Positions 1-63,014 of a stretch of DNA of 63,014 nt are shown here, piece after piece. Source of the DNA: an uncultured Alphaproteobacteria bacterium. GTDB lineage: Bacteria > Pseudomonadota > Alphaproteobacteria > HIMB59 > GCA-002718135. Location of the stretch: contig CACNHT010000007.1 of assembly GCA_902620285.1 (NCBI GenBank), forward strand, positions 1-63,014, in the 5' to 3' direction. The position numbers were made by a program, and so were the translations under genes. The first letter of the stretch is position 1. Each line of letters starts with the position of its first letter. The notes beneath the pieces are model-generated. The model searched no databases. It saw only the letters and a list, made by a program, of their open reading frames with translations, and was not told the origin of the DNA.

Positions 1-57
<57 letters not shown>

Positions 58-107
58 ATCGAATTTGTATTCTATATAGTTCAAATATTGTAAGCGCAAG
101 TGATTAA

Positions 108-602
108 CTAAGAGTTTTTTTTATTAAGCTGCTCTAAAGTATTTTTAGAAACAAAATTTGAAACATCACCTCCTAGTTTGTGGACTTCTTTAACAAAATT
201 AGATGAAATGAATGAGTTTTTTTCTGAAGTCATAAGAAAGATTGTCTCGATATCCGGGTTAAGTTGGTAGTTCATGCCTGTCATTTGGAATTCATACTCA
301 AAATCAGATACTGCTCTTAAACCACGTATTATACATGTGGCATTTTGATCTTTAGCAAAAGTTGTAAGTAATCCTGATAATTCCATAACATTAATTTTTG
401 AATTAAATTCATTTAGATTACTAATATCATTTTTGATGATGTTAATTCTTTCTTGAACACTAAACAATGAATCTTTATTCATATTATTAGCAATTGCTAT
501 TACTAAATTATCTACTATTCTTAATGATCTTTTAATTATGTCCATATGACCTGCAGTCATAGGATCAAAAGTACCCGGATATATTCCAATTTTATTCATC
601 AT
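108..602 (-). CDS. coaD: Phosphopantetheine adenylyltransferase (PPAT)
   Basis: Catalyses the penultimate step of coenzyme A synthesis: ATP + 4'-phosphopantetheine to dephospho-CoA, in the cytoplasm. The N-terminus shows the nucleotidyltransferase motif [12 protein letters not shown], with the (H/T)xGH catalytic signature, and the mid-protein motif [17 protein letters not shown] typical of bacterial CoaD. From the double ATG at 597-602 the product is 163-164 residues, the usual length. A longer reading from 644 adds a hydrophobic stretch absent from the family and runs into gyrA, so I reject it. The chosen start overlaps the gyrA stop by 8-11 bases, implying translational coupling in a gyrA-coaD operon. 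Confidence 0.95.
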
Positions 603-3270
603 TTTCGAATTCTTGTATTCTAGAAACAGAAACAATTCTATCACTTTCAGGAATCTTAAAAATACTTACACCTTTTGTTGATCTTCCAGCTATTCTAATT
701 TGGTTTACATTAACTCTAATTATTTGACCCTTGTCACTAACAAGAATAATTTCATCGTTGTCCTTAACAACAAAACAATCAACAACTTCACCATTTTTTT
801 CTGATGTAATTATACCAGTTATACCTTTCCCTCCTCTATTTGAAATTCTATATTCGTAAGCTGATGATCTTTTTCCAAAACCCTTCGATGTTATAGCTAA
901 AAGAAATTCCTCATTATTATTTAATTCTTCAAATCCATTTTTGAGTGATGAAGTTTCTTTTCTACTTTCGGATGCTGCCCTTAAGTATTCTTGACGAATA
1001 CTCATATCAATCACTGAATGTTTTAAAATTGCTAAAGATATAATTGTATTGCCCTTATCTAATTTTATACCCCTAACACCTGACGAATTTAAACCAGAAA
1101 ATAATCTTAATTTTTCAACAGGAAAACGTAAACATTTTCCATTTGATGAAGAAAGCAAAATATCATCATCTATAGTACAAAGCTTAACACCAATTAATTC
1201 ATCTTTTTCATCAAGCTTAATAGATACTTTTCCTGAGTCCCTCAATTCTCTTTTTCCACTCTTTGCAACATCTATTAATTTATTTTTTCTTACCATTCCA
1301 TTTTTGGTTGCAAAAATAACATAGAGTTTATCCCATTGATTTTCATCCAGAGGTAATGGAAGGAAAGTAGATATTTTTTCATTAGTTTTAAATGGCAGTA
1401 AATTTACTATTGGCTTTCCCCTAGCCTTTAAGTTGGCTTCAGGAACATCATGCGATTTTAGAGAATAAACCTTTCCCAATGAAGAAAAAACTAAAAGTTT
1501 AGTATGAGTATCTGCAAAGTGAATTTCTTTAACAAAATCTTCTTCTCTTGTTGACATACCAGTTTTTCCTTTACCTCCTCTATTTTGAGAACGATAATTA
1601 GATAATAGTGATCTTTTAATGTATCCATTATTAGAAATAGTTAAAACTATATCTTCTTGTTGAATATATCTTAAATCATCTACTTGTTCATATTCTTGAT
1701 CAATAATCTCACTACGTCTTTCAGTTGAAAATTCTTTTTTAATTTCAGCTAATTCATTTTCTATTTCCTTTAGAAGAATATCCCTAGAATTAAGTATAGA
1801 TAGGTAATTTTTAATTTCTAAAATTAAACTTTCTAAATCTTTTTGTATATCTTCTCTTTCTAAAGCAGTTAATTTTTGTAATCTTAATTCTAAAATAGCT
1901 TTAGCCTGTGCGTCAGAAAAATTGAAAGTGTTGTTTTTTAACTCTACAGTATCATCCTCAACTGATTTAATAAAATTAAGATTTTGTTTAGATACTTTCC
2001 ATTTCTTTTTAATTAATTTTTCTTTTGCTTCTTTTGTATCTTTTGAACTTTTTATTAATTCTATAATTTCATCAATATGTTCATTAGTAACAACTAATCC
2101 AACTAAAATATGAGCTTTTTCTCTAGCTTTATTAAGGTCAAATAATGTTCTTTTTATTATTACTTCTTCTCTGAAATCTAAAAATGAAGATAAAATTTCT
2201 TTTAAATTCATTTGTTCTGGCTTACCTTTATTTAAAGCAAGCATATTAGAATTGAATGTAGTTTGAATTAAAGTATATTTATATAATTGATTGAGAATAA
2301 TATTTGAGTCTACATCTTTTTTTAATTCTATCACAACCCTAACACCGTTTCTATCTGACTCATCTCTTAAATCTGAAATTCCTTCAACAATTCCGTTTTT
2401 TACAATTTCTGCAATCCTTTCTAATAATTTTGATTTATTAACCTGATAAGGTATTTCATGGAGAATAATTGCCTCTCGATCCTTTTTAAAATTTTCAATA
2501 CTAGTCTTCGATCTAACTACACACCCTCCTTTTCCAGTTTCAAAAGCTTCAGTTATGCCTTTTTTACCAATTATTTGACCTCCTGTTGGAAAATCAGGAC
2601 CAAAAATATATTTTTGAAGATCTGAGATGTCACAATCTGGATTTTTAATAAGATATAAAGATGCATTTATTACTTCTCCTAAGTTATGTGGGGCAATATT
2701 AGTCGCCATTCCAACTGCAATTCCCGATGCACCATTAACTAAAAGATTTGGAAATTGGGATGGCAAAACTGAGGGTTCTTTTGTTGTATCATCATAATTA
2801 GGTTGAAACGAAACTGTGTTTTTATCAATATCTTCAACAAGTTTCTCGGATACTTTAGCAAGTCGTGCTTCAGTGTATCTCATAGCTGCAGGAGGGTCTC
2901 CATCTAAAGATCCAAAATTCCCTTGACCATCAACTAACTCTAATCGCATGGAAAAATCTTGTGCCATTCTAACCATAGAATTGTAAATGGCTGAGTCTCC
3001 GTGAGGATGATATTTACCCATTACATCACCCACTATTCTTGCAGATTTTTTGTATGGTTTATTAAAATTGTATCCTGACTCACTCATAGAGTACAATATT
3101 CTTCTATGAACTGGCTTTAAGCCATCTCTACAGTCTGGAAGCGCCCTACTAACTATTACAGACATTGCATAATCCAGGTAGGATTTTTGCATTTCTTGCT
3201 CTAAACTTACTGAGGGTATATTAGTAAATTCTTGATTGTCGTTATTTGATGTATCTATATCGTCAGGCAC
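592..3270 (-). CDS. gyrA: DNA gyrase subunit A
   Basis: Breakage-reunion subunit of the A2B2 type II topoisomerase that introduces negative supercoils. At 892 residues it matches the family length. Visible landmarks are the N-terminal [20 protein letters not shown] block, the catalytic tyrosine in [10 protein letters not shown] (near residue 125), the quinolone-determining region [10 protein letters not shown], and the C-terminal beta-pinwheel with a GyrA box QNRGGKG (near residue 560), which separates it from ParC. A degenerate repeat NRGGKGITG occurs later in the pinwheel. The residue equivalent to E. coli Asp87 is Asn. The 3' end overlaps the coaD start; ssb lies upstream on the same strand after a 142-base gap. 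Confidence 0.97.
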
Positions 3271-3302
3271 TAAAAAAATCCAAGTTTTCTAAGAAAAATT
3301 AA

Positions 3303-3323
3303 GCTTTTTTTATACCAAAAAGC
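3303..3323 (-). terminator. Weak hairpin between ssb and gyrA
   Basis: On the minus strand GCTTTTT is followed by a 7-base loop and AAAAAGC, a 7-bp stem with only two G:C pairs, then an AT-rich run. It lies in the spacer after ssb and before gyrA, so it could end ssb transcription or be a chance structure in AT-rich DNA. The remainder of this 142-base spacer shows nothing else I can support. Confidence 0.3.
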
Positions 3324-3412
3324 ACAATTTAAACCAATATAAATAGATGATTAAATTATATTAAAAAAACTATATTTTTCAGTAATTAAATAATGATATC
3401 TAATGTAAAAAT

Positions 3413-3886
3413 TTAAAAAGGAATATCTTCATCTAAATCATCAGAATCACTTGATTGATTTCCAAAAGAATTGCCTTCAATTGACTTAGATTGATCCATT
3501 TCTTGAGAATTATCTGATACCTGAGAATTACTATTTCTGCTGTCTAAGAGGGTTAAATTACAATTATATCCCTGTAAAATGACCTCTGTAGTATATCTAT
3601 CATTGCCATCTTTGTCTTGCCATTTTCTTGTTTGAAGCTCTCCTTCAACATAAATTTTTGAGCCTTTTTTAACATATTTTTCAACTATATCGACTAGACC
3701 GTCTCCAAAAACAACAATATTGTGCCAAGATGTTTTTTCTTTTTGTTCTTGAGTATTTCTATCTTTCCATCTTTTTGAAGTTGCAATTGAAAATGAAGCC
3801 ATTTTAGCTCCGGACTGCATAGACCTAATTTCAGGATCTCTTCCTAAGTTTCCTAATAAAATTGTTTTATTAACACTACCAACCAT
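3413..3886 (-). CDS. ssb: Single-stranded DNA-binding protein
   Basis: Tetrameric OB-fold protein that coats single-stranded DNA in replication, recombination and repair. The start chosen at 3886 gives the canonical MVGSVNKTILLGNLGRDPE; the seven extra residues of the longer reading (MDIYRIL) are not part of the family. The OB fold covers about residues 5-110, followed by a Ser/Asn/Gln-rich linker and the acidic C-terminal tip DDLDEDIPF, which recruits partner proteins. Length is 157 residues. It is divergent from uvrA, an arrangement common in Proteobacteria and often LexA-controlled. Confidence 0.95.
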   Translation of the reverse strand: MVGSVNKTILLGNLGRDPEIRSMQSGAKMASFSIATSKRWKDRNTQEQKEKTSWHNIVVFGDGLVDIVEKYVKKGSKIYVEGELQTRKWQDKDGNDRYTTEVILQGYNCNLTLLDSRNSNSQVSDNSQEMDQSKSIEGNSFGNQSSDSDDLDEDIPF

Positions 3887-3920
3887 AAGAATTCTATATA
3901 TATCCATATAACATATTAAC

Positions 3921-3933
3921 GTTATTAGATAAC
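3921..3933. promoter_or_regulatory. Inverted repeat in the ssb/uvrA divergent promoter
   Basis: GTTAT-tag-ATAAC is a perfect 5+5 inverted repeat with a 3-base spacer, lying 11 bases before the uvrA start and 35 bases upstream of ssb. An 8-base palindrome TAACGTTA (3917-3924) overlaps its left arm. Divergent ssb/uvrA promoters are classic SOS targets, so a repressor site is plausible. The repeat does not match the textbook E. coli or alphaproteobacterial (GTTC/GAAC-type) LexA boxes, so the assignment is inference. Confidence 0.35.
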
Positions 3934-3943
3934 ACTAATATTC

Positions 3944-6748
3944 ATGAATTTAGATAAAATTGTTATAAAAGGTGCAAGAGAGCACAATCTTAAAAATATA
4001 AACTTAGAAATACCAAAAAATAAACTTGTTGTAATCACAGGTGTAAGTGGCTCAGGAAAATCAACTTTAGCATTTGATACAATTTATTCTGAGGGACAAA
4101 GAAAATATGTTGAGAGTCTTTCAGCATATGCAAGACAATTTCTTCAAATGATGAATAAGCCTGATGTAGATAGTATTGACGGTTTATCACCAGCTATTTC
4201 TATAGAACAAAAAACAACACAAAAAAATCCAAGAAGTACTGTGGGAACAGTGACAGAAATCTACGATTACCTGAGAGTGCTATATGCTAGAGTTGGTGTT
4301 CCCTACTCTCCAGCAACAGGTAAACCAATTAAATCACAATCAGTTAGTGAAATGACTGATCTTATAATTAAAAATAATATTGATAAAAGAATTTATATTT
4401 TATCTCCAATAGTTAGAGATAGAAAAGGTGAATATCGAAAAGAAATCGAAGATTTAAAAAAAAGAGGTTATCAACGACTTAAAGTAGATAATGTTGTCTA
4501 TGATATTGATGAAGTGCCTTCACTTAAAAAGAATTTTAAACATAATATTGATGTTGTTATTGATCGACTTGTTGTAAAAAAAAATATCCGACAAAGACTA
4601 AGTGAAAGTATAGAAGTTGCGTTAACTTTATCAGATGGTTTGTTATACTTAGAAAATCTAGATACGAATAAAATATCGATATTTTCATCGAAATTTGCAT
4701 GTCCTGTTTCTGGATTTAGTATTGAAGAGATTGAGCCTAGATTATTTAGCTTTAATGCACCGCAAGGTGCTTGTTCTGAATGTGATGGGTTAGGAATTGA
4801 AAAATATTTTGATGAATACAAAATTGTACCAGATGAGACTAGATCAATTTCCGATGGAGCAATTAAACCATGGGAAACAAAAGTATTTGGTTATCAAAAG
4901 AAATATTTTGTTGAAACAATAGATAAAATTTTAAAGCAATTTAAAGTCAAGAAAAATGTTCCATGGAGTGAAATTCCAAAAAAGGTAAAAAATATTATTC
5001 TTTATGGTGATGAAAATAGTGAACTAAATTTTTTATATGATTTTGAGGGAATAATTAACTTTATTGATCGAAAATATGAAGAAACTGAGAGATGGTGGCT
5101 TCAATATGAATTAGAAAAATATTTATCTGAAAGAGATTGTGAGGTTTGTAATGGTTATCGTCTTAACGAGAAAGCTTTAGCTGTAAAAATAGATGAGAAT
5201 CATATTGGAAATATTACTAAAAAGTCAATAAGCGAGTGTTTAAATTGGTTTTCATCACTTGAAAGTAAACTTGATAAAAACAATAAAAAGATTGCTGAGG
5301 GAGTAATTAAAGAAATTAAAGATAGATTAGTTTTTTTAAACAGAGTTGGTTTAGATTATTTATCATTGGCAAGAGCTAGTAAAACTTTATCTGGAGGTGA
5401 AAGTCAAAGAATTAGATTGGCAAGTCAAATTGGTTCGGGTTTAACAGGAGTTTTATATGTTTTGGATGAACCATCAATTGGATTACATCAAAAAGATAAT
5501 CAGCAACTAATTGAAACTTTATTTAGATTAAGGGATTTAGGCAATACAGTGATTGTTGTTGAGCATGATGAGGATGCAATTAGACAATCTGATCATATAA
5601 TTGATATTGGTGTTAAAGCAGGAGTTAATGGAGGGCACATAATTGCAGAGGGAGGACTTAAAAAAATACTTAAAAATAATAAAAGTTTGACAGCAAAATA
5701 TTTGAATAAATCCTTAGAAATAGAAGTTCCAAAAAATAGAAGAAAATTTAATAAAAATAAAGTTTTTAAGCTTAATAAAATAAAAACAAACAACTTAGAT
5801 AATCTTAATATAACTTTACCTTTAGGTAATTTTATTACTGTTACAGGTGTATCTGGAAGTGGTAAATCTTCATTAATTATTGATACATTGTATCAAAGGT
5901 TAGATGAGTATTTCAATAAATCTTTAAATAAAGATGAAAGTCGTTTTAACTTTAAAGGTATTAATCATATCGATAAAGTAATTGATATTGATCAATCTCC
6001 TATTGGAAGAACACCAAGATCAAATCCAGCGACATATACAGGATGTTTTACTCCTATAAGAGATTGGTTTGCAAACTTAAATGAGTCTAGTGCTAGAGGA
6101 TATAAACCAGGTCGTTTTTCATTTAATGTTAAAGGCGGTAGATGTGAATCATGTGAAGGTGATGGGGTGAAAAAAATAGAAATGCATTTTTTAGCTGATG
6201 TTTATGTCGAGTGCGATATCTGCAAAGGCAAAAGGTATAATAGGGAGACTTTAGAAGTAAAATATAAGGATAAATCTATTTCTGATGTTTTAGAAATGAC
6301 TGTTGAAGAAGGTTATAAATTTTTCGATAAAATTCCTACAATAAAACAAAAATTACAAACATTAATGGATGTCGGATTAGATTATATAAAAATAGGTCAA
6401 TCAGCTACTACTTTGTCAGGTGGTGAAGCGCAAAGAATAAAATTATCAAAAGAATTATCAAAAAGATCAACAGGAAAAACACTATATATTCTTGATGAAC
6501 CAACAACCGGTCTTCATTTTGATGATGTGAAAAAATTACTTAAAATTCTTCATACTCTTGTTGATGAAGGTAATACTGTAATCGTTATTGAGCATAACCT
6601 TGATGTTATTAAAACAGCTGATCATATAATTGATTTGGGTCCTCTAGGAGGTATAAATGGCGGTCAAATTGTTGGAACAGGAACACCTGAAGATATTGCA
6701 AATAATAAAAAAAGCTTTACAGGTGAATTTTTAAAAAAAATTTTATAA
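3944..6748 (+). CDS. uvrA: Excinuclease ABC subunit A
   Basis: Damage-sensing ATPase of nucleotide excision repair that loads UvrB on lesions. At 934 residues it is full length. The N-terminal ABC half has Walker [10 protein letters not shown] and signature [12 protein letters not shown] with [15 protein letters not shown]; the C-terminal half repeats these with [21 protein letters not shown] and [10 protein letters not shown]. The C-terminal zinc finger is intact (CESCEGDG...CDICKGKR). The first zinc motif keeps CSEC, but the earlier pair reads CPVSG, with Ser in place of one Cys. It is divergent from ssb and followed after 15 bases by sodB. Confidence 0.97.
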
Positions 6749-6763
6749 ATCAAAGGAAATAAA

Positions 6764-7360
6764 ATGATAAATCTAGAGTTACCAGATCTACCCTACAGTA
6801 AAGATGCTCTAATGCCGTATATGTCGGCTGAAACTTTAGAGTTGCATCATGATAAGCATCATATGGCTTACATTACTAATGGAAATAAGTTTATTAAAGA
6901 ACAAAATATAGCAGACGATAACGTTAATGATATAGTTATCAACTCTTATCAAAAAAATGCTCCGGTATTCAACAATGTAGCACAACATATAAATCATGTT
7001 CATTTTTGGGAAGTGATGAAAAATAATCCAGATGGAAAAATTCCATCTGAACTCGAAAATAAGATAGTTTCAGATATTGGCTCAATTGAAAAAATGAAAG
7101 AAGATTTTATTAATGCAGGCATTGGTCAATTTGGATCAGGTTGGTGTTGGTTAGTTCTTAACAATGGAAAATTAGAAATTACTAAAACACCAAATGGAGA
7201 AAACCCAATCGTACATGGTCACACTCCTCTACTTGGATGTGATGTTTGGGAACACTCATATTATGTTGATTATAGAAACAGAAGACCTGATTATTTAAAA
7301 GCTTTTATTAATAATTTAGTTAATTGGGAAAAAGTCACAGAAAACTTAAATAACGCTTAA
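6764..7360 (+). CDS. sodB: Superoxide dismutase, Fe/Mn type
   Basis: Dismutates superoxide to oxygen and hydrogen peroxide. The 198-residue product shows the family hallmarks: LELHHDKHHMAYITNGNK with the first metal-binding His, HINHVHFWEVM with the second, and DVWEHSYYVDYRNRRPDY with the Asp and His that complete the metal site. GIGQFGSGWCWL fits an iron-type bacterial enzyme better than a manganese one, but metal use cannot be settled from sequence. AAAGGAA precedes the ATG as a ribosome binding site. Its end overlaps the convergent secF end by 4 bases. Confidence 0.94.
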   Translation: MINLELPDLPYSKDALMPYMSAETLELHHDKHHMAYITNGNKFIKEQNIADDNVNDIVINSYQKNAPVFNNVAQHINHVHFWEVMKNNPDGKIPSELENKIVSDIGSIEKMKEDFINAGIGQFGSGWCWLVLNNGKLEITKTPNGENPIVHGHTPLLGCDVWEHSYYVDYRNRRPDYLKAFINNLVNWEKVTENLNNA

Positions 7361-8256
7361 TCATCTTCATCTTGCGGTCTAAACTTAAAGATTAATAAAG
7401 TTGGGACCGCAATAAAAACAGATGAATATGTTCCGATTATTACACCTATAATCATTGTTAAAGCGAAAGGTCTAATAACCTCTCCTCCAAAAATAAATAA
7501 AGATACTAAAGCAAGCAGTGTAGTTAAACTTGTCATTATAGTTCTGGATAAAGTATTATTAACTGATAAATTAAATAGATCTACTAACTCTAACTTTTTA
7601 TATTTTCTCAAATTTTCACGAACTCTATCAAATATTACAACTGTATCATTTATGGAATAACCAGCAATTGTTAGAATTGCTGCTATTGTTGCTAGAGAAA
7701 ATTCTACATTTAAAATAGAGAGCAATCCAAGAGTAAATAATACATCATGAGTTAATGCTACAACTGCCCCAAAACCAAATTGCCATTCAAAACGCAACCA
7801 AATATAAATTAAAATAGCAATTAATGCAAAAGAGACTGCTTGAAAACCTCGAAACAATAGCTCGGAACTAATTGTAGGCCCTACGAATTCAGATCTCCTA
7901 AATTCAATAACTTTATCTTGAATTAAATTTTTAACAGAATTAACAGTCTCTATACTTTCTTGATTACTTTTATTTTGAAGTCTAATCAAAATAATATTTT
8001 CATTACCAAATTCTTGTAAAGATACATCACTATAAGAAGAGGATAAAATTTCTCTTAATTCTCCAATTGAAGTATTTTTTGTACTAACTTCGATTAAAGT
8101 ACCTCCTTTAAAATCAATACCTAGATTTAAACCTTTTATACTTAATAAAACAATTGAAATTAACATTGCAAAAATAGAAAAAATTAAAAAATTTCTTCTT
8201 AAACCTAAAAAATTAATATTAGGCTCAACAGGAATAATTTTATTTAAACCAAACAT
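7357..8256 (-). CDS. secF: Protein translocase subunit SecF
   Basis: Inner-membrane RND-type partner of SecD that uses the proton motive force to help pull proteins through SecYEG. The 299-residue protein has the expected plan: TM1 near residues 25-45, a periplasmic P1-like region beginning GIDFKGGTLIEVS, then five membrane segments with ALTHDVLFTLGLL and AGYSINDTVVIFDRVREN, the conserved TM4 and cytoplasmic motifs. Its start overlaps the secD stop, and the order secF after secD after yajC on the minus strand is the canonical operon. Confidence 0.96.
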   Translation of the reverse strand: MFGLNKIIPVEPNINFLGLRRNFLIFSIFAMLISIVLLSIKGLNLGIDFKGGTLIEVSTKNTSIGELREILSSSYSDVSLQEFGNENIILIRLQNKSNQESIETVNSVKNLIQDKVIEFRRSEFVGPTISSELLFRGFQAVSFALIAILIYIWLRFEWQFGFGAVVALTHDVLFTLGLLSILNVEFSLATIAAILTIAGYSINDTVVIFDRVRENLRKYKKLELVDLFNLSVNNTLSRTIMTSLTTLLALVSLFIFGGEVIRPFALTMIIGVIIGTYSSVFIAVPTLLIFKFRPQDEDD

Positions 8257-9806
8257 TATAATTTTAATTCCTTTTTATTTGCAAATGATAAGTACATATA
8301 TACTAAAAAATTTGTAAGCATTAAAGCTGTGAACATTGATGCTATCACACCTAAAGATAGTGTAATTGAAAAACCTCTAATTGGACCAGAGCCAAATGCA
8401 AATAGTAACACGGCAGCAATAAGAGTTGTAATATTGGCATCAAGTATAGTTGACATAGCTCTGTCGAAGCCATTTTTAACAATCTGAAAAACTTTTGTTT
8501 GTTTTAAACTTTCTTCTTTAATTCTTTCAAAAATTAGAACATTTGCGTCTACTGCCATTCCAATTGTTAATACTATTCCAGCTATACCAGGTAATGTTAA
8601 TGTTGCACCTATAGTACCTAATAATGAAATTATTATAAATAAATTTACTATCAAAGAAACATTAGCAAGAGCGCCAAAAGTTCCATAAATTAGTATCATA
8701 AATACACATACTAAAACCATTCCAATAATAGCAGCTATTTGACCAGCAGCTATAGAGTCTGCTCCCAAACCAGCACCCACTGATCTTTCTTCAACTATTT
8801 CTAAAGGCGCTGGCAAGGCACCAGCTCTTAATAAGACAGCCAAATCAGATGCTTCTTGGGCATTAAAGTTTCCAGTTATGATACCTGATCCTCCTGTAAT
8901 AGCACTACTTATTCTAGGGGCTGTGATCACTACACCATCTAATACAACAGCAAGATTTTTCCCAATATTGTTTGTTGTGACTTTACCAAATTTTTGTGCA
9001 CCTTCTGTATCAAAACGGAATGATACTGCATGACCTTCTGTTTGATCAAAAGAACCTTTTGCATCTACTAAATTTTCTCCACCAACAACCGCTCTTTTGT
9101 CTAATAAGTATTTTGTATTTTCATCATACATGTCTGGAACAATAATTTTTCCAAAAGGAGCTAAGTTATTTTGAAGAGCAGAAGTATTATCATTATCAAC
9201 AATGTGAAAAGTAAGTTTGGCTGTTTTACCTAATAAATCTTTAATTCTTTCTGGGTCTTTTACTCCTGGTAATTGTAAAAGTATTCTCTTTTTACCAGAT
9301 CTTTGAATTAGAGGTTCTTTAGTTCCAGATTCATCAATCCTTTTTCTAACAATTTCAAGTGATTGCTTAATTGCTGAGTCTTGAATAATTTTTCTATATT
9401 CATCATTCAACTTTATACTAAGTCTATTATTACTAATTTGTAAGGAAACTCCTCTGTACATTTGGAAAAAGCTATCTCTAATATCTTTTATCTTCTCTTT
9501 GTTAGCAAAAAAAACAACAACCTCATTTTCTTGAATATCAATTTTTTCAATTTTTACAGCTTGATCTCTTGAAATCAAACGAACACTATCAACAAAATTA
9601 TCTAATTCTTCTTTATATAAAACATCTAGTTGAACTTCTAATAGTAAATATGATCCACCTTGTAAGTCTAAACCTAGATTAATCTTATTTTTTAAAAACC
9701 AATTTTCTGAATTTTCATCATAAATAATTGAAGGAATTGCAAAAATTATTCCTAATAGAACCAACGATATTACGGTAAATGATTTCCAGATAGGATAATT
9801 TTTCAT
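8256..9806 (-). CDS. secD: Protein translocase subunit SecD
   Basis: Large SecDF subunit with six predicted membrane spans. It starts with TM1 (residues 10-28), then the conserved LGLDLQGG at the head of the periplasmic P1 domain, the KRIDESGTKEPLIQR and RILLQLPGVKDPERIK blocks, and the C-terminal membrane domain with GMAVDANVLIFERIKEE. The length of 516 residues is normal for Alphaproteobacteria, which have shorter P1 domains than E. coli (615). It is co-transcribed with yajC upstream (12 bases) and secF downstream (start/stop overlap). Confidence 0.96.
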   Translation of the reverse strand: MKNYPIWKSFTVISLVLLGIIFAIPSIIYDENSENWFLKNKINLGLDLQGGSYLLLEVQLDVLYKEELDNFVDSVRLISRDQAVKIEKIDIQENEVVVFFANKEKIKDIRDSFFQMYRGVSLQISNNRLSIKLNDEYRKIIQDSAIKQSLEIVRKRIDESGTKEPLIQRSGKKRILLQLPGVKDPERIKDLLGKTAKLTFHIVDNDNTSALQNNLAPFGKIIVPDMYDENTKYLLDKRAVVGGENLVDAKGSFDQTEGHAVSFRFDTEGAQKFGKVTTNNIGKNLAVVLDGVVITAPRISSAITGGSGIITGNFNAQEASDLAVLLRAGALPAPLEIVEERSVGAGLGADSIAAGQIAAIIGMVLVCVFMILIYGTFGALANVSLIVNLFIIISLLGTIGATLTLPGIAGIVLTIGMAVDANVLIFERIKEESLKQTKVFQIVKNGFDRAMSTILDANITTLIAAVLLFAFGSGPIRGFSITLSLGVIASMFTALMLTNFLVYMYLSFANKKELKL

Positions 9807-9818
9807 TAATAAAAAAAA

Positions 9819-10160
9819 TTATTTTTTTCTAGAAAATAAAGAGAAGCTAGATTTACTCTTATTCTCTTCTTTTGGTGGTTCTTTTTTTTGAACTTCTGGC
9901 ATTGCATATAAATCCGCAACCATTCCTGATGCAATTTTGATTTCAACATTATCTGCAACTTCTAAAGTTAATTCCCTATTATCAGCAACCTTGTTTATAG
10001 TACCTATAATTCCACCAGAAGTGACAATTTTATCACCTCTTTTAAGATTAGATAGCATTTCTTTATGCTGTTTAACTTTTCTTTGTTGTGGTCTAATTAA
10101 TAAAAAATAAAAAACTACAAATATTAAAATAAGTGGTAAAAATGTTCCAAATGCTTCCAT
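9819..10160 (-). CDS. yajC: Preprotein translocase accessory protein YajC
   Basis: Small single-span membrane protein that associates with SecDF. The 113-residue sequence has one N-terminal TM helix (residues 5-22) ending in the diagnostic FYFLLIRPQQRKVKQHKEM, followed by the conserved LKRGDKIVTSGGIIGTI beta domain and a Lys/Ser-rich tail. It is first in the yajC-secD-secF operon and divergent from the DUF815 ATPase gene, a neighbour often seen beside yajC in Alphaproteobacteria. Confidence 0.94.
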   Translation of the reverse strand: MEAFGTFLPLILIFVVFYFLLIRPQQRKVKQHKEMLSNLKRGDKIVTSGGIIGTINKVADNRELTLEVADNVEIKIASGMVADLYAMPEVQKKEPPKEENKSKSSFSLFSRKK

Positions 10161-10235
10161 AATAGTACCTATGATGATTTAATTTGAGTGATTTATTATA
10201 CTGTGTAATAAGAAAAATCAAATAAAGTATTTATT

Positions 10236-11039
10236 ATGTTTTTAAGCAATTTTTTATCTAATATTACACTCTCAAGAGCAAATGCATTTATTTGGGATAG
10301 TAAAATAAAAAAACTTAAAATAATCTCACATTTTAGATGCTTAGATTTAGATCTATTAATTGGAATAGAAAGACAAAAAAAAACTATTTATAAAAATACT
10401 ATTAATTTTGCTGAAGGAAATTTTACCAATAATGCTTTGTTATGGGGATCTAGGGGAAATGGTAAAAGTTCTCTAATTAAATCAGTTTTTTATGAAATAA
10501 ATAAAAAGAATAAAAATTTAAAATTAATTCAATTAAATAAAAATAATATTTTTGATATCGAAGTTATTTACGAAAAATATGCTAATTTAAAAAATTATAA
10601 TTTTATAATTTTTATTGATGATTTATCATTCGAAAAAATTGATAGTGATTACAAAATAATTAAATCAACATTAGATGGGAGTATACAAAATCAACCTAAA
10701 AATATTGTTCTTTATGTAACCTCTAATAGAAGGCATTTAATGCCAAGAGATATGATAGAAAATGAAAGATCTTCTGCTATTCATACAGATGAAAGTGTTG
10801 AAGAAAAAATAAGTTTAAGTGATCGTTTCGGTTTATGGATTGGTTTTCATAATATTTCTCAAAATGATTTTGTTGATATAATTTTTAAGTATTGTGAAAA
10901 GTTTAAATTACCTTTTAATGAAAAGACTGAAAAAGAAGCAATTAAATGGAGTTTACAAAGAGGTAATAGAACTGGGAGATCAGCATGGCAATTTATTATT
11001 AATTATGCAGCTGAAAATAATAAAAAAATAGATTTTTAA
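10236..11039 (+). CDS. DUF815-family P-loop ATPase
   Basis: AAA-like ATP-binding protein of unknown biochemical role. The family signature is clear: LIGIERQKKTIYKNT before the Walker A loop LLWGSRGNGKSSLIK (about residues 65-80), Walker B FIIFIDDLSFEK (about 125-136), a sensor-like VLYVTSNRRHLMPRDM, and SLSDRFGLWIGFH with the conserved Arg. At 267 residues it is close to family size. It is divergent from yajC by 75 bases and convergent with the FKBP gene two bases away. No membrane segment is seen. Function remains unassigned. Confidence 0.88.
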   Translation: MFLSNFLSNITLSRANAFIWDSKIKKLKIISHFRCLDLDLLIGIERQKKTIYKNTINFAEGNFTNNALLWGSRGNGKSSLIKSVFYEINKKNKNLKLIQLNKNNIFDIEVIYEKYANLKNYNFIIFIDDLSFEKIDSDYKIIKSTLDGSIQNQPKNIVLYVTSNRRHLMPRDMIENERSSAIHTDESVEEKISLSDRFGLWIGFHNISQNDFVDIIFKYCEKFKLPFNEKTEKEAIKWSLQRGNRTGRSAWQFIINYAAENNKKIDF

Positions 11040-11041
11040 TT

Positions 11042-11764
11042 TTATTCAAAATCAAAATTTATTTTTTCTAAACCTGATACTCCGTCCTTTAAATGATAAA
11101 TATTTACTTGATCAAGCTGCTCAACAAATCCATTAGCTAAAATTGAAGATATGTCTCCATTTTGGCTTATAAAAATAACTTTCTCTCCTGTTTGAACATT
11201 TTCTTTATACTTTTCAAAAAAATCAGGAAAAAAATTACCATTTTTATCAAATGCTGTTATCTGTATTGCTCCTGGGATTATATTTTTATTAGTTATTTGA
11301 TCTGCATTTCTAATATCTATAATTTTAAAATCATCGGTCATCGCTAATTTTAATTGGTAACCATCTATTTCCTTATATCCAGGTGGAATTACTTTTATTA
11401 CTTCAATATCAAAAATAAGATTTGATTTTGGTGGAATTAAATTTCCTGCCCCACTTTCTCCATAAGCTAATTGATAAGGAATAAATATTGTTCTTTTTCC
11501 ACCCTCTCTCATACCAAGTAACCCAGTTTCCCAACCTAGGATTACTTTCCTTACTCCTATTTGAAAATCAAAAAATTGCCCCCTATCGTATGAACTATCA
11601 AAAACGGTATTGTCCTCGAGTCTACCGATGTAATGAACAGATAATTTTGAATGATTTTTTACCTCTAAACCATTACCAACGGTTTCATTTAAGATCTTAA
11701 CTTCAATAGAAAAAGATTTATAGCTAAAAAAGAAAAGAAATAAAAATAATAAGATTTTATACAT
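11042..11764 (-). CDS. Exported FKBP-type prolyl isomerase with C-terminal rhodanese-like domain
   Basis: Residues 1-19 form a hydrophobic signal peptide (FLFLFFFSYKSFS), pointing to the periplasm. Residues about 25-130 are a typical FKBP domain: LSVHYIGRLEDNTVFDSS, VILGWETGLLGMREGGKR, IPYQLAYGESGAGNLIPP and LIFDIEVIKV. The last ~105 residues resemble a rhodanese fold (FKIIDIRNADQ, IPGAIQI, GEKVIFISQNGDIS, GVSGLEK). The loop that normally carries Cys reads ISQNGDIS, so sulfurtransferase activity is unlikely. At 240 residues it is about twice a single-domain FKBP. Its start shares a base with the stop of the DMT transporter gene, so the two are translationally coupled. Confidence 0.86.
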   Translation of the reverse strand: MYKILLFLFLFFFSYKSFSIEVKILNETVGNGLEVKNHSKLSVHYIGRLEDNTVFDSSYDRGQFFDFQIGVRKVILGWETGLLGMREGGKRTIFIPYQLAYGESGAGNLIPPKSNLIFDIEVIKVIPPGYKEIDGYQLKLAMTDDFKIIDIRNADQITNKNIIPGAIQITAFDKNGNFFPDFFEKYKENVQTGEKVIFISQNGDISSILANGFVEQLDQVNIYHLKDGVSGLEKINFDFE

Positions 11765-12642
11765 TAATTTGCTTCCTTTAATTGTTTTATTTGCGAAGGT
11801 AATGAAACAATTCCACTTAAAACTATAAATATTGCTCCAATATAAGCATATAAATTCATATATTCATTAAATATAAATATTCCAACTAAAGATGACCATA
11901 AAACCTGGAGGTAAACTAAACTAAATACTGATGCATAATGTTTTTGTGCAATCTTAAAAGCAGTAGTTGCAAAAAACATTGCTGAATTAATAAATAATGC
12001 AGCAGTTGAAATTAAAATAAATTCAAAAAGAGTTACTTTTAATGGATTCATAAAAAATAAAGGTATTGAAATAAAGTGAACAAAGAAACCGCCATAAAGA
12101 AAATACCCAATATTTGTAGTTACATGATTATATTTATTTACAATAAATGTTGTAATTGTAATTAATAATACACCGATAAGAACAATTAGATAATAAATAT
12201 TAAAGCTTTCAAATCCCGGCTGTATAACAAATAGCACACCTAAAAAACCAATGAATAAAGATATGTAAGTTAAAAAATTTAATTTTTCATTTAGTAAAAA
12301 AATGGCAAATATTGTTCCCATAAATGGAGCAGTCATATTTAATGTTGTAAATTCTGGAAGTTTAATTTGTTCAAGTGTTATAAAGGCAATAAAAGGCAAA
12401 GGGATATTTAAAAAACCTCTTAAAATAGGTGGATAATAATTAGTGCATTTTATATTTTTTTTTAAAGTTCCATTAAAAAATAAATATAAGGGGAAACATA
12501 AATAAATGGGTATTCCATAAAAGATGAAATGATAAAATTTTACATCTGTTTGGGTTAGGTAGTTTATTATTGCATCATTTGTTACAAAAAAAATTCCAGC
12601 AAAAAATAAAAGAATTGAAGAATAAATTATACTTTTTTTCAT
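11764..12642 (-). CDS. EamA/DMT-superfamily transporter
   Basis: Ten-helix drug/metabolite transporter of the inner membrane; substrate unknown. Two EamA repeats are visible: the first ends in TTLNMTAPFMGTIFAIFLLNEKLNFLTYISLFIGFLGVLFVIQPG, cited here by its NEKL...IGFLGVL core, and the second ends around VGIFIFNEYMNLYAYIGAIFIVLSG. The start at 12642 (MKKSIIYSS) gives 292 residues; a longer reading adds a polar 21-residue leader not typical of the family and overlaps the divergent acylphosphatase region. It is followed directly by the FKBP gene on the same strand. Confidence 0.87.
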   Translation of the reverse strand: MKKSIIYSSILLFFAGIFFVTNDAIINYLTQTDVKFYHFIFYGIPIYLCFPLYLFFNGTLKKNIKCTNYYPPILRGFLNIPLPFIAFITLEQIKLPEFTTLNMTAPFMGTIFAIFLLNEKLNFLTYISLFIGFLGVLFVIQPGFESFNIYYLIVLIGVLLITITTFIVNKYNHVTTNIGYFLYGGFFVHFISIPLFFMNPLKVTLFEFILISTAALFINSAMFFATTAFKIAQKHYASVFSLVYLQVLWSSLVGIFIFNEYMNLYAYIGAIFIVLSGIVSLPSQIKQLKEAN

Positions 12643-12662
12643 ATAATGAATTGAAGGATTGT

Positions 12663-12992
12663 ATGATAAAAAAAAGTACTTATATTGATACTTCAATGAA
12701 TACAAATGAAATAAAAACTTATCGACTTATAATTAAAGGAAAAGTTCAGGGAGTGGGCTTTAGACATTGGTTTAGTGATTTAGCAATATCTTTGGGATTA
12801 AATGGTTATATTCAAAATAAAGAAAGTAAAGATGAAGTAGAGGCCATAATTCAAGGAGATATGCAAAGTATACTTTCTATTACTGAAAAAGCTAAAGATG
12901 GTCCATCACTAGCTCTAGTTGAAGGAGTTATTCCAAATAGTATAATTAGTAATGTTAAGTATTCAGGTTTTATAGTTAAATACGAAACTTAA
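12663..12992 (+). CDS. acyP: Acylphosphatase
   Basis: Small enzyme hydrolysing the carboxyl-phosphate bond of acylphosphates. The core signature YRLIIKGKVQGVGFRHWFSD carries the catalytic Arg and phosphate loop, and LGLNGYIQNKESKDEVEAIIQG carries the catalytic Asn. An ATG at 12663 is preceded by GAAGGA four bases away and gives 109 residues; the internal ATG at 12696 gives 98, closer to the usual 90-100, so the start is uncertain. The gene is divergent from the DMT transporter and its end overlaps the aminotransferase end by 4 bases. Confidence 0.88.
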   Translation: MIKKSTYIDTSMNTNEIKTYRLIIKGKVQGVGFRHWFSDLAISLGLNGYIQNKESKDEVEAIIQGDMQSILSITEKAKDGPSLALVEGVIPNSIISNVKYSGFIVKYET

Positions 12993-14323
12993 TTAAAAAC
13001 TTGCTTTATAGTTTTGTGAAGAGAATCAAATATTTCATCAATTTGATTTTTAGTAATTATGAATTGAGGACACAGAACAATTGCAGGACCTAAAGGTCTG
13101 CAAATTAATCCGTTATCAATTGATAAATTAGCAACTTTATCTCCCATATTAAGATGACCTTCAAAAGGTTCTTTTGTATCTTTATTTTTTACCATCTCTA
13201 GTGCAGCCATAAGACCTATACCTCTAGTTTCTCCAATGTGTTCATAATCATTAAATTCATTTAATCTTTCAAAAAAATAGGGCTCCATTAACTTTACATT
13301 ATCTAATAAACCTTCATTCATAATTACATCTATTGCTTTCAAAGCAATAGCACACCCAACAGGATGACCGCCAGCTGTAAAACCATGTGGGAATTCTTCT
13401 GCTTCTTCTGATACTTGAACAAATTTATCTGAAAACTCTTTATTAACTATAACAGCACCCATAGGAAAATACCCAGCTGTCAAACATTTAGATGAAATAA
13501 TTATATCTGGTTTGATATTGTATGTATCACAGCCCCATAAATTTCCCGTTCTACCAAATCCACAAATTACTTCATCTGCGATAAAAGGAATATTATATTT
13601 TTTTAATATAGGCTGAACTAAATCAAAATACGATTTTGAAGGAGGTATACAACCTCCTGCACCTTGAACAGGTTCAGCAACAAATCCTGCAATAGTTTCA
13701 GGATCCTCTTTGATGATTTTTTCTTCTAATTTTTTGGCCATTCTAAGAGAAAATTCTTCTTCCGTTTCATTCTTTAATCCATATTTCCAATAATGAGGAC
13801 ATTCAATATGAATAAATTCTTCAGATGGTAAACCAAACTCTTTATTGTATGGTTTAGCTGTCATTGAAGAAGCTCCTAAAGTAACACCATGATATCCATT
13901 AATTCTTGTTATAATTTTTCGTTTATTTGACTTTCCAATTCTTGCATTTAACATCCATAACATCTTCACCATGGTGTCATTTGCTTCAGATCCTGAATTA
14001 CAAAAGAATACACGACCTTGATCAAAAGGTGATACTTCAATTATTTTTTCAGATAGCTGCAACGTTTCTTCAGACAATCTTCCAAATAAAGAATGATAAC
14101 CAGCAAATTTTTCATACTGTTTTTTTGCAACTTCAATTAATCCAGGATGATCAAAACCAGCACACTGATTCCATAGACCAGAATTCCCATCTAGATATTT
14201 ATTACCTTTAGTATCGTAAACATATATTCCTTTTCCATAAGAAATAACTAAAGGACCTCTTTCATTTAATGACTTCAAGTCTGTAAATCCATATAAATGG
14301 CTAGAAGTATTTCTTTGTAACAT
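12989..14323 (-). CDS. Class III PLP-dependent aminotransferase (omega-amino acid:pyruvate type)
   Basis: Fold-type I omega-transaminase of 444 residues. Landmarks are FFCNSGSEANDTMVKML (cofactor phosphate binding), GYHGVTLGASSMTAK, FVAEPVQGAGGCIPP, PFIADEVICGFGRTGNLWGCD with the PLP-ring Asp, and IISSKCLTAGYFPMGAVI with the Schiff-base Lys. GLWNQCAGFDHP near the N-terminus is typical of beta-alanine/taurine/putrescine:pyruvate transaminases. The exact amino donor cannot be read from sequence. A DMT transporter starts divergently 24 bases away and may move a related amine, which is inference only. Confidence 0.88.
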   Translation of the reverse strand: MLQRNTSSHLYGFTDLKSLNERGPLVISYGKGIYVYDTKGNKYLDGNSGLWNQCAGFDHPGLIEVAKKQYEKFAGYHSLFGRLSEETLQLSEKIIEVSPFDQGRVFFCNSGSEANDTMVKMLWMLNARIGKSNKRKIITRINGYHGVTLGASSMTAKPYNKEFGLPSEEFIHIECPHYWKYGLKNETEEEFSLRMAKKLEEKIIKEDPETIAGFVAEPVQGAGGCIPPSKSYFDLVQPILKKYNIPFIADEVICGFGRTGNLWGCDTYNIKPDIIISSKCLTAGYFPMGAVIVNKEFSDKFVQVSEEAEEFPHGFTAGGHPVGCAIALKAIDVIMNEGLLDNVKLMEPYFFERLNEFNDYEHIGETRGIGLMAALEMVKNKDTKEPFEGHLNMGDKVANLSIDNGLICRPLGPAIVLCPQFIITKNQIDEIFDSLHKTIKQVFN

Positions 14324-14347
14324 ATCAGTTAAATATTTTTTTTTATT

Positions 14348-15241
14348 ATGAAAAGCAAGATTTTATTTTCAGTTGGGACGATAGGTGTACTTTTCATGAT
14401 GGCTGGCCAATTATCATTCTCTATAAATGATAGTTATGTCAAACTTGTTGTAAAAAATATAGGTGATGACAATTCATTATATTCTGTAATTTTTTTAAGA
14501 GGTTTAGTTACATCAAGTCTCTTAGGTTTATATTTAATTTTTTTCGAAAAAAAGAATTTAATTAAAATACTCTCAATCAAAAGTTTTCATATAAGAGGTT
14601 TGTATGAAGTTTTAACGGCATTATTTTTTTTGGTTGGATTAATATTACTTCCAATATCTGAGGTTTACACACTTTTAATGACTAATCCTTTCTTTGTCAC
14701 AATATTTGCTTTTCTTTTTTTGGGAGAGAAAGTTGGTCTAAGAAGATGGTGTGCAGTCATAATTGGATTCTTAGGTGTCCTAGTTGTTGTAAATCCACAA
14801 AATTTTCAATTTAATTACCTTTTGGTTTTACCAATTTTAGCTGCTATTTTTTTAACTATTAGAGATATTGCTACAAAGAGTTTAGCGACTAAATCAAATA
14901 GTGTTGAAATTACATTTGTGACTGCTTTGTTGATTACTGGATTTGCTGGCTTGGGTTCAATAATTTTTGGTTATCAAGTAAGCGGTGAAGATGTAAATTA
15001 TATTATTGTTTCTAGTATATTTGTTTTGTTCGGCTATTTATTTTCAGTATTAACAGTTTTTTATGCACCACTCTCATTAACGGCCTCTGCAAGATATAGT
15101 GTAATTATATTTGGGATGATTTTTGGATATTTAATACTAGGTGAAACTCCAACTTATAATATGATAATAGGCGCTATAATTATTACCTTAAGTGGTTTAT
15201 TTGTAATCAAAAGAGAAAAAGAAATAGGAAAAATTAAATAA
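14348..15241 (+). CDS. EamA/DMT-superfamily transporter
   Basis: Predicted ten-span inner-membrane permease of 297 residues. The first EamA repeat ends with LLMTNPFFVTIFAFLFLGEKVGLRRW and IGFLGVLVVVNPQ (conserved GEK and GFLGV), and the second with YSVIIFGMIFGYLILGETPTYNMIIGAIIITLSGL. The N-terminus MKSKILFSVGTIGVLFMMAGQLSFSINDSYVK is of the S-adenosylmethionine-uptake-like or general DMT type; the substrate is unknown. It is divergent from the aminotransferase and convergent with the peroxiredoxin gene, 4 bases apart. Confidence 0.87.
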   Translation: MKSKILFSVGTIGVLFMMAGQLSFSINDSYVKLVVKNIGDDNSLYSVIFLRGLVTSSLLGLYLIFFEKKNLIKILSIKSFHIRGLYEVLTALFFLVGLILLPISEVYTLLMTNPFFVTIFAFLFLGEKVGLRRWCAVIIGFLGVLVVVNPQNFQFNYLLVLPILAAIFLTIRDIATKSLATKSNSVEITFVTALLITGFAGLGSIIFGYQVSGEDVNYIIVSSIFVLFGYLFSVLTVFYAPLSLTASARYSVIIFGMIFGYLILGETPTYNMIIGAIIITLSGLFVIKREKEIGKIK

Positions 15242-15245
15242 AAAT

Positions 15246-15689
15246 TTACTGGTCCTTACAAAAATTATAAACTTCTTCAACATGGCCTTTAACTTTGACT
15301 TTATTCCAAGAATTTAAAATTTTTCCATTTTTATCCATTACAAATGTAGATCTATCTATTCCAAAATATTTCCTACCGTACATGGATTTTTCAATCCAAA
15401 TGCCAAGTTTATCACAATTCTTCCCTTCATCCGAACCAAGTGGGTATTTCAATTTATACTTATCAGAAAACTTTTTATTCCGATCAATAGGATCTTTAGA
15501 GGCTCCTATTACATCAAAGCCAATTTTATTAAATTTTGTTAAATATTTCTGAAAATCTGCAACTTCTACTGAGCACCCACCAGTTAACGCCTTAGGGTAA
15601 AAGAATAAAACTGTTTTATTCTTTAATTTAGATGAATCAAACTCATTATCATTAGTTAATTGAAGTTTTATCTTAGGCATCTTTTTCAT
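15246..15689 (-). CDS. bcp: Thiol peroxidase of the Bcp/PrxQ family
   Basis: Reduces hydrogen peroxide and organic hydroperoxides with thioredoxin-type donors. The 147-residue protein has the AhpC/TSA fold with TVLFFYPKALTGGCSVEVADF holding the peroxidatic Cys (about residue 39). KYFGIDRSTFVMDKNGKILNSW and KVKVKGHVEEV are the diagnostic Bcp C-terminal blocks. The resolving Cys found five residues downstream in E. coli Bcp is Ala here; another Cys sits in EGKNCDKLGIW. It may work as a 1-Cys or atypical enzyme. Start at 15689 (MKKMPKIK) or 15680 are both possible. It lies 2 bases downstream of ribA on the same strand. Confidence 0.88.
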   Translation of the reverse strand: MKKMPKIKLQLTNDNEFDSSKLKNKTVLFFYPKALTGGCSVEVADFQKYLTKFNKIGFDVIGASKDPIDRNKKFSDKYKLKYPLGSDEGKNCDKLGIWIEKSMYGRKYFGIDRSTFVMDKNGKILNSWNKVKVKGHVEEVYNFCKDQ

Positions 15690-15691
15690 AA

Positions 15692-16813
15692 TTATACTAC
15701 TAGTTTAAGACCGTACCCGGCTTTTTTAACTCTTGTTTTAAAATAATTTTTATTAAATTTATTCAAGGTTGGCTTTGTATTTATTTGATTTTCGACTTTA
15801 ATTCCAGCTTTCTTAATAGAATTTATTTTATTTTTATTATTTGTAATAAGATTAACTTTATTTATTTTTAATAATTTAAGTATTCTAGCAGCAATATTAA
15901 AATCTCTTTCATCATCTAAAAAACCAATATTATGATCAGCATCTATTGTATCCATACCCCTTGCTTGAAGAGAATAAGCTCTCATTTTATTAGCTAATCC
16001 TATTCCCCTACCTTCTTGTTCTAAATATAATATAATTCCACCATTATTTCTAACCATGTAATTAATTGATTGATTTAATTGTTCACCACAATCACATTTT
16101 AAAGAATGAAAAATATCACCTGTAAAACAAGCTGAGTGTATTCTTAAATTAACAGATTTTTTATTTATTTTTTTTGGATTAACAATTATCGCTACATGTT
16201 TATCAGATCCAATATATGATTTGAATATTTTAAAATTAGAATTTTCGTTTTTTGGTAGTGGAACGTTTGCACTAGAAACTAATTTAATACTTTCACAAAT
16301 TAATTCATTTTGCTTCAATAAATCTTTGTAATCGAATATTAAAATTCCATTCTTAAATCCAAATTCATTTATATTTTTGTAATATTTTTTATTGATTTTT
16401 TTAAAAACTAGCGATGGTATCATTTTAGCATTTTTGGAAAGATCAATACAAACATTATGAAAATTTTTAGATTTGAATTTTTTAATATTGGTAAATTTAA
16501 TTACTTTATTATTGCTAAGAGGATTAACAAATAAATTTATTATTTGATTTACATCTGTTTTGGGATTTATCTCAAAATAAATATTACTTTTAATATTCTT
16601 ATTAAAAATTGATTGAGCTTTTTGTTTAGTAATAAGTAGATATTTTTCATCAATTAAGTGCTTATTGAATTGATTAAAAATTTTACTTTGGGAATGCTCT
16701 AAATTAAAGAACATCCAATATTCCTTTTTATTCTGAATTATTAAGGGTCTTCCGGTCCTGAGTTCATTAATTGCCCTATCTATTATAGTTCCTGTATTAG
16801 ATTTGAAACTCAT
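15692..16813 (-). CDS. ribA: GTP cyclohydrolase II with degenerate DHBP-synthase-like N-terminal domain
   Basis: Opens the GTP imidazole ring to give the 2,5-diamino-pyrimidinone phosphate precursor of riboflavin. The C-terminal half is a full RibA domain: zinc ligands in CFTGDIFHSLKCDCGEQL, LYLEQEGRGIGLANKMRAY (catalytic Tyr/Arg region), ADHNIGFLDDERDFNIA and LITNNKNKI. The N-terminal ~170 residues resemble RibB in position, but I see none of its acidic active-site motif (DRENEGD-like), so DHBP synthase activity is unlikely. The start at 16813 (MSFKSNTGT) gives 373 residues. It is divergent by 36 bases from a RibD reductase-domain gene. It may serve riboflavin synthesis or the adjacent cluster. 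Confidence 0.9.
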   Translation of the reverse strand: MSFKSNTGTIIDRAINELRTGRPLIIQNKKEYWMFFNLEHSQSKIFNQFNKHLIDEKYLLITKQKAQSIFNKNIKSNIYFEINPKTDVNQIINLFVNPLSNNKVIKFTNIKKFKSKNFHNVCIDLSKNAKMIPSLVFKKINKKYYKNINEFGFKNGILIFDYKDLLKQNELICESIKLVSSANVPLPKNENSNFKIFKSYIGSDKHVAIIVNPKKINKKSVNLRIHSACFTGDIFHSLKCDCGEQLNQSINYMVRNNGGIILYLEQEGRGIGLANKMRAYSLQARGMDTIDADHNIGFLDDERDFNIAARILKLLKINKVNLITNNKNKINSIKKAGIKVENQINTKPTLNKFNKNYFKTRVKKAGYGLKLVV

Positions 16814-16849
16814 GAAAACTTTATATAGATATAATTGAAATAAAAACAA

Positions 16850-17683
16850 ATGATTACATCAAAAAATATAGGAATTTTACTAGATTTTATAAAAAATTCT
16901 AAAAAGAATAGTGATTTATATTTATTGGTTAAAAACAATAGTATTTCTTTATCTTCAAAAAGAAAAAGTAACTTTTACTTAAAAAATAATAATCTGGAAT
17001 CTAAAATTAATATAAATAAATTTTATCAATCAATTTTAAATATCCTTGTCCCAATACTAAGAAAAAACAAAAAATTAGTTATAGCTCAGATAGGACAAAG
17101 TATTGATGGTAGAATTGCATTAAATAATGGTAATTCACATTACATAAATAATCCCAAGAGTATTATTTATCTTCATTGCTTACGAAGTATCAGTGATGCA
17201 ATTATTGTAGGTTCAAATACCATTAAAAAAGACGATCCCCTATTAACTACAAGAAAAATAAAGGGCACAAATCCAAAAAGAATTATTATCGATGGCAGTC
17301 TTTCACTAAATAACAAATATAAAATATTTAATGACGGTAATGAAAATATAATTTTTACAAAAAGTAATAAAAATATTAGATTGAATAATTCAACAATAAT
17401 TAGATTAAAAGAAAAAAATTTTACTAAAAACTTAATTACGCAAATAAAAAAACTTAAATATAAAAATATTTTAGTAGAGGGAGGATCAAAAACTATTTCA
17501 GAATTAATTAATAATAAATATATTGATATTCTTCAATTTATGATTGCCCCAATATTAATAGGTTCCGGAATTAATTCATTAAATTTAAAAGAAATTTCAA
17601 ATCTCAATAAAGCTATCAGACCAAAACATAATTTTAATGAATTAGATAATGAAATTATTGTTAATTTATTTCTTAATAGCTAA
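16850..17683 (+). CDS. RibD C-terminal (DHFR-like) reductase domain protein
   Basis: Resembles the NADPH-dependent reductase half of RibD, which reduces the ribosyl side chain of the aminopyrimidine made by RibA. Residues about 75-275 show VIAQIGQSIDGRIA, HCLRSISDAIIVGSNTIKKDDPLLT, NPKRIIIDGS, ILVEGGSKTISELI and QFMIAPILIGSG, all RibD_C hallmarks. The first ~75 residues are Lys/Asn/Ser-rich and contain no cytidine-deaminase zinc motif (HAE, PCxxC), so the deaminase half is missing. At 277 residues it is longer than a bare RibD_C domain (about 220). It is divergent from ribA and overlaps the end of the methyltransferase gene by 18 bases. Confidence 0.85.
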   Translation: MITSKNIGILLDFIKNSKKNSDLYLLVKNNSISLSSKRKSNFYLKNNNLESKININKFYQSILNILVPILRKNKKLVIAQIGQSIDGRIALNNGNSHYINNPKSIIYLHCLRSISDAIIVGSNTIKKDDPLLTTRKIKGTNPKRIIIDGSLSLNNKYKIFNDGNENIIFTKSNKNIRLNNSTIIRLKEKNFTKNLITQIKKLKYKNILVEGGSKTISELINNKYIDILQFMIAPILIGSGINSLNLKEISNLNKAIRPKHNFNELDNEIIVNLFLNS

Positions 17684-18454
17684 AAAATCTGTATTATTTA
17701 AAATGAATCTAGAATTTTTTTCTTTAATACTTTTTAAACGAAATTTTAACCAATCATCAAAGTTAAGTTTATTTTTTTGAATAATTTCTCTACAAAAATT
17801 TAAAAAATAAATTTGAAATTTATAATTTGCACTAACATCCCACGTAGAATCTAAAACATATGTTTTGTGAGTTCTTTTAAATACTTTATTCATTAATTCA
17901 GTGCAATCTGGTCCAACGGCCACTTCCCCTATTCCTTTGTCAGATTTTTGATCTTTATTAAAAATATTAAGAATTCTTTTATCATCCTTGTGTTTTGGAA
18001 AAAATTTAAAATTACCGTTATAATTTAAGGCAAAGTAGACAATTTCTGTATCAACATTTAATTTATGAAAATATTTAAACCATGTTTTTGGAAGAATATC
18101 TAAAAAAGCAGATCCTGTAACTAAATTATAATCATTAAAATTTATTTTTTCTAGATTATTAATTACATCAACAATTTTAAAATTAGTTTTTTTTATTTTA
18201 GATGATAGTTTTATATTTTTTTTAAAATAATTTGTTGATTGATGTGATATGTCTACAAAAAACCAATATTGATTATTTAATAATCGTGACTTAAGAAATC
18301 TATAATTGGATCCAGCGCCTGAACCTAAGTCAACTATTCTAATATTTTTTTTATTTTTAAAAAATTTATTAATTAAATATAGTATTCTTTGGTTTCGTGA
18401 ATTTCTATCGACAGTTTCTCTGAGATTTAACCATTTATTTTGAAATTCATGCAT
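17666..18454 (-). CDS. Class I SAM-dependent methyltransferase
   Basis: A Rossmann-fold methyltransferase of 262 residues. The SAM-binding motif I is IRIVDLGSGAGSNYRFL (about residues 38-55), followed by the acidic WFFVDIS of motif II and a motif IV-like YNLVTGSAFLDILPK. NQRILYLINKFFK precedes the SAM fold. The substrate is not recognisable. The gene starts one base after the glycosyltransferase stop on the same strand, the last of four tightly packed minus-strand genes, so its target is plausibly the product of that cluster (inference). Confidence 0.8.
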   Translation of the reverse strand: MHEFQNKWLNLRETVDRNSRNQRILYLINKFFKNKKNIRIVDLGSGAGSNYRFLKSRLLNNQYWFFVDISHQSTNYFKKNIKLSSKIKKTNFKIVDVINNLEKINFNDYNLVTGSAFLDILPKTWFKYFHKLNVDTEIVYFALNYNGNFKFFPKHKDDKRILNIFNKDQKSDKGIGEVAVGPDCTELMNKVFKRTHKTYVLDSTWDVSANYKFQIYFLNFCREIIQKNKLNFDDWLKFRLKSIKEKNSRFILNNTDFLAIKK

Positions 18455-18455
18455 A

Positions 18456-19502
18456 TTAAATTAAATTAACAAATTTCTTAGCTGACTCTAGAGGGGTAAG
18501 AAGATATCTTTTGTTTTTATAAATATCAATATTTAGTTTTTTAAAATTTTTTTTATTTAATATATTTTTAATAATTATATTTCTAAGATCATTTACTTCA
18601 AATTTTTTGAAATAAATAACACCCTTTTTTCCCAGTGTATTTAAGATAGTATTAGTAAAAAAGGTTATAATTGGCTTTTTAATTATTAATGCATTTGCTA
18701 AAGACATCCCAAAACCTTCATATTTACTTACCGAAATGTAACAATCTGTTTTAGAATATAATTTAGCTAATTTTGTATCTGAAATAGTACCATGGAATAT
18801 TATTTTTCTGTTCATTGAATTTTTAGAAATAAATTTTTTGAGTTTTTTGTAATAACCTATATCTCTTGTAGTATCACCAACAATTTCTAAAATAAAACTA
18901 TCTAAAGGCTTTAAAACTTTTAATAAAAAAAGATAATTTTTTCTATTTATTATACTTCCACATGTTAAAAGATGAATTTTACTATTATTTTTAAAACTAT
19001 AATTTGCTAGCCTTTCTATTCCAGGTTCAACTACAGAAATTTTATTATTTAGTACCTTAAATTCATTTATTAATAAATTTTTTGTATTTTTAGAAGTCAC
19101 AATAAATTTATTTATTTTTTTGAAATTTTCTTTTTCTAATCGTAAGAATTTTTTTGACCTTTGACCTTTAAATTCAAGATATAAAGGATGATGTATTAGC
19201 GCGATAACATTATAAGTAAGTATTTTTTTAAAAATAGAATACATTCCTTCTAAAGCTAATCCATCTATAATAATTTTAGAGTGAGGATCAATTTTATCTA
19301 AAATGTTAAGAAAATATTTTATATCGTTATTTGTAGGAAAAGGATAATTTTCACTTAGAGCAATTGGTCTAATATTTATATCTCTTATCTTTGCATATTC
19401 TAGGATATTTTTTTCATAAATATATCCTCCAGTTTTTGCATTAATATTTCCTGGATAGACAAAATAAATATCAGATTTATTTTTAGATAACCTCTTTTTC
19501 AT
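18456..19502 (-). CDS. GT4-like family glycosyltransferase
   Basis: GT-B fold glycosyltransferase of 348 residues. The C-terminal half has the family 4 signatures: SVVEPGIER, IHLLTCGSIINRKNYLFLL, KIIFHGTISDTKLAKLYSKTDCYISVSKYEGFGMSLANALIIKKP, cited for its SKYEGFGMSLANAL acceptor/donor motif with the E-x7-E-like pattern. The N-terminal half begins DIYFVYPGNINAKTGGYIYE. Start 19502 (MKKRLSK) is preferred over 19520. It overlaps the upstream PTPS-like gene by 20 bases and abuts the methyltransferase gene. Glycosyl donor and acceptor are unknown; context suggests a pterin- or pyrimidine-like acceptor rather than lipopolysaccharide (inference). Confidence 0.83.
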   Translation of the reverse strand: MKKRLSKNKSDIYFVYPGNINAKTGGYIYEKNILEYAKIRDINIRPIALSENYPFPTNNDIKYFLNILDKIDPHSKIIIDGLALEGMYSIFKKILTYNVIALIHHPLYLEFKGQRSKKFLRLEKENFKKINKFIVTSKNTKNLLINEFKVLNNKISVVEPGIERLANYSFKNNSKIHLLTCGSIINRKNYLFLLKVLKPLDSFILEIVGDTTRDIGYYKKLKKFISKNSMNRKIIFHGTISDTKLAKLYSKTDCYISVSKYEGFGMSLANALIIKKPIITFFTNTILNTLGKKGVIYFKKFEVNDLRNIIIKNILNKKNFKKLNIDIYKNKRYLLTPLESAKKFVNLI

Positions 19503-19881
19503 ATGATGCCCATGCAACATTTGATTCTTGCAAGGTTATTTTAATTTTTTTTAAAGATTTGTAATCTTCAGAGAATTCATTTCTTAGTCTATTCAAAATC
19601 TTATTGCAAATATCCTCTGCTAAAAACTCTGTTGAGGTAATTTTTCCCTTAAATTCATCAATTTCATCTAAATTTTGATAATTATATATTTTAAGAATAT
19701 CTTTTAAAGTCGTGGACACTATTCCTAAATCCATAATTATATTGTATTTATTAAGTTTATCAGTGAAAAATTCTGCATCTACTAAATATGTAGCTCCATG
19801 CATATTTTGGGCTGGTCCAAATACTTCTCCAGGTAAAGAATGAGCTATTAGAATATTTTCTCTTACTTTTATCGAATACAT
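19483..19881 (-). CDS. 6-pyruvoyl-tetrahydropterin synthase / QueD-like protein
   Basis: T-fold protein of 132 residues related to PTPS and 6-carboxytetrahydropterin synthase. IAHSLPG and NMHGATYLVDAEF correspond to the zinc-His motifs, IIMDLGIVSTTLKDIL to the conserved MDFxxLK block, and PTSEFLAE-like STEFLAEDICNKI plus KKIKITLQESNVAWASY to the C-terminal T-fold with its Glu. The usual HGHxY is HGATY, and the catalytic Cys before it is absent, so classic PTPS or QueD chemistry is doubtful. It lies 2 bases after the MDR dehydrogenase gene and overlaps the glycosyltransferase start. Confidence 0.83.
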   Translation of the reverse strand: MYSIKVRENILIAHSLPGEVFGPAQNMHGATYLVDAEFFTDKLNKYNIIMDLGIVSTTLKDILKIYNYQNLDEIDEFKGKITSTEFLAEDICNKILNRLRNEFSEDYKSLKKIKITLQESNVAWASYEKEVI

Positions 19882-19883
19882 AA

Positions 19884-20843
19884 TTAATATTTAACTAGAT
19901 GCATTATTGTATCCTTATTTTTAAGGATTTTATAGTAATCTTTTTCTAAATCAAAAAAATTACTTTCACTAGTAATTAATTTTTCTAATTGTGAATTTTT
20001 TAAAGATTTAATTGCTAATTTTAATCTCCCCTCAAAATCATATTTATTTTTCATGTATTTTGGAATTTTAGATACCTGTGAGCTAATAATTTTTAATCTT
20101 TTAGAATGAAAATAACCACCTAAGGCAACTACTCCTTTATTTTTACCATACCAACTAGCTTCTACTATTTTTCCTTCGATAGATAATTTTTCCATTAAAG
20201 AATTTAAAACTTTATAATTAGCTGTAGTGTTTATTGCTACATCTATTTTCTCAATCTTTCTTATATCAATAAAATTTAATCCTAAATAGTTGGCAATTTT
20301 TCTTTTATTTTTATTATTATCAAAAACATAAACATTTTTATATCCATTAATTTTAAAAAAAAATGCAGTTAATAATCCTACAGAGCCAAGTCCTACAATT
20401 AGAATTTTGTTATTACTTTTAGATTGAGCGTCCCAAAAGATATTAATTGCTGTTTCCATATTTGCAGTTAGAACATATTTTCTCAAATTACCTTTTGGTA
20501 AAAAAATTAAATTTTGAATAGAAATTTCATATAAATCTTGATGAGGATAAAGACTAAATATTTTTTTATTTATATATTTCCTTGGACCATCGATAATATT
20601 CCCAACATTTATATAACCGTATTTTATAGGTAAATTAAAAGAACCATCTTGAAAAGGGGCTTTCATTAATTCAAATTGATCCTTACTTACGCTTTTAGAT
20701 GAAACTAATTTTTCAGTTCCCTTGCTAATACCTGAGTAAATAGTTTTAACTAAAACTGTTTTGTTATTTTTATTGTAAACAAGTTTTTTTTGATAAATTT
20801 TAGCTTGTTTTTTTTTATCAATCCATAAAGAATAAGATTTCAT
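19884..20843 (-). CDS. MDR-family (zinc-less) alcohol dehydrogenase-like protein
   Basis: Medium-chain dehydrogenase/reductase of 319 residues. The N-terminal GroES-like domain contains IYSGISKGTEKL and LPIKYGYINVG; canonical zinc ligands (Cys in the CGTD motif, GHE) are missing, so it is likely zinc-independent. The Rossmann domain starts with ILIVGLGSVGLLTAFF (about residues 147-162), with VYVFDNNKNKR giving an acidic strand-2 end that usually favours NAD. It is first in a minus-strand run with the PTPS-like, glycosyltransferase and methyltransferase genes and is divergent, 13 bases away, from the creatininase-like gene. A side-chain oxidoreduction on the cluster's product is plausible (inference). 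Confidence 0.8.
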   Translation of the reverse strand: MKSYSLWIDKKKQAKIYQKKLVYNKNNKTVLVKTIYSGISKGTEKLVSSKSVSKDQFELMKAPFQDGSFNLPIKYGYINVGNIIDGPRKYINKKIFSLYPHQDLYEISIQNLIFLPKGNLRKYVLTANMETAINIFWDAQSKSNNKILIVGLGSVGLLTAFFFKINGYKNVYVFDNNKNKRKIANYLGLNFIDIRKIEKIDVAINTTANYKVLNSLMEKLSIEGKIVEASWYGKNKGVVALGGYFHSKRLKIISSQVSKIPKYMKNKYDFEGRLKLAIKSLKNSQLEKLITSESNFFDLEKDYYKILKNKDTIMHLVKY

Positions 20844-20856
20844 AATTTACTTATAA

Positions 20857-21624
20857 ATGTATAATAAAAAAATGCTAACAAACTTTTGGGAAGAATTAAC
20901 AACAAATGAAATTAAAAAAATAAATAGAAAAACAGTTTTAATTTTCCCATTTTCATCTATAGAACAACATGGTTCGCACCTCCCATTAAATACTGATAAA
21001 AAAATTCTTGAAGGAATATTATTAGAATTCAATAAAAAATATAATTCAAATAAATATTTAATTATGCCTGAAATATATTTTGGTTCAGCTGCTGAACATA
21101 CAGATTTTGATGGAACTATAAGTATTGATTCATTGGAATTTATATCGCACTCTTTATCAATTTTAGAAAATGTATGTAAATTGAAATTTAAAAATATATT
21201 ACTTTTAAATAGTCATGGTGGACAAATTAGTCATATAGATATTATTGCTAAAGAATTGAAATCAGAATTTAAGATAAATATAGTTAAAGGCACATATTTT
21301 TTATTTGATCAATTTAAAGGAATTATATCAAGTAAAGAAAAAGACTTTGGTTATCACGGTGGAGAATTTGAAACATCTATTATGTTATATTTATTTCCAA
21401 ACCTAGTTAGGCAATCTAAAATTTCTAAACATAGATTATCTCCCGATTATTTATCATCTAAAACCATTTCTTATGAGAAAAATATTAAGAAAGCTTGGTC
21501 AACTAAAGAATTAAGTAAAAGTGGAATTATTGGAGATCCTAGAAAATCCAATGCACAGATAGGAAAAAAAATAATTGATAGAGTAACACAAAAATTAAAT
21601 AAAATAATAAATGAGATGTTTTAG
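20857..21624 (+). CDS. Creatininase-family amidohydrolase (FAPy deformylase-like)
   Basis: Metal-dependent amidohydrolase of 255 residues. All family metal and active-site motifs are seen: FSSIEQHGSHLPLNTD, FGSAAEHTDFDGTIS, LLLNSHGGQISHI and GYHGGEFETSIMLYL. The superfamily includes creatininase, the mycofactocin peptidase MftE, and the archaeal deformylase ArfB that acts on formylated pyrimidines derived from GTP. Neighbourhood with RibA and RibD-reductase homologues favours an ArfB-like role, but this is inference. An alternative ATG at 20872 would give 250 residues. The gene is divergent from the MDR dehydrogenase. Confidence 0.84.
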   Translation: MYNKKMLTNFWEELTTNEIKKINRKTVLIFPFSSIEQHGSHLPLNTDKKILEGILLEFNKKYNSNKYLIMPEIYFGSAAEHTDFDGTISIDSLEFISHSLSILENVCKLKFKNILLLNSHGGQISHIDIIAKELKSEFKINIVKGTYFLFDQFKGIISSKEKDFGYHGGEFETSIMLYLFPNLVRQSKISKHRLSPDYLSSKTISYEKNIKKAWSTKELSKSGIIGDPRKSNAQIGKKIIDRVTQKLNKIINEMF

Positions 21625-21647
21625 ATTTTTATTTATTAAGAATTAAA

Positions 21648-22211
21648 TTAAAAAAATTTTTCGTATACCTCATTGTACTCACAATCATATACCTCACAGT
21701 TATCCAGCATATATTCAGTTATTTGACTTAAGAATGTACCATGACTGACTAATACAATTTTTTGTAAATTAAGTTTTTTGATAGATAATAGAAAAGACCT
21801 TAATCTCATTTTAATATCATTGTGAGACTCTTGTATAATTTTTTTTTCATTAATAGGTTTGTTATTATTCCACCAAAAATCATTTAAATTATTAAAATCA
21901 AAATCATTAAATTCTTTTTTTAATTTTTTTGGTTGTCTTCCTACATCACATGAGTGGTACAAATGTTCTCTTATTAATGGTTCAATTACAGGTTTATTAG
22001 ATGGAAAAACAATAGAGAATGTTTCCAAAGTTCTTGTTAAGGGGGAACAAAAATAATTATCAAATTTGAGATTTTTAATTCTTTTATTTAATTTTTTTGC
22101 TTGCTCAACTCCTCTTTGAGTAATTCTTGCATCATAATAATAAGTTGGATTATCTAAATCTGATGCTGCATTAGCTTCTGACTCTGCATGTCTAATAAGA
22201 TATAATTTCAT
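21648..22211 (-). CDS. Histidine phosphatase (phosphoglycerate mutase-like) family protein
   Basis: A 187-residue branch-1 histidine phosphatase. LYLIRHAESEANA carries the catalytic RHG-type motif (here RHA), YFCSPLTRTLETF the second Arg, and IVLVSHGTFLSQI the second catalytic His. Such proteins dephosphorylate varied small molecules or proteins; the substrate is unknown. It is convergent with the creatininase-like gene (24 bases) and lies downstream of the malyl-CoA operon on the same strand, separated by a small membrane-protein gene. It could supply a dephosphorylation step to either neighbour. Confidence 0.82.
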   Translation of the reverse strand: MKLYLIRHAESEANAASDLDNPTYYYDARITQRGVEQAKKLNKRIKNLKFDNYFCSPLTRTLETFSIVFPSNKPVIEPLIREHLYHSCDVGRQPKKLKKEFNDFDFNNLNDFWWNNNKPINEKKIIQESHNDIKMRLRSFLLSIKKLNLQKIVLVSHGTFLSQITEYMLDNCEVYDCEYNEVYEKFF

Positions 22212-22266
22212 TTTTTAACTATAAATACGATAAACGATCATGCATCAGTGAGTATAAAACTTAGCT

Positions 22267-22404
22267 TTATTTACGGGAAGAAACGGCCAATAGCAATGGC
22301 ACAATCATAACTAAAGTTGTTAAGACTGATGGATTAAATAACCAATAAAGAACACCTAGAGAAAATATTAACATCCAGAATTCATTTTTATATAAAAATT
22401 TCAT
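22267..22404 (-). CDS. Putative 45-residue membrane protein
   Basis: An open frame on the minus strand, ATG at 22404 to TAA at 22267, encodes MKFLYKNEFWMLIFSLGV followed by LYWLFNPSVLTTLVMIVPLL and a basic end SSRK. It has a polar start and one or two hydrophobic helices broken by NPS, as in a real small membrane protein. It sits 15 bases after mtkB on the same strand and fills most of a 208-base gap that would otherwise be the longest non-coding stretch. No family is recognised; a chance frame cannot be excluded. Confidence 0.5.
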   Translation of the reverse strand: MKFLYKNEFWMLIFSLGVLYWLFNPSVLTTLVMIVPLLLAVSSRK

Positions 22405-22419
22405 TATTTTTTAATTATA

Positions 22420-23316
22420 TTAATTCAAATTATTTTCTACTAATACTTTTTTAACAGTGTCACCCATTACAGAAGGGTTTTTTGAAATTGTAACTCCACA
22501 CTCTTTAAGAAGTTCTACTTTTTCTATTGCGCTTTCACCATAAGCAGAAACAATTGCACCAGCATGGCCCATAACACGACCTTTAGGTGCAGTTAGTCCT
22601 GCTATATACGCAATGACCGGTTTACTCATATTTTCTTTAGCAAATTGTCCAGCTTCAACTTCTTGTGGACCACCTATTTCACCTATCATTAAAACTGCAA
22701 TAGTTTCATCATCATTTTCAAACTTTTCAATTATATCTCTAAAAGAACTTCCATTTATTGGATCGCCTCCTATACCTACACTTGTTGAAACACCAATTTC
22801 CAAATCTTTAAGTTGTTGTGCAGCTTCATATCCCAAAGTGCCAGATCTACTAACTATTCCTATTTTACCTTCTTTGTAAATGTGGCCAGGCATAATACCT
22901 AACATAGATTTACCAGGGCTAATTATTCCTGCACAATTCGGACCTACTAATCCCATTTTTTTATCTTTTGGATATCTTCTCATGTATCTTTTTATTTTAA
23001 CCATATCATGAGAAGGAATACCGTCAGTAATAGCCACACACGTTTTAATACCTGCATCAGCAGCTTCCATTGCTGAGTCTGCTGCAAAGGCTGGTGGGAC
23101 AAATAAAATTGATGTTGATGCTCCAGTTTGATCTACAGCTTCTTTAACAGTATTAAAAACAGGAAGATTTAAATGAGTCATACCACCCTTACCAGGTGTT
23201 ACCCCGCCAACAACGTTAGAACCATACTTAATCATTTCTTCAGCATGAAAACTTCCAATTTTTCCTGTGAAGCCTTGGACTAAAATCTTTGTATTTTTGT
23301 GAATGATTATAGACAT
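22420..23316 (-). CDS. mtkB: Malate-CoA ligase alpha subunit (SucD-like)
   Basis: ATP-dependent formation of malyl-CoA from malate and CoA, with MtkA. The CoA-binding Rossmann domain (ILVQGFTGKIGSFHAEEMI, NVVGGVTPGKGG) and ligase domain with the phosphohistidine loop GRVMGHAGAIVS are present. The RYMRRYPKDKK insertion, IPSHDM and VGPNCAGIISPGKSMLGIMPG resemble methylotroph MtkB more than housekeeping SucD. At 298 residues it has the MtkB length. It is third in the operon after mcl and mtkA, and this malyl-CoA lyase neighbour is the main reason for choosing malate over succinate as substrate. Confidence 0.86.
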   Translation of the reverse strand: MSIIIHKNTKILVQGFTGKIGSFHAEEMIKYGSNVVGGVTPGKGGMTHLNLPVFNTVKEAVDQTGASTSILFVPPAFAADSAMEAADAGIKTCVAITDGIPSHDMVKIKRYMRRYPKDKKMGLVGPNCAGIISPGKSMLGIMPGHIYKEGKIGIVSRSGTLGYEAAQQLKDLEIGVSTSVGIGGDPINGSSFRDIIEKFENDDETIAVLMIGEIGGPQEVEAGQFAKENMSKPVIAYIAGLTAPKGRVMGHAGAIVSAYGESAIEKVELLKECGVTISKNPSVMGDTVKKVLVENNLN

Positions 23317-23318
23317 GA

Positions 23319-24479
23319 TTATCCAAGCGCGTTCACTGCTTTATTTGCTGCATCTTCTAAAGTTGATGCTTCAATGTAATTTATATTACTTTTTTTAAGT
23401 ATTTCGTTTCCCTTTTCGACGTTAGTTCCAGCTAAACGTATAACTAAAGGATGTTTAATTTCAATTTTTGATAAAGCTTGAACAATTCCTTCTGCAACCC
23501 AATCACATCTGTTAATCCCTGCAAATATATTAACTAAAATAACCTTAACTTTTGTGTCCATAGAGATTAATTTAAAAGCTTTAACTATTTTTTCAGGTGT
23601 TGCACCTCCGCCAACATCTAAAAAATTTGCAGGTTGACCACCAGCAAGTTTGATCATATCCATTGAAGCCATTGCTAAGCCTGCACCATTAATAATATTA
23701 CCAATATTCCCATCTAAGCTTACATAATTCATTCCTCTGTCAGAAGCATAAACTTCATTTGAATTTTCTTGTGTTTTATCTCTAAGTTCTGCAATTTCAT
23801 CTCTTCTAAACATTGCATTATTATCAAAACTCATTTTACAATCTAATGCTAGTATTTCATCTTGGTGTGATACAACTAATGGGTTAACTTCAACCATTGT
23901 TGCATCAAGCTCACTAAAAGCTTTATAACAACCAATAATTGTATTTGCTGCTCTTGAGATCAATTTGGATTCAATTCCTAAACCAAAAGCTATTTCTCTT
24001 GCTTGAAATTGTTGAATACCAACTGCTACTTCTATTTTAGATCGTATAATTGTTTCAGGTTTTTCTTTTGAAATTTCTTCGACACTCATTCCACCTTCTG
24101 TTGAGGCTACAACCATTATACTTTCTGAAGATCTATCAAACACTAAACCTAAATATAATTCGTGTTTGATATCAGTTGCTTCTTCAATATAAATTCTATT
24201 TATTATCTTACCCTCTGGACCAGTTTGGTTTGTAATTAATTTTTTACCTAACAATTTATCAGTTGCATCAGCAACTTCTAACGGAGAATTACATATTATA
24301 ATTCCTCCCGCTTTACCTCTAGCACCTGAGTGAACTTGCGCTTTTACAACCCATTTTGAGCCACCAATTTCTCTTGCTTTATTTTCTGCATTTTCTGGAC
24401 TATAAACAATACCACCAGTCGGAATTTTAACACCAAAATCAGACAATATTTTTTTTGCTTGATATTCGTGTATATCCAT
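23319..24479 (-). CDS. mtkA: Malate-CoA ligase beta subunit (SucC-like)
   Basis: ATP-grasp subunit of malate thiokinase. It opens with MDIHEYQAKKILSDFGVKIP, and has QVHSGARGKAGGI in the ATP-grasp lid, ATMVEVNPLVVS with the metal-binding Glu/Asn, and the C-terminal FLDVGGGATPEKIVKAF and NIFAGINRCDWVAEGI loops that bind CoA/phosphate. Length is 386 residues. The family also contains succinyl-CoA synthetase beta; malate specificity is inferred from the operon. Its ATG overlaps the mcl stop and it is followed 2 bases later by mtkB. Confidence 0.86.
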   Translation of the reverse strand: MDIHEYQAKKILSDFGVKIPTGGIVYSPENAENKAREIGGSKWVVKAQVHSGARGKAGGIIICNSPLEVADATDKLLGKKLITNQTGPEGKIINRIYIEEATDIKHELYLGLVFDRSSESIMVVASTEGGMSVEEISKEKPETIIRSKIEVAVGIQQFQAREIAFGLGIESKLISRAANTIIGCYKAFSELDATMVEVNPLVVSHQDEILALDCKMSFDNNAMFRRDEIAELRDKTQENSNEVYASDRGMNYVSLDGNIGNIINGAGLAMASMDMIKLAGGQPANFLDVGGGATPEKIVKAFKLISMDTKVKVILVNIFAGINRCDWVAEGIVQALSKIEIKHPLVIRLAGTNVEKGNEILKKSNINYIEASTLEDAANKAVNALG

Positions 24480-25417
24480 TACTTGCTCTCAATTAATTTA
24501 TTTATATTTATAATATTTTCAGCCATTCTTGCAGATGCAGCGTCGATCATTCTTCCATCAAGCTGAGCAGCACCCTTTCCTTCAGCAGCTGCTTTTTCTA
24601 ATTCTAATAATATTTTTTTTGCTTTATCTATTTCTTCTTTAGGTGGAGAAAAAACTTCATTAGCAAGATCTATTTGTGATGGATGTATTGCCCATTTACC
24701 CTCAAAACCAATTGCTGCAGCTCTTTTTGCTGCATCAAGATATCCTTCTTTGTCATTAAAATCACCAAAAGGTCCGTCTATTGCTCTTAAGCCATATGAT
24801 CTACAAGTCATTACTAATGTTGATAAGCCATGATGCCATTGATCTCCAGGGTAATCAGGATTTAACCCCCCTATAACAACGGTTCTTGCGCGCATACTTG
24901 CTGCATAATCTGCAACTCCAAAATGTAATGCTTCAAGTCTTGAACTTGATGTTGCAATTGATTGAATATTGGACATTCCTAGTGCTGTTTCAATTAAACA
25001 TTCTAAACCTATTCTATTTTCAAATTTTTTATTTTGCTCAATTTGATTAAGCAAACAATCGACCATATATACATCAGATGATGAGCCTACTTTTGGAATT
25101 AATAATGTATCAACCCTATCACCTACCTCTTCTATAATTTCAATCACATCACGATACATATAGTGTGTATCCAAACCGTTAATTCTTATAGAGATTGTTT
25201 TACCTTCTTCTTTCCAATTATATTCTTTTATTGCATTAATAACATTTCTTCTTGCATCAATTTTATCATTTGGAGATACTGCATCTTCTAGGTCTAAGAA
25301 AATATAATCGGCATTTGATTTTAATGCTTTTTCAAACATATTTGGATTAGAGCCAGGAACCGCCAATTCACTTCTGTGTAATCTAGATTTAGCAGGTTTA
25401 TAAAATAAATGGCTCAT
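24479..25417 (-). CDS. mcl: Malyl-CoA lyase (CitE-like superfamily)
   Basis: Reversibly splits L-malyl-CoA into acetyl-CoA and glyoxylate. The TIM-barrel motifs are visible: SRLHRSELAVPGSNPNMFEKA, YIFLDLEDAVSPNDK (metal Asp/Glu region), ISIRINGLDTHYM, IGLECLIETALGMSNI with the Mg-binding Glu, ALHFGVADYAASM, and EGKWAIHPSQI. At 312 residues and with the WHHG block before YGLRAIDGPFGDF it matches alphaproteobacterial Mcl1 rather than the citrate lyase subunit. It is first in mcl-mtkA-mtkB. The enzyme could run towards glyoxylate assimilation or, as in the serine cycle, towards malyl-CoA cleavage. Confidence 0.88.
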   Translation of the reverse strand: MSHLFYKPAKSRLHRSELAVPGSNPNMFEKALKSNADYIFLDLEDAVSPNDKIDARRNVINAIKEYNWKEEGKTISIRINGLDTHYMYRDVIEIIEEVGDRVDTLLIPKVGSSSDVYMVDCLLNQIEQNKKFENRIGLECLIETALGMSNIQSIATSSSRLEALHFGVADYAASMRARTVVIGGLNPDYPGDQWHHGLSTLVMTCRSYGLRAIDGPFGDFNDKEGYLDAAKRAAAIGFEGKWAIHPSQIDLANEVFSPPKEEIDKAKKILLELEKAAAEGKGAAQLDGRMIDAASARMAENIININKLIESK

Positions 25418-25474
25418 TTAAAAAAAAATTATATATTTGATTAATATTATAAAAGCGATAAAAAAATTTAAATA

Positions 25475-26131
25475 TTATAAAGATATTTCCTTAAGACAAT
25501 TTTCATCATTATTTTTTGGATTATTTACAATTTTTGATACTGGATAAAAGTCTAAATCATCCTCGATAATGCTTTTGTTTTTATGTAGGAATTCATTTTC
25601 ATTATCATTAAGAAAATCAAGACCCTCATTATGAGACATTATAAGAGGCATTCTATTATGTATATGGGAAAGGTTTTCATTTGCTTCCTTAGTAATGATA
25701 CAGACAACATTCATTTTTTTATTATCTCTTATTTCTTCCCTCCAAATTCCACCAAAAAACAATAATTCATTTCTAGGAATTGATATTAAATATGGTTGTT
25801 TTTGATTATTTATATTTTTCCATTCATAGTATCCATTTGCAATAATAAGACATTTTCTTTTAGTAAATGATTCTTTGAATAAATATTTATCATTAATCGT
25901 TTCAATTCTTGCATTAATAACAAATTGAGTAACATTATTTTGTTTACTAAAAAAACTATAACTCCAAATAAAAGTATCTATTAAAAGTTTATGATTGTTT
26001 TTATAAATAATATTAACAATATTGGACGGTGATATATTGTAAGACTTATGTGAGTAATTTAAAACTTCAGAGTTAGGAAAAAGTTTTATAATTTTTTCTT
26101 TATCTTCAGTACTTGTGAATCTTCCGCACAC
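25475..26131 (-). CDS. SRAP-domain protein (SOS response-associated peptidase, YedK/HMCES type)
   Basis: Covalently shields abasic sites in single-stranded DNA by a thiazolidine link through Cys2. The mature N-terminus MCGRFTST exposes that Cys. FVINARIETI provides the conserved Asn-Ala-Arg-x-Glu, IIANGYYEWK the active-site Glu, and LSHIHNRMPLIM the conserved His-x-RMP. The 218-residue length fits. Its start overlaps the stop of the upstream DUF4864-type gene, so there is no private promoter and no visible SOS box. Confidence 0.92.
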   Translation of the reverse strand: MCGRFTSTEDKEKIIKLFPNSEVLNYSHKSYNISPSNIVNIIYKNNHKLLIDTFIWSYSFFSKQNNVTQFVINARIETINDKYLFKESFTKRKCLIIANGYYEWKNINNQKQPYLISIPRNELLFFGGIWREEIRDNKKMNVVCIITKEANENLSHIHNRMPLIMSHNEGLDFLNDNENEFLHKNKSIIEDDLDFYPVSKIVNNPKNNDENCLKEISL

Positions 26132-26589
26132 TATGATGCTTGCGATAAAGGCATTGGTCTAGAAACACCTACGGTCATCCAACAATCTTTAAACTCACCG
26201 TTTTGCTCTACTTTTTCTACTGTCCATTCGAAACCAAATTTTTTTCCATTACTATCTGTGAGCTCTACAAAGTAATATGAACTTTTTTCTTGTTCCTGAA
26301 CTGGAATTATATTGTGTTCTAAGTGATCAATCATCATTGAGTAGGATGGATTTTTAATCATCCTAATAAAATTGTCTAGAGGACCTGTGTACATTCTATT
26401 ATTTGGATGTGCAAATTCCCAAGTTTGTTCAATACCGGCGTCGTCAAAAGGTGAATTATTTTTTTGTAGTGCTTTTAATTGAATTAAAATAACTTCTTTA
26501 GGACCAATTGAAGGGTCTGGTTTTATCATTTCTCCATAAACACTTTTTGATAATAAAATAAACAAACTAAACAATATAATTTTGTGCAT
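26131..26589 (-). CDS. Exported DUF4864-like protein
   Basis: A 152-residue protein with an N-terminal signal sequence (HKIILFSLFILLSKSVYG, likely cleavage after residue 19). The mature part contains VILIQLKALQKNN, GIEQTWEFAHPNNRMYTGP and FIRMIKNPSYSMMIDHLEH, matching my recollection of the DUF4864 pattern (an NTF2-like fold), then a beta-rich end. The function is unknown. It is coupled to the SRAP gene downstream and divergent from the LysE-type exporter by 35 bases. Confidence 0.72.
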   Translation of the reverse strand: MHKIILFSLFILLSKSVYGEMIKPDPSIGPKEVILIQLKALQKNNSPFDDAGIEQTWEFAHPNNRMYTGPLDNFIRMIKNPSYSMMIDHLEHNIIPVQEQEKSSYYFVELTDSNGKKFGFEWTVEKVEQNGEFKDCWMTVGVSRPMPLSQAS

Positions 26590-26624
26590 AATTTTAAAAT
26601 AGTGTAATTATAATTTAAGGCAAT

Positions 26625-27224
26625 ATGTATATTTATGATTTTATCCAAGGATTAATAATTGGAGGAACATTAATTATAGCCATAGGACCGCAAAATTTAT
26701 TTGTAATTCAACAAGGGCTTAAAAAAACTTATGTTTTTACAGTTACTTTATTTTGCGGTCTATCTGACAGTTTACTAATTGTAATTGGAATATATCTATC
26801 TAATTATATTGTTCAAATTAATCCAAGTATCATAGGAATAATAAAAGTATTAGGTGGAATTTGGCTTATATTTTATGGATTAAATAAAGTTATAAAGTTA
26901 AATCAAATTAAAGATATAAATAAAAAATTAAATATAATTAACGAATACGGAAAAGTATTAATTACCTTATTCCTTATTACATACGCAAATCCTCATGTTT
27001 ATCTAGATACAATTATTTTGCTGGGATCATTATCAACAAATTTTAATGATCAATTTGCATTTGGCGTTGGAGCAATTTCAGCTAGTTTTTTGTTTTTCTT
27101 TTCTTTAGGATATATGTCAAAGTTTTTGTCAAAATATATTTATTCAAATAAAACTTGGTTTTGGATTGATCTAACCATTGGTCTGTTAATGATTAGTTAT
27201 GGAATATATTTTATAATTTTTTAA
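26625..27224 (+). CDS. LysE/ArgO-family amino acid exporter
   Basis: Inner-membrane protein of 199 residues with about six hydrophobic spans. The diagnostic N-terminal motif GGTLIIAIGPQNLFVIQQGLKK, with GPQN, is that of the LysE/ArgO (basic amino acid export) branch, and ITYANPHVYLDTIILLGSLS with NPxxYLD is the second conserved block. The likely substrates are arginine or lysine, by family only. It is divergent from the DUF4864-like gene and its end overlaps by 14 bases the end of the large fusion gene. No LysG/ArgP-type regulator is adjacent. Confidence 0.88.
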   Translation: MYIYDFIQGLIIGGTLIIAIGPQNLFVIQQGLKKTYVFTVTLFCGLSDSLLIVIGIYLSNYIVQINPSIIGIIKVLGGIWLIFYGLNKVIKLNQIKDINKKLNIINEYGKVLITLFLITYANPHVYLDTIILLGSLSTNFNDQFAFGVGAISASFLFFFSLGYMSKFLSKYIYSNKTWFWIDLTIGLLMISYGIYFIIF

Positions 27225-30200
27225 AGAAAGTTTCTAAGTTTTTACATACCTGATCAACATTTAATTTTGTAAATACAAGAGGTGGTTTTATTTTAATAAC
27301 ATTGTCATAAGGTCCATCAGTGCTCAATAAAATACCTTGATTTCTCATATAATTAATAAGCAGTTTAGCTAATTTTTTATTTGGTTTAGACACATTACTA
27401 TTCTGAATAATATCTATTCCTAAAAAAAGCCCCCTACCTCTAACTTCACTAATATATTTTTTATATTTAAGTTGGATTTTTTTTAATTCTTTTAAAAAAT
27501 AATTACCAACTAACAAAGCATTTTTTTGTAATTTATTATTATCAATAGTCTCTAATACTGCTTTACCGATAGCACAGGAAACAGGATTACCACCGAATGA
27601 GTTAAAATATTCCATCCCGTTATTAAAAGTTGAAGCAATTTTTTCTGTAGTTATAACAGCAGCTATAGGGTGACCATTACCCATAGGTTTACCCAAGGTT
27701 ACTATATCAGGAACGACATCATGCTCTTCAAATGACCAAAAATGTCTTCCAACGCGTCCAAAACCAGTTTGTACCTCGTCAACAATACATAATGCATTGT
27801 TTCTTCTAATTTCTGAAAATATTTCTTTTAAATAATTTTTTGGAAGAATTACTTGACCGCCGCAACCAAGTATACTTTCAGTAAAAAAACATGCAATTTT
27901 TGTTTCTTTAATTTTATTTCTAATTACCGTTTTAGCTTCATCTATATATTTTTGAATCCAATTTGAATTTTGATATCTCCACTTACCTCTTAGGGGATCA
28001 GGCATTTCTAATACATGAACATAATCTTTTTTACCCGAACCACCCTTACTATTAAATTTATATGGACTTAGATCAATTAAAGCATTGGTGTGCCCATGAT
28101 AAGCATTGTCCATCACAAAGACATCTTTTGCACTAGTATAAGTTTGGGCTATTCTATAAGCTAAATCATTAGCTTCAGATCCTGTACATACGAAAAATAT
28201 CTTATTTAACTTCTTTGGAAACTTACTTAAAAGTAATTCGCTATAATCGTTAATTGTATCGTATAGATATCTCGTATTAGTATTAAGTTTTGAATTTTGC
28301 TGAGTCATAGCTTCATGGACATAGGAATTTGAATGTCCAACATGGGAAATATTATTTACACAATCTAAGTATCTCCTGCCATATCTATCAAAAAAATACT
28401 GATCTTTAGCTTCAAGCATATGAAGAGGTTTATTGTAAGAAATTGATAAATTATCAGAAATATTTTTTCTTCTTTTGTTTAAAGTATCTTTAAAATTATT
28501 ATTATTATTAGAATAAAAAGATTTTGGAATTCGTAGAATTAAATTTGGATCAGGTGAAATTTTATTCCAAATATTGAATAAAAATTCTTCACCTACTCCT
28601 GGAAAATTCTTATCATGTCCTAATAAATCTAAAATAATTTGAAAATGTAAATGTGGTAACCATTTTCCATTTTCAATAGAATTACCAATTTTACCAATCC
28701 ATTGACCTTTCTTAATTTTTTTTCCAATTTTTAGTTTTTGAAACATTATTTTAGATAAATGACCGTATAGAGTATAAAATTTATATTTTTTAAAACTATG
28801 TTCTAAAACTAGAGTGGGGCCATAGTCATATTTAAAATTATTATTTTTTAAAATTATAATTTTACCATCTATTGGCGCAAATAAATCTGTTTCCTGATCA
28901 ATAAAAATATCAATTCCTAAGTGAATATTACGTCTTTCATTCGTATTTAATGCAGAAATAAAGTTAGGTCCTTTATAAACTTTTCTTTTTTCATTGTATA
29001 AACCTATACCTATTCGAGAATTATCTTCTTTAAATATTTTATTAACTCTTTTCTTAAGCGAACTATTATCTGGGTTACCTTTTAATAAAGGTGAATCAGA
29101 ACTTAATTTTAAGATAGATTTATTTTTATCAAGTAAATTAAATTTAAAAATATTACCAAAGTTGAATTTATTTATATAATTTATAATTTCATTATGATGG
29201 TGAATAATATCAAAGCCGCATATTTCGCGAACAATATATATTAAAAAATTGATAGGAATTTTGTCTAATTTTTCTAATAAAGACCATGCATCTTTCTCAC
29301 TAATGCTTAAATATTGATTTGATGGATATTTAATTCTTTGTTTTTTTGCCATTACAACAGTAATCATAAGTCGTGACTTACATAATGATATTAATGAATT
29401 AATTTCATCCTCATTAATAGAAAACTGTTTATTGTACTCTGTTATTATATTTTTAAGTGTAAGATAAATATTATCATTGTTCATTAGCGCATATGAAAGG
29501 CATATAGCTAAATCATTTATAGTTGGAGAATAAATAGAATCTCCATAATCTAGTAAACCACAAACATTGTTTTCTTTAATAACAATATTATAATTATTTG
29601 GATCTGAATGAGTTATTGAATATCTTAATTTATTTAAATTATTTTTTACAAATTTTTCATATTCTGAAAAACATTTTAATAAAATTAATTTTTTTGAACC
29701 AGTAAAAATATTAATGTCTTTTTTAATCCATTTTATATTTGATGGATCCCAAATAAAATTTCTATGGGCATCTATATCGTTAAATGCTTTCAACTTAGTT
29801 GATACTTTTCCAAGTAACTTACCCAAAGAATTTTCAATTTTATCGTTACTTTTTGTATCTCCATACATGCGCCCTTCAATATAAGATAAGATCCTAACAA
29901 AGCATTCTCTATTCTTTTTATCTAAATATTTTACAATCTTTGTATGGTGTATTTTTGGTATAAAAGATTTAAGACTAAGATCACTTCGTAAATAATTAAT
30001 TAATCTATCTTGGTATTGTAATATATTTATTTTTTCTGATGGGTTTGAAATTTTTAATACATATTTTTTTTTATTATTTATGAATATAATAAAATTTATA
30101 TCCCTTTCACTATCAAGTTGTTTAATTTTGAGTAATTTATTTCTTAAGAAAGAGAAATTAATCTTTAACCATTTAATTAAATGTTTATTATCAATAATAG

Positions 30201-30243
30201 GTGGATCAACATCAAAAACTGACATAAAAGGTGTATAATTCAT
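27211..30243 (-). CDS. Three-domain fusion: HYKK-like kinase, M23 metallopeptidase, class III aminotransferase/phospho-lyase
   Basis: A 1010-residue protein. Residues ~1-370 are an APH-like kinase with SITHSDPNNYNIVI (catalytic HxDxxxxN) and GLLDYGDSIYSP (metal Asp), like hydroxylysine kinase. Residues ~430-590 form a LytM/M23 domain with intact metal ligands (HLGIDIF and PHLHFQ) and TLYGHLSK. Residues ~600-1010 are a class III PLP enzyme: VCTGSEANDLAYRIA, DNAYHGHTNALIDLSPYK, CIVDEVQTGFGRVGRHFW and IVTLGKPMGNGHP with the Schiff-base Lys, close to the ethanolamine-phosphate / phosphohydroxylysine phospho-lyases. No signal peptide is seen. Start 30243 is one base from the divergent psuK-like start; 30225 is an alternative. 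A kinase feeding a phospho-lyase is a logical pair; the M23 role is unclear. Confidence 0.88.
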   Translation of the reverse strand: MNYTPFMSVFDVDPPIIDNKHLIKWLKINFSFLRNKLLKIKQLDSERDINFIIFINNKKKYVLKISNPSEKINILQYQDRLINYLRSDLSLKSFIPKIHHTKIVKYLDKKNRECFVRILSYIEGRMYGDTKSNDKIENSLGKLLGKVSTKLKAFNDIDAHRNFIWDPSNIKWIKKDINIFTGSKKLILLKCFSEYEKFVKNNLNKLRYSITHSDPNNYNIVIKENNVCGLLDYGDSIYSPTINDLAICLSYALMNNDNIYLTLKNIITEYNKQFSINEDEINSLISLCKSRLMITVVMAKKQRIKYPSNQYLSISEKDAWSLLEKLDKIPINFLIYIVREICGFDIIHHHNEIINYINKFNFGNIFKFNLLDKNKSILKLSSDSPLLKGNPDNSSLKKRVNKIFKEDNSRIGIGLYNEKRKVYKGPNFISALNTNERRNIHLGIDIFIDQETDLFAPIDGKIIILKNNNFKYDYGPTLVLEHSFKKYKFYTLYGHLSKIMFQKLKIGKKIKKGQWIGKIGNSIENGKWLPHLHFQIILDLLGHDKNFPGVGEEFLFNIWNKISPDPNLILRIPKSFYSNNNNNFKDTLNKRRKNISDNLSISYNKPLHMLEAKDQYFFDRYGRRYLDCVNNISHVGHSNSYVHEAMTQQNSKLNTNTRYLYDTINDYSELLLSKFPKKLNKIFFVCTGSEANDLAYRIAQTYTSAKDVFVMDNAYHGHTNALIDLSPYKFNSKGGSGKKDYVHVLEMPDPLRGKWRYQNSNWIQKYIDEAKTVIRNKIKETKIACFFTESILGCGGQVILPKNYLKEIFSEIRRNNALCIVDEVQTGFGRVGRHFWSFEEHDVVPDIVTLGKPMGNGHPIAAVITTEKIASTFNNGMEYFNSFGGNPVSCAIGKAVLETIDNNKLQKNALLVGNYFLKELKKIQLKYKKYISEVRGRGLFLGIDIIQNSNVSKPNKKLAKLLINYMRNQGILLSTDGPYDNVIKIKPPLVFTKLNVDQVCKNLETFFKKL

Positions 30244-30244
30244 A

Positions 30245-31132
30245 ATGTTGAAATCTAAAAACATTTTTGTTTGTATTGGGGCAATTCATCACGATTATTT
30301 ATTAAATCTTAAAAAAAATATTATTAATTTTAGATCTAATCAAATTACACAAAAAAACAGAATTGGTGGAGTGGCGTACAATATTGCAGAATTGCTTTCG
30401 AATTTTGTTGATGTAAACCTTTATAGTTTAGCTATCAATGAAGAGATTAGAAAAAAAATCTCAAAAAAAATCTATGTTCATCAAGTGAATAAAGATTATG
30501 CAGATAGATACTATTTAGCTTTATCAGATAAAAATAATAAATTTCTATTAGGATTAGCTAACACAGATGAATATGAAAATAATAAATCTTTAAAAATACC
30601 AAACATCAAGAATAAAAATATAATATTTGATCTAAATTTTTCTAAAACCTATTTGGAAAAATCAATAAATAAACTATCAAAAAAAAATAAAATTATAGTG
30701 TGCGCAACATCAGTGCATAAAGTTATTAAAATTAAAAGGATTATAAATAAAATTGATTTTATATTCTTAAATAAAGCAGAGTTACTTAAACTTACAAATT
30801 CTTCAAATATAATATTAGGTGTAAAAAAAATATTAAAACAAAATAAAAAAATAAAAATAATTACTACTAATTCAAAAAATAATGTAATCTTTGGAAGTAA
30901 TGAATTTATAAAAAAAATAAAACCCCCATCAATCAAAGTAGTAAACGAAAATGGAGCTGGAGACGCACTAGCAGCTATGATGCTGTATTTGTTCAGTATA
31001 AATGAAAAAATGAATTATATTTTGAAAACTTCTGTAGCATGTGGGTCTTATTATGCTAGTGGTAAAAGTCTAAAAACTAAGAGTGATTTTTTAAAAATTA
31101 AAAATCTTTCTAAGAGAGTGATTGTACAATAG
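30245..31132 (+). CDS. psuK: PfkB-family carbohydrate kinase, probably pseudouridine kinase
   Basis: Ribokinase-fold kinase of 295 residues. The N-terminal IGAIHHDYLL and RIGGVAYNIAELLS are the substrate-binding entry motifs, and NENGAGDALAAMML carries the GAGD anion hole with the catalytic Asp. Specificity for pseudouridine is inferred from the directly following psuG (one base after the stop) and overall similarity of the N-terminal block to PsuK. The sequence is very Lys/Asn-rich, as are other minor genes here. It is divergent from the fusion gene with one base between the ATGs. Confidence 0.83.
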   Translation: MLKSKNIFVCIGAIHHDYLLNLKKNIINFRSNQITQKNRIGGVAYNIAELLSNFVDVNLYSLAINEEIRKKISKKIYVHQVNKDYADRYYLALSDKNNKFLLGLANTDEYENNKSLKIPNIKNKNIIFDLNFSKTYLEKSINKLSKKNKIIVCATSVHKVIKIKRIINKIDFIFLNKAELLKLTNSSNIILGVKKILKQNKKIKIITTNSKNNVIFGSNEFIKKIKPPSIKVVNENGAGDALAAMMLYLFSINEKMNYILKTSVACGSYYASGKSLKTKSDFLKIKNLSKRVIVQ

Positions 31133-31133
31133 T

Positions 31134-32042
31134 ATGCATGAAATATTTGAAATAAGTAAAAAAGTTCAAGAAGCAATAAATAGAAAAAAACCAATAGTAG
31201 CATTAGAAAGTACGTTGATTAGTCATGGATTGCCCTATCCAGAAAATATTAAAGTCGCAAATGAGTCTATAAAGGCTGTTGAAGATAACGGTGCAATTGC
31301 TGCAACAATAGGAATAATTCGAGGTAAGGTTAAAATAGGATTATCTGAAGAGGATATTCAAATATTAGCAAAAGAGAAAAATGTACAAAAAGTTTCAAAC
31401 CACAATATAAATTTATCAATATTTAATAGAGAAAATGCTGCTACAACAGTAGCAAGTACAATTTCTATAGCTTCTAAATTTCAAATAAAATTTTTTGCAA
31501 CAGGAGGAATTGGTGGTGTGCATCTAAATGCTGAAAATACTAATGATGTATCTGCAGATCTATATGCACTTTCTGAGAATTCAAATTTTGTAATCTGTAG
31601 TGGTGCTAAATCTATATTAGATTTAAATAAAACAAATGAACTTCTTGAAACTTTAGGAATTACAAGAATTGGTTATCAAACAAATTATATGCCTGGTTTT
31701 TGGTATGAAGAAACAGAAAATAAAGTCGATAATAAATTTGATGAAATTCATGAAATTTCTTCTTTTTTAAAACTCAATGAAAATATGGGAAATAAAAAAT
31801 CAATTCTCATATTTAATAAAGTTCCATTAGAAAAAGCACTTAATAAAAATGACGTAGAAAAATGGATAAATAATGCAACAATAAAAGCTGATAGAAATAA
31901 TATTAGTGGAAAAGAATTAACCCCGTTTCTCATAAAAGAAATTAACGAACAATCAAAAAATGAAACTCTAAATGCTAATGTATCTTTAATAATCAATAAT
32001 GCGAATTTAGCTGGAAAGATTGCAAAGAGTTTTTATAGTTAA
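31134..32042 (+). CDS. psuG: Pseudouridine-5'-phosphate glycosidase
   Basis: Cleaves the C-C glycosidic bond of pseudouridine 5'-phosphate to uracil and ribose 5-phosphate. The 302-residue protein has the family blocks KPIVALESTLISHGLPYPEN (cited for ESTLISHG), AATIGIIRGKVKIGL, NHNINLSIFNRENAATTVAST, FFATGGIGGVH with the active-site region, and VICSGAKSILD. The ATG at 31134 follows the psuK stop by one base; an upstream TTG at 31122 is rejected. With psuK it makes a complete pseudouridine salvage pair. Its end overlaps the convergent nucleoside hydrolase end. Confidence 0.94.
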   Translation: MHEIFEISKKVQEAINRKKPIVALESTLISHGLPYPENIKVANESIKAVEDNGAIAATIGIIRGKVKIGLSEEDIQILAKEKNVQKVSNHNINLSIFNRENAATTVASTISIASKFQIKFFATGGIGGVHLNAENTNDVSADLYALSENSNFVICSGAKSILDLNKTNELLETLGITRIGYQTNYMPGFWYEETENKVDNKFDEIHEISSFLKLNENMGNKKSILIFNKVPLEKALNKNDVEKWINNATIKADRNNISGKELTPFLIKEINEQSKNETLNANVSLIINNANLAGKIAKSFYS

Positions 32043-32983
32043 GGTAATAGCGATAATTTAGCTTTAAGTAATTGAAAAAATTTTTCATCATTAGCTTCAT
32101 TCATCACAAAACAATTTACTGGTCTTTTTGTAACACCTAGCCAATCAACAACAGTCTCCCCTCTTGTTAATTCAGAATTTTCTTCAACTGTGACATTAAC
32201 TTCTTTTCCACTAAAAATAGATGGATCTAACAAATATGCAATAACACATGGATCATGCAAAGGAGTTTCCTCAGTTTCGTATAATTCTTTATGAAATATT
32301 GTATAAAATTCCATTAGTTCTCCAAAAAACTTAGAACTTTTATTTTTATTTTCATTCATTGATTGGATAATTTTTGAATTTACATTTACCTGATGAGTAA
32401 CATCTAAACCCATCATTGTTAGAGGAATGCCTGATTCTAGAACAATATTTGCCGCATGTGGATCCACATAAATATTAAATTCAGCTGATGGGGTAGTATT
32501 TCCTAAGCACATAGCAGCTCCACCCATAAAAACTATTTCTTTTATATTTTCTTTAATAGATGGATCTTTTTTTAAACTTAAGGCAATATTTGTAAGAGGT
32601 CCTGTTGGACATAAATAAATTTGCTCTGTTGAAGATTTACAAGTTTCTACTATGAAATCAACTGCATGTTTTTCTTGAGGTTTATAATTTGTATCTATTA
32701 TTATAGGATCACCTTTTTTATCTAATCCGGTTTTTCCGTGAACATATTCAGCTGTAAATAATTCATAATGAATAGGTTTATTTGCACCAGAGTAAACTTT
32801 AATGTCCGTTCTTTCAATTAACGTACAAACCTTAAGAGCATTATTTACTGTATTATTTAAACCACTATTTCCACCAACACAGGTGATACCCAGTATGTCA
32901 ATCTCTTTAGAGGAAGCAGCTAACATTATTGCGACAGCATCATCATGACCTGGATCGCAATCTAAAATTATTTTTTTAGTCAT
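32039..32983 (-). CDS. Inosine/uridine-preferring nucleoside hydrolase
   Basis: Hydrolyses the N-glycosidic bond of ribonucleosides. The N-terminal IILDCDPGHDDAVAIMLA is the calcium-binding DxDxxxDD signature, and VFMGGAAMCLGNTTPSAEFNIYVDPHAA contains the conserved ribose-binding residues; PLHDPCVIAYL holds the C-terminal Asp. The start at 32983 (MTKKIILD) gives 314 residues; the longer reading lies inside the upstream dioxygenase gene. It overlaps that gene by 8 bases (ATGACTAA-type), so the two are coupled. It is convergent with psuG, consistent with a nucleoside-scavenging group. Confidence 0.92.
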   Translation of the reverse strand: MTKKIILDCDPGHDDAVAIMLAASSKEIDILGITCVGGNSGLNNTVNNALKVCTLIERTDIKVYSGANKPIHYELFTAEYVHGKTGLDKKGDPIIIDTNYKPQEKHAVDFIVETCKSSTEQIYLCPTGPLTNIALSLKKDPSIKENIKEIVFMGGAAMCLGNTTPSAEFNIYVDPHAANIVLESGIPLTMMGLDVTHQVNVNSKIIQSMNENKNKSSKFFGELMEFYTIFHKELYETEETPLHDPCVIAYLLDPSIFSGKEVNVTVEENSELTRGETVVDWLGVTKRPVNCFVMNEANDEKFFQLLKAKLSLLP

Positions 32984-33839
32984 TAATAAAACTTTTAAGA
33001 GGCATTGAAGATCTTTGTAACCAATTCCATTCTGGATATTCGTTGTTATTATCAATTACATGAATTGTGTAAGCATGTCTTGATTTTAAACTTGTGTTCT
33101 CACATGAATAATGAGGAAGTCTACCATGTAATAAAACAAGCGATCCTTTTTTTACTTCTACAAAAGTATCAGTTTCAGGAAATGGCTCATCATTTAGATC
33201 TATCATTTGCATTTTACCGTCTACTTTTTTAAAAAGTTTTCTTAATGGGCCTTTATGACCTCCGCTTGCAACTTGTAAACATCCGTTTGTTTTATTTGCA
33301 TCTTCTAATGCAAACCAGAAACCGATAGTACTTTCTGGCTTAGTATATAAAAAAGTAGAATCTTGATGGCAAACTACTTCACCACCTATTTTAGGTTGTT
33401 TAAAAATATACATAGACTGAAGTAATTTTGGTTTTGAAAAACCAAGTGATAAAGCAATATCTTGAAGTTTTTGTTTATGAGAAAATTTATAAAAAACTTT
33501 ATCTAAGTCGTGCAACGCATGACCGATTTTATTTACAATAAAATGTTTATTTTCTTCTATGTTATCATCATTTAAATTAGCTTTTTCTTCAAAGAAGAAT
33601 CGAATTTTATCACCTGATTCTAAAAAATAATTATCATCATTATGAGCTTGATTGACTGTATCAAAAATAGATTTTTGATTATTAAAATTATTATGTTCGA
33701 TAAGATATGATGACCGTTCCATTAATTCATCACATTCTTTATCTGTATTAAAATTTTCTATAACCAAATATCCATTATCATTCCAAAATTTAATCATTTC
33801 ATCGTTTAAGGGTAGATCGTTTGTTGAAAAATATTTCAT
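32976..33839 (-). CDS. Phytanoyl-CoA dioxygenase (PhyH) family 2-oxoglutarate/Fe(II) oxygenase
   Basis: A 287-residue double-stranded beta-helix oxygenase. VVCHQDSTFLY gives the HxD iron ligands, LLHGRLPHYSCENTS the distal His, and SRHAYTIHVID the 2-oxoglutarate-binding Arg. NDNGYLVIENF at the N-terminus is typical of PhyH proteins. The substrate is unknown; the family acts on lipids, ectoine-like compounds, phosphonates and nucleoside-like molecules. Translational coupling to a nucleoside hydrolase suggests a modified nucleoside or its metabolite, which is inference. Confidence 0.86.
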   Translation of the reverse strand: MKYFSTNDLPLNDEMIKFWNDNGYLVIENFNTDKECDELMERSSYLIEHNNFNNQKSIFDTVNQAHNDDNYFLESGDKIRFFFEEKANLNDDNIEENKHFIVNKIGHALHDLDKVFYKFSHKQKLQDIALSLGFSKPKLLQSMYIFKQPKIGGEVVCHQDSTFLYTKPESTIGFWFALEDANKTNGCLQVASGGHKGPLRKLFKKVDGKMQMIDLNDEPFPETDTFVEVKKGSLVLLHGRLPHYSCENTSLKSRHAYTIHVIDNNNEYPEWNWLQRSSMPLKSFIND

Positions 33840-34072
33840 TATATTCCTATTAATTTTGTCAAGAATGGTAAACCAACTTTAATAAGATTTAATAACTGTG
33901 GTATCAAAAATTTTCCAGTTGTTGCAAGGAAGAATATTATACCTCCAATTATGACTATCAGAATTAAATTTCTATAAAAGTTACCATAATTATTATATTG
34001 TGATTTGGCTCTTGATCTCAAAATAAATAATATAATTACTATAACAATTAAAACTATTAACAATCGGATCAT
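33839..34072 (-). CDS. Small membrane protein resembling a DnaJ-like N-terminal membrane anchor
   Basis: A 77-residue protein with TM segments at about 3-17 and 36-50 and a third weakly hydrophobic end. RSRAKSQYNNYGNFYRNLILIVIIGG and LATTGKFLIPQLL recall the N-terminal part (TGR..ALPLL) of alphaproteobacterial membrane-bound DnaJ-family proteins, but no J domain (HPD) follows. It may be a truncated homologue or an unrelated small membrane protein. It shares its stop region with the PhyH gene start and faces a divergent hypothetical gene. Confidence 0.6.
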   Translation of the reverse strand: MIRLLIVLIVIVIILFILRSRAKSQYNNYGNFYRNLILIVIIGGIIFFLATTGKFLIPQLLNLIKVGLPFLTKLIGI

Positions 34073-34140
34073 ATATTTTCTATATTTAGTAAAAATTAAT
34101 TTGCAATACTAATTATATCTTAATAAATAGTTTTTAGTAG

Positions 34141-34524
34141 ATGATCAGATTAAGCATATTATTTTTATCAATTTTTTCTTTAATTTATGGAACTTATTTT
34201 TTAATTTTTCCATATAGTTTTGTTAATTTAACTGTTGCTGAAAATACCAATATAGCATGGCTAAGAAATCTTGGTGGAGCTATAACAGGTCTTTTATTTA
34301 TTGGTCTTTTAATGATCTACTTAAATACAAAGGGCTCTATCAGATTACTTAATGTTATTATTATTACATCCATAATACAGACCTCAGCTTTGATATATTC
34401 AAGAATATCAGATGAATTTTCCGCAAATAATTTAATAATTATTGATATAACTATTTATGCCGCAATAATTGTTACTATTTATTTATTATTCATTTCAATT
34501 AGATTTAAAAAACTATTTATTTAA
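34141..34524 (+). CDS. Four-span membrane protein of unknown function
   Basis: A 127-residue protein with four predicted helices (about residues 3-25, 42-61, 70-88 and 96-118). WLRNLGGAITGLLFIGLLMIYL, with Arg-Asn before a Gly-rich helix, resembles DUF4345-like small membrane proteins, but I cannot assign a family with confidence. It stands 68 bases from the divergent 77-residue gene and its end overlaps the TVP38-type gene end by 8 bases. Confidence 0.62.
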   Translation: MIRLSILFLSIFSLIYGTYFLIFPYSFVNLTVAENTNIAWLRNLGGAITGLLFIGLLMIYLNTKGSIRLLNVIIITSIIQTSALIYSRISDEFSANNLIIIDITIYAAIIVTIYLLFISIRFKKLFI

Positions 34525-35110
34525 ATTTAAAAAAAATTCTAATTAATAAAAGAATAATTAATATTAAAAAAATTAAAATTAATTCAAATGATAAAATATT
34601 ACTAAGTTGAAATTCCTTAATTTCAATAAGATTAGAAAATTGATTACCAATAAATGAAAAAAGAAGAAAATAAGGAGTAAAACCAACAAAAGATGAAATT
34701 ATAAATTTAGTTTTAGAAATATTTAATGTTGATAAAAATAAATTTTGAACAAATAATGGTACTCCAAAGATAAGTCGTAATAAAACTAAGTATTCAAAAG
34801 ATGATTTTTTAATGATTGTATTTAGTTTATCACTAAATTTTTCAATTTGTTTATTAAAATATTTTTTAAATAGATTTTTAAAAAAAAGAAAAAAACATAA
34901 ACTACCTAAAATAATAGTTGTTATATTAATTATAAAACCTGTAATAAATCCAAAAAAGAAACTTGATGCAAGTATAATTATTAAACTGCCAGGTAGAGAG
35001 AATGTAAAAAACAAAAATGAAAATAAAAAATATAAAATTAAAGACAATTCTAAATTATTTTTGATTAATAAATCAAATTGAATTAAAAAATTAAAAATAA
35101 CATCAATCAT
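34517..35110 (-). CDS. TVP38/TMEM64 (SNARE-associated/DedA-like) membrane protein
   Basis: A 197-residue protein with about five hydrophobic segments. The conserved core is recognisable: FTFSLPGSLIIILASSFFFGFITGFII (P-G then F-G pattern), LGSLCFFLFFKNLFKKYF, LVLLRLIFGVPLFVQNLF with the R-(x)-P-(x)-N element, and FIISSFVGFTPYFLLFSFIG. These proteins are thought to be lipid scramblases or flippases in membrane homeostasis; the bacterial role here is unproven. Its start overlaps the stop of the ABC-2 permease gene upstream. Confidence 0.78.
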   Translation of the reverse strand: MIDVIFNFLIQFDLLIKNNLELSLILYFLFSFLFFTFSLPGSLIIILASSFFFGFITGFIINITTIILGSLCFFLFFKNLFKKYFNKQIEKFSDKLNTIIKKSSFEYLVLLRLIFGVPLFVQNLFLSTLNISKTKFIISSFVGFTPYFLLFSFIGNQFSNLIEIKEFQLSNILSFELILIFLILIILLLIRIFFKFK

Positions 35111-35871
35111 TTAATAATTTTAAAACCTTTGAAAAAAATAAATGATGTAATAATCAAAGTTAATAAAATAAAAAACATTATAAAGATATTTTCAACTAAA
35201 TTAAATGAAAATTCATCATTAAATGAATTCCTAAAAAAGCTTACAACATAATAGTAAGGATTATATAAAAGTATAGCCTTCAAATTATCAGGAAGATAAT
35301 TTATTGAAAAAAAGGTTCCTGATAAAAAATTAATAGGCGCAACAAAAAAGCTCGAGAATGTACTTTGTGAATCCCAAGAATTAAAAATTATTCCTACGAA
35401 ACATCCTAAACATGAGAAAAAAATTATAACTAAAAATAGGTAGTAAAAAAAATAAAAAAAATTATAAATTTCAATATCTATTAAAAAAGTAAATATAAAA
35501 AAATTAAATAGTGCTAAAATAATTCCAATAATAAGAGATGTGAATATTAAAGATATTAATATTTCAATCCTATATATAGGTGCCATTAACCAATCATCTA
35601 AAGAACCAATTTGTTTCATATGAATTAAAGTAGCAGACGAATTATCGTAACTTTCCTGAGCTACGATCATAATAATTAATCCAGGAGCAATAAATTCAAC
35701 GAAAGAACCAGAATCCATAGAAAGTGAGTAATAATTTTCTACTGTTATAAAAACTAATATAAATAAAAGATTTGTAGTTAAAGGGGCTAATAAAGAATAA
35801 TGATACTCTTGTAGAAATTCTTTTATTCTAAATGCGATTATTGAATAAATCGCACTAAAATTTAACATCAA
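35107..35871 (-). CDS. ABC-2 type transporter permease
   Basis: A 254-residue membrane protein with six predicted helices. FVEFIAPGLIIMIVAQESYDNSSATLIHMKQIGSLDDWLMAPI is the typical ABC-2 membrane element with a P-G turn and coupling helix (cited for FIAPGLIIM and DDWLMAPI), and APINFLSGTFFSINYLP with the following LYNPYYYVVSFFRNSF is the classic C-terminal motif. The ATPase that should partner it is not adjacent, so it must be supplied from elsewhere. Starts at 35871 and 35868 are equivalent. It lies 6 bases after the M20 gene on the same strand. Confidence 0.84.
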   Translation of the reverse strand: MMLNFSAIYSIIAFRIKEFLQEYHYSLLAPLTTNLLFILVFITVENYYSLSMDSGSFVEFIAPGLIIMIVAQESYDNSSATLIHMKQIGSLDDWLMAPIYRIEILISLIFTSLIIGIILALFNFFIFTFLIDIEIYNFFYFFYYLFLVIIFFSCLGCFVGIIFNSWDSQSTFSSFFVAPINFLSGTFFSINYLPDNLKAILLYNPYYYVVSFFRNSFNDEFSFNLVENIFIMFFILLTLIITSFIFFKGFKIIK

Positions 35872-35877
35872 TTAAGA

Positions 35878-37056
35878 TTACTTAGAAAAGTATTTTTGAA
35901 CAAGGTCCACCCAAAAATTTACACCAATGGGTAATAAATTATCATTAAAATCATACTTTGTTGTATGTAGATGAGCACTATGTTCTGCATCTCCTTGACC
36001 AAGATAAAGATATGAGCCAGGTTTTTTTTCTAGCAAATATGAAAAATCTTCTCCTCCCATTGACGGGTCAATATCAGTAATAACTTTATCATCACCAACT
36101 AAATCTTTAGCTACATTTGCTGCAAATTTTGTTTCTTCTTTAGAATTGATAGTAGGTGGATATTTATTAACTAAATCAAATTCAATTTTTATCTCTGCAC
36201 CATGTGCATCCGCTATACCTTTACATAATTCATTTAATCTTTTTTCTATATATGCTCGTGTTTCTCTTCGAAAAGTTCTAATAGTCCCGCCCATTTTAAC
36301 TTGATCGTCTATTACATTATAAGCCGTACCAGCATTAATTTTTGTAATACTTATAAGGGCTTTATCAACAGGATCTGTGGATCTACTTATAATTGTTTGA
36401 ACAGCAGAAATAACTTGTGCAGAAATTACAACAGGATCAATTGCTAGATGAGGTGATGCAGCATGACCGCCCTTTCCTTTTACAGTAATATCAAATTCAT
36501 CAACTGCTGCCATCATCGGTCCACTATTTACACCAAACGTACCTAAAGGTAACTCAGGCCAATTATGAAGTGCATATACTTCATCAATTTTAAAATCATC
36601 AAACATACCATCTTGAATCATTTTTTCTCCTCCAGCAAAACCTTCTTCTCCTGGTTGAAAAATAAAATATACTCTTCCATTAAAATTATTATTTTCACTT
36701 AGATATTTCGCTGCTCCAAGAAGCATTGTGGTGTGACCATCGTGACCACAACCATGCATCATACCTTTATTTTGTGATTTATGATTAAATTCGTTTTGTT
36801 CTGGCATAGGAAGAGCGTCAAAATCTGCTCTTAAACCAATTGTCTTATCATTAGTAACTTCATTACCATCTACCCAAGCAACAACACCTGTATTAGCGTA
36901 ACCATCTTTAAATTTAATATTAAATTCACTTAACTTATTTTTGATATATTTTGATGTTTCAAATTCTTGAAGGCCTATCTCAGGAATTTTATGCAGATCC
37001 TGACGCCATTCTGTCATCTGATCTTGCATTTGATTTATACTATTTAAAATTGGCAT
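35878..37056 (-). CDS. M20-family amidohydrolase (hippurate/N-acyl-amino-acid hydrolase type)
   Basis: Zinc/Mn-dependent aminoacylase of 392 residues. The N-terminal WRQDLHKIPEIGLQEFET and GLRADFDALPMPEQ start the catalytic domain; MMHGCGHDGHTTMLLGAA supplies the metal Cys and His, FIFQPGEEGFAGG the catalytic Glu pair, and VYALHNWPELPLG a metal His. The dimerisation lid has KGKGGHAASPHLAIDP, and GGEDFSYLLEKKPGSYLYLG closes the protein. Substrates are N-acyl amino acids or similar amides by family; the exact one is unknown. It begins in a TAATG overlap with the lytic transglycosylase-like gene stop... the two share one base on the minus strand. Confidence 0.9.
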   Translation of the reverse strand: MPILNSINQMQDQMTEWRQDLHKIPEIGLQEFETSKYIKNKLSEFNIKFKDGYANTGVVAWVDGNEVTNDKTIGLRADFDALPMPEQNEFNHKSQNKGMMHGCGHDGHTTMLLGAAKYLSENNNFNGRVYFIFQPGEEGFAGGEKMIQDGMFDDFKIDEVYALHNWPELPLGTFGVNSGPMMAAVDEFDITVKGKGGHAASPHLAIDPVVISAQVISAVQTIISRSTDPVDKALISITKINAGTAYNVIDDQVKMGGTIRTFRRETRAYIEKRLNELCKGIADAHGAEIKIEFDLVNKYPPTINSKEETKFAANVAKDLVGDDKVITDIDPSMGGEDFSYLLEKKPGSYLYLGQGDAEHSAHLHTTKYDFNDNLLPIGVNFWVDLVQKYFSK

Positions 37057-37670
37057 TATAGTATTCCGAAGAAACCTTTTTTATTTAGTTTTTCTTCACA
37101 TTGTTTTAGTTGTTTATTAAACATCTTAGTATTTCTTTCTACATTTTTAGCAACATCAATCAACCAATCTTTACTTTTAAATGTCTCTTTTGACCATCCG
37201 TTTTGACCTTCATGGTATGCTAAATATTGATTATAGTAATCATTTTTTGAAATTCCAATCATATTTTCGGACTGAGTTGTGTACCAGCCAATAAAATCGG
37301 TTACATCTTTAAAGTTCGCCCTTGATGCATTTTGATTTCCAGTTTTATTCTTATACCAATCCCAAGTGGGATTTGTTATTTGTGCATAACCAAAAGCAGT
37401 TGATGGTCTAGAGGTTGGTATTAAACCTAAAAATTTTTTTCTTTTCGGTTTTGCAAATTGAGTGAAAGATGATTCTTGTTTTATAACTGCTAATTGGAAT
37501 GCAATTGGGGTATTCCATTTATCATAAGAATTTTTAGTTGCTTTATACCAGCTTTTCTTTTCATCAAAAATTATGCAACTATCAGCAGTATTTGTTAACT
37601 GATTTGAGGTGCATGCATATAAAAATAACAATGTAATGCACAATAATTTAAAAAAACTATCAAAATTCAT
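37056..37670 (-). CDS. Lipoprotein with lysozyme/SLT-like (lytic transglycosylase) fold
   Basis: A 204-residue protein starting MNFDSFFKLLCITLLFLYACTS, a signal peptide with a lipobox-like LYAC, so it is probably anchored to a membrane. IAFQLAVIKQESSFTQFAKP contains the candidate catalytic Glu of SLT-type enzymes, and STAFGYAQITNPTWDWYKNKTG and YYNQYLAYHEGQNGW match the GYxQ and AYH-G elements of the fold. It presumably cleaves peptidoglycan glycan strands. The start at 37670 is preferred to 37688 for signal-peptide geometry. It is coupled to the M20 gene downstream by a one-base overlap. Confidence 0.82.
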   Translation of the reverse strand: MNFDSFFKLLCITLLFLYACTSNQLTNTADSCIIFDEKKSWYKATKNSYDKWNTPIAFQLAVIKQESSFTQFAKPKRKKFLGLIPTSRPSTAFGYAQITNPTWDWYKNKTGNQNASRANFKDVTDFIGWYTTQSENMIGISKNDYYNQYLAYHEGQNGWSKETFKSKDWLIDVAKNVERNTKMFNKQLKQCEEKLNKKGFFGIL

Positions 37671-37771
37671 TATGAATCTAAATACCATAACTTTTACTTA
37701 TATAGTCTTAAATGTGGCAAAAAATTATTGCTTACTATTGAATTATAGATATGAATGCTTAAATTTCAAAA

Positions 37772-39631
37772 ATGGCAGAAAAAACTAAAGAAAATTTAAC
37801 ATTTCAAGCTGAAGTAAGTAAGCTTTTAGATCTTGTTGCTAATTCCCTTTATAGTGAAAGAGAAATATTTCTAAGAGAACTAATATCTAATTCAGCTGAT
37901 GCCTGCGAAAAATTAAGATATCAATCACTTTCCAAAAAAAATCTTTTGAAAGATGAAAAGGATTTAAAAATTAATATCAGAGTTTCAAAAAAGAAAAAAA
38001 TAATTGAAATTGAAGATAATGGAATTGGAATGTCAAAAAATGAACTTATTGACAATTTAGGAACTATAGCGAGATCAGGAACTAGTAAATTTATTGAAGC
38101 AATGAAAAATAAAAAAAGCAACGATATTTCTGCAATTGGACAGTTTGGTGTTGGTTTTTATTCCTCATATATGGTTGCAGATAATGTTGAAGTACTTTCT
38201 AAAGATGCTGAAAATGAAGAAACAAATCTTTGGTCATCTAATGGAAAAGAAAATTATACCATAGAAGAAGCTAAAAAAGATAAAAGAGGCACTTGTATAA
38301 CTCTAAATATCAAGAAAGATGCTGATGAATTTTTGGATTCATTTCGTTTAAGATCAATTATAACAAAATACTCAAATTATATTCCTTTTCCGATTTATCT
38401 TAAGGACCTTGATGATAAAGAAAAAGAAGAAAAAATAAATGAAGGTAGTCCATTATGGCTAAAAGATAAAAAGAATATAAAAGAGGAAGACTATAAGCAA
38501 TTTTATAATAATATTTCATTTAACTTTGATGATCCCTTAAAAACTATTCATTATAACGCTGAGGGTGTTATTAGTTATAAGGCTTTACTTTATTTTCCTA
38601 CAAATCAACCTATGGATTTATTCAATGCTGATAGGAAAAATAAAATAAAATTATATGTTCAAAAAGTTTTTATCACTGATGATTGTGAAGACATAATTCC
38701 AAATTGGTTACGTTTTATTCCAGGAGTAGTCGACTCACAAGATATTTCTCTCAATGTAAGTAGAGAAATGCTTCAAAATAATCCTATTATTACAAAAATA
38801 AAAAAAGGTATTACAAATAAAATTTTAAGTGAAATTGATAGCTTGGCTAAGAAGGAAAAGGATAAATTTGAGACATTTTGGAATAATTTTGGTCCTGTTC
38901 TAAAAGAAGGGTTATATGAACATAATGATCATCATGAAAAAATCCTACCGCTATTGAGATTTGAAAATTCTTTAAATGATAAAAAAATATCTCTTGAAGA
39001 GTACACCAAATTAATGGCTAAAGATCAAAAAGAAATTTATTATTTTGCTAATACTGATAAGGATCATATTAAAAACTCCCCTCAATTAGAAGTTTTCACT
39101 GATAAAAAGATACCAGTTTTGTTTATGGTTGATGCAGTAGATGAGTTTTGGATACAAAATGTAAATAAATTTAAAGATTTAGAATTTAAATCAATAACCA
39201 AAGGTAAGGTTGATGTTTCAAAAGTTGGTGAAAAATCAAGTAAGAAAGACGAAGATAAAAAAGAAGTAGATAGTAAAATCAATGATTTAATCAACATACT
39301 TAAAACAGAGCTTAAAGAGACAATATCTGATGTTATTGTATCTAAGAGATTAACAAAAAGTCCAATTCTGCTTGTTGCTGAAGAAGCTGGGATGGATATA
39401 AATATGGAAAAGTTGATGAAAATGCATAATCAAAAAACTCCTGTTTCAAAAAAAATACTTGAAATTAATCCAAACCATCCGATGATTATAAATTTATCTC
39501 AAAATTTAACAAAAATTGACCATAAAAAAGCTTCAAATTTAATTTTAGATCAAGCTAATATATTAGATGGTAACATTCTCTCAAATCCATCTGCTTACTT
39601 AGAAAATTTAACTGAAATTTTTATTAAGTAA
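37772..39631 (+). CDS. htpG: Chaperone protein HtpG (Hsp90)
   Basis: ATP-dependent molecular chaperone of 619 residues. The GHKL ATPase domain is complete: YSEREIFLRELISNSADACEKLR with the Mg-binding Asn, IEIEDNGIGMSKNEL, GTIARSGTSKFIEA and IGQFGVGFYSSYMVAD. The middle domain has PTNQPMDLF and LNVSREMLQNNPIITKIKK with the catalytic-loop Arg. The C-terminal dimerisation domain is shorter and Lys-rich. It overlaps the convergent serA end by 8 bases. The 100-base gap upstream shows no obvious heat-shock operator. Confidence 0.96.
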   Translation: MAEKTKENLTFQAEVSKLLDLVANSLYSEREIFLRELISNSADACEKLRYQSLSKKNLLKDEKDLKINIRVSKKKKIIEIEDNGIGMSKNELIDNLGTIARSGTSKFIEAMKNKKSNDISAIGQFGVGFYSSYMVADNVEVLSKDAENEETNLWSSNGKENYTIEEAKKDKRGTCITLNIKKDADEFLDSFRLRSIITKYSNYIPFPIYLKDLDDKEKEEKINEGSPLWLKDKKNIKEEDYKQFYNNISFNFDDPLKTIHYNAEGVISYKALLYFPTNQPMDLFNADRKNKIKLYVQKVFITDDCEDIIPNWLRFIPGVVDSQDISLNVSREMLQNNPIITKIKKGITNKILSEIDSLAKKEKDKFETFWNNFGPVLKEGLYEHNDHHEKILPLLRFENSLNDKKISLEEYTKLMAKDQKEIYYFANTDKDHIKNSPQLEVFTDKKIPVLFMVDAVDEFWIQNVNKFKDLEFKSITKGKVDVSKVGEKSSKKDEDKKEVDSKINDLINILKTELKETISDVIVSKRLTKSPILLVAEEAGMDINMEKLMKMHNQKTPVSKKILEINPNHPMIINLSQNLTKIDHKKASNLILDQANILDGNILSNPSAYLENLTEIFIK

Positions 39632-40562
39632 CTGAATTTATAATTTTATTATTATTAAAAAATTCAACAAACTGATTAGCAACCATTTCTGCTACAACTA
39701 TTTGTGCTTCATCAGTAGAAGCAGCAATATGTGGAGTTAAAATTATATTATCTAAATTATAAAATCCACTTTCTTCCAAAGGCTCATTTTTAAAAACATC
39801 TAATGCAGCGCCTTGAATTTCTTTTTTTTCTAGAGCATTTTTAAGATCATCTTCATCAACTAAGTTACCTCTAGCAGTATTGATAATGATACAATTTTTT
39901 TTCATCATTGATAAATGATTTTTATTCATAATGGGGTTACCATCCTTACTGGGTTTACAGTGAAATGAAATTATATCTGAATATTTAATAATGTCATCGA
40001 TAGAACAAGAATTATATTCAGGAAAGCTATCCTTAATTGTTTCAAAATATGAAGAAAATATTGAAACTTTCATTCCCAATACATTAGATATTTCTGCAAC
40101 TCTTTTGCCTACATTACCAAAACCTACGATACCAATTTTTTTACCTTTAATTTCATTTCCCTTTAATTTCTTTTTTTCCCAAAGACCCTTATGAGTTGTT
40201 TCATTTGCAGCAGTAATTTTTCTTAGTAATGCAAAAATTAAACCAATTGTATGTTCTGCTGTAGCATTTGTATTGCCTCCTGGAGTATTCATTACAATAA
40301 TATTTTTATTTTTAGCAGCTTCCACATCAACATTATCTACTCCTGCTCCTGCCCTACCTATAATTTTTAAATTTGAAAGAGAGTCAATTAAATCTTTTCG
40401 CACTTTAGTTGCAGAACGAATGATTAAACCATCATAGTTATCGATTATTTTTTTTAATTCTTCAGGAGATAAATTTGTTTTTGTATCAACTGAAATGTTA
40501 TTTTTTATTAAAATTTTAGATGCAATATTATCTAGTGAATCTGATATTAATACTTTAGGCAT
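39624..40562 (-). CDS. serA: D-3-phosphoglycerate dehydrogenase (short form)
   Basis: First committed step of serine synthesis, oxidising 3-phosphoglycerate with NAD. The protein starts at 40562 (MPKVLISDSL) and has 312 residues, so it is the short form without the ACT and intervening domains of longer enzymes. VGFGNVGKRVAEI is the NAD motif; NTARGNLVDEDDL, DVFKNEPL and ILTPHIAASTDEA carry the catalytic Arg, Glu and His. It overlaps the serC stop by 8 bases, third in the DUF1015-serC-serA operon. Lack of an ACT domain suggests no serine feedback through this subunit. Confidence 0.92.
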   Translation of the reverse strand: MPKVLISDSLDNIASKILIKNNISVDTKTNLSPEELKKIIDNYDGLIIRSATKVRKDLIDSLSNLKIIGRAGAGVDNVDVEAAKNKNIIVMNTPGGNTNATAEHTIGLIFALLRKITAANETTHKGLWEKKKLKGNEIKGKKIGIVGFGNVGKRVAEISNVLGMKVSIFSSYFETIKDSFPEYNSCSIDDIIKYSDIISFHCKPSKDGNPIMNKNHLSMMKKNCIIINTARGNLVDEDDLKNALEKKEIQGAALDVFKNEPLEESGFYNLDNIILTPHIAASTDEAQIVVAEMVANQFVEFFNNNKIINSVT

Positions 40563-41718
40563 GTTTTGATTTAATCTCTGAATAGGCCCAATCAATCCAA
40601 GGTAAAACTAATTCTACATCTGAAGTTTGAACCGTGCCTCCAGCCCATATTCTAAAAGAAGGTGGTGCTTTGGGATATCCATTACAATCAAATCCAACAT
40701 TATTTTCAGAAAGTAACTTGCAAATATCGGCCATCACAGCTCTTTGACTACTTTCATCTTTATTAGTAAACCAATCTTCAATAATTTTAAAAGTTATTCC
40801 AGTATTTGAAATATAATTCTCATCTTCAATTTCAGATAAAAAAGTAACCCAATCTCTCTCATTAATCCATTCTCGAATTTTTTGTAAAGAATTCTGAGAT
40901 TTGGAGATTAACGAATTTAAACCTCCTTGAGAAGAAACCCAGTTTAAAGAATCAATAATATCTTCAACACATATCATAGAAGGTGTATTTATTGTGTTTC
41001 CTTCGAATATACCTTTTATTAATTTCTTATTTTCAGCTAATCTAAATAATTTTGGTACTGGCCAACTAGGTGTAAAACTTTCTAATCTTTCAACAACGCG
41101 TGGAGAAATTGCTATCATTCCATGCGCAGCTTCTCCTCCAAGTATTTTTTGCCAAGACCAGGTTATAACATCACATTTATTGTAATCTATTGGCATACCA
41201 AAGATTGCTGAAGTAGCATCACAAATAGTTAGACCTTTTCTGTCATCAGGTATCCAGTCTCCATTAGGAACTTTGACACCAGAAGTTGTCCCATTCCATG
41301 TAAAAATTACATCATTATCAAAATTGACTTTGCTAAGATCAGGTAGTTTGCCATAATCTTCTTCATGAATATTTAAATTATCTAATTTTAATTCACTAAT
41401 TGCATCTATTACCCAATCTTTACCAAAATTTTCCCACGCAAGAATATCGACTCCCGTTTTACCTAATAAGCACCACATAGCTGCCTCTAAAGCACCAGTA
41501 TTTGATCCAGGCATTATACCCAATAAATAATCATCAGGTAATTTTAGAATATCTTTTGATTTATCAATTGCTTCTTTTAGTCTTGCTTTACATTCAACAG
41601 ATCTATGAGATCTGCCAGTTAAAGCATTACTCAAGACAGATATATCCCAGCCTGGTCTTTTTGAGGTTGGACCACTTGAAAAGTTTGGATTATTAGGTTT
41701 CGTATTAGGTTTATTCAT
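40555..41718 (-). CDS. serC: Phosphoserine aminotransferase
   Basis: PLP enzyme converting 3-phosphohydroxypyruvate and glutamate to phosphoserine. The 387-residue sequence has NFSSGPTSKRPGW at the N-terminus, GIMPGSNTGALEAAMW for cofactor phosphate binding, CDATSAIFGMPIDY with the PLP Asp, and WSWQKILGGEAAHGM with the Schiff-base Lys. This is the alphaproteobacterial/archaeal-type SerC. ATG 41718 makes the same 8-base ATGAATAA overlap with the DUF1015 stop that is used between serC and serA, so I prefer it to 41736. Confidence 0.92.
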   Translation of the reverse strand: MNKPNTKPNNPNFSSGPTSKRPGWDISVLSNALTGRSHRSVECKARLKEAIDKSKDILKLPDDYLLGIMPGSNTGALEAAMWCLLGKTGVDILAWENFGKDWVIDAISELKLDNLNIHEEDYGKLPDLSKVNFDNDVIFTWNGTTSGVKVPNGDWIPDDRKGLTICDATSAIFGMPIDYNKCDVITWSWQKILGGEAAHGMIAISPRVVERLESFTPSWPVPKLFRLAENKKLIKGIFEGNTINTPSMICVEDIIDSLNWVSSQGGLNSLISKSQNSLQKIREWINERDWVTFLSEIEDENYISNTGITFKIIEDWFTNKDESSQRAVMADICKLLSENNVGFDCNGYPKAPPSFRIWAGGTVQTSDVELVLPWIDWAYSEIKSKHA

Positions 41719-42928
41719 ATGCTTTTTCAAACTCATAAACTACTAAGCCATCTAAGGGTTTTGGATCGAACCATGTTGATTTAGGAGGCATAGTCAAATT
41801 TTTATTCGCGACCGTAATAACATCACTTATTGAAGATGGGAAGATAGAAAATGCCACACTATCAGTATTTTCATCAACTTTTTTTTCTAAAGCTGCCAAA
41901 CCATGACATCCAGCAATAAATCTTATTCTTTCATCATTGTTAACATCAGAAATATTTAAGTGTTTTTTAAAAATGAAATTGTTTAAAATATTAATATCTA
42001 ATGTATCAACAAAATTATCAGTTTTTAATTCAGTTTTAAAATACAATGAATACCACTTTTTTTCATGATACATTCCAAATTGTTTATTTGATTGAGGTTT
42101 GAATGGATTTTTTTCATTTTTTATTTCGAAGTTTTTAGAAAGAATTTCTAAAAACTTTTCTTCATTCAAACCATTTAAATCTTTAACAACTCTATTATAA
42201 TCAAATATTTTAGCTTCGTCACTTGGAAATGCTGCTATCATAAAATCTTCCTGCAAAATATTTTTATTATAATTTAATTCTCCGATAATTTTCATTGCAC
42301 CCATTCTATGATGTCCATCAGCAATATAGAAATTATCTACTTCATTTATAAAAACAGAAGATAAGTTTTCGATAAAAGATTGATCAGAAATACACCATAA
42401 TTTATGGATAGATTTATCAAAGCTTTCAAAATCATAGTCTGGAGTATTTGATATGATAGAGGTTAACAAATCTTTTATCTTATTATTTTTTTTATATACT
42501 ACATAGATAGGACCAATTTGTGTTTTTATATTTAACATTTGCTCTGCTCTTTCTCTCATCCTTCTCTCGTATATTTTTTCATGTGCTTTAATTTTTTCAT
42601 CTACAAAATCTGAGATTTTAGAAAGAGATAAAAATCCTAGTTGAGTATGACCTTGAAATTCAATTTGATAAATATAATAAAATAATTCTTTATCTTTTTT
42701 AATTACATCATTTTCTTTCATTTCCTGAAAATGTGATTTTGCTTCTAAAAGAGTATCTGCTTCTTTTAATTGTCCAACAGGATTTAAAATTTTTAAGTAA
42801 TTCCAATAATTATTTTTTTTAAATATTTCTATATTTTCAATACTTAAATGATCAGTAGAAGGGGCAATTAAATTTTTTGCATCTTCGTTATAAGGACGTG
42901 TTCCTTTAAAAGGTTTAATTTCAACCAT
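41711..42928 (-). CDS. DUF1015-family protein
   Basis: A 405-residue protein of the DUF1015 family, which in several bacteria sits with serA/serC. It starts VEIKPFKGTRPYNEDAKNLIAPSTDH, contains the family core YIADGHHRMGAMKI (with ADGHHR, about residue 204) and FMIAAFPSDEAKIFDYNRVVKDL, and ends in PKSTWFDPKPLDGLVVY. The ADGHHR motif resembles a ParB/Srx-like nucleotide-dependent kinase site, suggesting a serine- or phosphate-transfer role, which is inference. It is first in the operon with serC and serA. Confidence 0.85.
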   Translation of the reverse strand: MVEIKPFKGTRPYNEDAKNLIAPSTDHLSIENIEIFKKNNYWNYLKILNPVGQLKEADTLLEAKSHFQEMKENDVIKKDKELFYYIYQIEFQGHTQLGFLSLSKISDFVDEKIKAHEKIYERRMRERAEQMLNIKTQIGPIYVVYKKNNKIKDLLTSIISNTPDYDFESFDKSIHKLWCISDQSFIENLSSVFINEVDNFYIADGHHRMGAMKIIGELNYNKNILQEDFMIAAFPSDEAKIFDYNRVVKDLNGLNEEKFLEILSKNFEIKNEKNPFKPQSNKQFGMYHEKKWYSLYFKTELKTDNFVDTLDINILNNFIFKKHLNISDVNNDERIRFIAGCHGLAALEKKVDENTDSVAFSIFPSSISDVITVANKNLTMPPKSTWFDPKPLDGLVVYEFEKAYE

Positions 42929-42974
42929 AATAATAAAACACCTTTAATAAAATAAAAAAAAATTTAAACTTAAA

Positions 42975-44339
42975 TTATGCTACTTCTGGTATTTGAGAAA
43001 TAGATTTACCTATTCCATCATCATCAATGACATCATCAGCCATTGATCCATTTAAATAATCATCATAAGCTGACATATCAAAATATCCATGACCACATAA
43101 ATTAAAGAGAATAGTTTTTGACTCACCTTTTTCTTTACATTCTAAAGCTGCATCAATAGCACCTTTAATTGCATGATTTCCTTCTGGAGCAGGAATAATT
43201 CCTTCTTGTTTTGCAAAAGTTAAACCAGCTTCAAAACAATCTTTTTGACCGTAAGCCTTTGCTCTCATCAGACCTAACTCATATAAGTGACTTAAATGAT
43301 AAGACATGCCATGGTATCTTAATCCACCAGAGTGATTAGCCGGCGGTAAGAAATCAGATCCAAGAGTATGCATTTTAATTAATGGAGTCATTTTTGCCAT
43401 ATCACCATGATCATAAGCATACTTACCCTTAGTGAATGAAGGACATGATGCGGGCTCGCAACCAATTATATCAATTTTTTGACCACCTCTTAACTGTTGT
43501 CCTAAAAATGGAAACATTAATCCAGAAAGATTACTACCACCACCTGTACAGCCAACAATTATATCAGGATAATCTCCAGCCATCTCCATTTGCATAATAG
43601 CTTCATTACCATTTATAGTTTGATGCATTAAAACGTGGCCTAAAACACTTCCAAGTGAGTATTTAGCCTTACCTCCACTTTTAACAGTTGCTTCTATTGC
43701 TTCTGATATAGCTATTCCCAAACTACCAGGGTTATCAGGATTTTCTGATAATAACTTGTTACCGAAATCAGTTAAATTAGATGGACTAGCGTGACAGTTA
43801 GCGCCGAATGATTGCATCATTAATTTTCTGTAAGGCTTGTGATCAAAACTAACCTTAACCATGAAAACTTCTATATCTATACCAAAGATCTGACCAGCAA
43901 AAGCTAATGAACTTCCCCACTGACCTGCGCCCGTTTCAGTAAAAATTTTACTAATTCCTTCTTCTTTATTAAAAAATGCTTGTGGAACTGCAGTATTTGG
44001 TTTGTGACTTCCAGTAGGACTAACACCTTCATATTTATAATAAATTTTAGCTGGTGTATCTAAAAACTTTTCTAATCTTCTTGCTCTAAATAAAGGAGAA
44101 GGTCTCCATTGTTTGTATACTTCTCTTACTGGTTCAGGAATTTCTATTTCTCTTTCAGTAGAAACTTCTTGCATAATTAAACTCATTGGAAATAAAGGTG
44201 CAAAGTCATCAGGACCAGCTGGCTGTTTAGTTCCAGGGTGTAAAGGTGGTGGTGGCGGACTTGGTAGGTCAGCATTAATATTATACCAAAACTTTGGTGC
44301 TTTATTTTCTTCTAGTAAATATTTAATTGAGTCACTCAT
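42975..44339 (-). CDS. trpB2: Tryptophan synthase beta-like protein (TrpB2)
   Basis: PLP-dependent beta-replacement enzyme of 454 residues of the TrpB2 subgroup. Unlike TrpB1 it has an N-terminal extension with a Pro-rich stretch (LPSPPPPPLHPGT). GVSPTGSHKPNTAVPQAFF carries the Schiff-base Lys, ETGAGQWGSSLAFAG the catalytic-region Glu, and VGCTGGGSNLSGLMFPFL the phosphate loop. No trpA or other trp gene is nearby, which is usual for trpB2. It probably makes tryptophan from indole and serine or phosphoserine; placement beside the serine operon may reflect this (inference). Confidence 0.9.
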   Translation of the reverse strand: MSDSIKYLLEENKAPKFWYNINADLPSPPPPPLHPGTKQPAGPDDFAPLFPMSLIMQEVSTEREIEIPEPVREVYKQWRPSPLFRARRLEKFLDTPAKIYYKYEGVSPTGSHKPNTAVPQAFFNKEEGISKIFTETGAGQWGSSLAFAGQIFGIDIEVFMVKVSFDHKPYRKLMMQSFGANCHASPSNLTDFGNKLLSENPDNPGSLGIAISEAIEATVKSGGKAKYSLGSVLGHVLMHQTINGNEAIMQMEMAGDYPDIIVGCTGGGSNLSGLMFPFLGQQLRGGQKIDIIGCEPASCPSFTKGKYAYDHGDMAKMTPLIKMHTLGSDFLPPANHSGGLRYHGMSYHLSHLYELGLMRAKAYGQKDCFEAGLTFAKQEGIIPAPEGNHAIKGAIDAALECKEKGESKTILFNLCGHGYFDMSAYDDYLNGSMADDVIDDDGIGKSISQIPEVA

Positions 44340-44383
44340 AATAAAAGTATATTGGACTATAAAATATTAAATTTCAACTATAA

Positions 44384-44470
44384 ATGAAATACTTTAACTT
44401 CAAAAATGTGTCTATTTTTATTGCTGCTTTATTAGTATTATACGTTTTTTTCGGATATTTTACTCATTGA
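44384..44470 (+). CDS. Possible 28-residue single-span membrane micro-protein
   Basis: ATG 44384 to TGA 44470 encodes MKYFNFKNVSIFIAALLVLY and then VFFGYFTH: a short basic N-terminus, one hydrophobic helix and a short end. It stands 44 bases from the divergent trpB2 start and overlaps the end of the convergent DMT gene by 33 bases. No ribosome binding site is evident. The helix pattern is suggestive, but a chance AT-rich frame is equally possible. Confidence 0.3.
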   Translation: MKYFNFKNVSIFIAALLVLYVFFGYFTH

Positions 44471-45355
44471 TTTTTTTTGACCTACAAATAGGCCAATAAA
44501 AACTAAAATAATTCCAATTACTGAACTAAATATTATTTGTTCCGAAAGGAATATAAATCCCCAAATTAATGCAAAAACAGGAATTAAATACGCAACATAA
44601 GACAAGAAGACAGGACCTGATTGTTTAACTATATGGTATCTCATATGAAAGGCAATTGCCGTTGGGAAAATACCTAAGTAAATAATAGAAATTATAGAAA
44701 TTTTATTAATATTAGTTTCATAATTAATAAAATCATAAATTAAGAAAGGTAAAGATATTATTGCTCCAAATAATGTAGCAAAAGTTGTAATTGAAATAGG
44801 GCTTAATTTTTTTAATTTATTATAAGCTGCAATGTTTGAAATCATATAACCAAATGCTGCTATAATAACAAAAGTTTTTGCTAAAGTACTAATGTAGTTT
44901 TCATCTTGAAAATTAAATTTACTTATATCCAAAATAAAAATAATACCCGCAAAACCTATAATTATTGATAAAAATTTAATCAGAGTAAACTTATCATCTG
45001 AAGTTAATACATGAGACATGAGTAATGTTATTAAGGGACCAACTGACATTAATAAACCTGCAGTAGAAGAAGGGATGTATTGTTCAGCCCAACTAATCAG
45101 ATAGAATGGTAAAAAATTTCCAGTAATGCCTATAAAAGAAAGAATTAAAACTAAATCGAGATTTAATTTAGGATGATTGTTATATGAATAATATAAAATA
45201 ATTAAGAATATTGATGCTATAATTAATCTTAAGGAAGCAATACTTGTAGGCGTAAAACTAGATAGACAAATTTTAATAACAAAAAAAGAAGATCCCCAAA
45301 TAGCAGCTAAAATTACAAGAAGTATTAAATTATTTGATACTAATTTATTTAGCAA
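44438..45355 (-). CDS. EamA/DMT-superfamily transporter
   Basis: Ten-span inner-membrane permease of 305 residues. The first EamA repeat begins LVILAAIWGSSFFVIKICLSSFTPTSIASLR, with the conserved WGSxF-x-K start, and continues with AEQYIPSSTAGLLMSVGPLITLLMSH; the second ends YVAYLIPVFALIWGFIFLSEQI and IGIILVFIGLFVG. Substrate unknown, likely a metabolite or amino acid efflux or uptake. It follows the 99-residue gene on the same strand with a 3-base gap. Confidence 0.87.
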   Translation of the reverse strand: MLNKLVSNNLILLVILAAIWGSSFFVIKICLSSFTPTSIASLRLIIASIFLIILYYSYNNHPKLNLDLVLILSFIGITGNFLPFYLISWAEQYIPSSTAGLLMSVGPLITLLMSHVLTSDDKFTLIKFLSIIIGFAGIIFILDISKFNFQDENYISTLAKTFVIIAAFGYMISNIAAYNKLKKLSPISITTFATLFGAIISLPFLIYDFINYETNINKISIISIIYLGIFPTAIAFHMRYHIVKQSGPVFLSYVAYLIPVFALIWGFIFLSEQIIFSSVIGIILVFIGLFVGQKKSMSKISEKNV

Positions 45356-45358
45356 AAA

Positions 45359-45658
45359 TTAGATTTTGTTTTTTGGTTTAGGAATTTCGATATTTTCAGA
45401 AGGTTTCATAAATTCATCTCTTCTTCCATCCCAAAGATAGTCCGCATAATCAAACTCTGTAATCATTCTATCAGATCGCTCAAATGTTAAGCCATATTTT
45501 CTACAGTAACTTGCAAATTCTTCTGCATTATCTATTGGTAAATTTTCTACAGTCCATCTTCTAGAACTTCTATCAAATTTAAAACCATTTTTTTTGAACC
45601 AATCTCTGTGATAGTATGAATCTCTACCAAAAGCTGAAAAGGTTATTTTTTTTGACAT
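45359..45658 (-). CDS. Small soluble protein of unknown function
   Basis: A 99-residue protein without membrane segments. ITFSAFGRDSYYHRDWFKKNG followed by FKFDRSSRRWTVENLP resembles the pattern in DUF5710-like single-strand-binding-associated domains (aligning 'GAxWDxxxKxWYV'), and the rest is charged with YADYLWDGRRDEF. I cannot name a family with confidence. It lies 3 bases upstream of the DMT transporter gene and has a 111-base divergent spacer before the rhodanese gene. Confidence 0.62.
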   Translation of the reverse strand: MSKKITFSAFGRDSYYHRDWFKKNGFKFDRSSRRWTVENLPIDNAEEFASYCRKYGLTFERSDRMITEFDYADYLWDGRRDEFMKPSENIEIPKPKNKI

Positions 45659-45769
45659 AATGATATGAGCACATACATGAAAAACTTAGAAATAACAAAT
45701 TTAATTTTTTTAAAATTAATTTTATTTAAAATAGTAGAAATCTAGTAGTATTTATAATAAGATAATATT

Positions 45770-46102
45770 ATGGATCTTTACAGTAGTAGTGAAATAACAG
45801 TTCATCAGTTAAATGAACTTAAGCAAGATGATAAAAAAATTCAAATTATAGATGTAAGAGAAGATACTGAAAGAGATCATGCCTATATTAAGGGTACAAT
45901 ACATATGAAACTTTCAGAAATTGCTAAAAGATACACTGAATTAGACAAGAAAAAAAATATTTTTGTAATGTGTCATACTGGTACAAGAAGCCAAGCTGTA
46001 TGTAAATGGCTTAAAGCACAAGGTTATAATCATTGTGTTAATGTACTTGGTGGAATAGACGCATGGGCTGCTTTAATTGATAGAAATATAAGAAGATATT
46101 AA
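45770..46102 (+). CDS. Single-domain rhodanese
   Basis: A 110-residue rhodanese-like sulfurtransferase. IQIIDVREDTERDHAYIKGTIHMKLSE gives the first conserved block (DVRE), NIFVMCHTGTRSQAVCKWL holds the active-site loop with its catalytic Cys (CHTGTR, six residues as in rhodaneses) and VNVLGGIDAWAALID the C-terminal element. It lacks a signal peptide, so it is cytoplasmic. The persulfide acceptor is unknown. It stops 4 bases inside the end of the small convergent membrane-protein gene. Confidence 0.9.
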   Translation: MDLYSSSEITVHQLNELKQDDKKIQIIDVREDTERDHAYIKGTIHMKLSEIAKRYTELDKKKNIFVMCHTGTRSQAVCKWLKAQGYNHCVNVLGGIDAWAALIDRNIRRY

Positions 46103-46287
46103 GAAATACTCTCTAAGTACAAACCTAGAAAAATAATAATTACACTAATTAAAAACAGTATTATCCTAAACAGTATTTCAATAAAAAGATTAAATCTTAT
46201 TCGTTTTTTTATAATTAGTTTGTATAGAGGATTACTAATTGATAGAGAAATTAAAAGTATACCAATAATGATAACAAACCAATGCAT
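46099..46287 (-). CDS. Two-span small membrane protein
   Basis: A 62-residue protein with two hydrophobic helices (about residues 3-20 and 38-57) separated by the basic KLIIKKRIRFN. It fills the space between the rhodanese and nitroreductase genes, with its start overlapping the divergent nitroreductase start by 6 bases. The positive-inside loop and full use of the gap support a real gene, but no family is recognised. Confidence 0.5.
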   Translation of the reverse strand: MHWFVIIIGILLISLSISNPLYKLIIKKRIRFNLFIEILFRIILFLISVIIIFLGLYLESIS

Positions 46288-46959
46288 AAAATTAAAAAAT
46301 ACATAGCTGAAGATTTAAAATTTTCAAATCAAACTATCAAAGAAATGAAGATTAATTCAAAAAATTTTTATAATAATATTAGAGAAAGAAGAAGCATACG
46401 TGAATTTTCAAAAGATAAAATTGATATAAATGTTATAAAAAATGCAATATTATCTGCAGGATCAGCTCCAAGTGGGGCAAATCTTCAACCCTGGCATTTT
46501 GTAGTAATAAAAAATAAAACTGTAAAAAAGAAGATTAGAATAGAAGCAGAAAAAGAAGAAGAAAATTTTTATAAGTATAAAGCTCCACAAGAGTGGTTAG
46601 ATGCGTTATCTCCTTTAGGAACTGACGAAAATAAAAAATTTATTGAAAATGCGCCTTATTTAATAGCTATATTTGAAAAAAAATTTTCAATTACAAAAAA
46701 TAAAAAAATTAAAAATTATTATGTAAAAGAGTCTGTGGGTATAGCAACTGGTATATTAATTACTTGTTTGCATTTTTCTGGTTTAGCAATGTTAACACAC
46801 ACGCCAAGTCCGATGACATTTCTTAATAAAATTTTAAAGAGACCTAATAATGAAAAACCATTTGTTTTGCTTATTGTAGGAAGACCAGATGAGGATGCAA
46901 CAGTTCCAAAATTTGCAAAACAAAAGAAAAAGTTTGACGAAATTACTTCGATTTTTTAA
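46282..46959 (+). CDS. Nitroreductase-family flavoprotein
   Basis: FMN-dependent oxidoreductase of 225 residues. IRERRSIREFSKDKI contains the phosphate-binding RRSxR motif, AGSAPSGANLQPWHFVVI the flavin-contact block typical of the iodotyrosine deiodinase/BluB-like branch, and SVGIATGILITCLHFSGLAMLTHTPSPM the dimer helix. A start at 46345 is possible, but the N-terminal extension is usual in this branch. Substrate unknown. It overlaps the convergent phosphoribosyltransferase end by 4 bases. Confidence 0.84.
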   Translation: MHKIKKYIAEDLKFSNQTIKEMKINSKNFYNNIRERRSIREFSKDKIDINVIKNAILSAGSAPSGANLQPWHFVVIKNKTVKKKIRIEAEKEEENFYKYKAPQEWLDALSPLGTDENKKFIENAPYLIAIFEKKFSITKNKKIKNYYVKESVGIATGILITCLHFSGLAMLTHTPSPMTFLNKILKRPNNEKPFVLLIVGRPDEDATVPKFAKQKKKFDEITSIF

Positions 46960-47459
46960 CCAAGCTCTTCTGGTTTCATAGTTTCATAAACCTCATAAGG
47001 CATATGTATCCAAGGAGAGTGTTCTAAGTAATCAACATAATAATTTGGTTTAAATGATGATACTGATTTATAAAACAATACTCCAGTTCTTATTGGTTCA
47101 TCTATATAAAAACCATAAGTATGATTTAACCAATCAATACTTTTTTTTAGAGTAATTCCTGAATCTGCCAAATCATCTACTATTAAAACTTTTGATCCAA
47201 TGTTAGGGCTTGTTTTTGCTAAATCTCTTGAAAATGTGATTGCACCTCTTTTATTTTTTACTCCCTCACCTTTATATGATTCAACAGAAAGAATTGCTAA
47301 AGGAACATCGAATATTCTTGCCATTACATCCCCTACTCTCATACCTCCTTTTGCGATGCATACAACCTGATTAAATTGCCATCCATCCTTATGAATTTGT
47401 TTTGCTAAATCTTCTGTTTTACTTCTATATTCGTCCCAACTAATGTGTAAATCAGACAT
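46956..47459 (-). CDS. gpt: Purine phosphoribosyltransferase (xanthine/guanine type)
   Basis: Converts purine bases plus PRPP to nucleotides. The 167-residue type I PRTase has VVCIAKGGMRVGDVMARIF at the base-specific N-terminal loop, the PRPP-binding motif VLIVDDLADSGITL with the Asp pair (about residues 90-103), and a C-terminal YVDYLEHSPWIHMPYEV block with the Trp typical of xanthine-guanine enzymes. Which base is preferred is uncertain. It is downstream of the BMP substrate-binding protein gene, after a hairpin, and is preceded by a purine-rich AAAGGAAG ribosome binding site. It gives salvage opposite to the catabolic genes nearby. Confidence 0.84.
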   Translation of the reverse strand: MSDLHISWDEYRSKTEDLAKQIHKDGWQFNQVVCIAKGGMRVGDVMARIFDVPLAILSVESYKGEGVKNKRGAITFSRDLAKTSPNIGSKVLIVDDLADSGITLKKSIDWLNHTYGFYIDEPIRTGVLFYKSVSSFKPNYYVDYLEHSPWIHMPYEVYETMKPEELG

Positions 47460-47485
47460 AAATCTTCCTTTGAAATTAAGAATTA

Positions 47486-47513
47486 AACCTCTCCCTTTAA
47501 AAGAGAGAGGGTT
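47486..47513 (-). terminator. G:C-rich hairpin between the BMP gene and gpt
   Basis: CCTCTC (47488-47493) pairs with GAGAGG (47505-47510), extended by AA/TT across a one-base bulge and by a short inner TTC/GAA-like stem. It is by far the most G:C-rich inverted repeat in an AT-rich region. On the minus strand it follows the BMP stop by 13 bases and is followed by TTTAATTC, a poor T tract. It could stabilise or partly terminate the abundant binding-protein transcript before gpt. Confidence 0.45.
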
Positions 47514-47526
47514 ATAAGAATTTTAA

Positions 47527-48594
47527 TTATTGTGGTACTTCGCCGTCAATACCTTGAACATAAAAGTTCATTCCAAGTAACATTCCATCAGGCGCTACTT
47601 CACCTTCAGGAACCACAAGCTCACCAGCTTGATTGTAAATTGGACCCGTGAAAGGATGAATAGTTCCATCTTTAATTCCAACTTCCATATTTACTGCTTC
47701 TTGAATTAAACTTGCTGGCATAAGTTTAGTATTATATGGTGACATTACAACCATACCTTTATCCATACCATCCCAAGTATCACCAGAAGACCAAGTGCCG
47801 TCCACAACAGCTTTTGCTCTTTCAGCATAGTAAGGGCCCCAAATATCTTCAATGGAAGTTAAATGTGCATCAGGACAAAATTCTTCTTGGTTTGAAGCTT
47901 GACCAAATGCATAAACACCCGCTTTTTGAGCAGCTTGGCAAGGAGCATATGTATCAGTATGCTGAACAATTATGTCAGCTCCTTGATTAATTAATGTATT
48001 AGCTGCATCAGCTTCTTTACCTGGGTCGTACCAAGTAAATACCCAAATTATTTTCATTTTGATATCTGGATTTACTTTTGAAGCCGCTAAATAAAATGCA
48101 TTAATTCCTCTTACAACTTCAGGAATAGGAAATGAAGCTATATAACCAATAGTATTAGTTTCAGTCATATGACCGGCAATATGCCCTTCAATCATTCTAC
48201 CTTCGTAAAATCTAGCTGAATATGTTGCAACGTTATCTGCTTGGATATACCCAGTAGCGTGTTCAAATTTTATATCAGGAAAATCCTTAGCTACTTCATG
48301 TGTCTGATCCATATAGTTGAAAGACGTTGTAAATATTAAATCATGTCCTGAGTCTGCTAGTTTTCGGATTGCTCTCACTGCATCTGCGTTTTCAGGAATG
48401 TTTTCAAGATAAGTAGTAGTAATAGAGTCACCAAGTTGGCTCTCCATATATTTTCTACCTACATCATGCATATATGTCCAACCATGATCACCTGGAGGAC
48501 CTATGTATATAAATCCAACTTTTTTAGGGTCTGCATATGCTGAACCAAATGCAAATACCAAAAAAGTAGATAAAAAAGTTATTATTCTAATCAT
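47527..48594 (-). CDS. BMP-family ABC transporter substrate-binding protein
   Basis: Periplasmic (or lipid-free) binding protein of 355 residues of the Bmp/Med family, which binds purine nucleosides and related compounds. Residues 1-21 (MIRIITFLSTFLVFAFGSAYA) are a signal peptide cut at AYA. KVGFIYIGPPGDHGWTYMHDVGR opens the mature domain, KLADSGHDLIFTTSFNYMDQT and TDTYAPCQAAQKAGVYAFGQASNQ line the ligand cleft. AGGTGAGG (48600-48607) is a strong ribosome binding site, rare in this genome. The transporter's other genes lie upstream on the same strand after a 106-base gap that probably holds its own promoter; linkage with urate and allantoin genes suggests purine uptake. Confidence 0.92.
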   Translation of the reverse strand: MIRIITFLSTFLVFAFGSAYADPKKVGFIYIGPPGDHGWTYMHDVGRKYMESQLGDSITTTYLENIPENADAVRAIRKLADSGHDLIFTTSFNYMDQTHEVAKDFPDIKFEHATGYIQADNVATYSARFYEGRMIEGHIAGHMTETNTIGYIASFPIPEVVRGINAFYLAASKVNPDIKMKIIWVFTWYDPGKEADAANTLINQGADIIVQHTDTYAPCQAAQKAGVYAFGQASNQEEFCPDAHLTSIEDIWGPYYAERAKAVVDGTWSSGDTWDGMDKGMVVMSPYNTKLMPASLIQEAVNMEVGIKDGTIHPFTGPIYNQAGELVVPEGEVAPDGMLLGMNFYVQGIDGEVPQ

Positions 48595-48700
48595 TTTAAC
48601 CTCACCTGCTAATATAACGATTACTCAATTATATACTTAATATATACAAAAGGGTTTGATCAATAATTCTATATGTTTATAGAAAAAAAAAAGTGGATAT

Positions 48701-49570
48701 TTATCTGCCTTTATAAAAAGGAATAGTTAATGAAGCTGGTGCGCTAAGTTTTATCCTTAATTTATTACTAGAAATTAACACTAATACTATAATAGTTGCA
48801 ACATATGGCGCCATGCTAAAAAATTGACCAGGGAATCTTAAACCTAAAGCCTGAAGATTCATTTGAAGAATAGTTACACCTCCAAATATATAAGCTCCAA
48901 TAAGTACTCTTTCTGGTTTCCAGGTTGCAAATACAACTAAAGCTAATGCTATCCATCCTCGTCCGGCTGTCATACCCTCTTGCCACATTGGAGCATAACA
49001 AATTGAAATATATGATCCTGCAAGAGCACACATAGAACCTCCAAATATAATTGATAAAAATCTAATTTTAATAACGCTATATCCTAATGCATGTGCAGAA
49101 TTATGAGATTCCCCTACTGCTCTTAAAATCAAACCAGCTTTAGTTTTGTAAAAAAAATAACTAACCAAAAAAACAATTAAGAAAGAAAATATAACAAAAA
49201 ACCATGGTGACAGACCATCAATTGGTGTTCCAATATATTGTTTGCCAAGCATCGAACTAAGTCCTATTCCAAAAATAGTTAATGCTAATCCTGTAGCAAT
49301 TTGATTTGACATTAAGAATAGAACTAGAAAAGCAAATAAACCAGACATGATAATTCCGGATAATATAGATACAAAAAAAGCTAAAAAATAACTTCCGGTA
49401 ATTACTAAGATAATAAAAGCTGACACTGCTCCTACCAACATCATTCCTTCTACACCTAAATTTAATACTCCAGATTTTTCTGTAACTAATTCACCTATAC
49501 CAGCAAAAACTAGAGGTGTTGTTGCAATTAAAACAATTTGTAATATACCAAGTATTAAATCTAAATTCAT
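48701..49570 (-). CDS. BMP-type ABC transporter permease (second, shorter subunit)
   Basis: Inner-membrane permease of 289 residues with about eight hydrophobic segments. TTPLVFAGIGELVTEKSGVLNLGVEGMMLVGAVSAF is the highly conserved start of the YufQ/NupQ-type subunit (E-K-S-G-(V)-x-N-L-G-x-E-G-M), and SSMLGKQYIGTPIDGLSPW and ICYAPMWQEGMTAGRGWIALALVVFATW the later blocks. It pairs with the 360-residue permease, overlapping its stop by 4 bases, and with the double ATPase upstream. Confidence 0.92.
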   Translation of the reverse strand: MNLDLILGILQIVLIATTPLVFAGIGELVTEKSGVLNLGVEGMMLVGAVSAFIILVITGSYFLAFFVSILSGIIMSGLFAFLVLFLMSNQIATGLALTIFGIGLSSMLGKQYIGTPIDGLSPWFFVIFSFLIVFLVSYFFYKTKAGLILRAVGESHNSAHALGYSVIKIRFLSIIFGGSMCALAGSYISICYAPMWQEGMTAGRGWIALALVVFATWKPERVLIGAYIFGGVTILQMNLQALGLRFPGQFFSMAPYVATIIVLVLISSNKLRIKLSAPASLTIPFYKGR

Positions 49571-50649
49571 AATAATTTTTTGTAAGTTAATTTATAGTTA
49601 ATTAGTAATTCTGCACCTAATAAATAAAATAAAACCAAACCCTGAAATATAAAACCTACCGCTGAAGGTATTTGTAAAAACAATTGTGCATCTTCAGCAC
49701 CAAGATAAGTAAGAGCGATAACTAAAGAAGCAAAAATAATACCAATTGGGTGAAGTCTACCTAAAAAAGCAACTATAATTGCAGTAAATCCATAATTTGG
49801 AGAAATATCTCTATATAACAATCCAATTGGACCAGATACTTCAGCTAAACCTGCAATACCTGCAAAAGCGCCACAAATTGCAAAAGCAAAAAAAACTAAA
49901 GTTGTTTGATTAAAACCAGCATATCTAGCAGCTTTGGGGCTGTAACCGGATACTTTTAATTGAAAGCCAAAAATAGTTTTTGAAAATATAAACCAAGATA
50001 TAAAAATTAAAAATAGCGTTATAATTAATCCAAAGTGCACCCTCAAACCATCAAATAATAGAGGCATTCTTCCAGATTCACTAAATGGTCTTGATTTAGG
50101 AAAACTATAACCAAATGGATCTTTCCAAGGTCCAACTACTAAATAATCTAAAATAAATAAAGCAACATAAACTAACATTAAACTTGTTAAAATTTCATTT
50201 GTATTAAATTTTGTTTTTAAAATAGCAGGTATTAAACCCCACAATGCCCCTCCGATTGCTCCTGCAAAAATCATTAATGGCAACAACCAGAAAGCATTTG
50301 TATCATGAAATAATAGTCCAATACCTCCACCAAAAATTGCACCCATGGTAAGTTGTCCTTCAGCTCCAATATTATAAATATTATTCTTAAAACAATATGA
50401 GAGACCAATTGCAATTAAGGCTAAAGGTGTTGCTTTTACAAACAATTCAGAAATACCGTAGGTTGAAGAAATAGGTGAAATAAAAAATGTATACAATGCA
50501 TAAACTGGATCAAATCCAAGAAGAACAAAAATAATTGAACCTGTAATTAAAGTTAAAACTATTGATATTATAGGAACAAAAAAATTCATTAAACCCGAAC
50601 TCTGTGAGCGAGAAACTATAGATGGAAATAAACTATTCATTTTTTCCAC
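49567..50649 (-). CDS. BMP-type ABC transporter permease (first, longer subunit)
   Basis: Inner-membrane permease of 360 residues. FKNNIYNIGAEGQLTMGAIFGGG is the conserved YufP/NupP-type motif, corresponding to the NLGVEGM motif of its partner. ILKTKFNTNEILTSLMLVYVALFILDYLVVGPWKDP contains the conserved NEI-x-T-SLM helix and the GPW(K)DP loop; GYSPKAARYAGFNQTTLVFFAFAICGAFAGIAGL is the permease-ATPase coupling region. It starts 16 bases inside the ATPase gene end and overlaps the shorter permease start. Confidence 0.92.
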   Translation of the reverse strand: MEKMNSLFPSIVSRSQSSGLMNFFVPIISIVLTLITGSIIFVLLGFDPVYALYTFFISPISSTYGISELFVKATPLALIAIGLSYCFKNNIYNIGAEGQLTMGAIFGGGIGLLFHDTNAFWLLPLMIFAGAIGGALWGLIPAILKTKFNTNEILTSLMLVYVALFILDYLVVGPWKDPFGYSFPKSRPFSESGRMPLLFDGLRVHFGLIITLFLIFISWFIFSKTIFGFQLKVSGYSPKAARYAGFNQTTLVFFAFAICGAFAGIAGLAEVSGPIGLLYRDISPNYGFTAIIVAFLGRLHPIGIIFASLVIALTYLGAEDAQLFLQIPSAVGFIFQGLVLFYLLGAELLINYKLTYKKLL

Positions 50650-52138
50650 CCATCAATAATCCTAATTTTTCTATTTCTATTTCACTAGTTTTAAAAGGTT
50701 TGGATAAATTACCATCATAAATAACTGATATTTTATGAGTAATTTCAATCAATTCATCTAAATCTTGAGAAATAACAATTATAGACGTTCCATTTTGAGA
50801 TAATTCTATCAAAGACTCTCTTATAGAATGCTCAGCACCAGCATCTATCCCCCAAGTTGGATGTGAAATAATTAATATTTTTGGCTTAGATGATATTTCT
50901 CTACCAATGACATATTTTTGTAAATTTCCTCCGGACAAGCTTGATGCTTTAGCATCATTACCAGGAGTAATAACTTTAAATTCATTAATTACATTATTCG
51001 CAAAATCATCAACGTTATTTTTCAATATTATGCCATTTCTAATAAAATTATTTTTTGGAAATTGACTCAAAAGAATATTTTCAGACAAACTTAACTCAGG
51101 TACTGCACTATGACCCAATCTATTCTCCGGAACAAAAGAAATAGATAAATCTCTTCTTTTTTGTGGCCCATACTTTTCAATTTTTTTATTATCAAAAGTA
51201 ATTGATCCAGATTTAATATTTATATTTTCTCCTGTTAAAATATCCATTAATTCTGATTGTCCATTACCAGCAACTCCAGCAATGCCATAAATTTCACCCA
51301 CTCTAACTTGAAAAGAAATATTTTTAAGATCTGTTAAAAATGGATCATTAAAGTCACATGAAATATTTTTTACTTCAAAGTTAACTTCGTCTTTTATATG
51401 TCCATAATTAGTTTTTAAGTCATCTAATTTTTGTCCTAGCATTTTTGTTGCAAGTGTTTTTGCAGTTTGATTTGCAGTACTTGAAGTATCTATAATTTCA
51501 CCACTTCTCATTATAGTAACTGTATCACATATTGATATTACTTCTTCGAGTTTATGAGTGATATATAATATTGTACGACCTTCTTTGACGAGTGCATTTA
51601 ATGTTACAAATAAACTTTCAACTTCTTGTGGTGTTAAGACTGAAGTTGGCTCATCCATAATAAGTATCTGAGGATCTTGTAATAAAATTCTTACAATTTC
51701 TACACGCTGCTTTTCTCCAGCTGATAAAGCAGTAATTGGAGCATCTAAATCTAAGGGAAGATTATATCTTGAGCTTATGTTTTCTAGCTTATTTTCTAAA
51801 TCTGAATAAGACATCTGGTCATCAATTCCTAAAATTAAATTTTCTTTTACTGATAAAGAATCAAATAAAGAAAAATGCTGAAATACCATTCCTATTCCTT
51901 GTTTCCTTGCTTCTGCTGGGGAATTAACTTTAAAATCCTTATTATTTAATTTAATATTTCCTTCATCTGGTTCTAAGAGACCATATAGAATTTTTACCAA
52001 CGTTGATTTCCCTGCTCCATTTTCTCCTAAAATTGCATGAACTGCATTTTTTTTAATATCAAAAGTAACCTTTTTATTTGCTATTACTCTTGGAAAAGAT
52101 TTTGTAATATTTTCTATATTTAATATTGTATCACTCAT
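50633..52138 (-). CDS. BMP-type ABC transporter ATP-binding protein (two ABC domains)
   Basis: A 501-residue double ATPase like those of the YufO/RbsA type. The first domain has an intact Walker A GENGAGKSTLVKI, signature LSAGEKQRVEI and Walker B ILIMDEPTSVLTPQE. The second has a degenerate Walker A region GVAGNGQSELMDI, signature SLSGGNLQKYVIGRE, and Walker B followed by SHPTWGIDAGAE instead of DEPT, so only the first site should hydrolyse ATP efficiently; this asymmetry is normal for the family. It begins within the ureidoglycolate lyase stop (8-base overlap), linking transport and catabolism in one transcription unit. Confidence 0.93.
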   Translation of the reverse strand: MSDTILNIENITKSFPRVIANKKVTFDIKKNAVHAILGENGAGKSTLVKILYGLLEPDEGNIKLNNKDFKVNSPAEARKQGIGMVFQHFSLFDSLSVKENLILGIDDQMSYSDLENKLENISSRYNLPLDLDAPITALSAGEKQRVEIVRILLQDPQILIMDEPTSVLTPQEVESLFVTLNALVKEGRTILYITHKLEEVISICDTVTIMRSGEIIDTSSTANQTAKTLATKMLGQKLDDLKTNYGHIKDEVNFEVKNISCDFNDPFLTDLKNISFQVRVGEIYGIAGVAGNGQSELMDILTGENINIKSGSITFDNKKIEKYGPQKRRDLSISFVPENRLGHSAVPELSLSENILLSQFPKNNFIRNGIILKNNVDDFANNVINEFKVITPGNDAKASSLSGGNLQKYVIGREISSKPKILIISHPTWGIDAGAEHSIRESLIELSQNGTSIIVISQDLDELIEITHKISVIYDGNLSKPFKTSEIEIEKLGLLMGGKNE

Positions 52139-52625
52139 AATTTAATTCAAATATTTCTGATTGTTCAAAATTATAAATTTCAATATTATTATCCGCATCT
52201 TTTTTATCAATGGTAATATATTTTTCATTCTCAAGAGATATTAAAGGAAAATGCCATACTTTGGGATTAAAATTTATACCATCACCGCCGCTTACTTTGA
52301 ATATTTCAATTAAATCAATTTTAGGTTTGTTACCTATTGGAGCAACTAAAACTAAAAAACCTGTAGCATTAAACGGAAGAAATACTTGAGAACTAAAAGG
52401 GTGATTTTCTAACATGTTAATTTTTAATGGAAAGTTTCTTTTCTTTGCCTGAAAAATATTTAATCTAGATCTTTTGTCATCACCAATTATTTGAATATTT
52501 GCTAAATCAAAAAAACTATCGGTTGTATCTTTATTAATACTTTCATAATTTTTATTAGATGTTGTAATTAAGTCACCGTAATTTTTGAAATTCTCTTTAC
52601 TAATATTCTTTATTTTATATTTCAC
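52131..52625 (-). CDS. allA: Ureidoglycolate lyase
   Basis: Splits (S)-ureidoglycolate into glyoxylate and urea. The 164-residue cupin has SRLNIFQAKKRNFPLKINMLENHPFSSQVFLP, cited for its MLENHPFSSQVFLP metal/substrate block, then TGFLVLVAPIG, and DGINFNPKVWHFPLISLE with the conserved Trp-His, matching AllA length and motif order. It is the last catabolic gene of the minus-strand set and overlaps the allantoicase stop by 4 bases and the ABC ATPase start by 8. Confidence 0.9.
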   Translation of the reverse strand: MKYKIKNISKENFKNYGDLITTSNKNYESINKDTTDSFFDLANIQIIGDDKRSRLNIFQAKKRNFPLKINMLENHPFSSQVFLPFNATGFLVLVAPIGNKPKIDLIEIFKVSGGDGINFNPKVWHFPLISLENEKYITIDKKDADNNIEIYNFEQSEIFELNYE

Positions 52626-53599
52626 AAAAATTTTCCAATTGCCCTGATCCGTGAAATACCACCGTCAGGATAAATATTTAACTTCAAATAATTTATTTTT
52701 TTAATCTGTTTAGTTGAATTAATTTTTAATGATGAATTAGGTTTAAGATTTTTATTTTTTATCAAAAATTTCCAATTTTTGCTTTCATTTATCAATTTGC
52801 TTATATTTATATTTTTTATTGAATAAATACCTTGTACTGAGCAATAAGACGGATAATTACCTTTAAAATAATGAGTTTCAATATTAAACTTTTCAATTAA
52901 ACCAGGTTTGCCAAGTTTAATTATAACCCAGTCATATCCTGATCCTCTTCTTCTTTTAGTTTCCCAACCATTACCCATATTTTTAGATTTAAATGGAAGT
53001 AGTAAATTTTCTGCCCTTCCAAAATGTTCATCACTACATGCCACAATTTTTGAACCATTAAGGATGCTAAGTAAATCAAATTTTTTATTTGGAAATTTTA
53101 ATTTTGAAACATCTAAATTTCCTAATAATTTTAATCTTGCAACTCCTCCATCTGGATAGATGTTCAATCTTATGAAGTTGAAAACTTTATTATTCTGTTG
53201 AGTTTTAAAACCATGAAGATAATTTGGATTAAGTTTCCTTTTTGATAAAATATTTACCCAATTAAATTTATTTTTTTCAAAATAACAAGCATCAATGCTT
53301 GCGTATTCAGGTTGATTGCCATTAAAATAGCTTGTGTCTATTTCAGCAAAATTAATTTTACCAGGAAGGCCTAATTTAATAGTAACATAATCATTTCCTT
53401 CAATTCTTTTTCTTCTTGTTTCCCATCCATCCATCCATTTCCCATTTTTATCGTATACTCCTTCTTTAAAAATTGGCTTTTCCTCTTTAAGCAATCTGGA
53501 TGCTGATCCAAAAAACTGATCAGAAAATCTATGAATTTTTGAACCTAAAACCTTACTACATAAGTTTATATAATTTTTTTGAATGTATTTTTTATTCAT
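52622..53599 (-). CDS. alc: Allantoicase
   Basis: Hydrolyses allantoate to ureidoglycolate and urea. The 325-residue protein shows the family's tandem jelly-roll repeats: DQFFGSASRLLKEEKPIF, MDGWETRRKRIEGNDYVTIKLGLPG in the first, and DEHFGRAENLLLPFKSKN, GNGWETKRRRGSGYDWVIIKLGKPG in the second, each with a YPDGGVARLKLLGN / YPDGGISRIRAIG-like end. Both repeats retain the active-site Asp/Trp/Arg pattern. It overlaps uraD upstream by 8 bases and allA downstream by 4. Confidence 0.95.
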   Translation of the reverse strand: MNKKYIQKNYINLCSKVLGSKIHRFSDQFFGSASRLLKEEKPIFKEGVYDKNGKWMDGWETRRKRIEGNDYVTIKLGLPGKINFAEIDTSYFNGNQPEYASIDACYFEKNKFNWVNILSKRKLNPNYLHGFKTQQNNKVFNFIRLNIYPDGGVARLKLLGNLDVSKLKFPNKKFDLLSILNGSKIVACSDEHFGRAENLLLPFKSKNMGNGWETKRRRGSGYDWVIIKLGKPGLIEKFNIETHYFKGNYPSYCSVQGIYSIKNINISKLINESKNWKFLIKNKNLKPNSSLKINSTKQIKKINYLKLNIYPDGGISRIRAIGKFL

Positions 53600-54101
53600 T
53601 AATTAATTCTGTTAATCTTAATTTTGCAATTTCTTTTACTTGTGAAATTGAAGTTTTTATTTCTAAGTTTAAATCATTATTCTCTAATCTACTTTTAAAC
53701 TCTGTTATAATTTCATTTTTATTTTTATTTCTAACTGCAAAAATAAATGGAATATTAAATTTATTTTTAAATCTTGAATTTAAATCTTTAAATAAGTTAA
53801 ATTCTTGTTCTGAACAATCTTTTAAACCAGATCTACTTTGTTCTTCATCAGATAATTCAGACAAACCTTTATTTATTTTTATTTTATCAGCTAGATCAGG
53901 ATGTTTTTTAATTATATTTATTTTAGTTTCTTCATCTAAATTATCAAATAACTCTAAAAATATTAATATCATTTCTTTTTTATTTTTAAATGGTCGCTTT
54001 TTATCAGCATATTCTGTTATAAATTTAGATTCTTCATAAATATTTTTAAAAGAATCAATAAATTTTTCAGAGTTATAATTATTAATATCTTCAATTTTCA
54101 T
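53592..54101 (-). CDS. uraD: OHCU decarboxylase
   Basis: Decarboxylates 2-oxo-4-hydroxy-4-carboxy-5-ureidoimidazoline to S-allantoin. The start at 54101 (MKIEDINNYNSEKFIDSF) gives 169 residues, the normal size; longer readings run into puuE. INIIKKHPDLADKI carries the catalytic His of the HPDL motif, then GLSELSDEEQSRSGL and PFIFAVRNKNKNEII are the remaining family blocks. It overlaps the puuE stop by 11 bases and alc start by 8 bases. With uraH on the other strand it completes stereospecific urate breakdown to S-allantoin. Confidence 0.93.
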   Translation of the reverse strand: MKIEDINNYNSEKFIDSFKNIYEESKFITEYADKKRPFKNKKEMILIFLELFDNLDEETKINIIKKHPDLADKIKINKGLSELSDEEQSRSGLKDCSEQEFNLFKDLNSRFKNKFNIPFIFAVRNKNKNEIITEFKSRLENNDLNLEIKTSISQVKEIAKLRLTELINE

Positions 54102-55002
54102 CACTAAAATTTTCATACCAATAATTGGCAATTTCCTCTCTTTTGCATATCCAAATATCATTATAACCAGAAACATAATTCAAAAATTTTACCAAAGACA
54201 TAAATCTTCCAGGTCTGGCTATTAATCGACAATGTAAACCCACACTCATCATTTTTGGTTTATTGAACTCGTTTGCTTCTCTGTATAATGTATCAAATGA
54301 GTTTTTTAAGTAATTATAAAAATCCTCACCTGTGTTAAAACCTTGTAAGGTAGAGAATCTCATATCATTATTATCTAGAGTGTATGGAATAATTAGATGT
54401 TTTTTATTTTCTACTTTTATCCAGTAGGGTAAATCATCAGCATAGGAGTCACTATCGTAAATAATATTTGTATTTTCTACAATTATATTTCTTGTATTTG
54501 GGCTTGTTCTACCAGTATACCAACCAGACGGAAAATAACCAAAAATATCTTTAATAATGTTGTTACATTTTATAGTATGTTCTTTTTCAACTTCCTCAGT
54601 TATATTTTGATAGTCTATCCATCGATAACCATGGCTAGCTACTTCATACTTTGATTTAATTATTTGTTCACAAACATCAGGATTTTTTTCTAAAGCCATA
54701 CCAACGCCAAATATTGTTAAAGGTAATTTTCTTTTTTCAAACTCATTATGTATTCTCCAAAAACCCCTTCTTGAGCCATACTCATATATTGATTCCATAT
54801 TCATATTTCTGGCACCTATTATTTGCTTTGCATTAATTATTTCCGATAAAAAAGTTTCTGATCCTTCGTCACCATTTATTATTGAATTTTCAGCACCTTC
54901 CTCATAATTTAGAACAAATTGAAGAGCGAGTTTTGATTTATTAGGCCAATAAAAGTTAGAGTCATTATTTCCGTAGCCTTTATAATTTCTATCGTCTTTC
55001 AT
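54091..55002 (-). CDS. puuE: Allantoinase, polysaccharide-deacetylase type
   Basis: Hydrolyses allantoin to allantoate. Unlike the amidohydrolase-type AllB it has the NodB/polysaccharide deacetylase fold: LALQFVLNYEEGAENSIINGD, YEYGSRRGFWRI, EVASHGYRWIDYQNI with His metal ligands, FPSGWYTGRTSPNTRNII and MMSVGLHCRLIARPGRF. The 303-residue length and GWYTGR motif match PuuE of Pseudomonas and rhizobia. It heads the minus-strand operon puuE-uraD-alc-allA-ABC transporter and is divergent from uraH across a 52-base spacer with a perfect palindrome. Confidence 0.94.
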   Translation of the reverse strand: MKDDRNYKGYGNNDSNFYWPNKSKLALQFVLNYEEGAENSIINGDEGSETFLSEIINAKQIIGARNMNMESIYEYGSRRGFWRIHNEFEKRKLPLTIFGVGMALEKNPDVCEQIIKSKYEVASHGYRWIDYQNITEEVEKEHTIKCNNIIKDIFGYFPSGWYTGRTSPNTRNIIVENTNIIYDSDSYADDLPYWIKVENKKHLIIPYTLDNNDMRFSTLQGFNTGEDFYNYLKNSFDTLYREANEFNKPKMMSVGLHCRLIARPGRFMSLVKFLNYVSGYNDIWICKREEIANYWYENFSDEN

Positions 55003-55019
55003 AAAAATGCTTGATTTAA

Positions 55020-55033
55020 TATTTAGCTAAATA
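55020..55033. promoter_or_regulatory. Palindromic candidate operator between puuE and uraH
   Basis: TATTTAGCTAAATA is a perfect 14-base palindrome in the centre of the 52-base spacer between the divergent purine-catabolism operons, 18 bases from puuE and 22 from uraH. It contains A/T arms around a central AGCT. Placement makes one dimeric regulator controlling both directions plausible. No regulator gene lies in the island, so the binding protein is unknown. Confidence 0.45.
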
Positions 55034-55054
55034 CTGTATAAACGAATAAGTATT

Positions 55055-55408
55055 ATGTCTAAAGGATATTTAACTACTCATGTTTTGGATACCTATAATG
55101 GTAAGCCTGGTTCTGGTATAAAAGGCTCACTTTTCAAAATTGATGGTGAAAATAAAGTTAAAATTTCAAATTTTATTCTCAATGAAGATGGCAGATGTGA
55201 TGAGCCTATATTAAGTAAAAAGAATTTTATACTTGGAAAATATGAGTTATTATTTCTTTGCGGGAGTTATTTTAAGGAATTTACAAATCTTCATGAACCA
55301 TTCTTTCTTGATGACGTAATAATTAGATTTGGAATTAACAAAGAAGAGCACTACCATGTACCTCTTCTTATTACCCCGTGGAGTTATTCAACATATAGAG
55401 GAAGCTAG
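55055..55408 (+). CDS. uraH: 5-hydroxyisourate hydrolase
   Basis: Hydrolyses the unstable urate oxidase product to OHCU. The 117-residue transthyretin-like protein has LTTHVLDTYNGKPGSGIKG (first catalytic His), NEDGRCDEPI with the conserved Gly-Arg-Asp element, HYHVPLLITPWSYSTYRGS with the diagnostic C-terminal YRGS tetrapeptide. There is no signal peptide, so it is cytosolic. It heads the plus-strand operon uraH-xdhA-xdhB-xdhC-guaD-puuD; its TAG stop shares a G with the GTG start of xdhA. Confidence 0.95.
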   Translation: MSKGYLTTHVLDTYNGKPGSGIKGSLFKIDGENKVKISNFILNEDGRCDEPILSKKNFILGKYELLFLCGSYFKEFTNLHEPFFLDDVIIRFGINKEEHYHVPLLITPWSYSTYRGS

Positions 55409-56823
55409 TGTCTAGAGCGCATGTCGATTTTCTTCTTAATGAAGAAAAAATCTCTATCAAAGATTTAGACACAAATACAACGGTATTAAATTATCTTCGA
55501 AACAATCATGAGTTAACTGGAACAAAAGAAGGTTGCGCATCTGGTGATTGCGGAGCATGTACTGCAGTTGTAGGAGAATTAAAAGAGAATAAAATTTCTT
55601 ATAAAAGTATAAATACTTGTATTACTTTTTTGTACTCTCTACATGGCAAGCAATTAATAACAGTTGAGCATATACAAAAAAATAAACTTCATCCTGTTCA
55701 ACAATCAATGATTGATAGTGATGGATCTCAATGTGGTTTTTGTACACCTGGTATTATTATGTCAATGTATAATATGTACGAAAACAAAATAAAACCAACA
55801 GAAGAAAATATAGATAAATTTCTTTCTGGAAATTTATGTAGATGTACAGGTTATCTTCCAATTAAAAATGCAATTAAGAATATGTATAGCTATAAAAGTA
55901 ATAAATTTTCAAAAAGTAAAGTTATTAGATTATTAAAATCAATTAAGAAAACTGATATTGTTATTAAAAAAAATGATTCTAAGTTTTTCATCCATTATAA
56001 TTTAAATTCTCTAATAAAAGACTATCAAAAGATTAGTAATGGACATTTACTAGTCGGGGGTACAGATCTGGCTCTTGAAGTAACAAAAAAAAGAAAAGAT
56101 TTAAAAAATATTTTTTATTTAGGATCAAATAAAGATTTAAATTATGTTAAAAATAAAAACAATAATTTACACATTGGATCCGCTACCCCCATAAATGATA
56201 TTTTACCAATTTTAGAAAATATTTATCCAACATTTGCAAAAATGTTTGAAAGATACGGATCTGAGCAAATAAGAAATACTGCATCTCTTGGAGGTAACAT
56301 TGGAAGCGCATCTCCAATAGGTGATAGTTTGCCTGTGTTAATTGCACTCAATAGTAAAATCGTAATTCAAGGAAAAGTTAAAAAAACTTTATTGTTGGAT
56401 AATTATTTTCTCAGCTATCGAAAAACTAAATTAAAACCTAATGAAATAATTAAAGAAATTATAATTCCCATTTATAAAAAAAATATTCTTAAATGTTATA
56501 AAATTTCAAAAAGAATAGATGATGACATAAGTTCTGTTTTCATGGCTATAAATGCTAGGATTGAAAAAAATATTATTAGAGAAATAAAAATTGTTTGTGG
56601 AGGTTTGGCAGAAACTCCAAAAATAGCTGAAAAAGCACAAAAATTTTTATTAAATAAAATATTTAATGAAGAAAATATTAATGAAGCAAAGAAAATTATT
56701 AAAAAAGAATTTGATCCAATAGATGATATGAGAGCGTCAAAAAATTATAGAACTAAAATTAGTCAAAACCTTTTAGAGAGGTTTTTATATGAAAATAATA
56801 AAATTAAATCAACGTTATATTAA
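55408..56823 (+). CDS. xdhA: Xanthine dehydrogenase small subunit (2Fe-2S and FAD domains)
   Basis: Electron-transfer subunit of the molybdenum enzyme oxidising hypoxanthine and xanthine to urate. Residues ~1-75 hold the plant-type 2Fe-2S motif TKEGCASGDCGACT and a later Cys; ~80-160 the second cluster with QCGFCTPGIIMSMY and NLCRCTGYLPI. The FAD domain shows HLLVGGTDLALEVT and RNTASLGGNIGSASPIGDSLP. The 471-residue length is right for XdhA. The GTG start at 55408 overlaps the uraH stop and its TAA stop overlaps the xdhB ATG by one base. Confidence 0.95.
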   Translation: MSRAHVDFLLNEEKISIKDLDTNTTVLNYLRNNHELTGTKEGCASGDCGACTAVVGELKENKISYKSINTCITFLYSLHGKQLITVEHIQKNKLHPVQQSMIDSDGSQCGFCTPGIIMSMYNMYENKIKPTEENIDKFLSGNLCRCTGYLPIKNAIKNMYSYKSNKFSKSKVIRLLKSIKKTDIVIKKNDSKFFIHYNLNSLIKDYQKISNGHLLVGGTDLALEVTKKRKDLKNIFYLGSNKDLNYVKNKNNNLHIGSATPINDILPILENIYPTFAKMFERYGSEQIRNTASLGGNIGSASPIGDSLPVLIALNSKIVIQGKVKKTLLLDNYFLSYRKTKLKPNEIIKEIIIPIYKKNILKCYKISKRIDDDISSVFMAINARIEKNIIREIKIVCGGLAETPKIAEKAQKFLLNKIFNEENINEAKKIIKKEFDPIDDMRASKNYRTKISQNLLERFLYENNKIKSTLY

Positions 56824-59096
56824 TGGATAAAATATTTACAAAAAATATTGAACATGAAAGTGCAGTAAAACATGTTACTGGAAAAGCAATTTATACTGAT
56901 GATATATCAGAACCTAAAAATTTACTTCACGCAGTAATTGGATACAGTAATTGCAGTAAAGGAGTAATAAAAAAAATTGATTATAAAGATGTTTTATCTT
57001 CAGAAGGTGTAGTAGACATTATTACTGAAAAAGACATTGAGGGTATAAATGATGTTGGGCCAATATTTAAGGGAGATAAAATATTTACTTCAAAAAATAT
57101 AGAATATTATGGACAACCAATTTTTGCAGTTATAGCAAAGACCAATAATTTAGCAAAAAAAGCTGCATTAAAAGTAAAAATAGACTTAAAAATATCTAAA
57201 CCGATTGTTTCAATTGAAGAAGCATTAAAGAAAAAATCATTTGTTTTAAAACCGAAACATCTAACTAGAGGAAATATAAAAGATGGGTTTAAAAAATCTG
57301 ACAACATTCTAAAAGGTAAATTGTATTCAGGGGGTCAAGATCATTTTTATTTAGAAGGTCAAATTGCAATGACTATTCCACAAGAAGATGATAATTTTTT
57401 AGTTTATTCTTCAACACAACATCCATCAGAAACACAGCAAATTATCGGAAAAGTTCTTAAACAAAATTACAATAGTATCCATGTGATAGTAAGAAGAATT
57501 GGTGGTGGTTTTGGAGGAAAAGAAACACAATCTTTTTTGTTTGCAGCCATTACAAGCATTGCTGCAAAAAAGTTATCTAAACCAGTAAAGTTAAGAGTCG
57601 ATAGAGATGATGATATGATCATGACTGGAAAAAGACATGATTTTTTATTTGATTATGAAGTGGGTTTTAATAATAGTGGTGAAATACTTGCTCTAAAAAT
57701 AAAGATGGCATCGAGATGCGGTATCTCTCCAGATTTATCAGGAGCTATAAATGATAGAGCCATTTATCATATAGATAATGCCTACTTCTTACCAAATATA
57801 GAAATTAATTCGTATAGATGCAAAACAAATACTGTTTCTAATACAGCTTTTCGTGGATTTGGTGGGCCTCAAGGAATGTTTTGTATTGAAAATATAATTG
57901 AAAACATTGCTCAAAAATTAAATCGAGAAGCAAGTGAAATAAGAAAAATTAATTTTTATAAAGATAAAATTAAAAATACTACTCATTATGGAATGAGAAT
58001 TACTGACAATGTGATTGAAGATATTTTTAATAAACTAATTAAGAAATCTAATTACAAAAAAAGAAAAGCAGAAATTAATAATTTTAATAAAAAAAATAAA
58101 GTTCTAAAAAAAGGAATAGCAATAACGCCTGTAAAGTTTGGAATATCATTTACAACTACTCATTTAAACCAAGGTGGTGCCTTAGTTCATATCTATACTG
58201 ATGGATCCATACATTTAAATCATGGAGGAATTGAAATGGGTCAAGGATTAATGACGAAACTTGCTTTAGTGGCTTCAAATGAATTTGGCCTTAATTACGA
58301 AAATATAAAAATCTCTTCAACGGATACAGAAAAAGTGCCTAACACATCAGCAAGTGCAGCATCAGCTACAACTGATATAAATGGAGCAGCAATTGTTAAT
58401 GCTATAAATAATATCAAATCAGGTTTAAATGAATTTATCTATGATTATTTTAAAACAAATAGCAAAATAAAATATGAAAATAATTTTGTTTATTTTGATA
58501 AAAGAAAAATATCTTTTAAAGAATTGATAAATACTGCTTATTTGAATAGAATTCCATTGTCATCTTCAGGTTTCTATAAAACTGACAAAATTAATGTAAA
58601 TACAAAAACACTTCAAGGAAGGCCGTTCTTGTATTTTACTTATGGAGCAGCGGTAACAGAAGTAATAATTGATAAATTAACTGGTGAAAATAAAATACTT
58701 CAAGTTGATATAATTCATGATGTTGGCAATTCTATAAATAAGAGAATTGATAAAGGACAAATTGAGGGTGGCTATATTCAAGGATTAGGTTGGCTTACAA
58801 CTGAAGAAGTGTCTTGGAAATCAAATGGAGTTCTAGCAACTCATAGTCCTTCTACTTACAAAATACCAACTGCAGGAGAGACACCATTTAAATTTAATGT
58901 CGAAATTTATGATCGTGGTTTTAATAAAGAAAAGGTTATTAATCGCTCTAAAGCTGTTGGAGAGCCACCATTTATGCTAGCAATTTCTAGTTTTATTGCA
59001 TTAAAGGACGCAGTATATAATGCCAATAAAGGAAAAAATTCTGAAAATTTAATTGCACCTGCTACTGCTGAAAATATATTAAAAAGTTTGCATTAA
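56823..59096 (+). CDS. xdhB: Xanthine dehydrogenase molybdenum-binding subunit
   Basis: Catalytic subunit carrying molybdopterin. At 757 residues it is full length for bacterial XdhB. The N-terminal SAVKHVTGKAIYTDDI is typical, VIVRRIGGGFGGKETQSF and NTAFRGFGGPQGMFCIEN give Moco contacts and the substrate Arg region, LNHGGIEMGQGLMTKLA the next Moco loop, and KAVGEPPFMLAIS the catalytic Glu. It lies between xdhA (TAATG overlap) and xdhC (one-base gap). Confidence 0.96.
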   Translation: MDKIFTKNIEHESAVKHVTGKAIYTDDISEPKNLLHAVIGYSNCSKGVIKKIDYKDVLSSEGVVDIITEKDIEGINDVGPIFKGDKIFTSKNIEYYGQPIFAVIAKTNNLAKKAALKVKIDLKISKPIVSIEEALKKKSFVLKPKHLTRGNIKDGFKKSDNILKGKLYSGGQDHFYLEGQIAMTIPQEDDNFLVYSSTQHPSETQQIIGKVLKQNYNSIHVIVRRIGGGFGGKETQSFLFAAITSIAAKKLSKPVKLRVDRDDDMIMTGKRHDFLFDYEVGFNNSGEILALKIKMASRCGISPDLSGAINDRAIYHIDNAYFLPNIEINSYRCKTNTVSNTAFRGFGGPQGMFCIENIIENIAQKLNREASEIRKINFYKDKIKNTTHYGMRITDNVIEDIFNKLIKKSNYKKRKAEINNFNKKNKVLKKGIAITPVKFGISFTTTHLNQGGALVHIYTDGSIHLNHGGIEMGQGLMTKLALVASNEFGLNYENIKISSTDTEKVPNTSASAASATTDINGAAIVNAINNIKSGLNEFIYDYFKTNSKIKYENNFVYFDKRKISFKELINTAYLNRIPLSSSGFYKTDKINVNTKTLQGRPFLYFTYGAAVTEVIIDKLTGENKILQVDIIHDVGNSINKRIDKGQIEGGYIQGLGWLTTEEVSWKSNGVLATHSPSTYKIPTAGETPFKFNVEIYDRGFNKEKVINRSKAVGEPPFMLAISSFIALKDAVYNANKGKNSENLIAPATAENILKSLH

Positions 59097-59097
59097 A

Positions 59098-59928
59098 ATG
59101 TATCTTAAAAAATTAAGTAAAAATATAAATTTTAATAGTAAAATAGTTAAGGCTAAAATTATTGAAGTTAAAGGATCATCGCCAAATAGTTTAGATGATA
59201 TTATATTAATCTCAACTGATACTATCTTTGGAACTATCGGTGGCGGAAATTTAGAGTATTTAGTTATCGATGAAGCAAGAAGATTAATTGATAATAATAT
59301 AGCAAATAAAGTAATGAATATTCCGCTTGGGCCAGGAATTGGACAATGTTGTGGTGGATACGTACAAGTTAAATTAAGCTTACATAATAATTCCAAAGAT
59401 GCACTAAAAAATGAATATGTTGTTAATAATATTAAACCTAACTTATATATCTTTGGATCAGGACATATTGGTCAAGCGTTAATTTCTAAATTAGAAAATA
59501 TTAATTTTAATACTTTTATAATTGATTCAAGAGAAGATTATTTAAAAATGACAAATATCAAAGATGTAAATTATTTACTTTCGAAAAAACCTTGGGAGAT
59601 TGTATCAAAACTAGAAGATAAATCTTATTTTATAGTCTTAACTCACAGTCATGATTATGACTTAAAAATATTAAATGAAATTTTGAAAAAAAATAATACT
59701 TTTGTTGGTTTAATTGGATCTCTTACAAAGAAAAAAAGGTTTCATCAAAGATTAATCGATAATGGTCACAATAAATCAATAGTTGAGAAAATTGAGTGTC
59801 CTATTGGAATTGATATTGGCAATTCAAAAGATCCAAATGAAATAGCTTTCTCAATAATTACAAGAATAATATCAATAAAAAATAGCTTAAAACATTTATC
59901 AAATAATAAAATTAAAGAAGTTATATGA
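59098..59928 (+). CDS. xdhC: XdhC, molybdenum cofactor insertion protein
   Basis: Binds Moco, promotes its sulfuration and inserts it into XdhB. In the 276-residue protein the N-terminal XdhC/CoxI domain has VKGSSPNSLDDIILIS, TIGGGNLEYLVIDEAR and LGPGIGQCCGGYVQV with the conserved Cys-Cys; the C-terminal Rossmann domain has LYIFGSGHIGQALI and VLTHSHDYDLKIL, then GLIGSLTKKKRF and CPIGIDIGNSKDPNEIAFSI. It overlaps the guaD start by 4 bases. Confidence 0.94.
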   Translation: MYLKKLSKNINFNSKIVKAKIIEVKGSSPNSLDDIILISTDTIFGTIGGGNLEYLVIDEARRLIDNNIANKVMNIPLGPGIGQCCGGYVQVKLSLHNNSKDALKNEYVVNNIKPNLYIFGSGHIGQALISKLENINFNTFIIDSREDYLKMTNIKDVNYLLSKKPWEIVSKLEDKSYFIVLTHSHDYDLKILNEILKKNNTFVGLIGSLTKKKRFHQRLIDNGHNKSIVEKIECPIGIDIGNSKDPNEIAFSIITRIISIKNSLKHLSNNKIKEVI

Positions 59929-60392
59929 CAAATATACATTTTATGAAAAGAGCTATTTTATTATCAATTTATAATATCAAAAATAATGGAGGTCCTTTTG
60001 GATGTGTTATTGTAAAAGAAAATGAAATTATTGCAGAAGGAGTAAATAGAGTAACATTTAATAATGATCCTACTGCTCACGCTGAAATTGTTGCCATTAG
60101 AAATGCATGTCAAAAATTAAATACCTTTAACTTAGAAGGTTGTGAATTGTATTCCAGTTGCGAGCCATGTCCTATGTGCTTGAGTGCGATATATTGGTCA
60201 CATATAGACAAAGTATATTATGGTAATTCTAGAGAAGATGCTGCAAAAATTAAATTTGATGACAAGTTTATTTATGATGAATTATCAGTAGAAATGAAAG
60301 AGAGAAAAATTCCTATCAGTCAAATATCACGTGATGAGGCAATAAAAGCATTTAATATTTGGGAAAAAGAAGAAAATAAAATAAGATATTAA
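59925..60392 (+). CDS. guaD: Guanine deaminase (cytidine-deaminase fold)
   Basis: Deaminates guanine to xanthine. The 155-residue protein has the zinc motifs THAEIVAIRNA, here AHAEIVA (His ligand and catalytic Glu), and SSCEPCPMCLSAIYWSHIDKVYYG (two Cys ligands in PCPMC). The DDKFIYDELSVEMKERKIP tail matches the B. subtilis-type GuaD rather than tRNA adenosine deaminase TadA. Its place between xdhC and puuD supports guanine as substrate and feeds the pathway from guanine. Confidence 0.92.
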   Translation: MTNIHFMKRAILLSIYNIKNNGGPFGCVIVKENEIIAEGVNRVTFNNDPTAHAEIVAIRNACQKLNTFNLEGCELYSSCEPCPMCLSAIYWSHIDKVYYGNSREDAAKIKFDDKFIYDELSVEMKERKIPISQISRDEAIKAFNIWEKEENKIRY

Positions 60393-60393
60393 A

Positions 60394-61836
60394 ATGGAAT
60401 TATTTCTTAAAATTGTTGCACCAGTTCAATCTTATGACTTTCAAACCTTTTTTCATAATTTACTTTTGTCTTTACCAGCATCGGCATTATTAGGTTTATT
60501 ATTATTTTTTATTCTCGGGGCATTTGCAAGTTTAAAATCTAAAGAACAAAGGATCTATATTGTAATTGCAACAACTATAGTCATATCTTTTACTGCAGCT
60601 TTTTATAATTTAGGCGTTCCAACAGAAACATTATTTGCAGTATATTCTGAGTGGTTACATTTAATTGTTAGATGGGTTCATATAATTGTTGGTGTAGCAT
60701 GGATTGGAACATCATTTTATTTTAATTGGCTCGATAGTAGACTGGAAAGAGATGATCCAGATTTTAAACATCTTGATGGTTATTTATGGTCTGTTCATTC
60801 AGGTGGTTTTTATAGAATTGAAAAATTAAAAGGACCTCCTAAAAAACTTCCAAAAGTTCTTCATTGGTTTAAATGGGAAGCATATGCAACTTGGATAAGT
60901 GGTTTTGTACTACTTATTTTAGTTTATTATTTAAATGCAAGCTCTATGATGTTGGGAGCAAGCGGTATTATATTAACACCATTTCAGGCAATATTAATAT
61001 CAATATTCTTACTTATAGGATCTTGGCTTCTATATGATTATCTTTGTAAAAATGTTTTAAAAGATAATGAACAAACTTTGATTGCAACTGGTGTTTTATT
61101 ATTTGTATTATTAAGTTATTTTTTAACCCAAATTTATGGATCAAGAGCTGCATACATACATGTTGGAGCAATTATTGGCACCATTATGGCGGCTAATGTT
61201 TTTAGAGTAATTATTCCTGCACAAAGAAATCTTGTTTCATCAGCTGAAAAAAAACAAAAACCAAATTTAAATCTTTCATTAGAAGCAAAAAACAGATCAA
61301 TTCATAATAATTATTTTACACTACCTGTTTTATTTATCATGATTAGTTCACATTTTTCTTTTACGTATGGGGCAGTAAATAATTGGTTAATTTTAGCTGT
61401 TATATCAATAGCTGGCATTTTAACTCGTCATTACTTTAATTTAAGAAATAAAAAACAATATAAATTTTGGATTTTACCATCAGCAGGTTTAATCATGTTT
61501 TTTTTAATGACTTTAAGTAGTCTTTCAATATTTGAAAAAAAAGATTCAAATGCATCTCTTTCTTTAGAATTAGTAAGTTTCAATGAAGTACAAAATATAA
61601 TTAAATACAGATGTGGAACATGTCATGCTAAATATCCAACTTTTGAAGGTATTGAAGCAGCACCAAAAGGAGTTGTATATGACACTGCTCAAGATATTGT
61701 AAATAATATAAAATTAATCAAAGCTCAGGCTATTGATGCTGAAATCATGCCTCCAAATAATCTTACTGGTATTACAAAAAATGAAAGAGAGATATTAAAA
61801 GTTTGGATTGAACAAGGAGCAAATATCAATAATTAA
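60394..61836 (+). CDS. puuD: Membrane cytochrome-c urate oxidase PuuD
   Basis: Integral-membrane urate hydroxylase that passes electrons from urate to a fused cytochrome c instead of making hydrogen peroxide (described for this family by Doniselli and colleagues). The 480-residue protein has about eight or nine membrane segments in the DUF989-like part: HLIVRWVHIIVGVAWIGTSFYFNWLD, LWSVHSGGFYRIEK, and KWEAYATWISGFVLL. The C-terminal ~100 residues after a last helix contain the haem motif YRCGTCHAKYP with the distal Met candidate in AEIMPPNN. It ends the operon started by uraH, and supplies the missing urate oxidation step. Confidence 0.94.
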   Translation: MELFLKIVAPVQSYDFQTFFHNLLLSLPASALLGLLLFFILGAFASLKSKEQRIYIVIATTIVISFTAAFYNLGVPTETLFAVYSEWLHLIVRWVHIIVGVAWIGTSFYFNWLDSRLERDDPDFKHLDGYLWSVHSGGFYRIEKLKGPPKKLPKVLHWFKWEAYATWISGFVLLILVYYLNASSMMLGASGIILTPFQAILISIFLLIGSWLLYDYLCKNVLKDNEQTLIATGVLLFVLLSYFLTQIYGSRAAYIHVGAIIGTIMAANVFRVIIPAQRNLVSSAEKKQKPNLNLSLEAKNRSIHNNYFTLPVLFIMISSHFSFTYGAVNNWLILAVISIAGILTRHYFNLRNKKQYKFWILPSAGLIMFFLMTLSSLSIFEKKDSNASLSLELVSFNEVQNIIKYRCGTCHAKYPTFEGIEAAPKGVVYDTAQDIVNNIKLIKAQAIDAEIMPPNNLTGITKNEREILKVWIEQGANINN

Positions 61837-62443
61837 CTGGAATGGGGTCCAATGATCTCCATAAATACCATGTGGCTTGTGAACTATATGGACTCCATTT
61901 TTTATAAAGCAATTTAAGTTTTCTTTCACCTATAGGAAGTTGAACTTTATAAAGTTTTGAAATAGCTTTTAAAAATCCTAAATCACCTGTTGGAAAAATA
62001 TTTGAACTTCCATAACTAAACATTAAAAACATATGAATAGTCCAATTCCCTACTCCTTTTATTTCAATTAAATTATTATAAATTTCTTCTTCAGAAGATT
62101 TATTAATATTTTTTATGAATTTCTTGTTTTGTAAAAAAAATTTAGAAATATTTCTTATATATAAAATTTTTTGTCTTGATAGACCACATTTTCGTAAATC
62201 TGTGGTACGTAATTTAGATACAGTTTGAGGTGTTATATTTCTTTTAAGTTTAAAAAATTTAGTTTTCATCGAATCAGCTGCAGATACAGATATTTGTTGA
62301 CCAATTATTGAATTAATTAATGAATGAAAATAATTAGAATTTAGATTTAAATATTCATTACTATAAGTTTGAATTAATTTCTTCAAAACTTTATCTTTAT
62401 TTGATAGAAAAATCTTACCTTTATTCCAATATTTAGGTTTCAT
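61826..62443 (-). CDS. DNA-3-methyladenine glycosylase II-like (AlkA/HhH-GPD)
   Basis: Base-excision repair glycosylase of 205 residues. NSIIGQQISVSAADSMKTKF is the conserved alpha-helical block, IEIKGVGNWTIHMFLMFSYG the helix-hairpin-helix, and NIFPTGDLGFLKAI contains the catalytic Asp of the HhH-GPD family. It lacks a C-terminal iron-sulfur motif, so it is not an endonuclease III or MutY type. Its ATG abuts the ATG of the divergent small gene (CATATG), and its end overlaps the puuD end by 11 bases. Confidence 0.88.
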   Translation of the reverse strand: MKPKYWNKGKIFLSNKDKVLKKLIQTYSNEYLNLNSNYFHSLINSIIGQQISVSAADSMKTKFFKLKRNITPQTVSKLRTTDLRKCGLSRQKILYIRNISKFFLQNKKFIKNINKSSEEEIYNNLIEIKGVGNWTIHMFLMFSYGSSNIFPTGDLGFLKAISKLYKVQLPIGERKLKLLYKKWSPYSSQATWYLWRSLDPIPVNY

Positions 62444-62632
62444 ATGAATTATTATAACAAATTTAAAAAAATAATATCATACATAAATTTTATTTTTGGA
62501 ATTTATTTATGGGCTTTAGTAATATATGCAATATTAAGAGCTACAGGATTAATTAAAAGATTTGCATTACAAGAACATCTTTTAGGTGAGTATTTATCAA
62601 TACCTATTAAATTTATTTTAAGTTTATTTTAA
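62444..62632 (+). CDS. Small membrane protein
   Basis: A 62-residue protein with two hydrophobic stretches (about 11-30 and 48-60) separated by LRATGLIKRFALQEHLLGEY. A Tyr/Asn/Lys-rich N-terminus precedes TM1. No family is recognised. The start is back-to-back with the divergent glycosylase gene and 8 bases separate its stop from the following DMT gene, so it may be co-transcribed with that transporter. Confidence 0.55.
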   Translation: MNYYNKFKKIISYINFIFGIYLWALVIYAILRATGLIKRFALQEHLLGEYLSIPIKFILSLF

Positions 62633-62640
62633 TAAATAAT

Positions 62641-63014
62641 ATGATCTATTATTACTTTATTGCAATGGCTGCTGCACTCTGTTGGGCAGTTGCATCTTTA
62701 GTATCAGCAGATGTTACTAGAACTATTGGAGGTTTGGCTTTTAATCGTCTTAGATTATTTTTTGTATCTATCATGTTAATTACTTACACATTTTATATAA
62801 ATACTTGGAATACAATTAGTGTTGATTACTTAACTATTATTATAATTTCAGGAATTGTAGGCATATTCTTAGGTGATACTTTATTATTTATTGCTTTGCA
62901 AAAAATTGGACCGAGAAGAAATAATATTTTATTTTCATTAGCTGCTCCTTTTACTGTAGTAATTAATATTTTTTTTCTAAATGAACTTGCTTCAACTATA
63001 AGTATTATTGGATG
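62641..63014 (+). CDS. EamA/DMT-superfamily transporter, N-terminal part (cut by window end)
   Basis: The frame from ATG 62641 stays open to the window edge, encoding 124 residues. FIAMAAALCWAVASLVSADVTR is a typical DMT first helix, FNRLRLFFVSIMLITYTFYI the second, and GIVGIFLGDTLLFIALQKIGPRRNNILFSLAAPFTVVINIFFLNE (cited for GDTLLFIALQKIGPRR and the LAAPF helix) the third and fourth helices ending in the conserved NE. Four or five of the expected ten spans are visible. The rest lies outside the window. Confidence 0.82.
   Translation, partial: MIYYYFIAMAAALCWAVASLVSADVTRTIGGLAFNRLRLFFVSIMLITYTFYINTWNTISVDYLTIIIISGIVGIFLGDTLLFIALQKIGPRRNNILFSLAAPFTVVINIFFLNELASTISIIG

Follow-up and report, generated by a model that had tools for sequence, protein, structure and literature searches.

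What do the seven adjacent genes at 15692–21624 of this DNA make, and do they belong together? In the stretch analysed (63,014 nucleotides, hereafter the window) an earlier note had listed a closely packed set: RibA, a RibD-type reductase, a methyltransferase (MT), a glycosyltransferase (GT), a PTPS-like protein, an MDR dehydrogenase and a creatininase-family protein. All seven open reading frames are present and intact, and their domains match that list. The packing is borne out by the coordinates: a 2-base gap separates the MDR and PTPS genes and a 1-base gap the GT and MT genes, the PTPS and GT frames overlap, and the convergent MT and RibD-type genes overlap by 18 bases. We think it rather likely that the seven genes constitute a dedicated branch pathway that converts GTP into a small, pterin-like molecule bearing a sugar and a methyl group.

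The gene at 19483–19881 (minus strand) encodes a member of the PTPS family (PF01242, E 9e-21), as the earlier note had it; the note overlooked the subgroup, a relative of solved structure and the loss of the catalytic Cys and of the HGH motif. Residues 21–25 read FGPAQ, a motif that 17 of 18 bacterial sequences in our alignment (A3) share; the other, L160, has FGSAQ instead. Residues of the zinc-lyase motif are lost and the conserved glutamate is kept: the window protein has AQNMHGA at the zinc-motif site, where the Cys and second His of CxxxHGH are missing, and Glu119 is invariant in the alignment. A structural study of SCO6650 from Streptomyces coelicolor reportedly found neither zinc nor PTPS activity. 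SCO6650 is of the same family as the window protein (E 7.9e-34 over residues 1–129 of 132) and is named ‘Uncharacterized protein’ in the PDB (3d7j). FGPAQ is the signature of the PTPS-IV subgroup of COG0720 (AGeNNT cluster-node 62), for which PF00925 and RibD_C neighbours have been reported (PMC5445326); both are nearby in the window. Judged by its sequence, the window PTPS is a member of this published, uncharacterised group. The passages on PTPS-IV in PMC5445326 give no function for it, and the main text names glycosyltransferase and creatininase 0 times.

The neighbouring MDR dehydrogenase (19884–20843, minus strand; alignments A4 and A11) is remotely BchC-like, scoring 50.9 bits with the BchC model TIGR01202 against a cut-off of 291.25; its matches to Glu_dehyd_C and ADH_zinc_N are both below cut-off. 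The MT (17666–18454, minus strand) appears to be a remote class I SAM-dependent enzyme (Methyltransf_31, E 3.7e-4, below cut-off), and D42, L43, G46 and G48 of its DLGxGxG stretch are invariant in a 31-sequence alignment (A10). The GT belongs to family GT4 (18456–19520, minus strand; PF00534, Glycos_transf_1, E 2e-17), with an internal Met at 19502 as an alternative start. The creatininase-family amidohydrolase (20857–21624, plus strand; PF02633, E 1.2e-54) is a facultative member. The proposal that it is an ArfB-like deformylase is weak and was set aside: the protein scores below every specific cut-off, namely those for ArfB (NF033501, 29.9 against 180 bits), mycofactocin MftE (TIGR03964, 103.1 against 172) and creatininase (TIGR04448, 77.5 against 235), and the gene is present in only 8 of 46 related loci in the class.

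These loci were located by their PTPS-IV gene, which is carried by 47 of 386 alphaproteobacterial genomes; from matching handles and totals, we take this genome set to be identical across the PTPS, RIBD, CofH and CDP counts. Outside the genome of the window (G000), the 46 loci hold the MDR in 45 cases, the GT in 44, the MT in 40, the RibD-type reductase (RIBD) in 38 and RIBA in 19 (one of these, L129, weak), as counted with profiles whose source sequences were BLAST hits within this very set of loci. Clustering exceeds chance, because every one of the 46 holds at least one partner. Among 70 loci of close relatives, 57 show all seven genes arranged identically, in order as well as orientation; the remaining 13 reach a contig end. 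A second draw at the level of the phylum gave PTPS-IV in 19 of 279 genomes; the 15 new loci carry the MDR (15), GT (15), RIBD (14) and MT (13), and across class and phylum the neighbourhood is kept between genera. Two Streptomyces plasmids have PTPS-IV in the absence of the other cluster genes. Plasmid pOB3b1 of Methylosinus trichosporium OB3b carries the cluster. Genome-wide, the RIBD subfamily (E<1e-60, a limit chosen after the score gap was seen) is found in 42 of the 47 cluster genomes, all except G090, G165, G217, G219 and G255, and in 0 of the 339 others; at a looser limit five cluster-negative genomes also match (3e-48 to 9e-46). The RIBD alignment, like that for the CDP-alcohol transferase below, includes rows from some sampled genomes. 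This co-occurrence shows that the cluster genes are functionally linked. The partners recur across Alphaproteobacteria, contrary to the note's own caveat that they might not co-occur beyond this genome, and its interpretation survives as a co-inherited GTP-linked biosynthetic set, on the locus counts and the distribution of RIBD, without the deformylase. We also calculated dN/dS against four relatives. For the more distant L042 and L066 (59–97% identity) the seven genes gave 0.02–0.26, with the PTPS at 0.02 against L042 and not estimable against L066; for the nearest, L046 and L017, values of 0–0.35 (PTPS 0.32 in L017) come from too few differences for firmness. Such values, well below 1, count in favour of a dedicated branch.

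The cluster is conserved in many bacteria and partly in salt-loving archaea. In Haloarcula halophila, MDR, PTPS and MT genes stand behind a GTP cyclohydrolase III (GCH III; PF05165, E 6.6e-81). This enzyme is not homologous to RibA but also opens GTP, and its use in place of RibA speaks for the opening of GTP as the initial step. Haloarcula marismortui has MDR and PTPS genes as well. The Haloarcula PTPS is 28% identical to that of the window and keeps an HxH pair, and FGPAQ is absent from both Haloarcula sequences in the alignment; given this divergence its reaction may differ. Searches of the Haloarcula and S. fungicidicus stretches turned up no RIBD.

The earlier note was right about the seven genes and missed a further one in the relatives, a dedicated CDP-alcohol phosphatidyltransferase (alignment A5). 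At E<1e-40, a limit set after the score gap was seen, this subfamily is found in 25 of the 47 cluster genomes and in 0 of the 339 others; a looser limit adds one cluster-negative genome (3e-16). The alignment used for the genome-wide search was free of FkbM methyltransferases. By coordinates the gene lies no more than 10 kb from the PTPS in 18 of the 25 carriers, and by profile count it adjoins the cluster in 16 of the 46 class loci; three of the six inspected among the seven distant copies lie close to RIBA or RIBD. Its presence raises the alternative that the product is a glyco-phospholipid whose pterin or ribityl-pyrimidine part derives from GTP. The alditol phosphate generated by RibA and RibD would receive a phosphatidyl or archaetidyl moiety from the transferase, GT4 would add a sugar as in phosphatidylinositol mannoside (PIM) synthesis, and in the window lineage, a variant, the route would end with the soluble compound. 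The distribution and location of the gene are consistent with such a lipid, as are homologues with the motif in clusters of Haloarcula, Streptomyces, Microbacterium, Agrobacterium and Thiodictyon. Weak, below-cut-off matches point the same way, being among others to PgsA, PI-phosphate and archaetidylinositol-phosphate synthases, which use alditol or cyclitol phosphates. Two further genes recur near the cluster, in keeping with a lipid: LPG_synthase_TM occurs in 1 of the 46 class loci, 7 of the 15 from the phylum and 4 of the 15 on plasmids, and YceI in 14, 3 and 0 of them, respectively. Cytochrome b561 is another neighbour. Against it, 22 of the 47 cluster genomes lack the subfamily, that of the window included; it has no match in G000 (80% complete), G152, G243 or G318, whose CDP-alcohol transferases are other ones. 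Some of the weak matches are also to serine-type synthases, and no paper was found with the pterin-lipid phrases searched. We regard a lipid product as unlikely. Slightly more doubtful is its broadest form, a bacterial and archaeal pathway that is entered by GCH II or the unrelated GCH III and leads to a membrane-anchored pterin glycophospholipid in many members, the marine lineage making a soluble version.

It is very improbable that RibA and RibD serve as a back-up or regulated source of riboflavin beside an unrelated glycosylation operon, even though both match canonical catalytic domains. RibA (15692–16813, minus strand) matches PF00925 (GTP_cyclohydro2, E 1.9e-48) and no other Pfam family; its N-terminal domain of about 185 amino acids is degenerate, with no RibB match. 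The CDCG, NK.RAY and DERDF stretches are taken by us to be catalytic and the cysteines to be metal-binding. All are retained on alignment with E. coli GCH II (2bz0, E 4e-41), which identifies a GTP cyclohydrolase II; PMC5445326 instead labels PF00925 ‘GTP cyclohydrolase I; FolE2’ where it describes the PTPS-IV neighbourhood. The frame is listed from TTG 16849, but ATG 16813 is the likely start because the two nearest aligned relatives (L104 and L105) begin at the residue matching Met13. The RibD_C-type pyrimidine reductase (16850–17683, plus strand; PF01872, E 3.7e-31), belongs to a pathway-specific subfamily; as the note had claimed, no deaminase domain was found in it with Pfam or NCBIfam. 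A riboflavin role is opposed by the absence of this domain from the cluster, by the tracking of PTPS-IV by RIBD and by the pairing of GCH III with related partners in Haloarcula. A complete riboflavin operon (full ribD, ribE, ribBA and ribH) also stands on another contig (C10) of the same genome, which disposes of the concern that the pair might be the sole pathway; the cluster RibA and RibD are not the genome's riboflavin pathway. The copy number of PF00925 proved weak as evidence of linkage, at least two copies being present in 43 of the 47 cluster genomes and in 34 of 49 cluster-negative genomes, the latter a non-random pick. The RibA N-terminal domain was too divergent to serve as a profile probe (mean column identity 34%). 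Strong RIBA-profile matches occur in other contexts in cluster-negative G004 and G041; since RibA paralogs thus exist without the cluster, RibA is tied in by adjacency and not by profile.

That the window PTPS is an ordinary QueD or folate-route enzyme in an incidental neighbourhood is hardly credible. It does match the PTPS Pfam family and the QueD model TIGR03367, but the latter with 37.3 bits against a cut-off of 89.25; the signatures of PTPS-I (CxxxHGH), PTPS-II (CxxxxxHGH) and PTPS-III (ExxHGH), as given in passages of PMC5445326 and PMC5041015, are all missing from it in alignment A3, and the neighbourhood is conserved over genera. Equally far-fetched is a role in F420 or deazaflavin synthesis, suggested for PTPS-IV by an unpublished remark in a passage of PMC5041015 and by CofH about 9 kb from the PTPS in G232 and G308 (one genus); it was dropped within the Alphaproteobacteria sample, where CofH is as common outside the cluster genomes as among them (matches over cut-off in 51 of 339 and 7 of 47 genomes, respectively; Fisher p = 1, ignoring genome relatedness), and the genome of the window has no CofH match.

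For the dedicated branch from GTP, RibA would produce 2,5-diamino-6-(5-phosphoribosylamino)pyrimidin-4(3H)-one, established chemistry for a family whose catalytic stretches are conserved here, and the stand-alone reductase would turn the ribosyl into a ribityl chain. As the cluster has no deaminase the 2-amino group should stay, pointing to a pterin or diaminopyrimidine and not a flavin. The MDR and PTPS-IV proteins may then oxidise and rearrange or cyclise the ribityl intermediate, after which the MT would add a methyl group and GT4 a sugar. The creatininase would be an optional hydrolase, and in many relatives the product is perhaps joined to a lipid. Going by the enzyme families, whose action on pterins we infer, the product is probably a GTP-derived, sugar-decorated pterin-like compound.

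A literature search on the gene combinations or pterin lipids returned nothing except PMC5041015; neither a cluster-dedicated CDP-alcohol phosphatidyltransferase nor a Haloarcula cluster with a GCH III opener was found in print. PTPS-IV, a named but functionless group with a solved structure, gains a fixed set of partners and a likely first step. Retention of the cluster in a 1.4 Mb genome suggests that it is of real value to small marine bacteria. Were the product a lipid, it would represent a new membrane lipid class common to bacteria and haloarchaea.

Three known systems resemble the cluster in part. The riboflavin pathway (RibA and RibD; ArfA, ArfB and ArfC in archaea) shares GTP opening and the ribosyl-to-ribityl reduction, which in its archaeal and fungal order occurs without a prior deaminase step; unlike that pathway, the cluster has no lumazine or riboflavin synthase and adds the PTPS, MDR, GT and MT. 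Phosphatidylinositol and PIM synthesis combines a CDP-alcohol transferase with a GT4 enzyme, a pair shared with many cluster relatives, whereas the window lineage is without the dedicated transferase. The cyanobacterial pterin glycoside route begins from GCH I. Its sugar-bearing pterins, as described in passages of PMC13259868, are the same kind of product as that predicted for the cluster.

The window is contig C7 of the genome G000, an assembly of 1.38 Mb in 54 contigs that is about 80% complete; the records of its close relatives are presumably marine single-cell genomes, and the lineage probably belongs close to HIMB59. All seven genes placed by the earlier note at 15692 to 21624 were found with open reading frames, and its family assignments agree with Pfam and NCBIfam, the matches of the class I methyltransferase and the MDR dehydrogenase lying under the Pfam cut-offs. 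The genes for the MDR dehydrogenase, the PTPS-IV protein, the GT4 glycosyltransferase and the methyltransferase run head to tail, spaced by 1 to 2 bases or overlapping. The RibA-type GTP cyclohydrolase II gene shares their strand and sits past the stand-alone RibD_C-type reductase gene; the reductase and creatininase-family genes are on the strand opposite to the other five. Comparison with loci L104 and L105 moved the RibA start from the listed TTG to ATG 16813. The creatininase-family protein was tried as ArfB, MftE and creatininase and fell under all three cut-offs. Elsewhere in the window, reading of ORF translations indicates an apparent purine uptake and degradation block at 47527–61836 (BMP-type ABC transporter, allantoicase-like, OHCU decarboxylase-like and HIU hydrolase-like proteins, xanthine dehydrogenase subunits, an XdhC-like protein, a deaminase and a membrane protein resembling urate oxidase) and a single 1017-residue ORF at 27211–30264 that looks like a fusion of three parts, namely a kinase of phosphotransferase type, a stretch resembling M23 peptidases and a class III aminotransferase. 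A tRNA at 1–57 is truncated by the window edge.

All seven genes occur in the same order in 57 of 70 close-relative loci, and the remaining 13 reach a contig end. Of four relatives used for dN/dS, the two more divergent gave 0.02 to 0.26 for the seven genes where dS could be estimated, and divergence from the two nearest was too small. Searching 386 alphaproteobacterial genomes with an alignment of PTPS alone gave matches in 47, G000 and its relatives counted (45/330 among good-quality genomes), and the surroundings of the other 46 loci were fetched (9–20 kb each). These loci were found without use of the partners, whose profiles were built afterwards from BLAST-identified members. Among these genomes, which are related by descent, the profiles detected the dehydrogenase in 45/46 loci, the glycosyltransferase in 44/46, the methyltransferase in 40/46, the reductase in 38/46, RibA in 19/46 (weakly in L129) and the creatininase-family protein in 8/46. 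An unusual locus is L147 of genome G219, where PTPS and the dehydrogenase lie on opposite strands with none of the remaining partners. A second survey, of the whole phylum Pseudomonadota, gave PTPS matches in 19 of 279 genomes; the 15 loci fetched, six of them outside the class, held the dehydrogenase and glycosyltransferase in every case, the reductase in 14 and the methyltransferase in 13.

The reductase is specific to PTPS-IV genomes. Across the 386 class genomes, matches to the cluster type better than 1e-60 were found in 42/47 PTPS-IV genomes versus 0/339 others; it was absent from five of the 47, and the next-best scores, 3e-48 and weaker, came from five cluster-negative genomes. The RibA paralog is not specific to the cluster: at least two PF00925 copies occur in 43/47 cluster genomes, but the same holds for 34 of the 49 cluster-negative genomes selected for comparison, and the cluster-negative G004 and G041 have a strong RibA match at other locations. 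In these two genomes (loci L173 and L174) the cluster-type RibA gene adjoins or overlaps a response-regulator match, with no PTPS-IV gene, which is a different context for this paralog. The earlier note had asked whether a riboflavin set exists elsewhere in G000; full ribD, ribE, ribBA and ribH were found on contig C10 (ribE and ribH named by reading translations), and the RibA/reductase pair of the window is therefore an extra copy.

By sequence, the window PTPS has one solved relative, SCO6650 (PDB 3d7j), labelled 'Uncharacterized'. The window protein contains FGPAQ, and in an alignment of 20 PTPS sequences His14, His28, Glu85 and Glu119 are invariant. Glu119 presumably matches the glutamate that anchors pterin in this family. 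The 18 bacterial sequences lack two residues of the QueD motif, its Cys and its second His, with HGAT replacing HGH; the two Haloarcula sequences retain HxH. FGPAQ is the published PTPS-IV signature, and PF00925 and RibD_C have been reported near the PTPS-IV subgroup, with no function assigned in the portion of the text available (PMC5445326). PTPS-IV may have a second role, as suggested by the Streptomyces plasmid loci L160 and L161, where its neighbours include MBL-fold hydrolase and cupin genes and no dehydrogenase, glycosyltransferase, methyltransferase or reductase was detected in the stretch. An unpublished link of PTPS-IV to archaeal F420 is mentioned in another paper (PMC5041015); in the class sample, CofH exceeded its cut-off in 7/47 cluster genomes versus 51/339 others, and the link is disfavoured in this class. 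No CofH match was found in the roughly 80% complete G000. In G232 (contig C10) and G308 (contig C132), the two members of one genus in the sample, the CofH and PTPS genes are about 9 kb apart.

A further partner is a subfamily of CDP-alcohol phosphatidyltransferases whose motif is intact, present at E<1e-40 in 25/47 cluster genomes versus 0/339 others. Its gene lies within 10 kb of PTPS in 18 of the 25; of the seven farther off, six were fetched, three of which are close to RibA or the reductase. The G219 copy is interrupted by a stop codon. Weak family matches include glycerol- or inositol-phosphate-using enzymes, but serine-type ones too. The subfamily was not found in G000 or its three sampled cluster-bearing relatives; when five CDP-alcohol transferases of other kinds from these four genomes were compared with its alignment, they gave just 11 to 33 bits. 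Also recurring in the 46 class loci are YceI (14), cytochrome b561 (11), GT2 (10), FkbM (8) and a sulfatase-like protein (6); LPG_synthase_TM occurs in 1/46 class loci but 7/15 phylum loci. The 'sulfatase'-annotated protein of L155 and its L107 relative match no Pfam family at 1e-3, and their profile has matches in 11 loci.

Homology shows that the cluster has enzymes available for opening GTP and for reducing the pyrimidine, and that it has no deaminase. The 2-amino group would be kept, and the product would therefore be pterin-like. The dehydrogenase and PTPS-IV could then change a side chain or close a ring, with decoration by the methyltransferase and glycosyltransferase. In genomes that also encode the CDP-alcohol transferase, ribityl phosphate would, as an alditol phosphate, make a natural acceptor; because this transferase is missing from the window lineage, the product of that lineage is more probably a soluble glycoside.

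The cluster, whole or partial, is also carried on named plasmids of Methylosinus, the gammaproteobacterium Thiodictyon, Streptomyces, Microbacterium, Palleronia, Agrobacterium and Peteryoungia. Plasmid pNG700 of H. marismortui encodes the dehydrogenase, PTPS, glycosyltransferase, methyltransferase, CDP-alcohol transferase and creatininase, with no GTP cyclohydrolase among the listed genes of an incomplete gene table. Natrarchaeobaculum has a GTP cyclohydrolase IIa–dehydrogenase pair, with no PTPS detected. In the very similar loci of Haloarcula halophila and strain GH36, the dehydrogenase, PTPS, methyltransferase and CDP-alcohol transferase genes adjoin GTP cyclohydrolase IIa, which in H. halophila matches the GCH III family PF05165 at 6.6e-81. 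That two different GTP-opening enzymes occur with related partners is the strongest hint of a pathway beginning with the opening of GTP.
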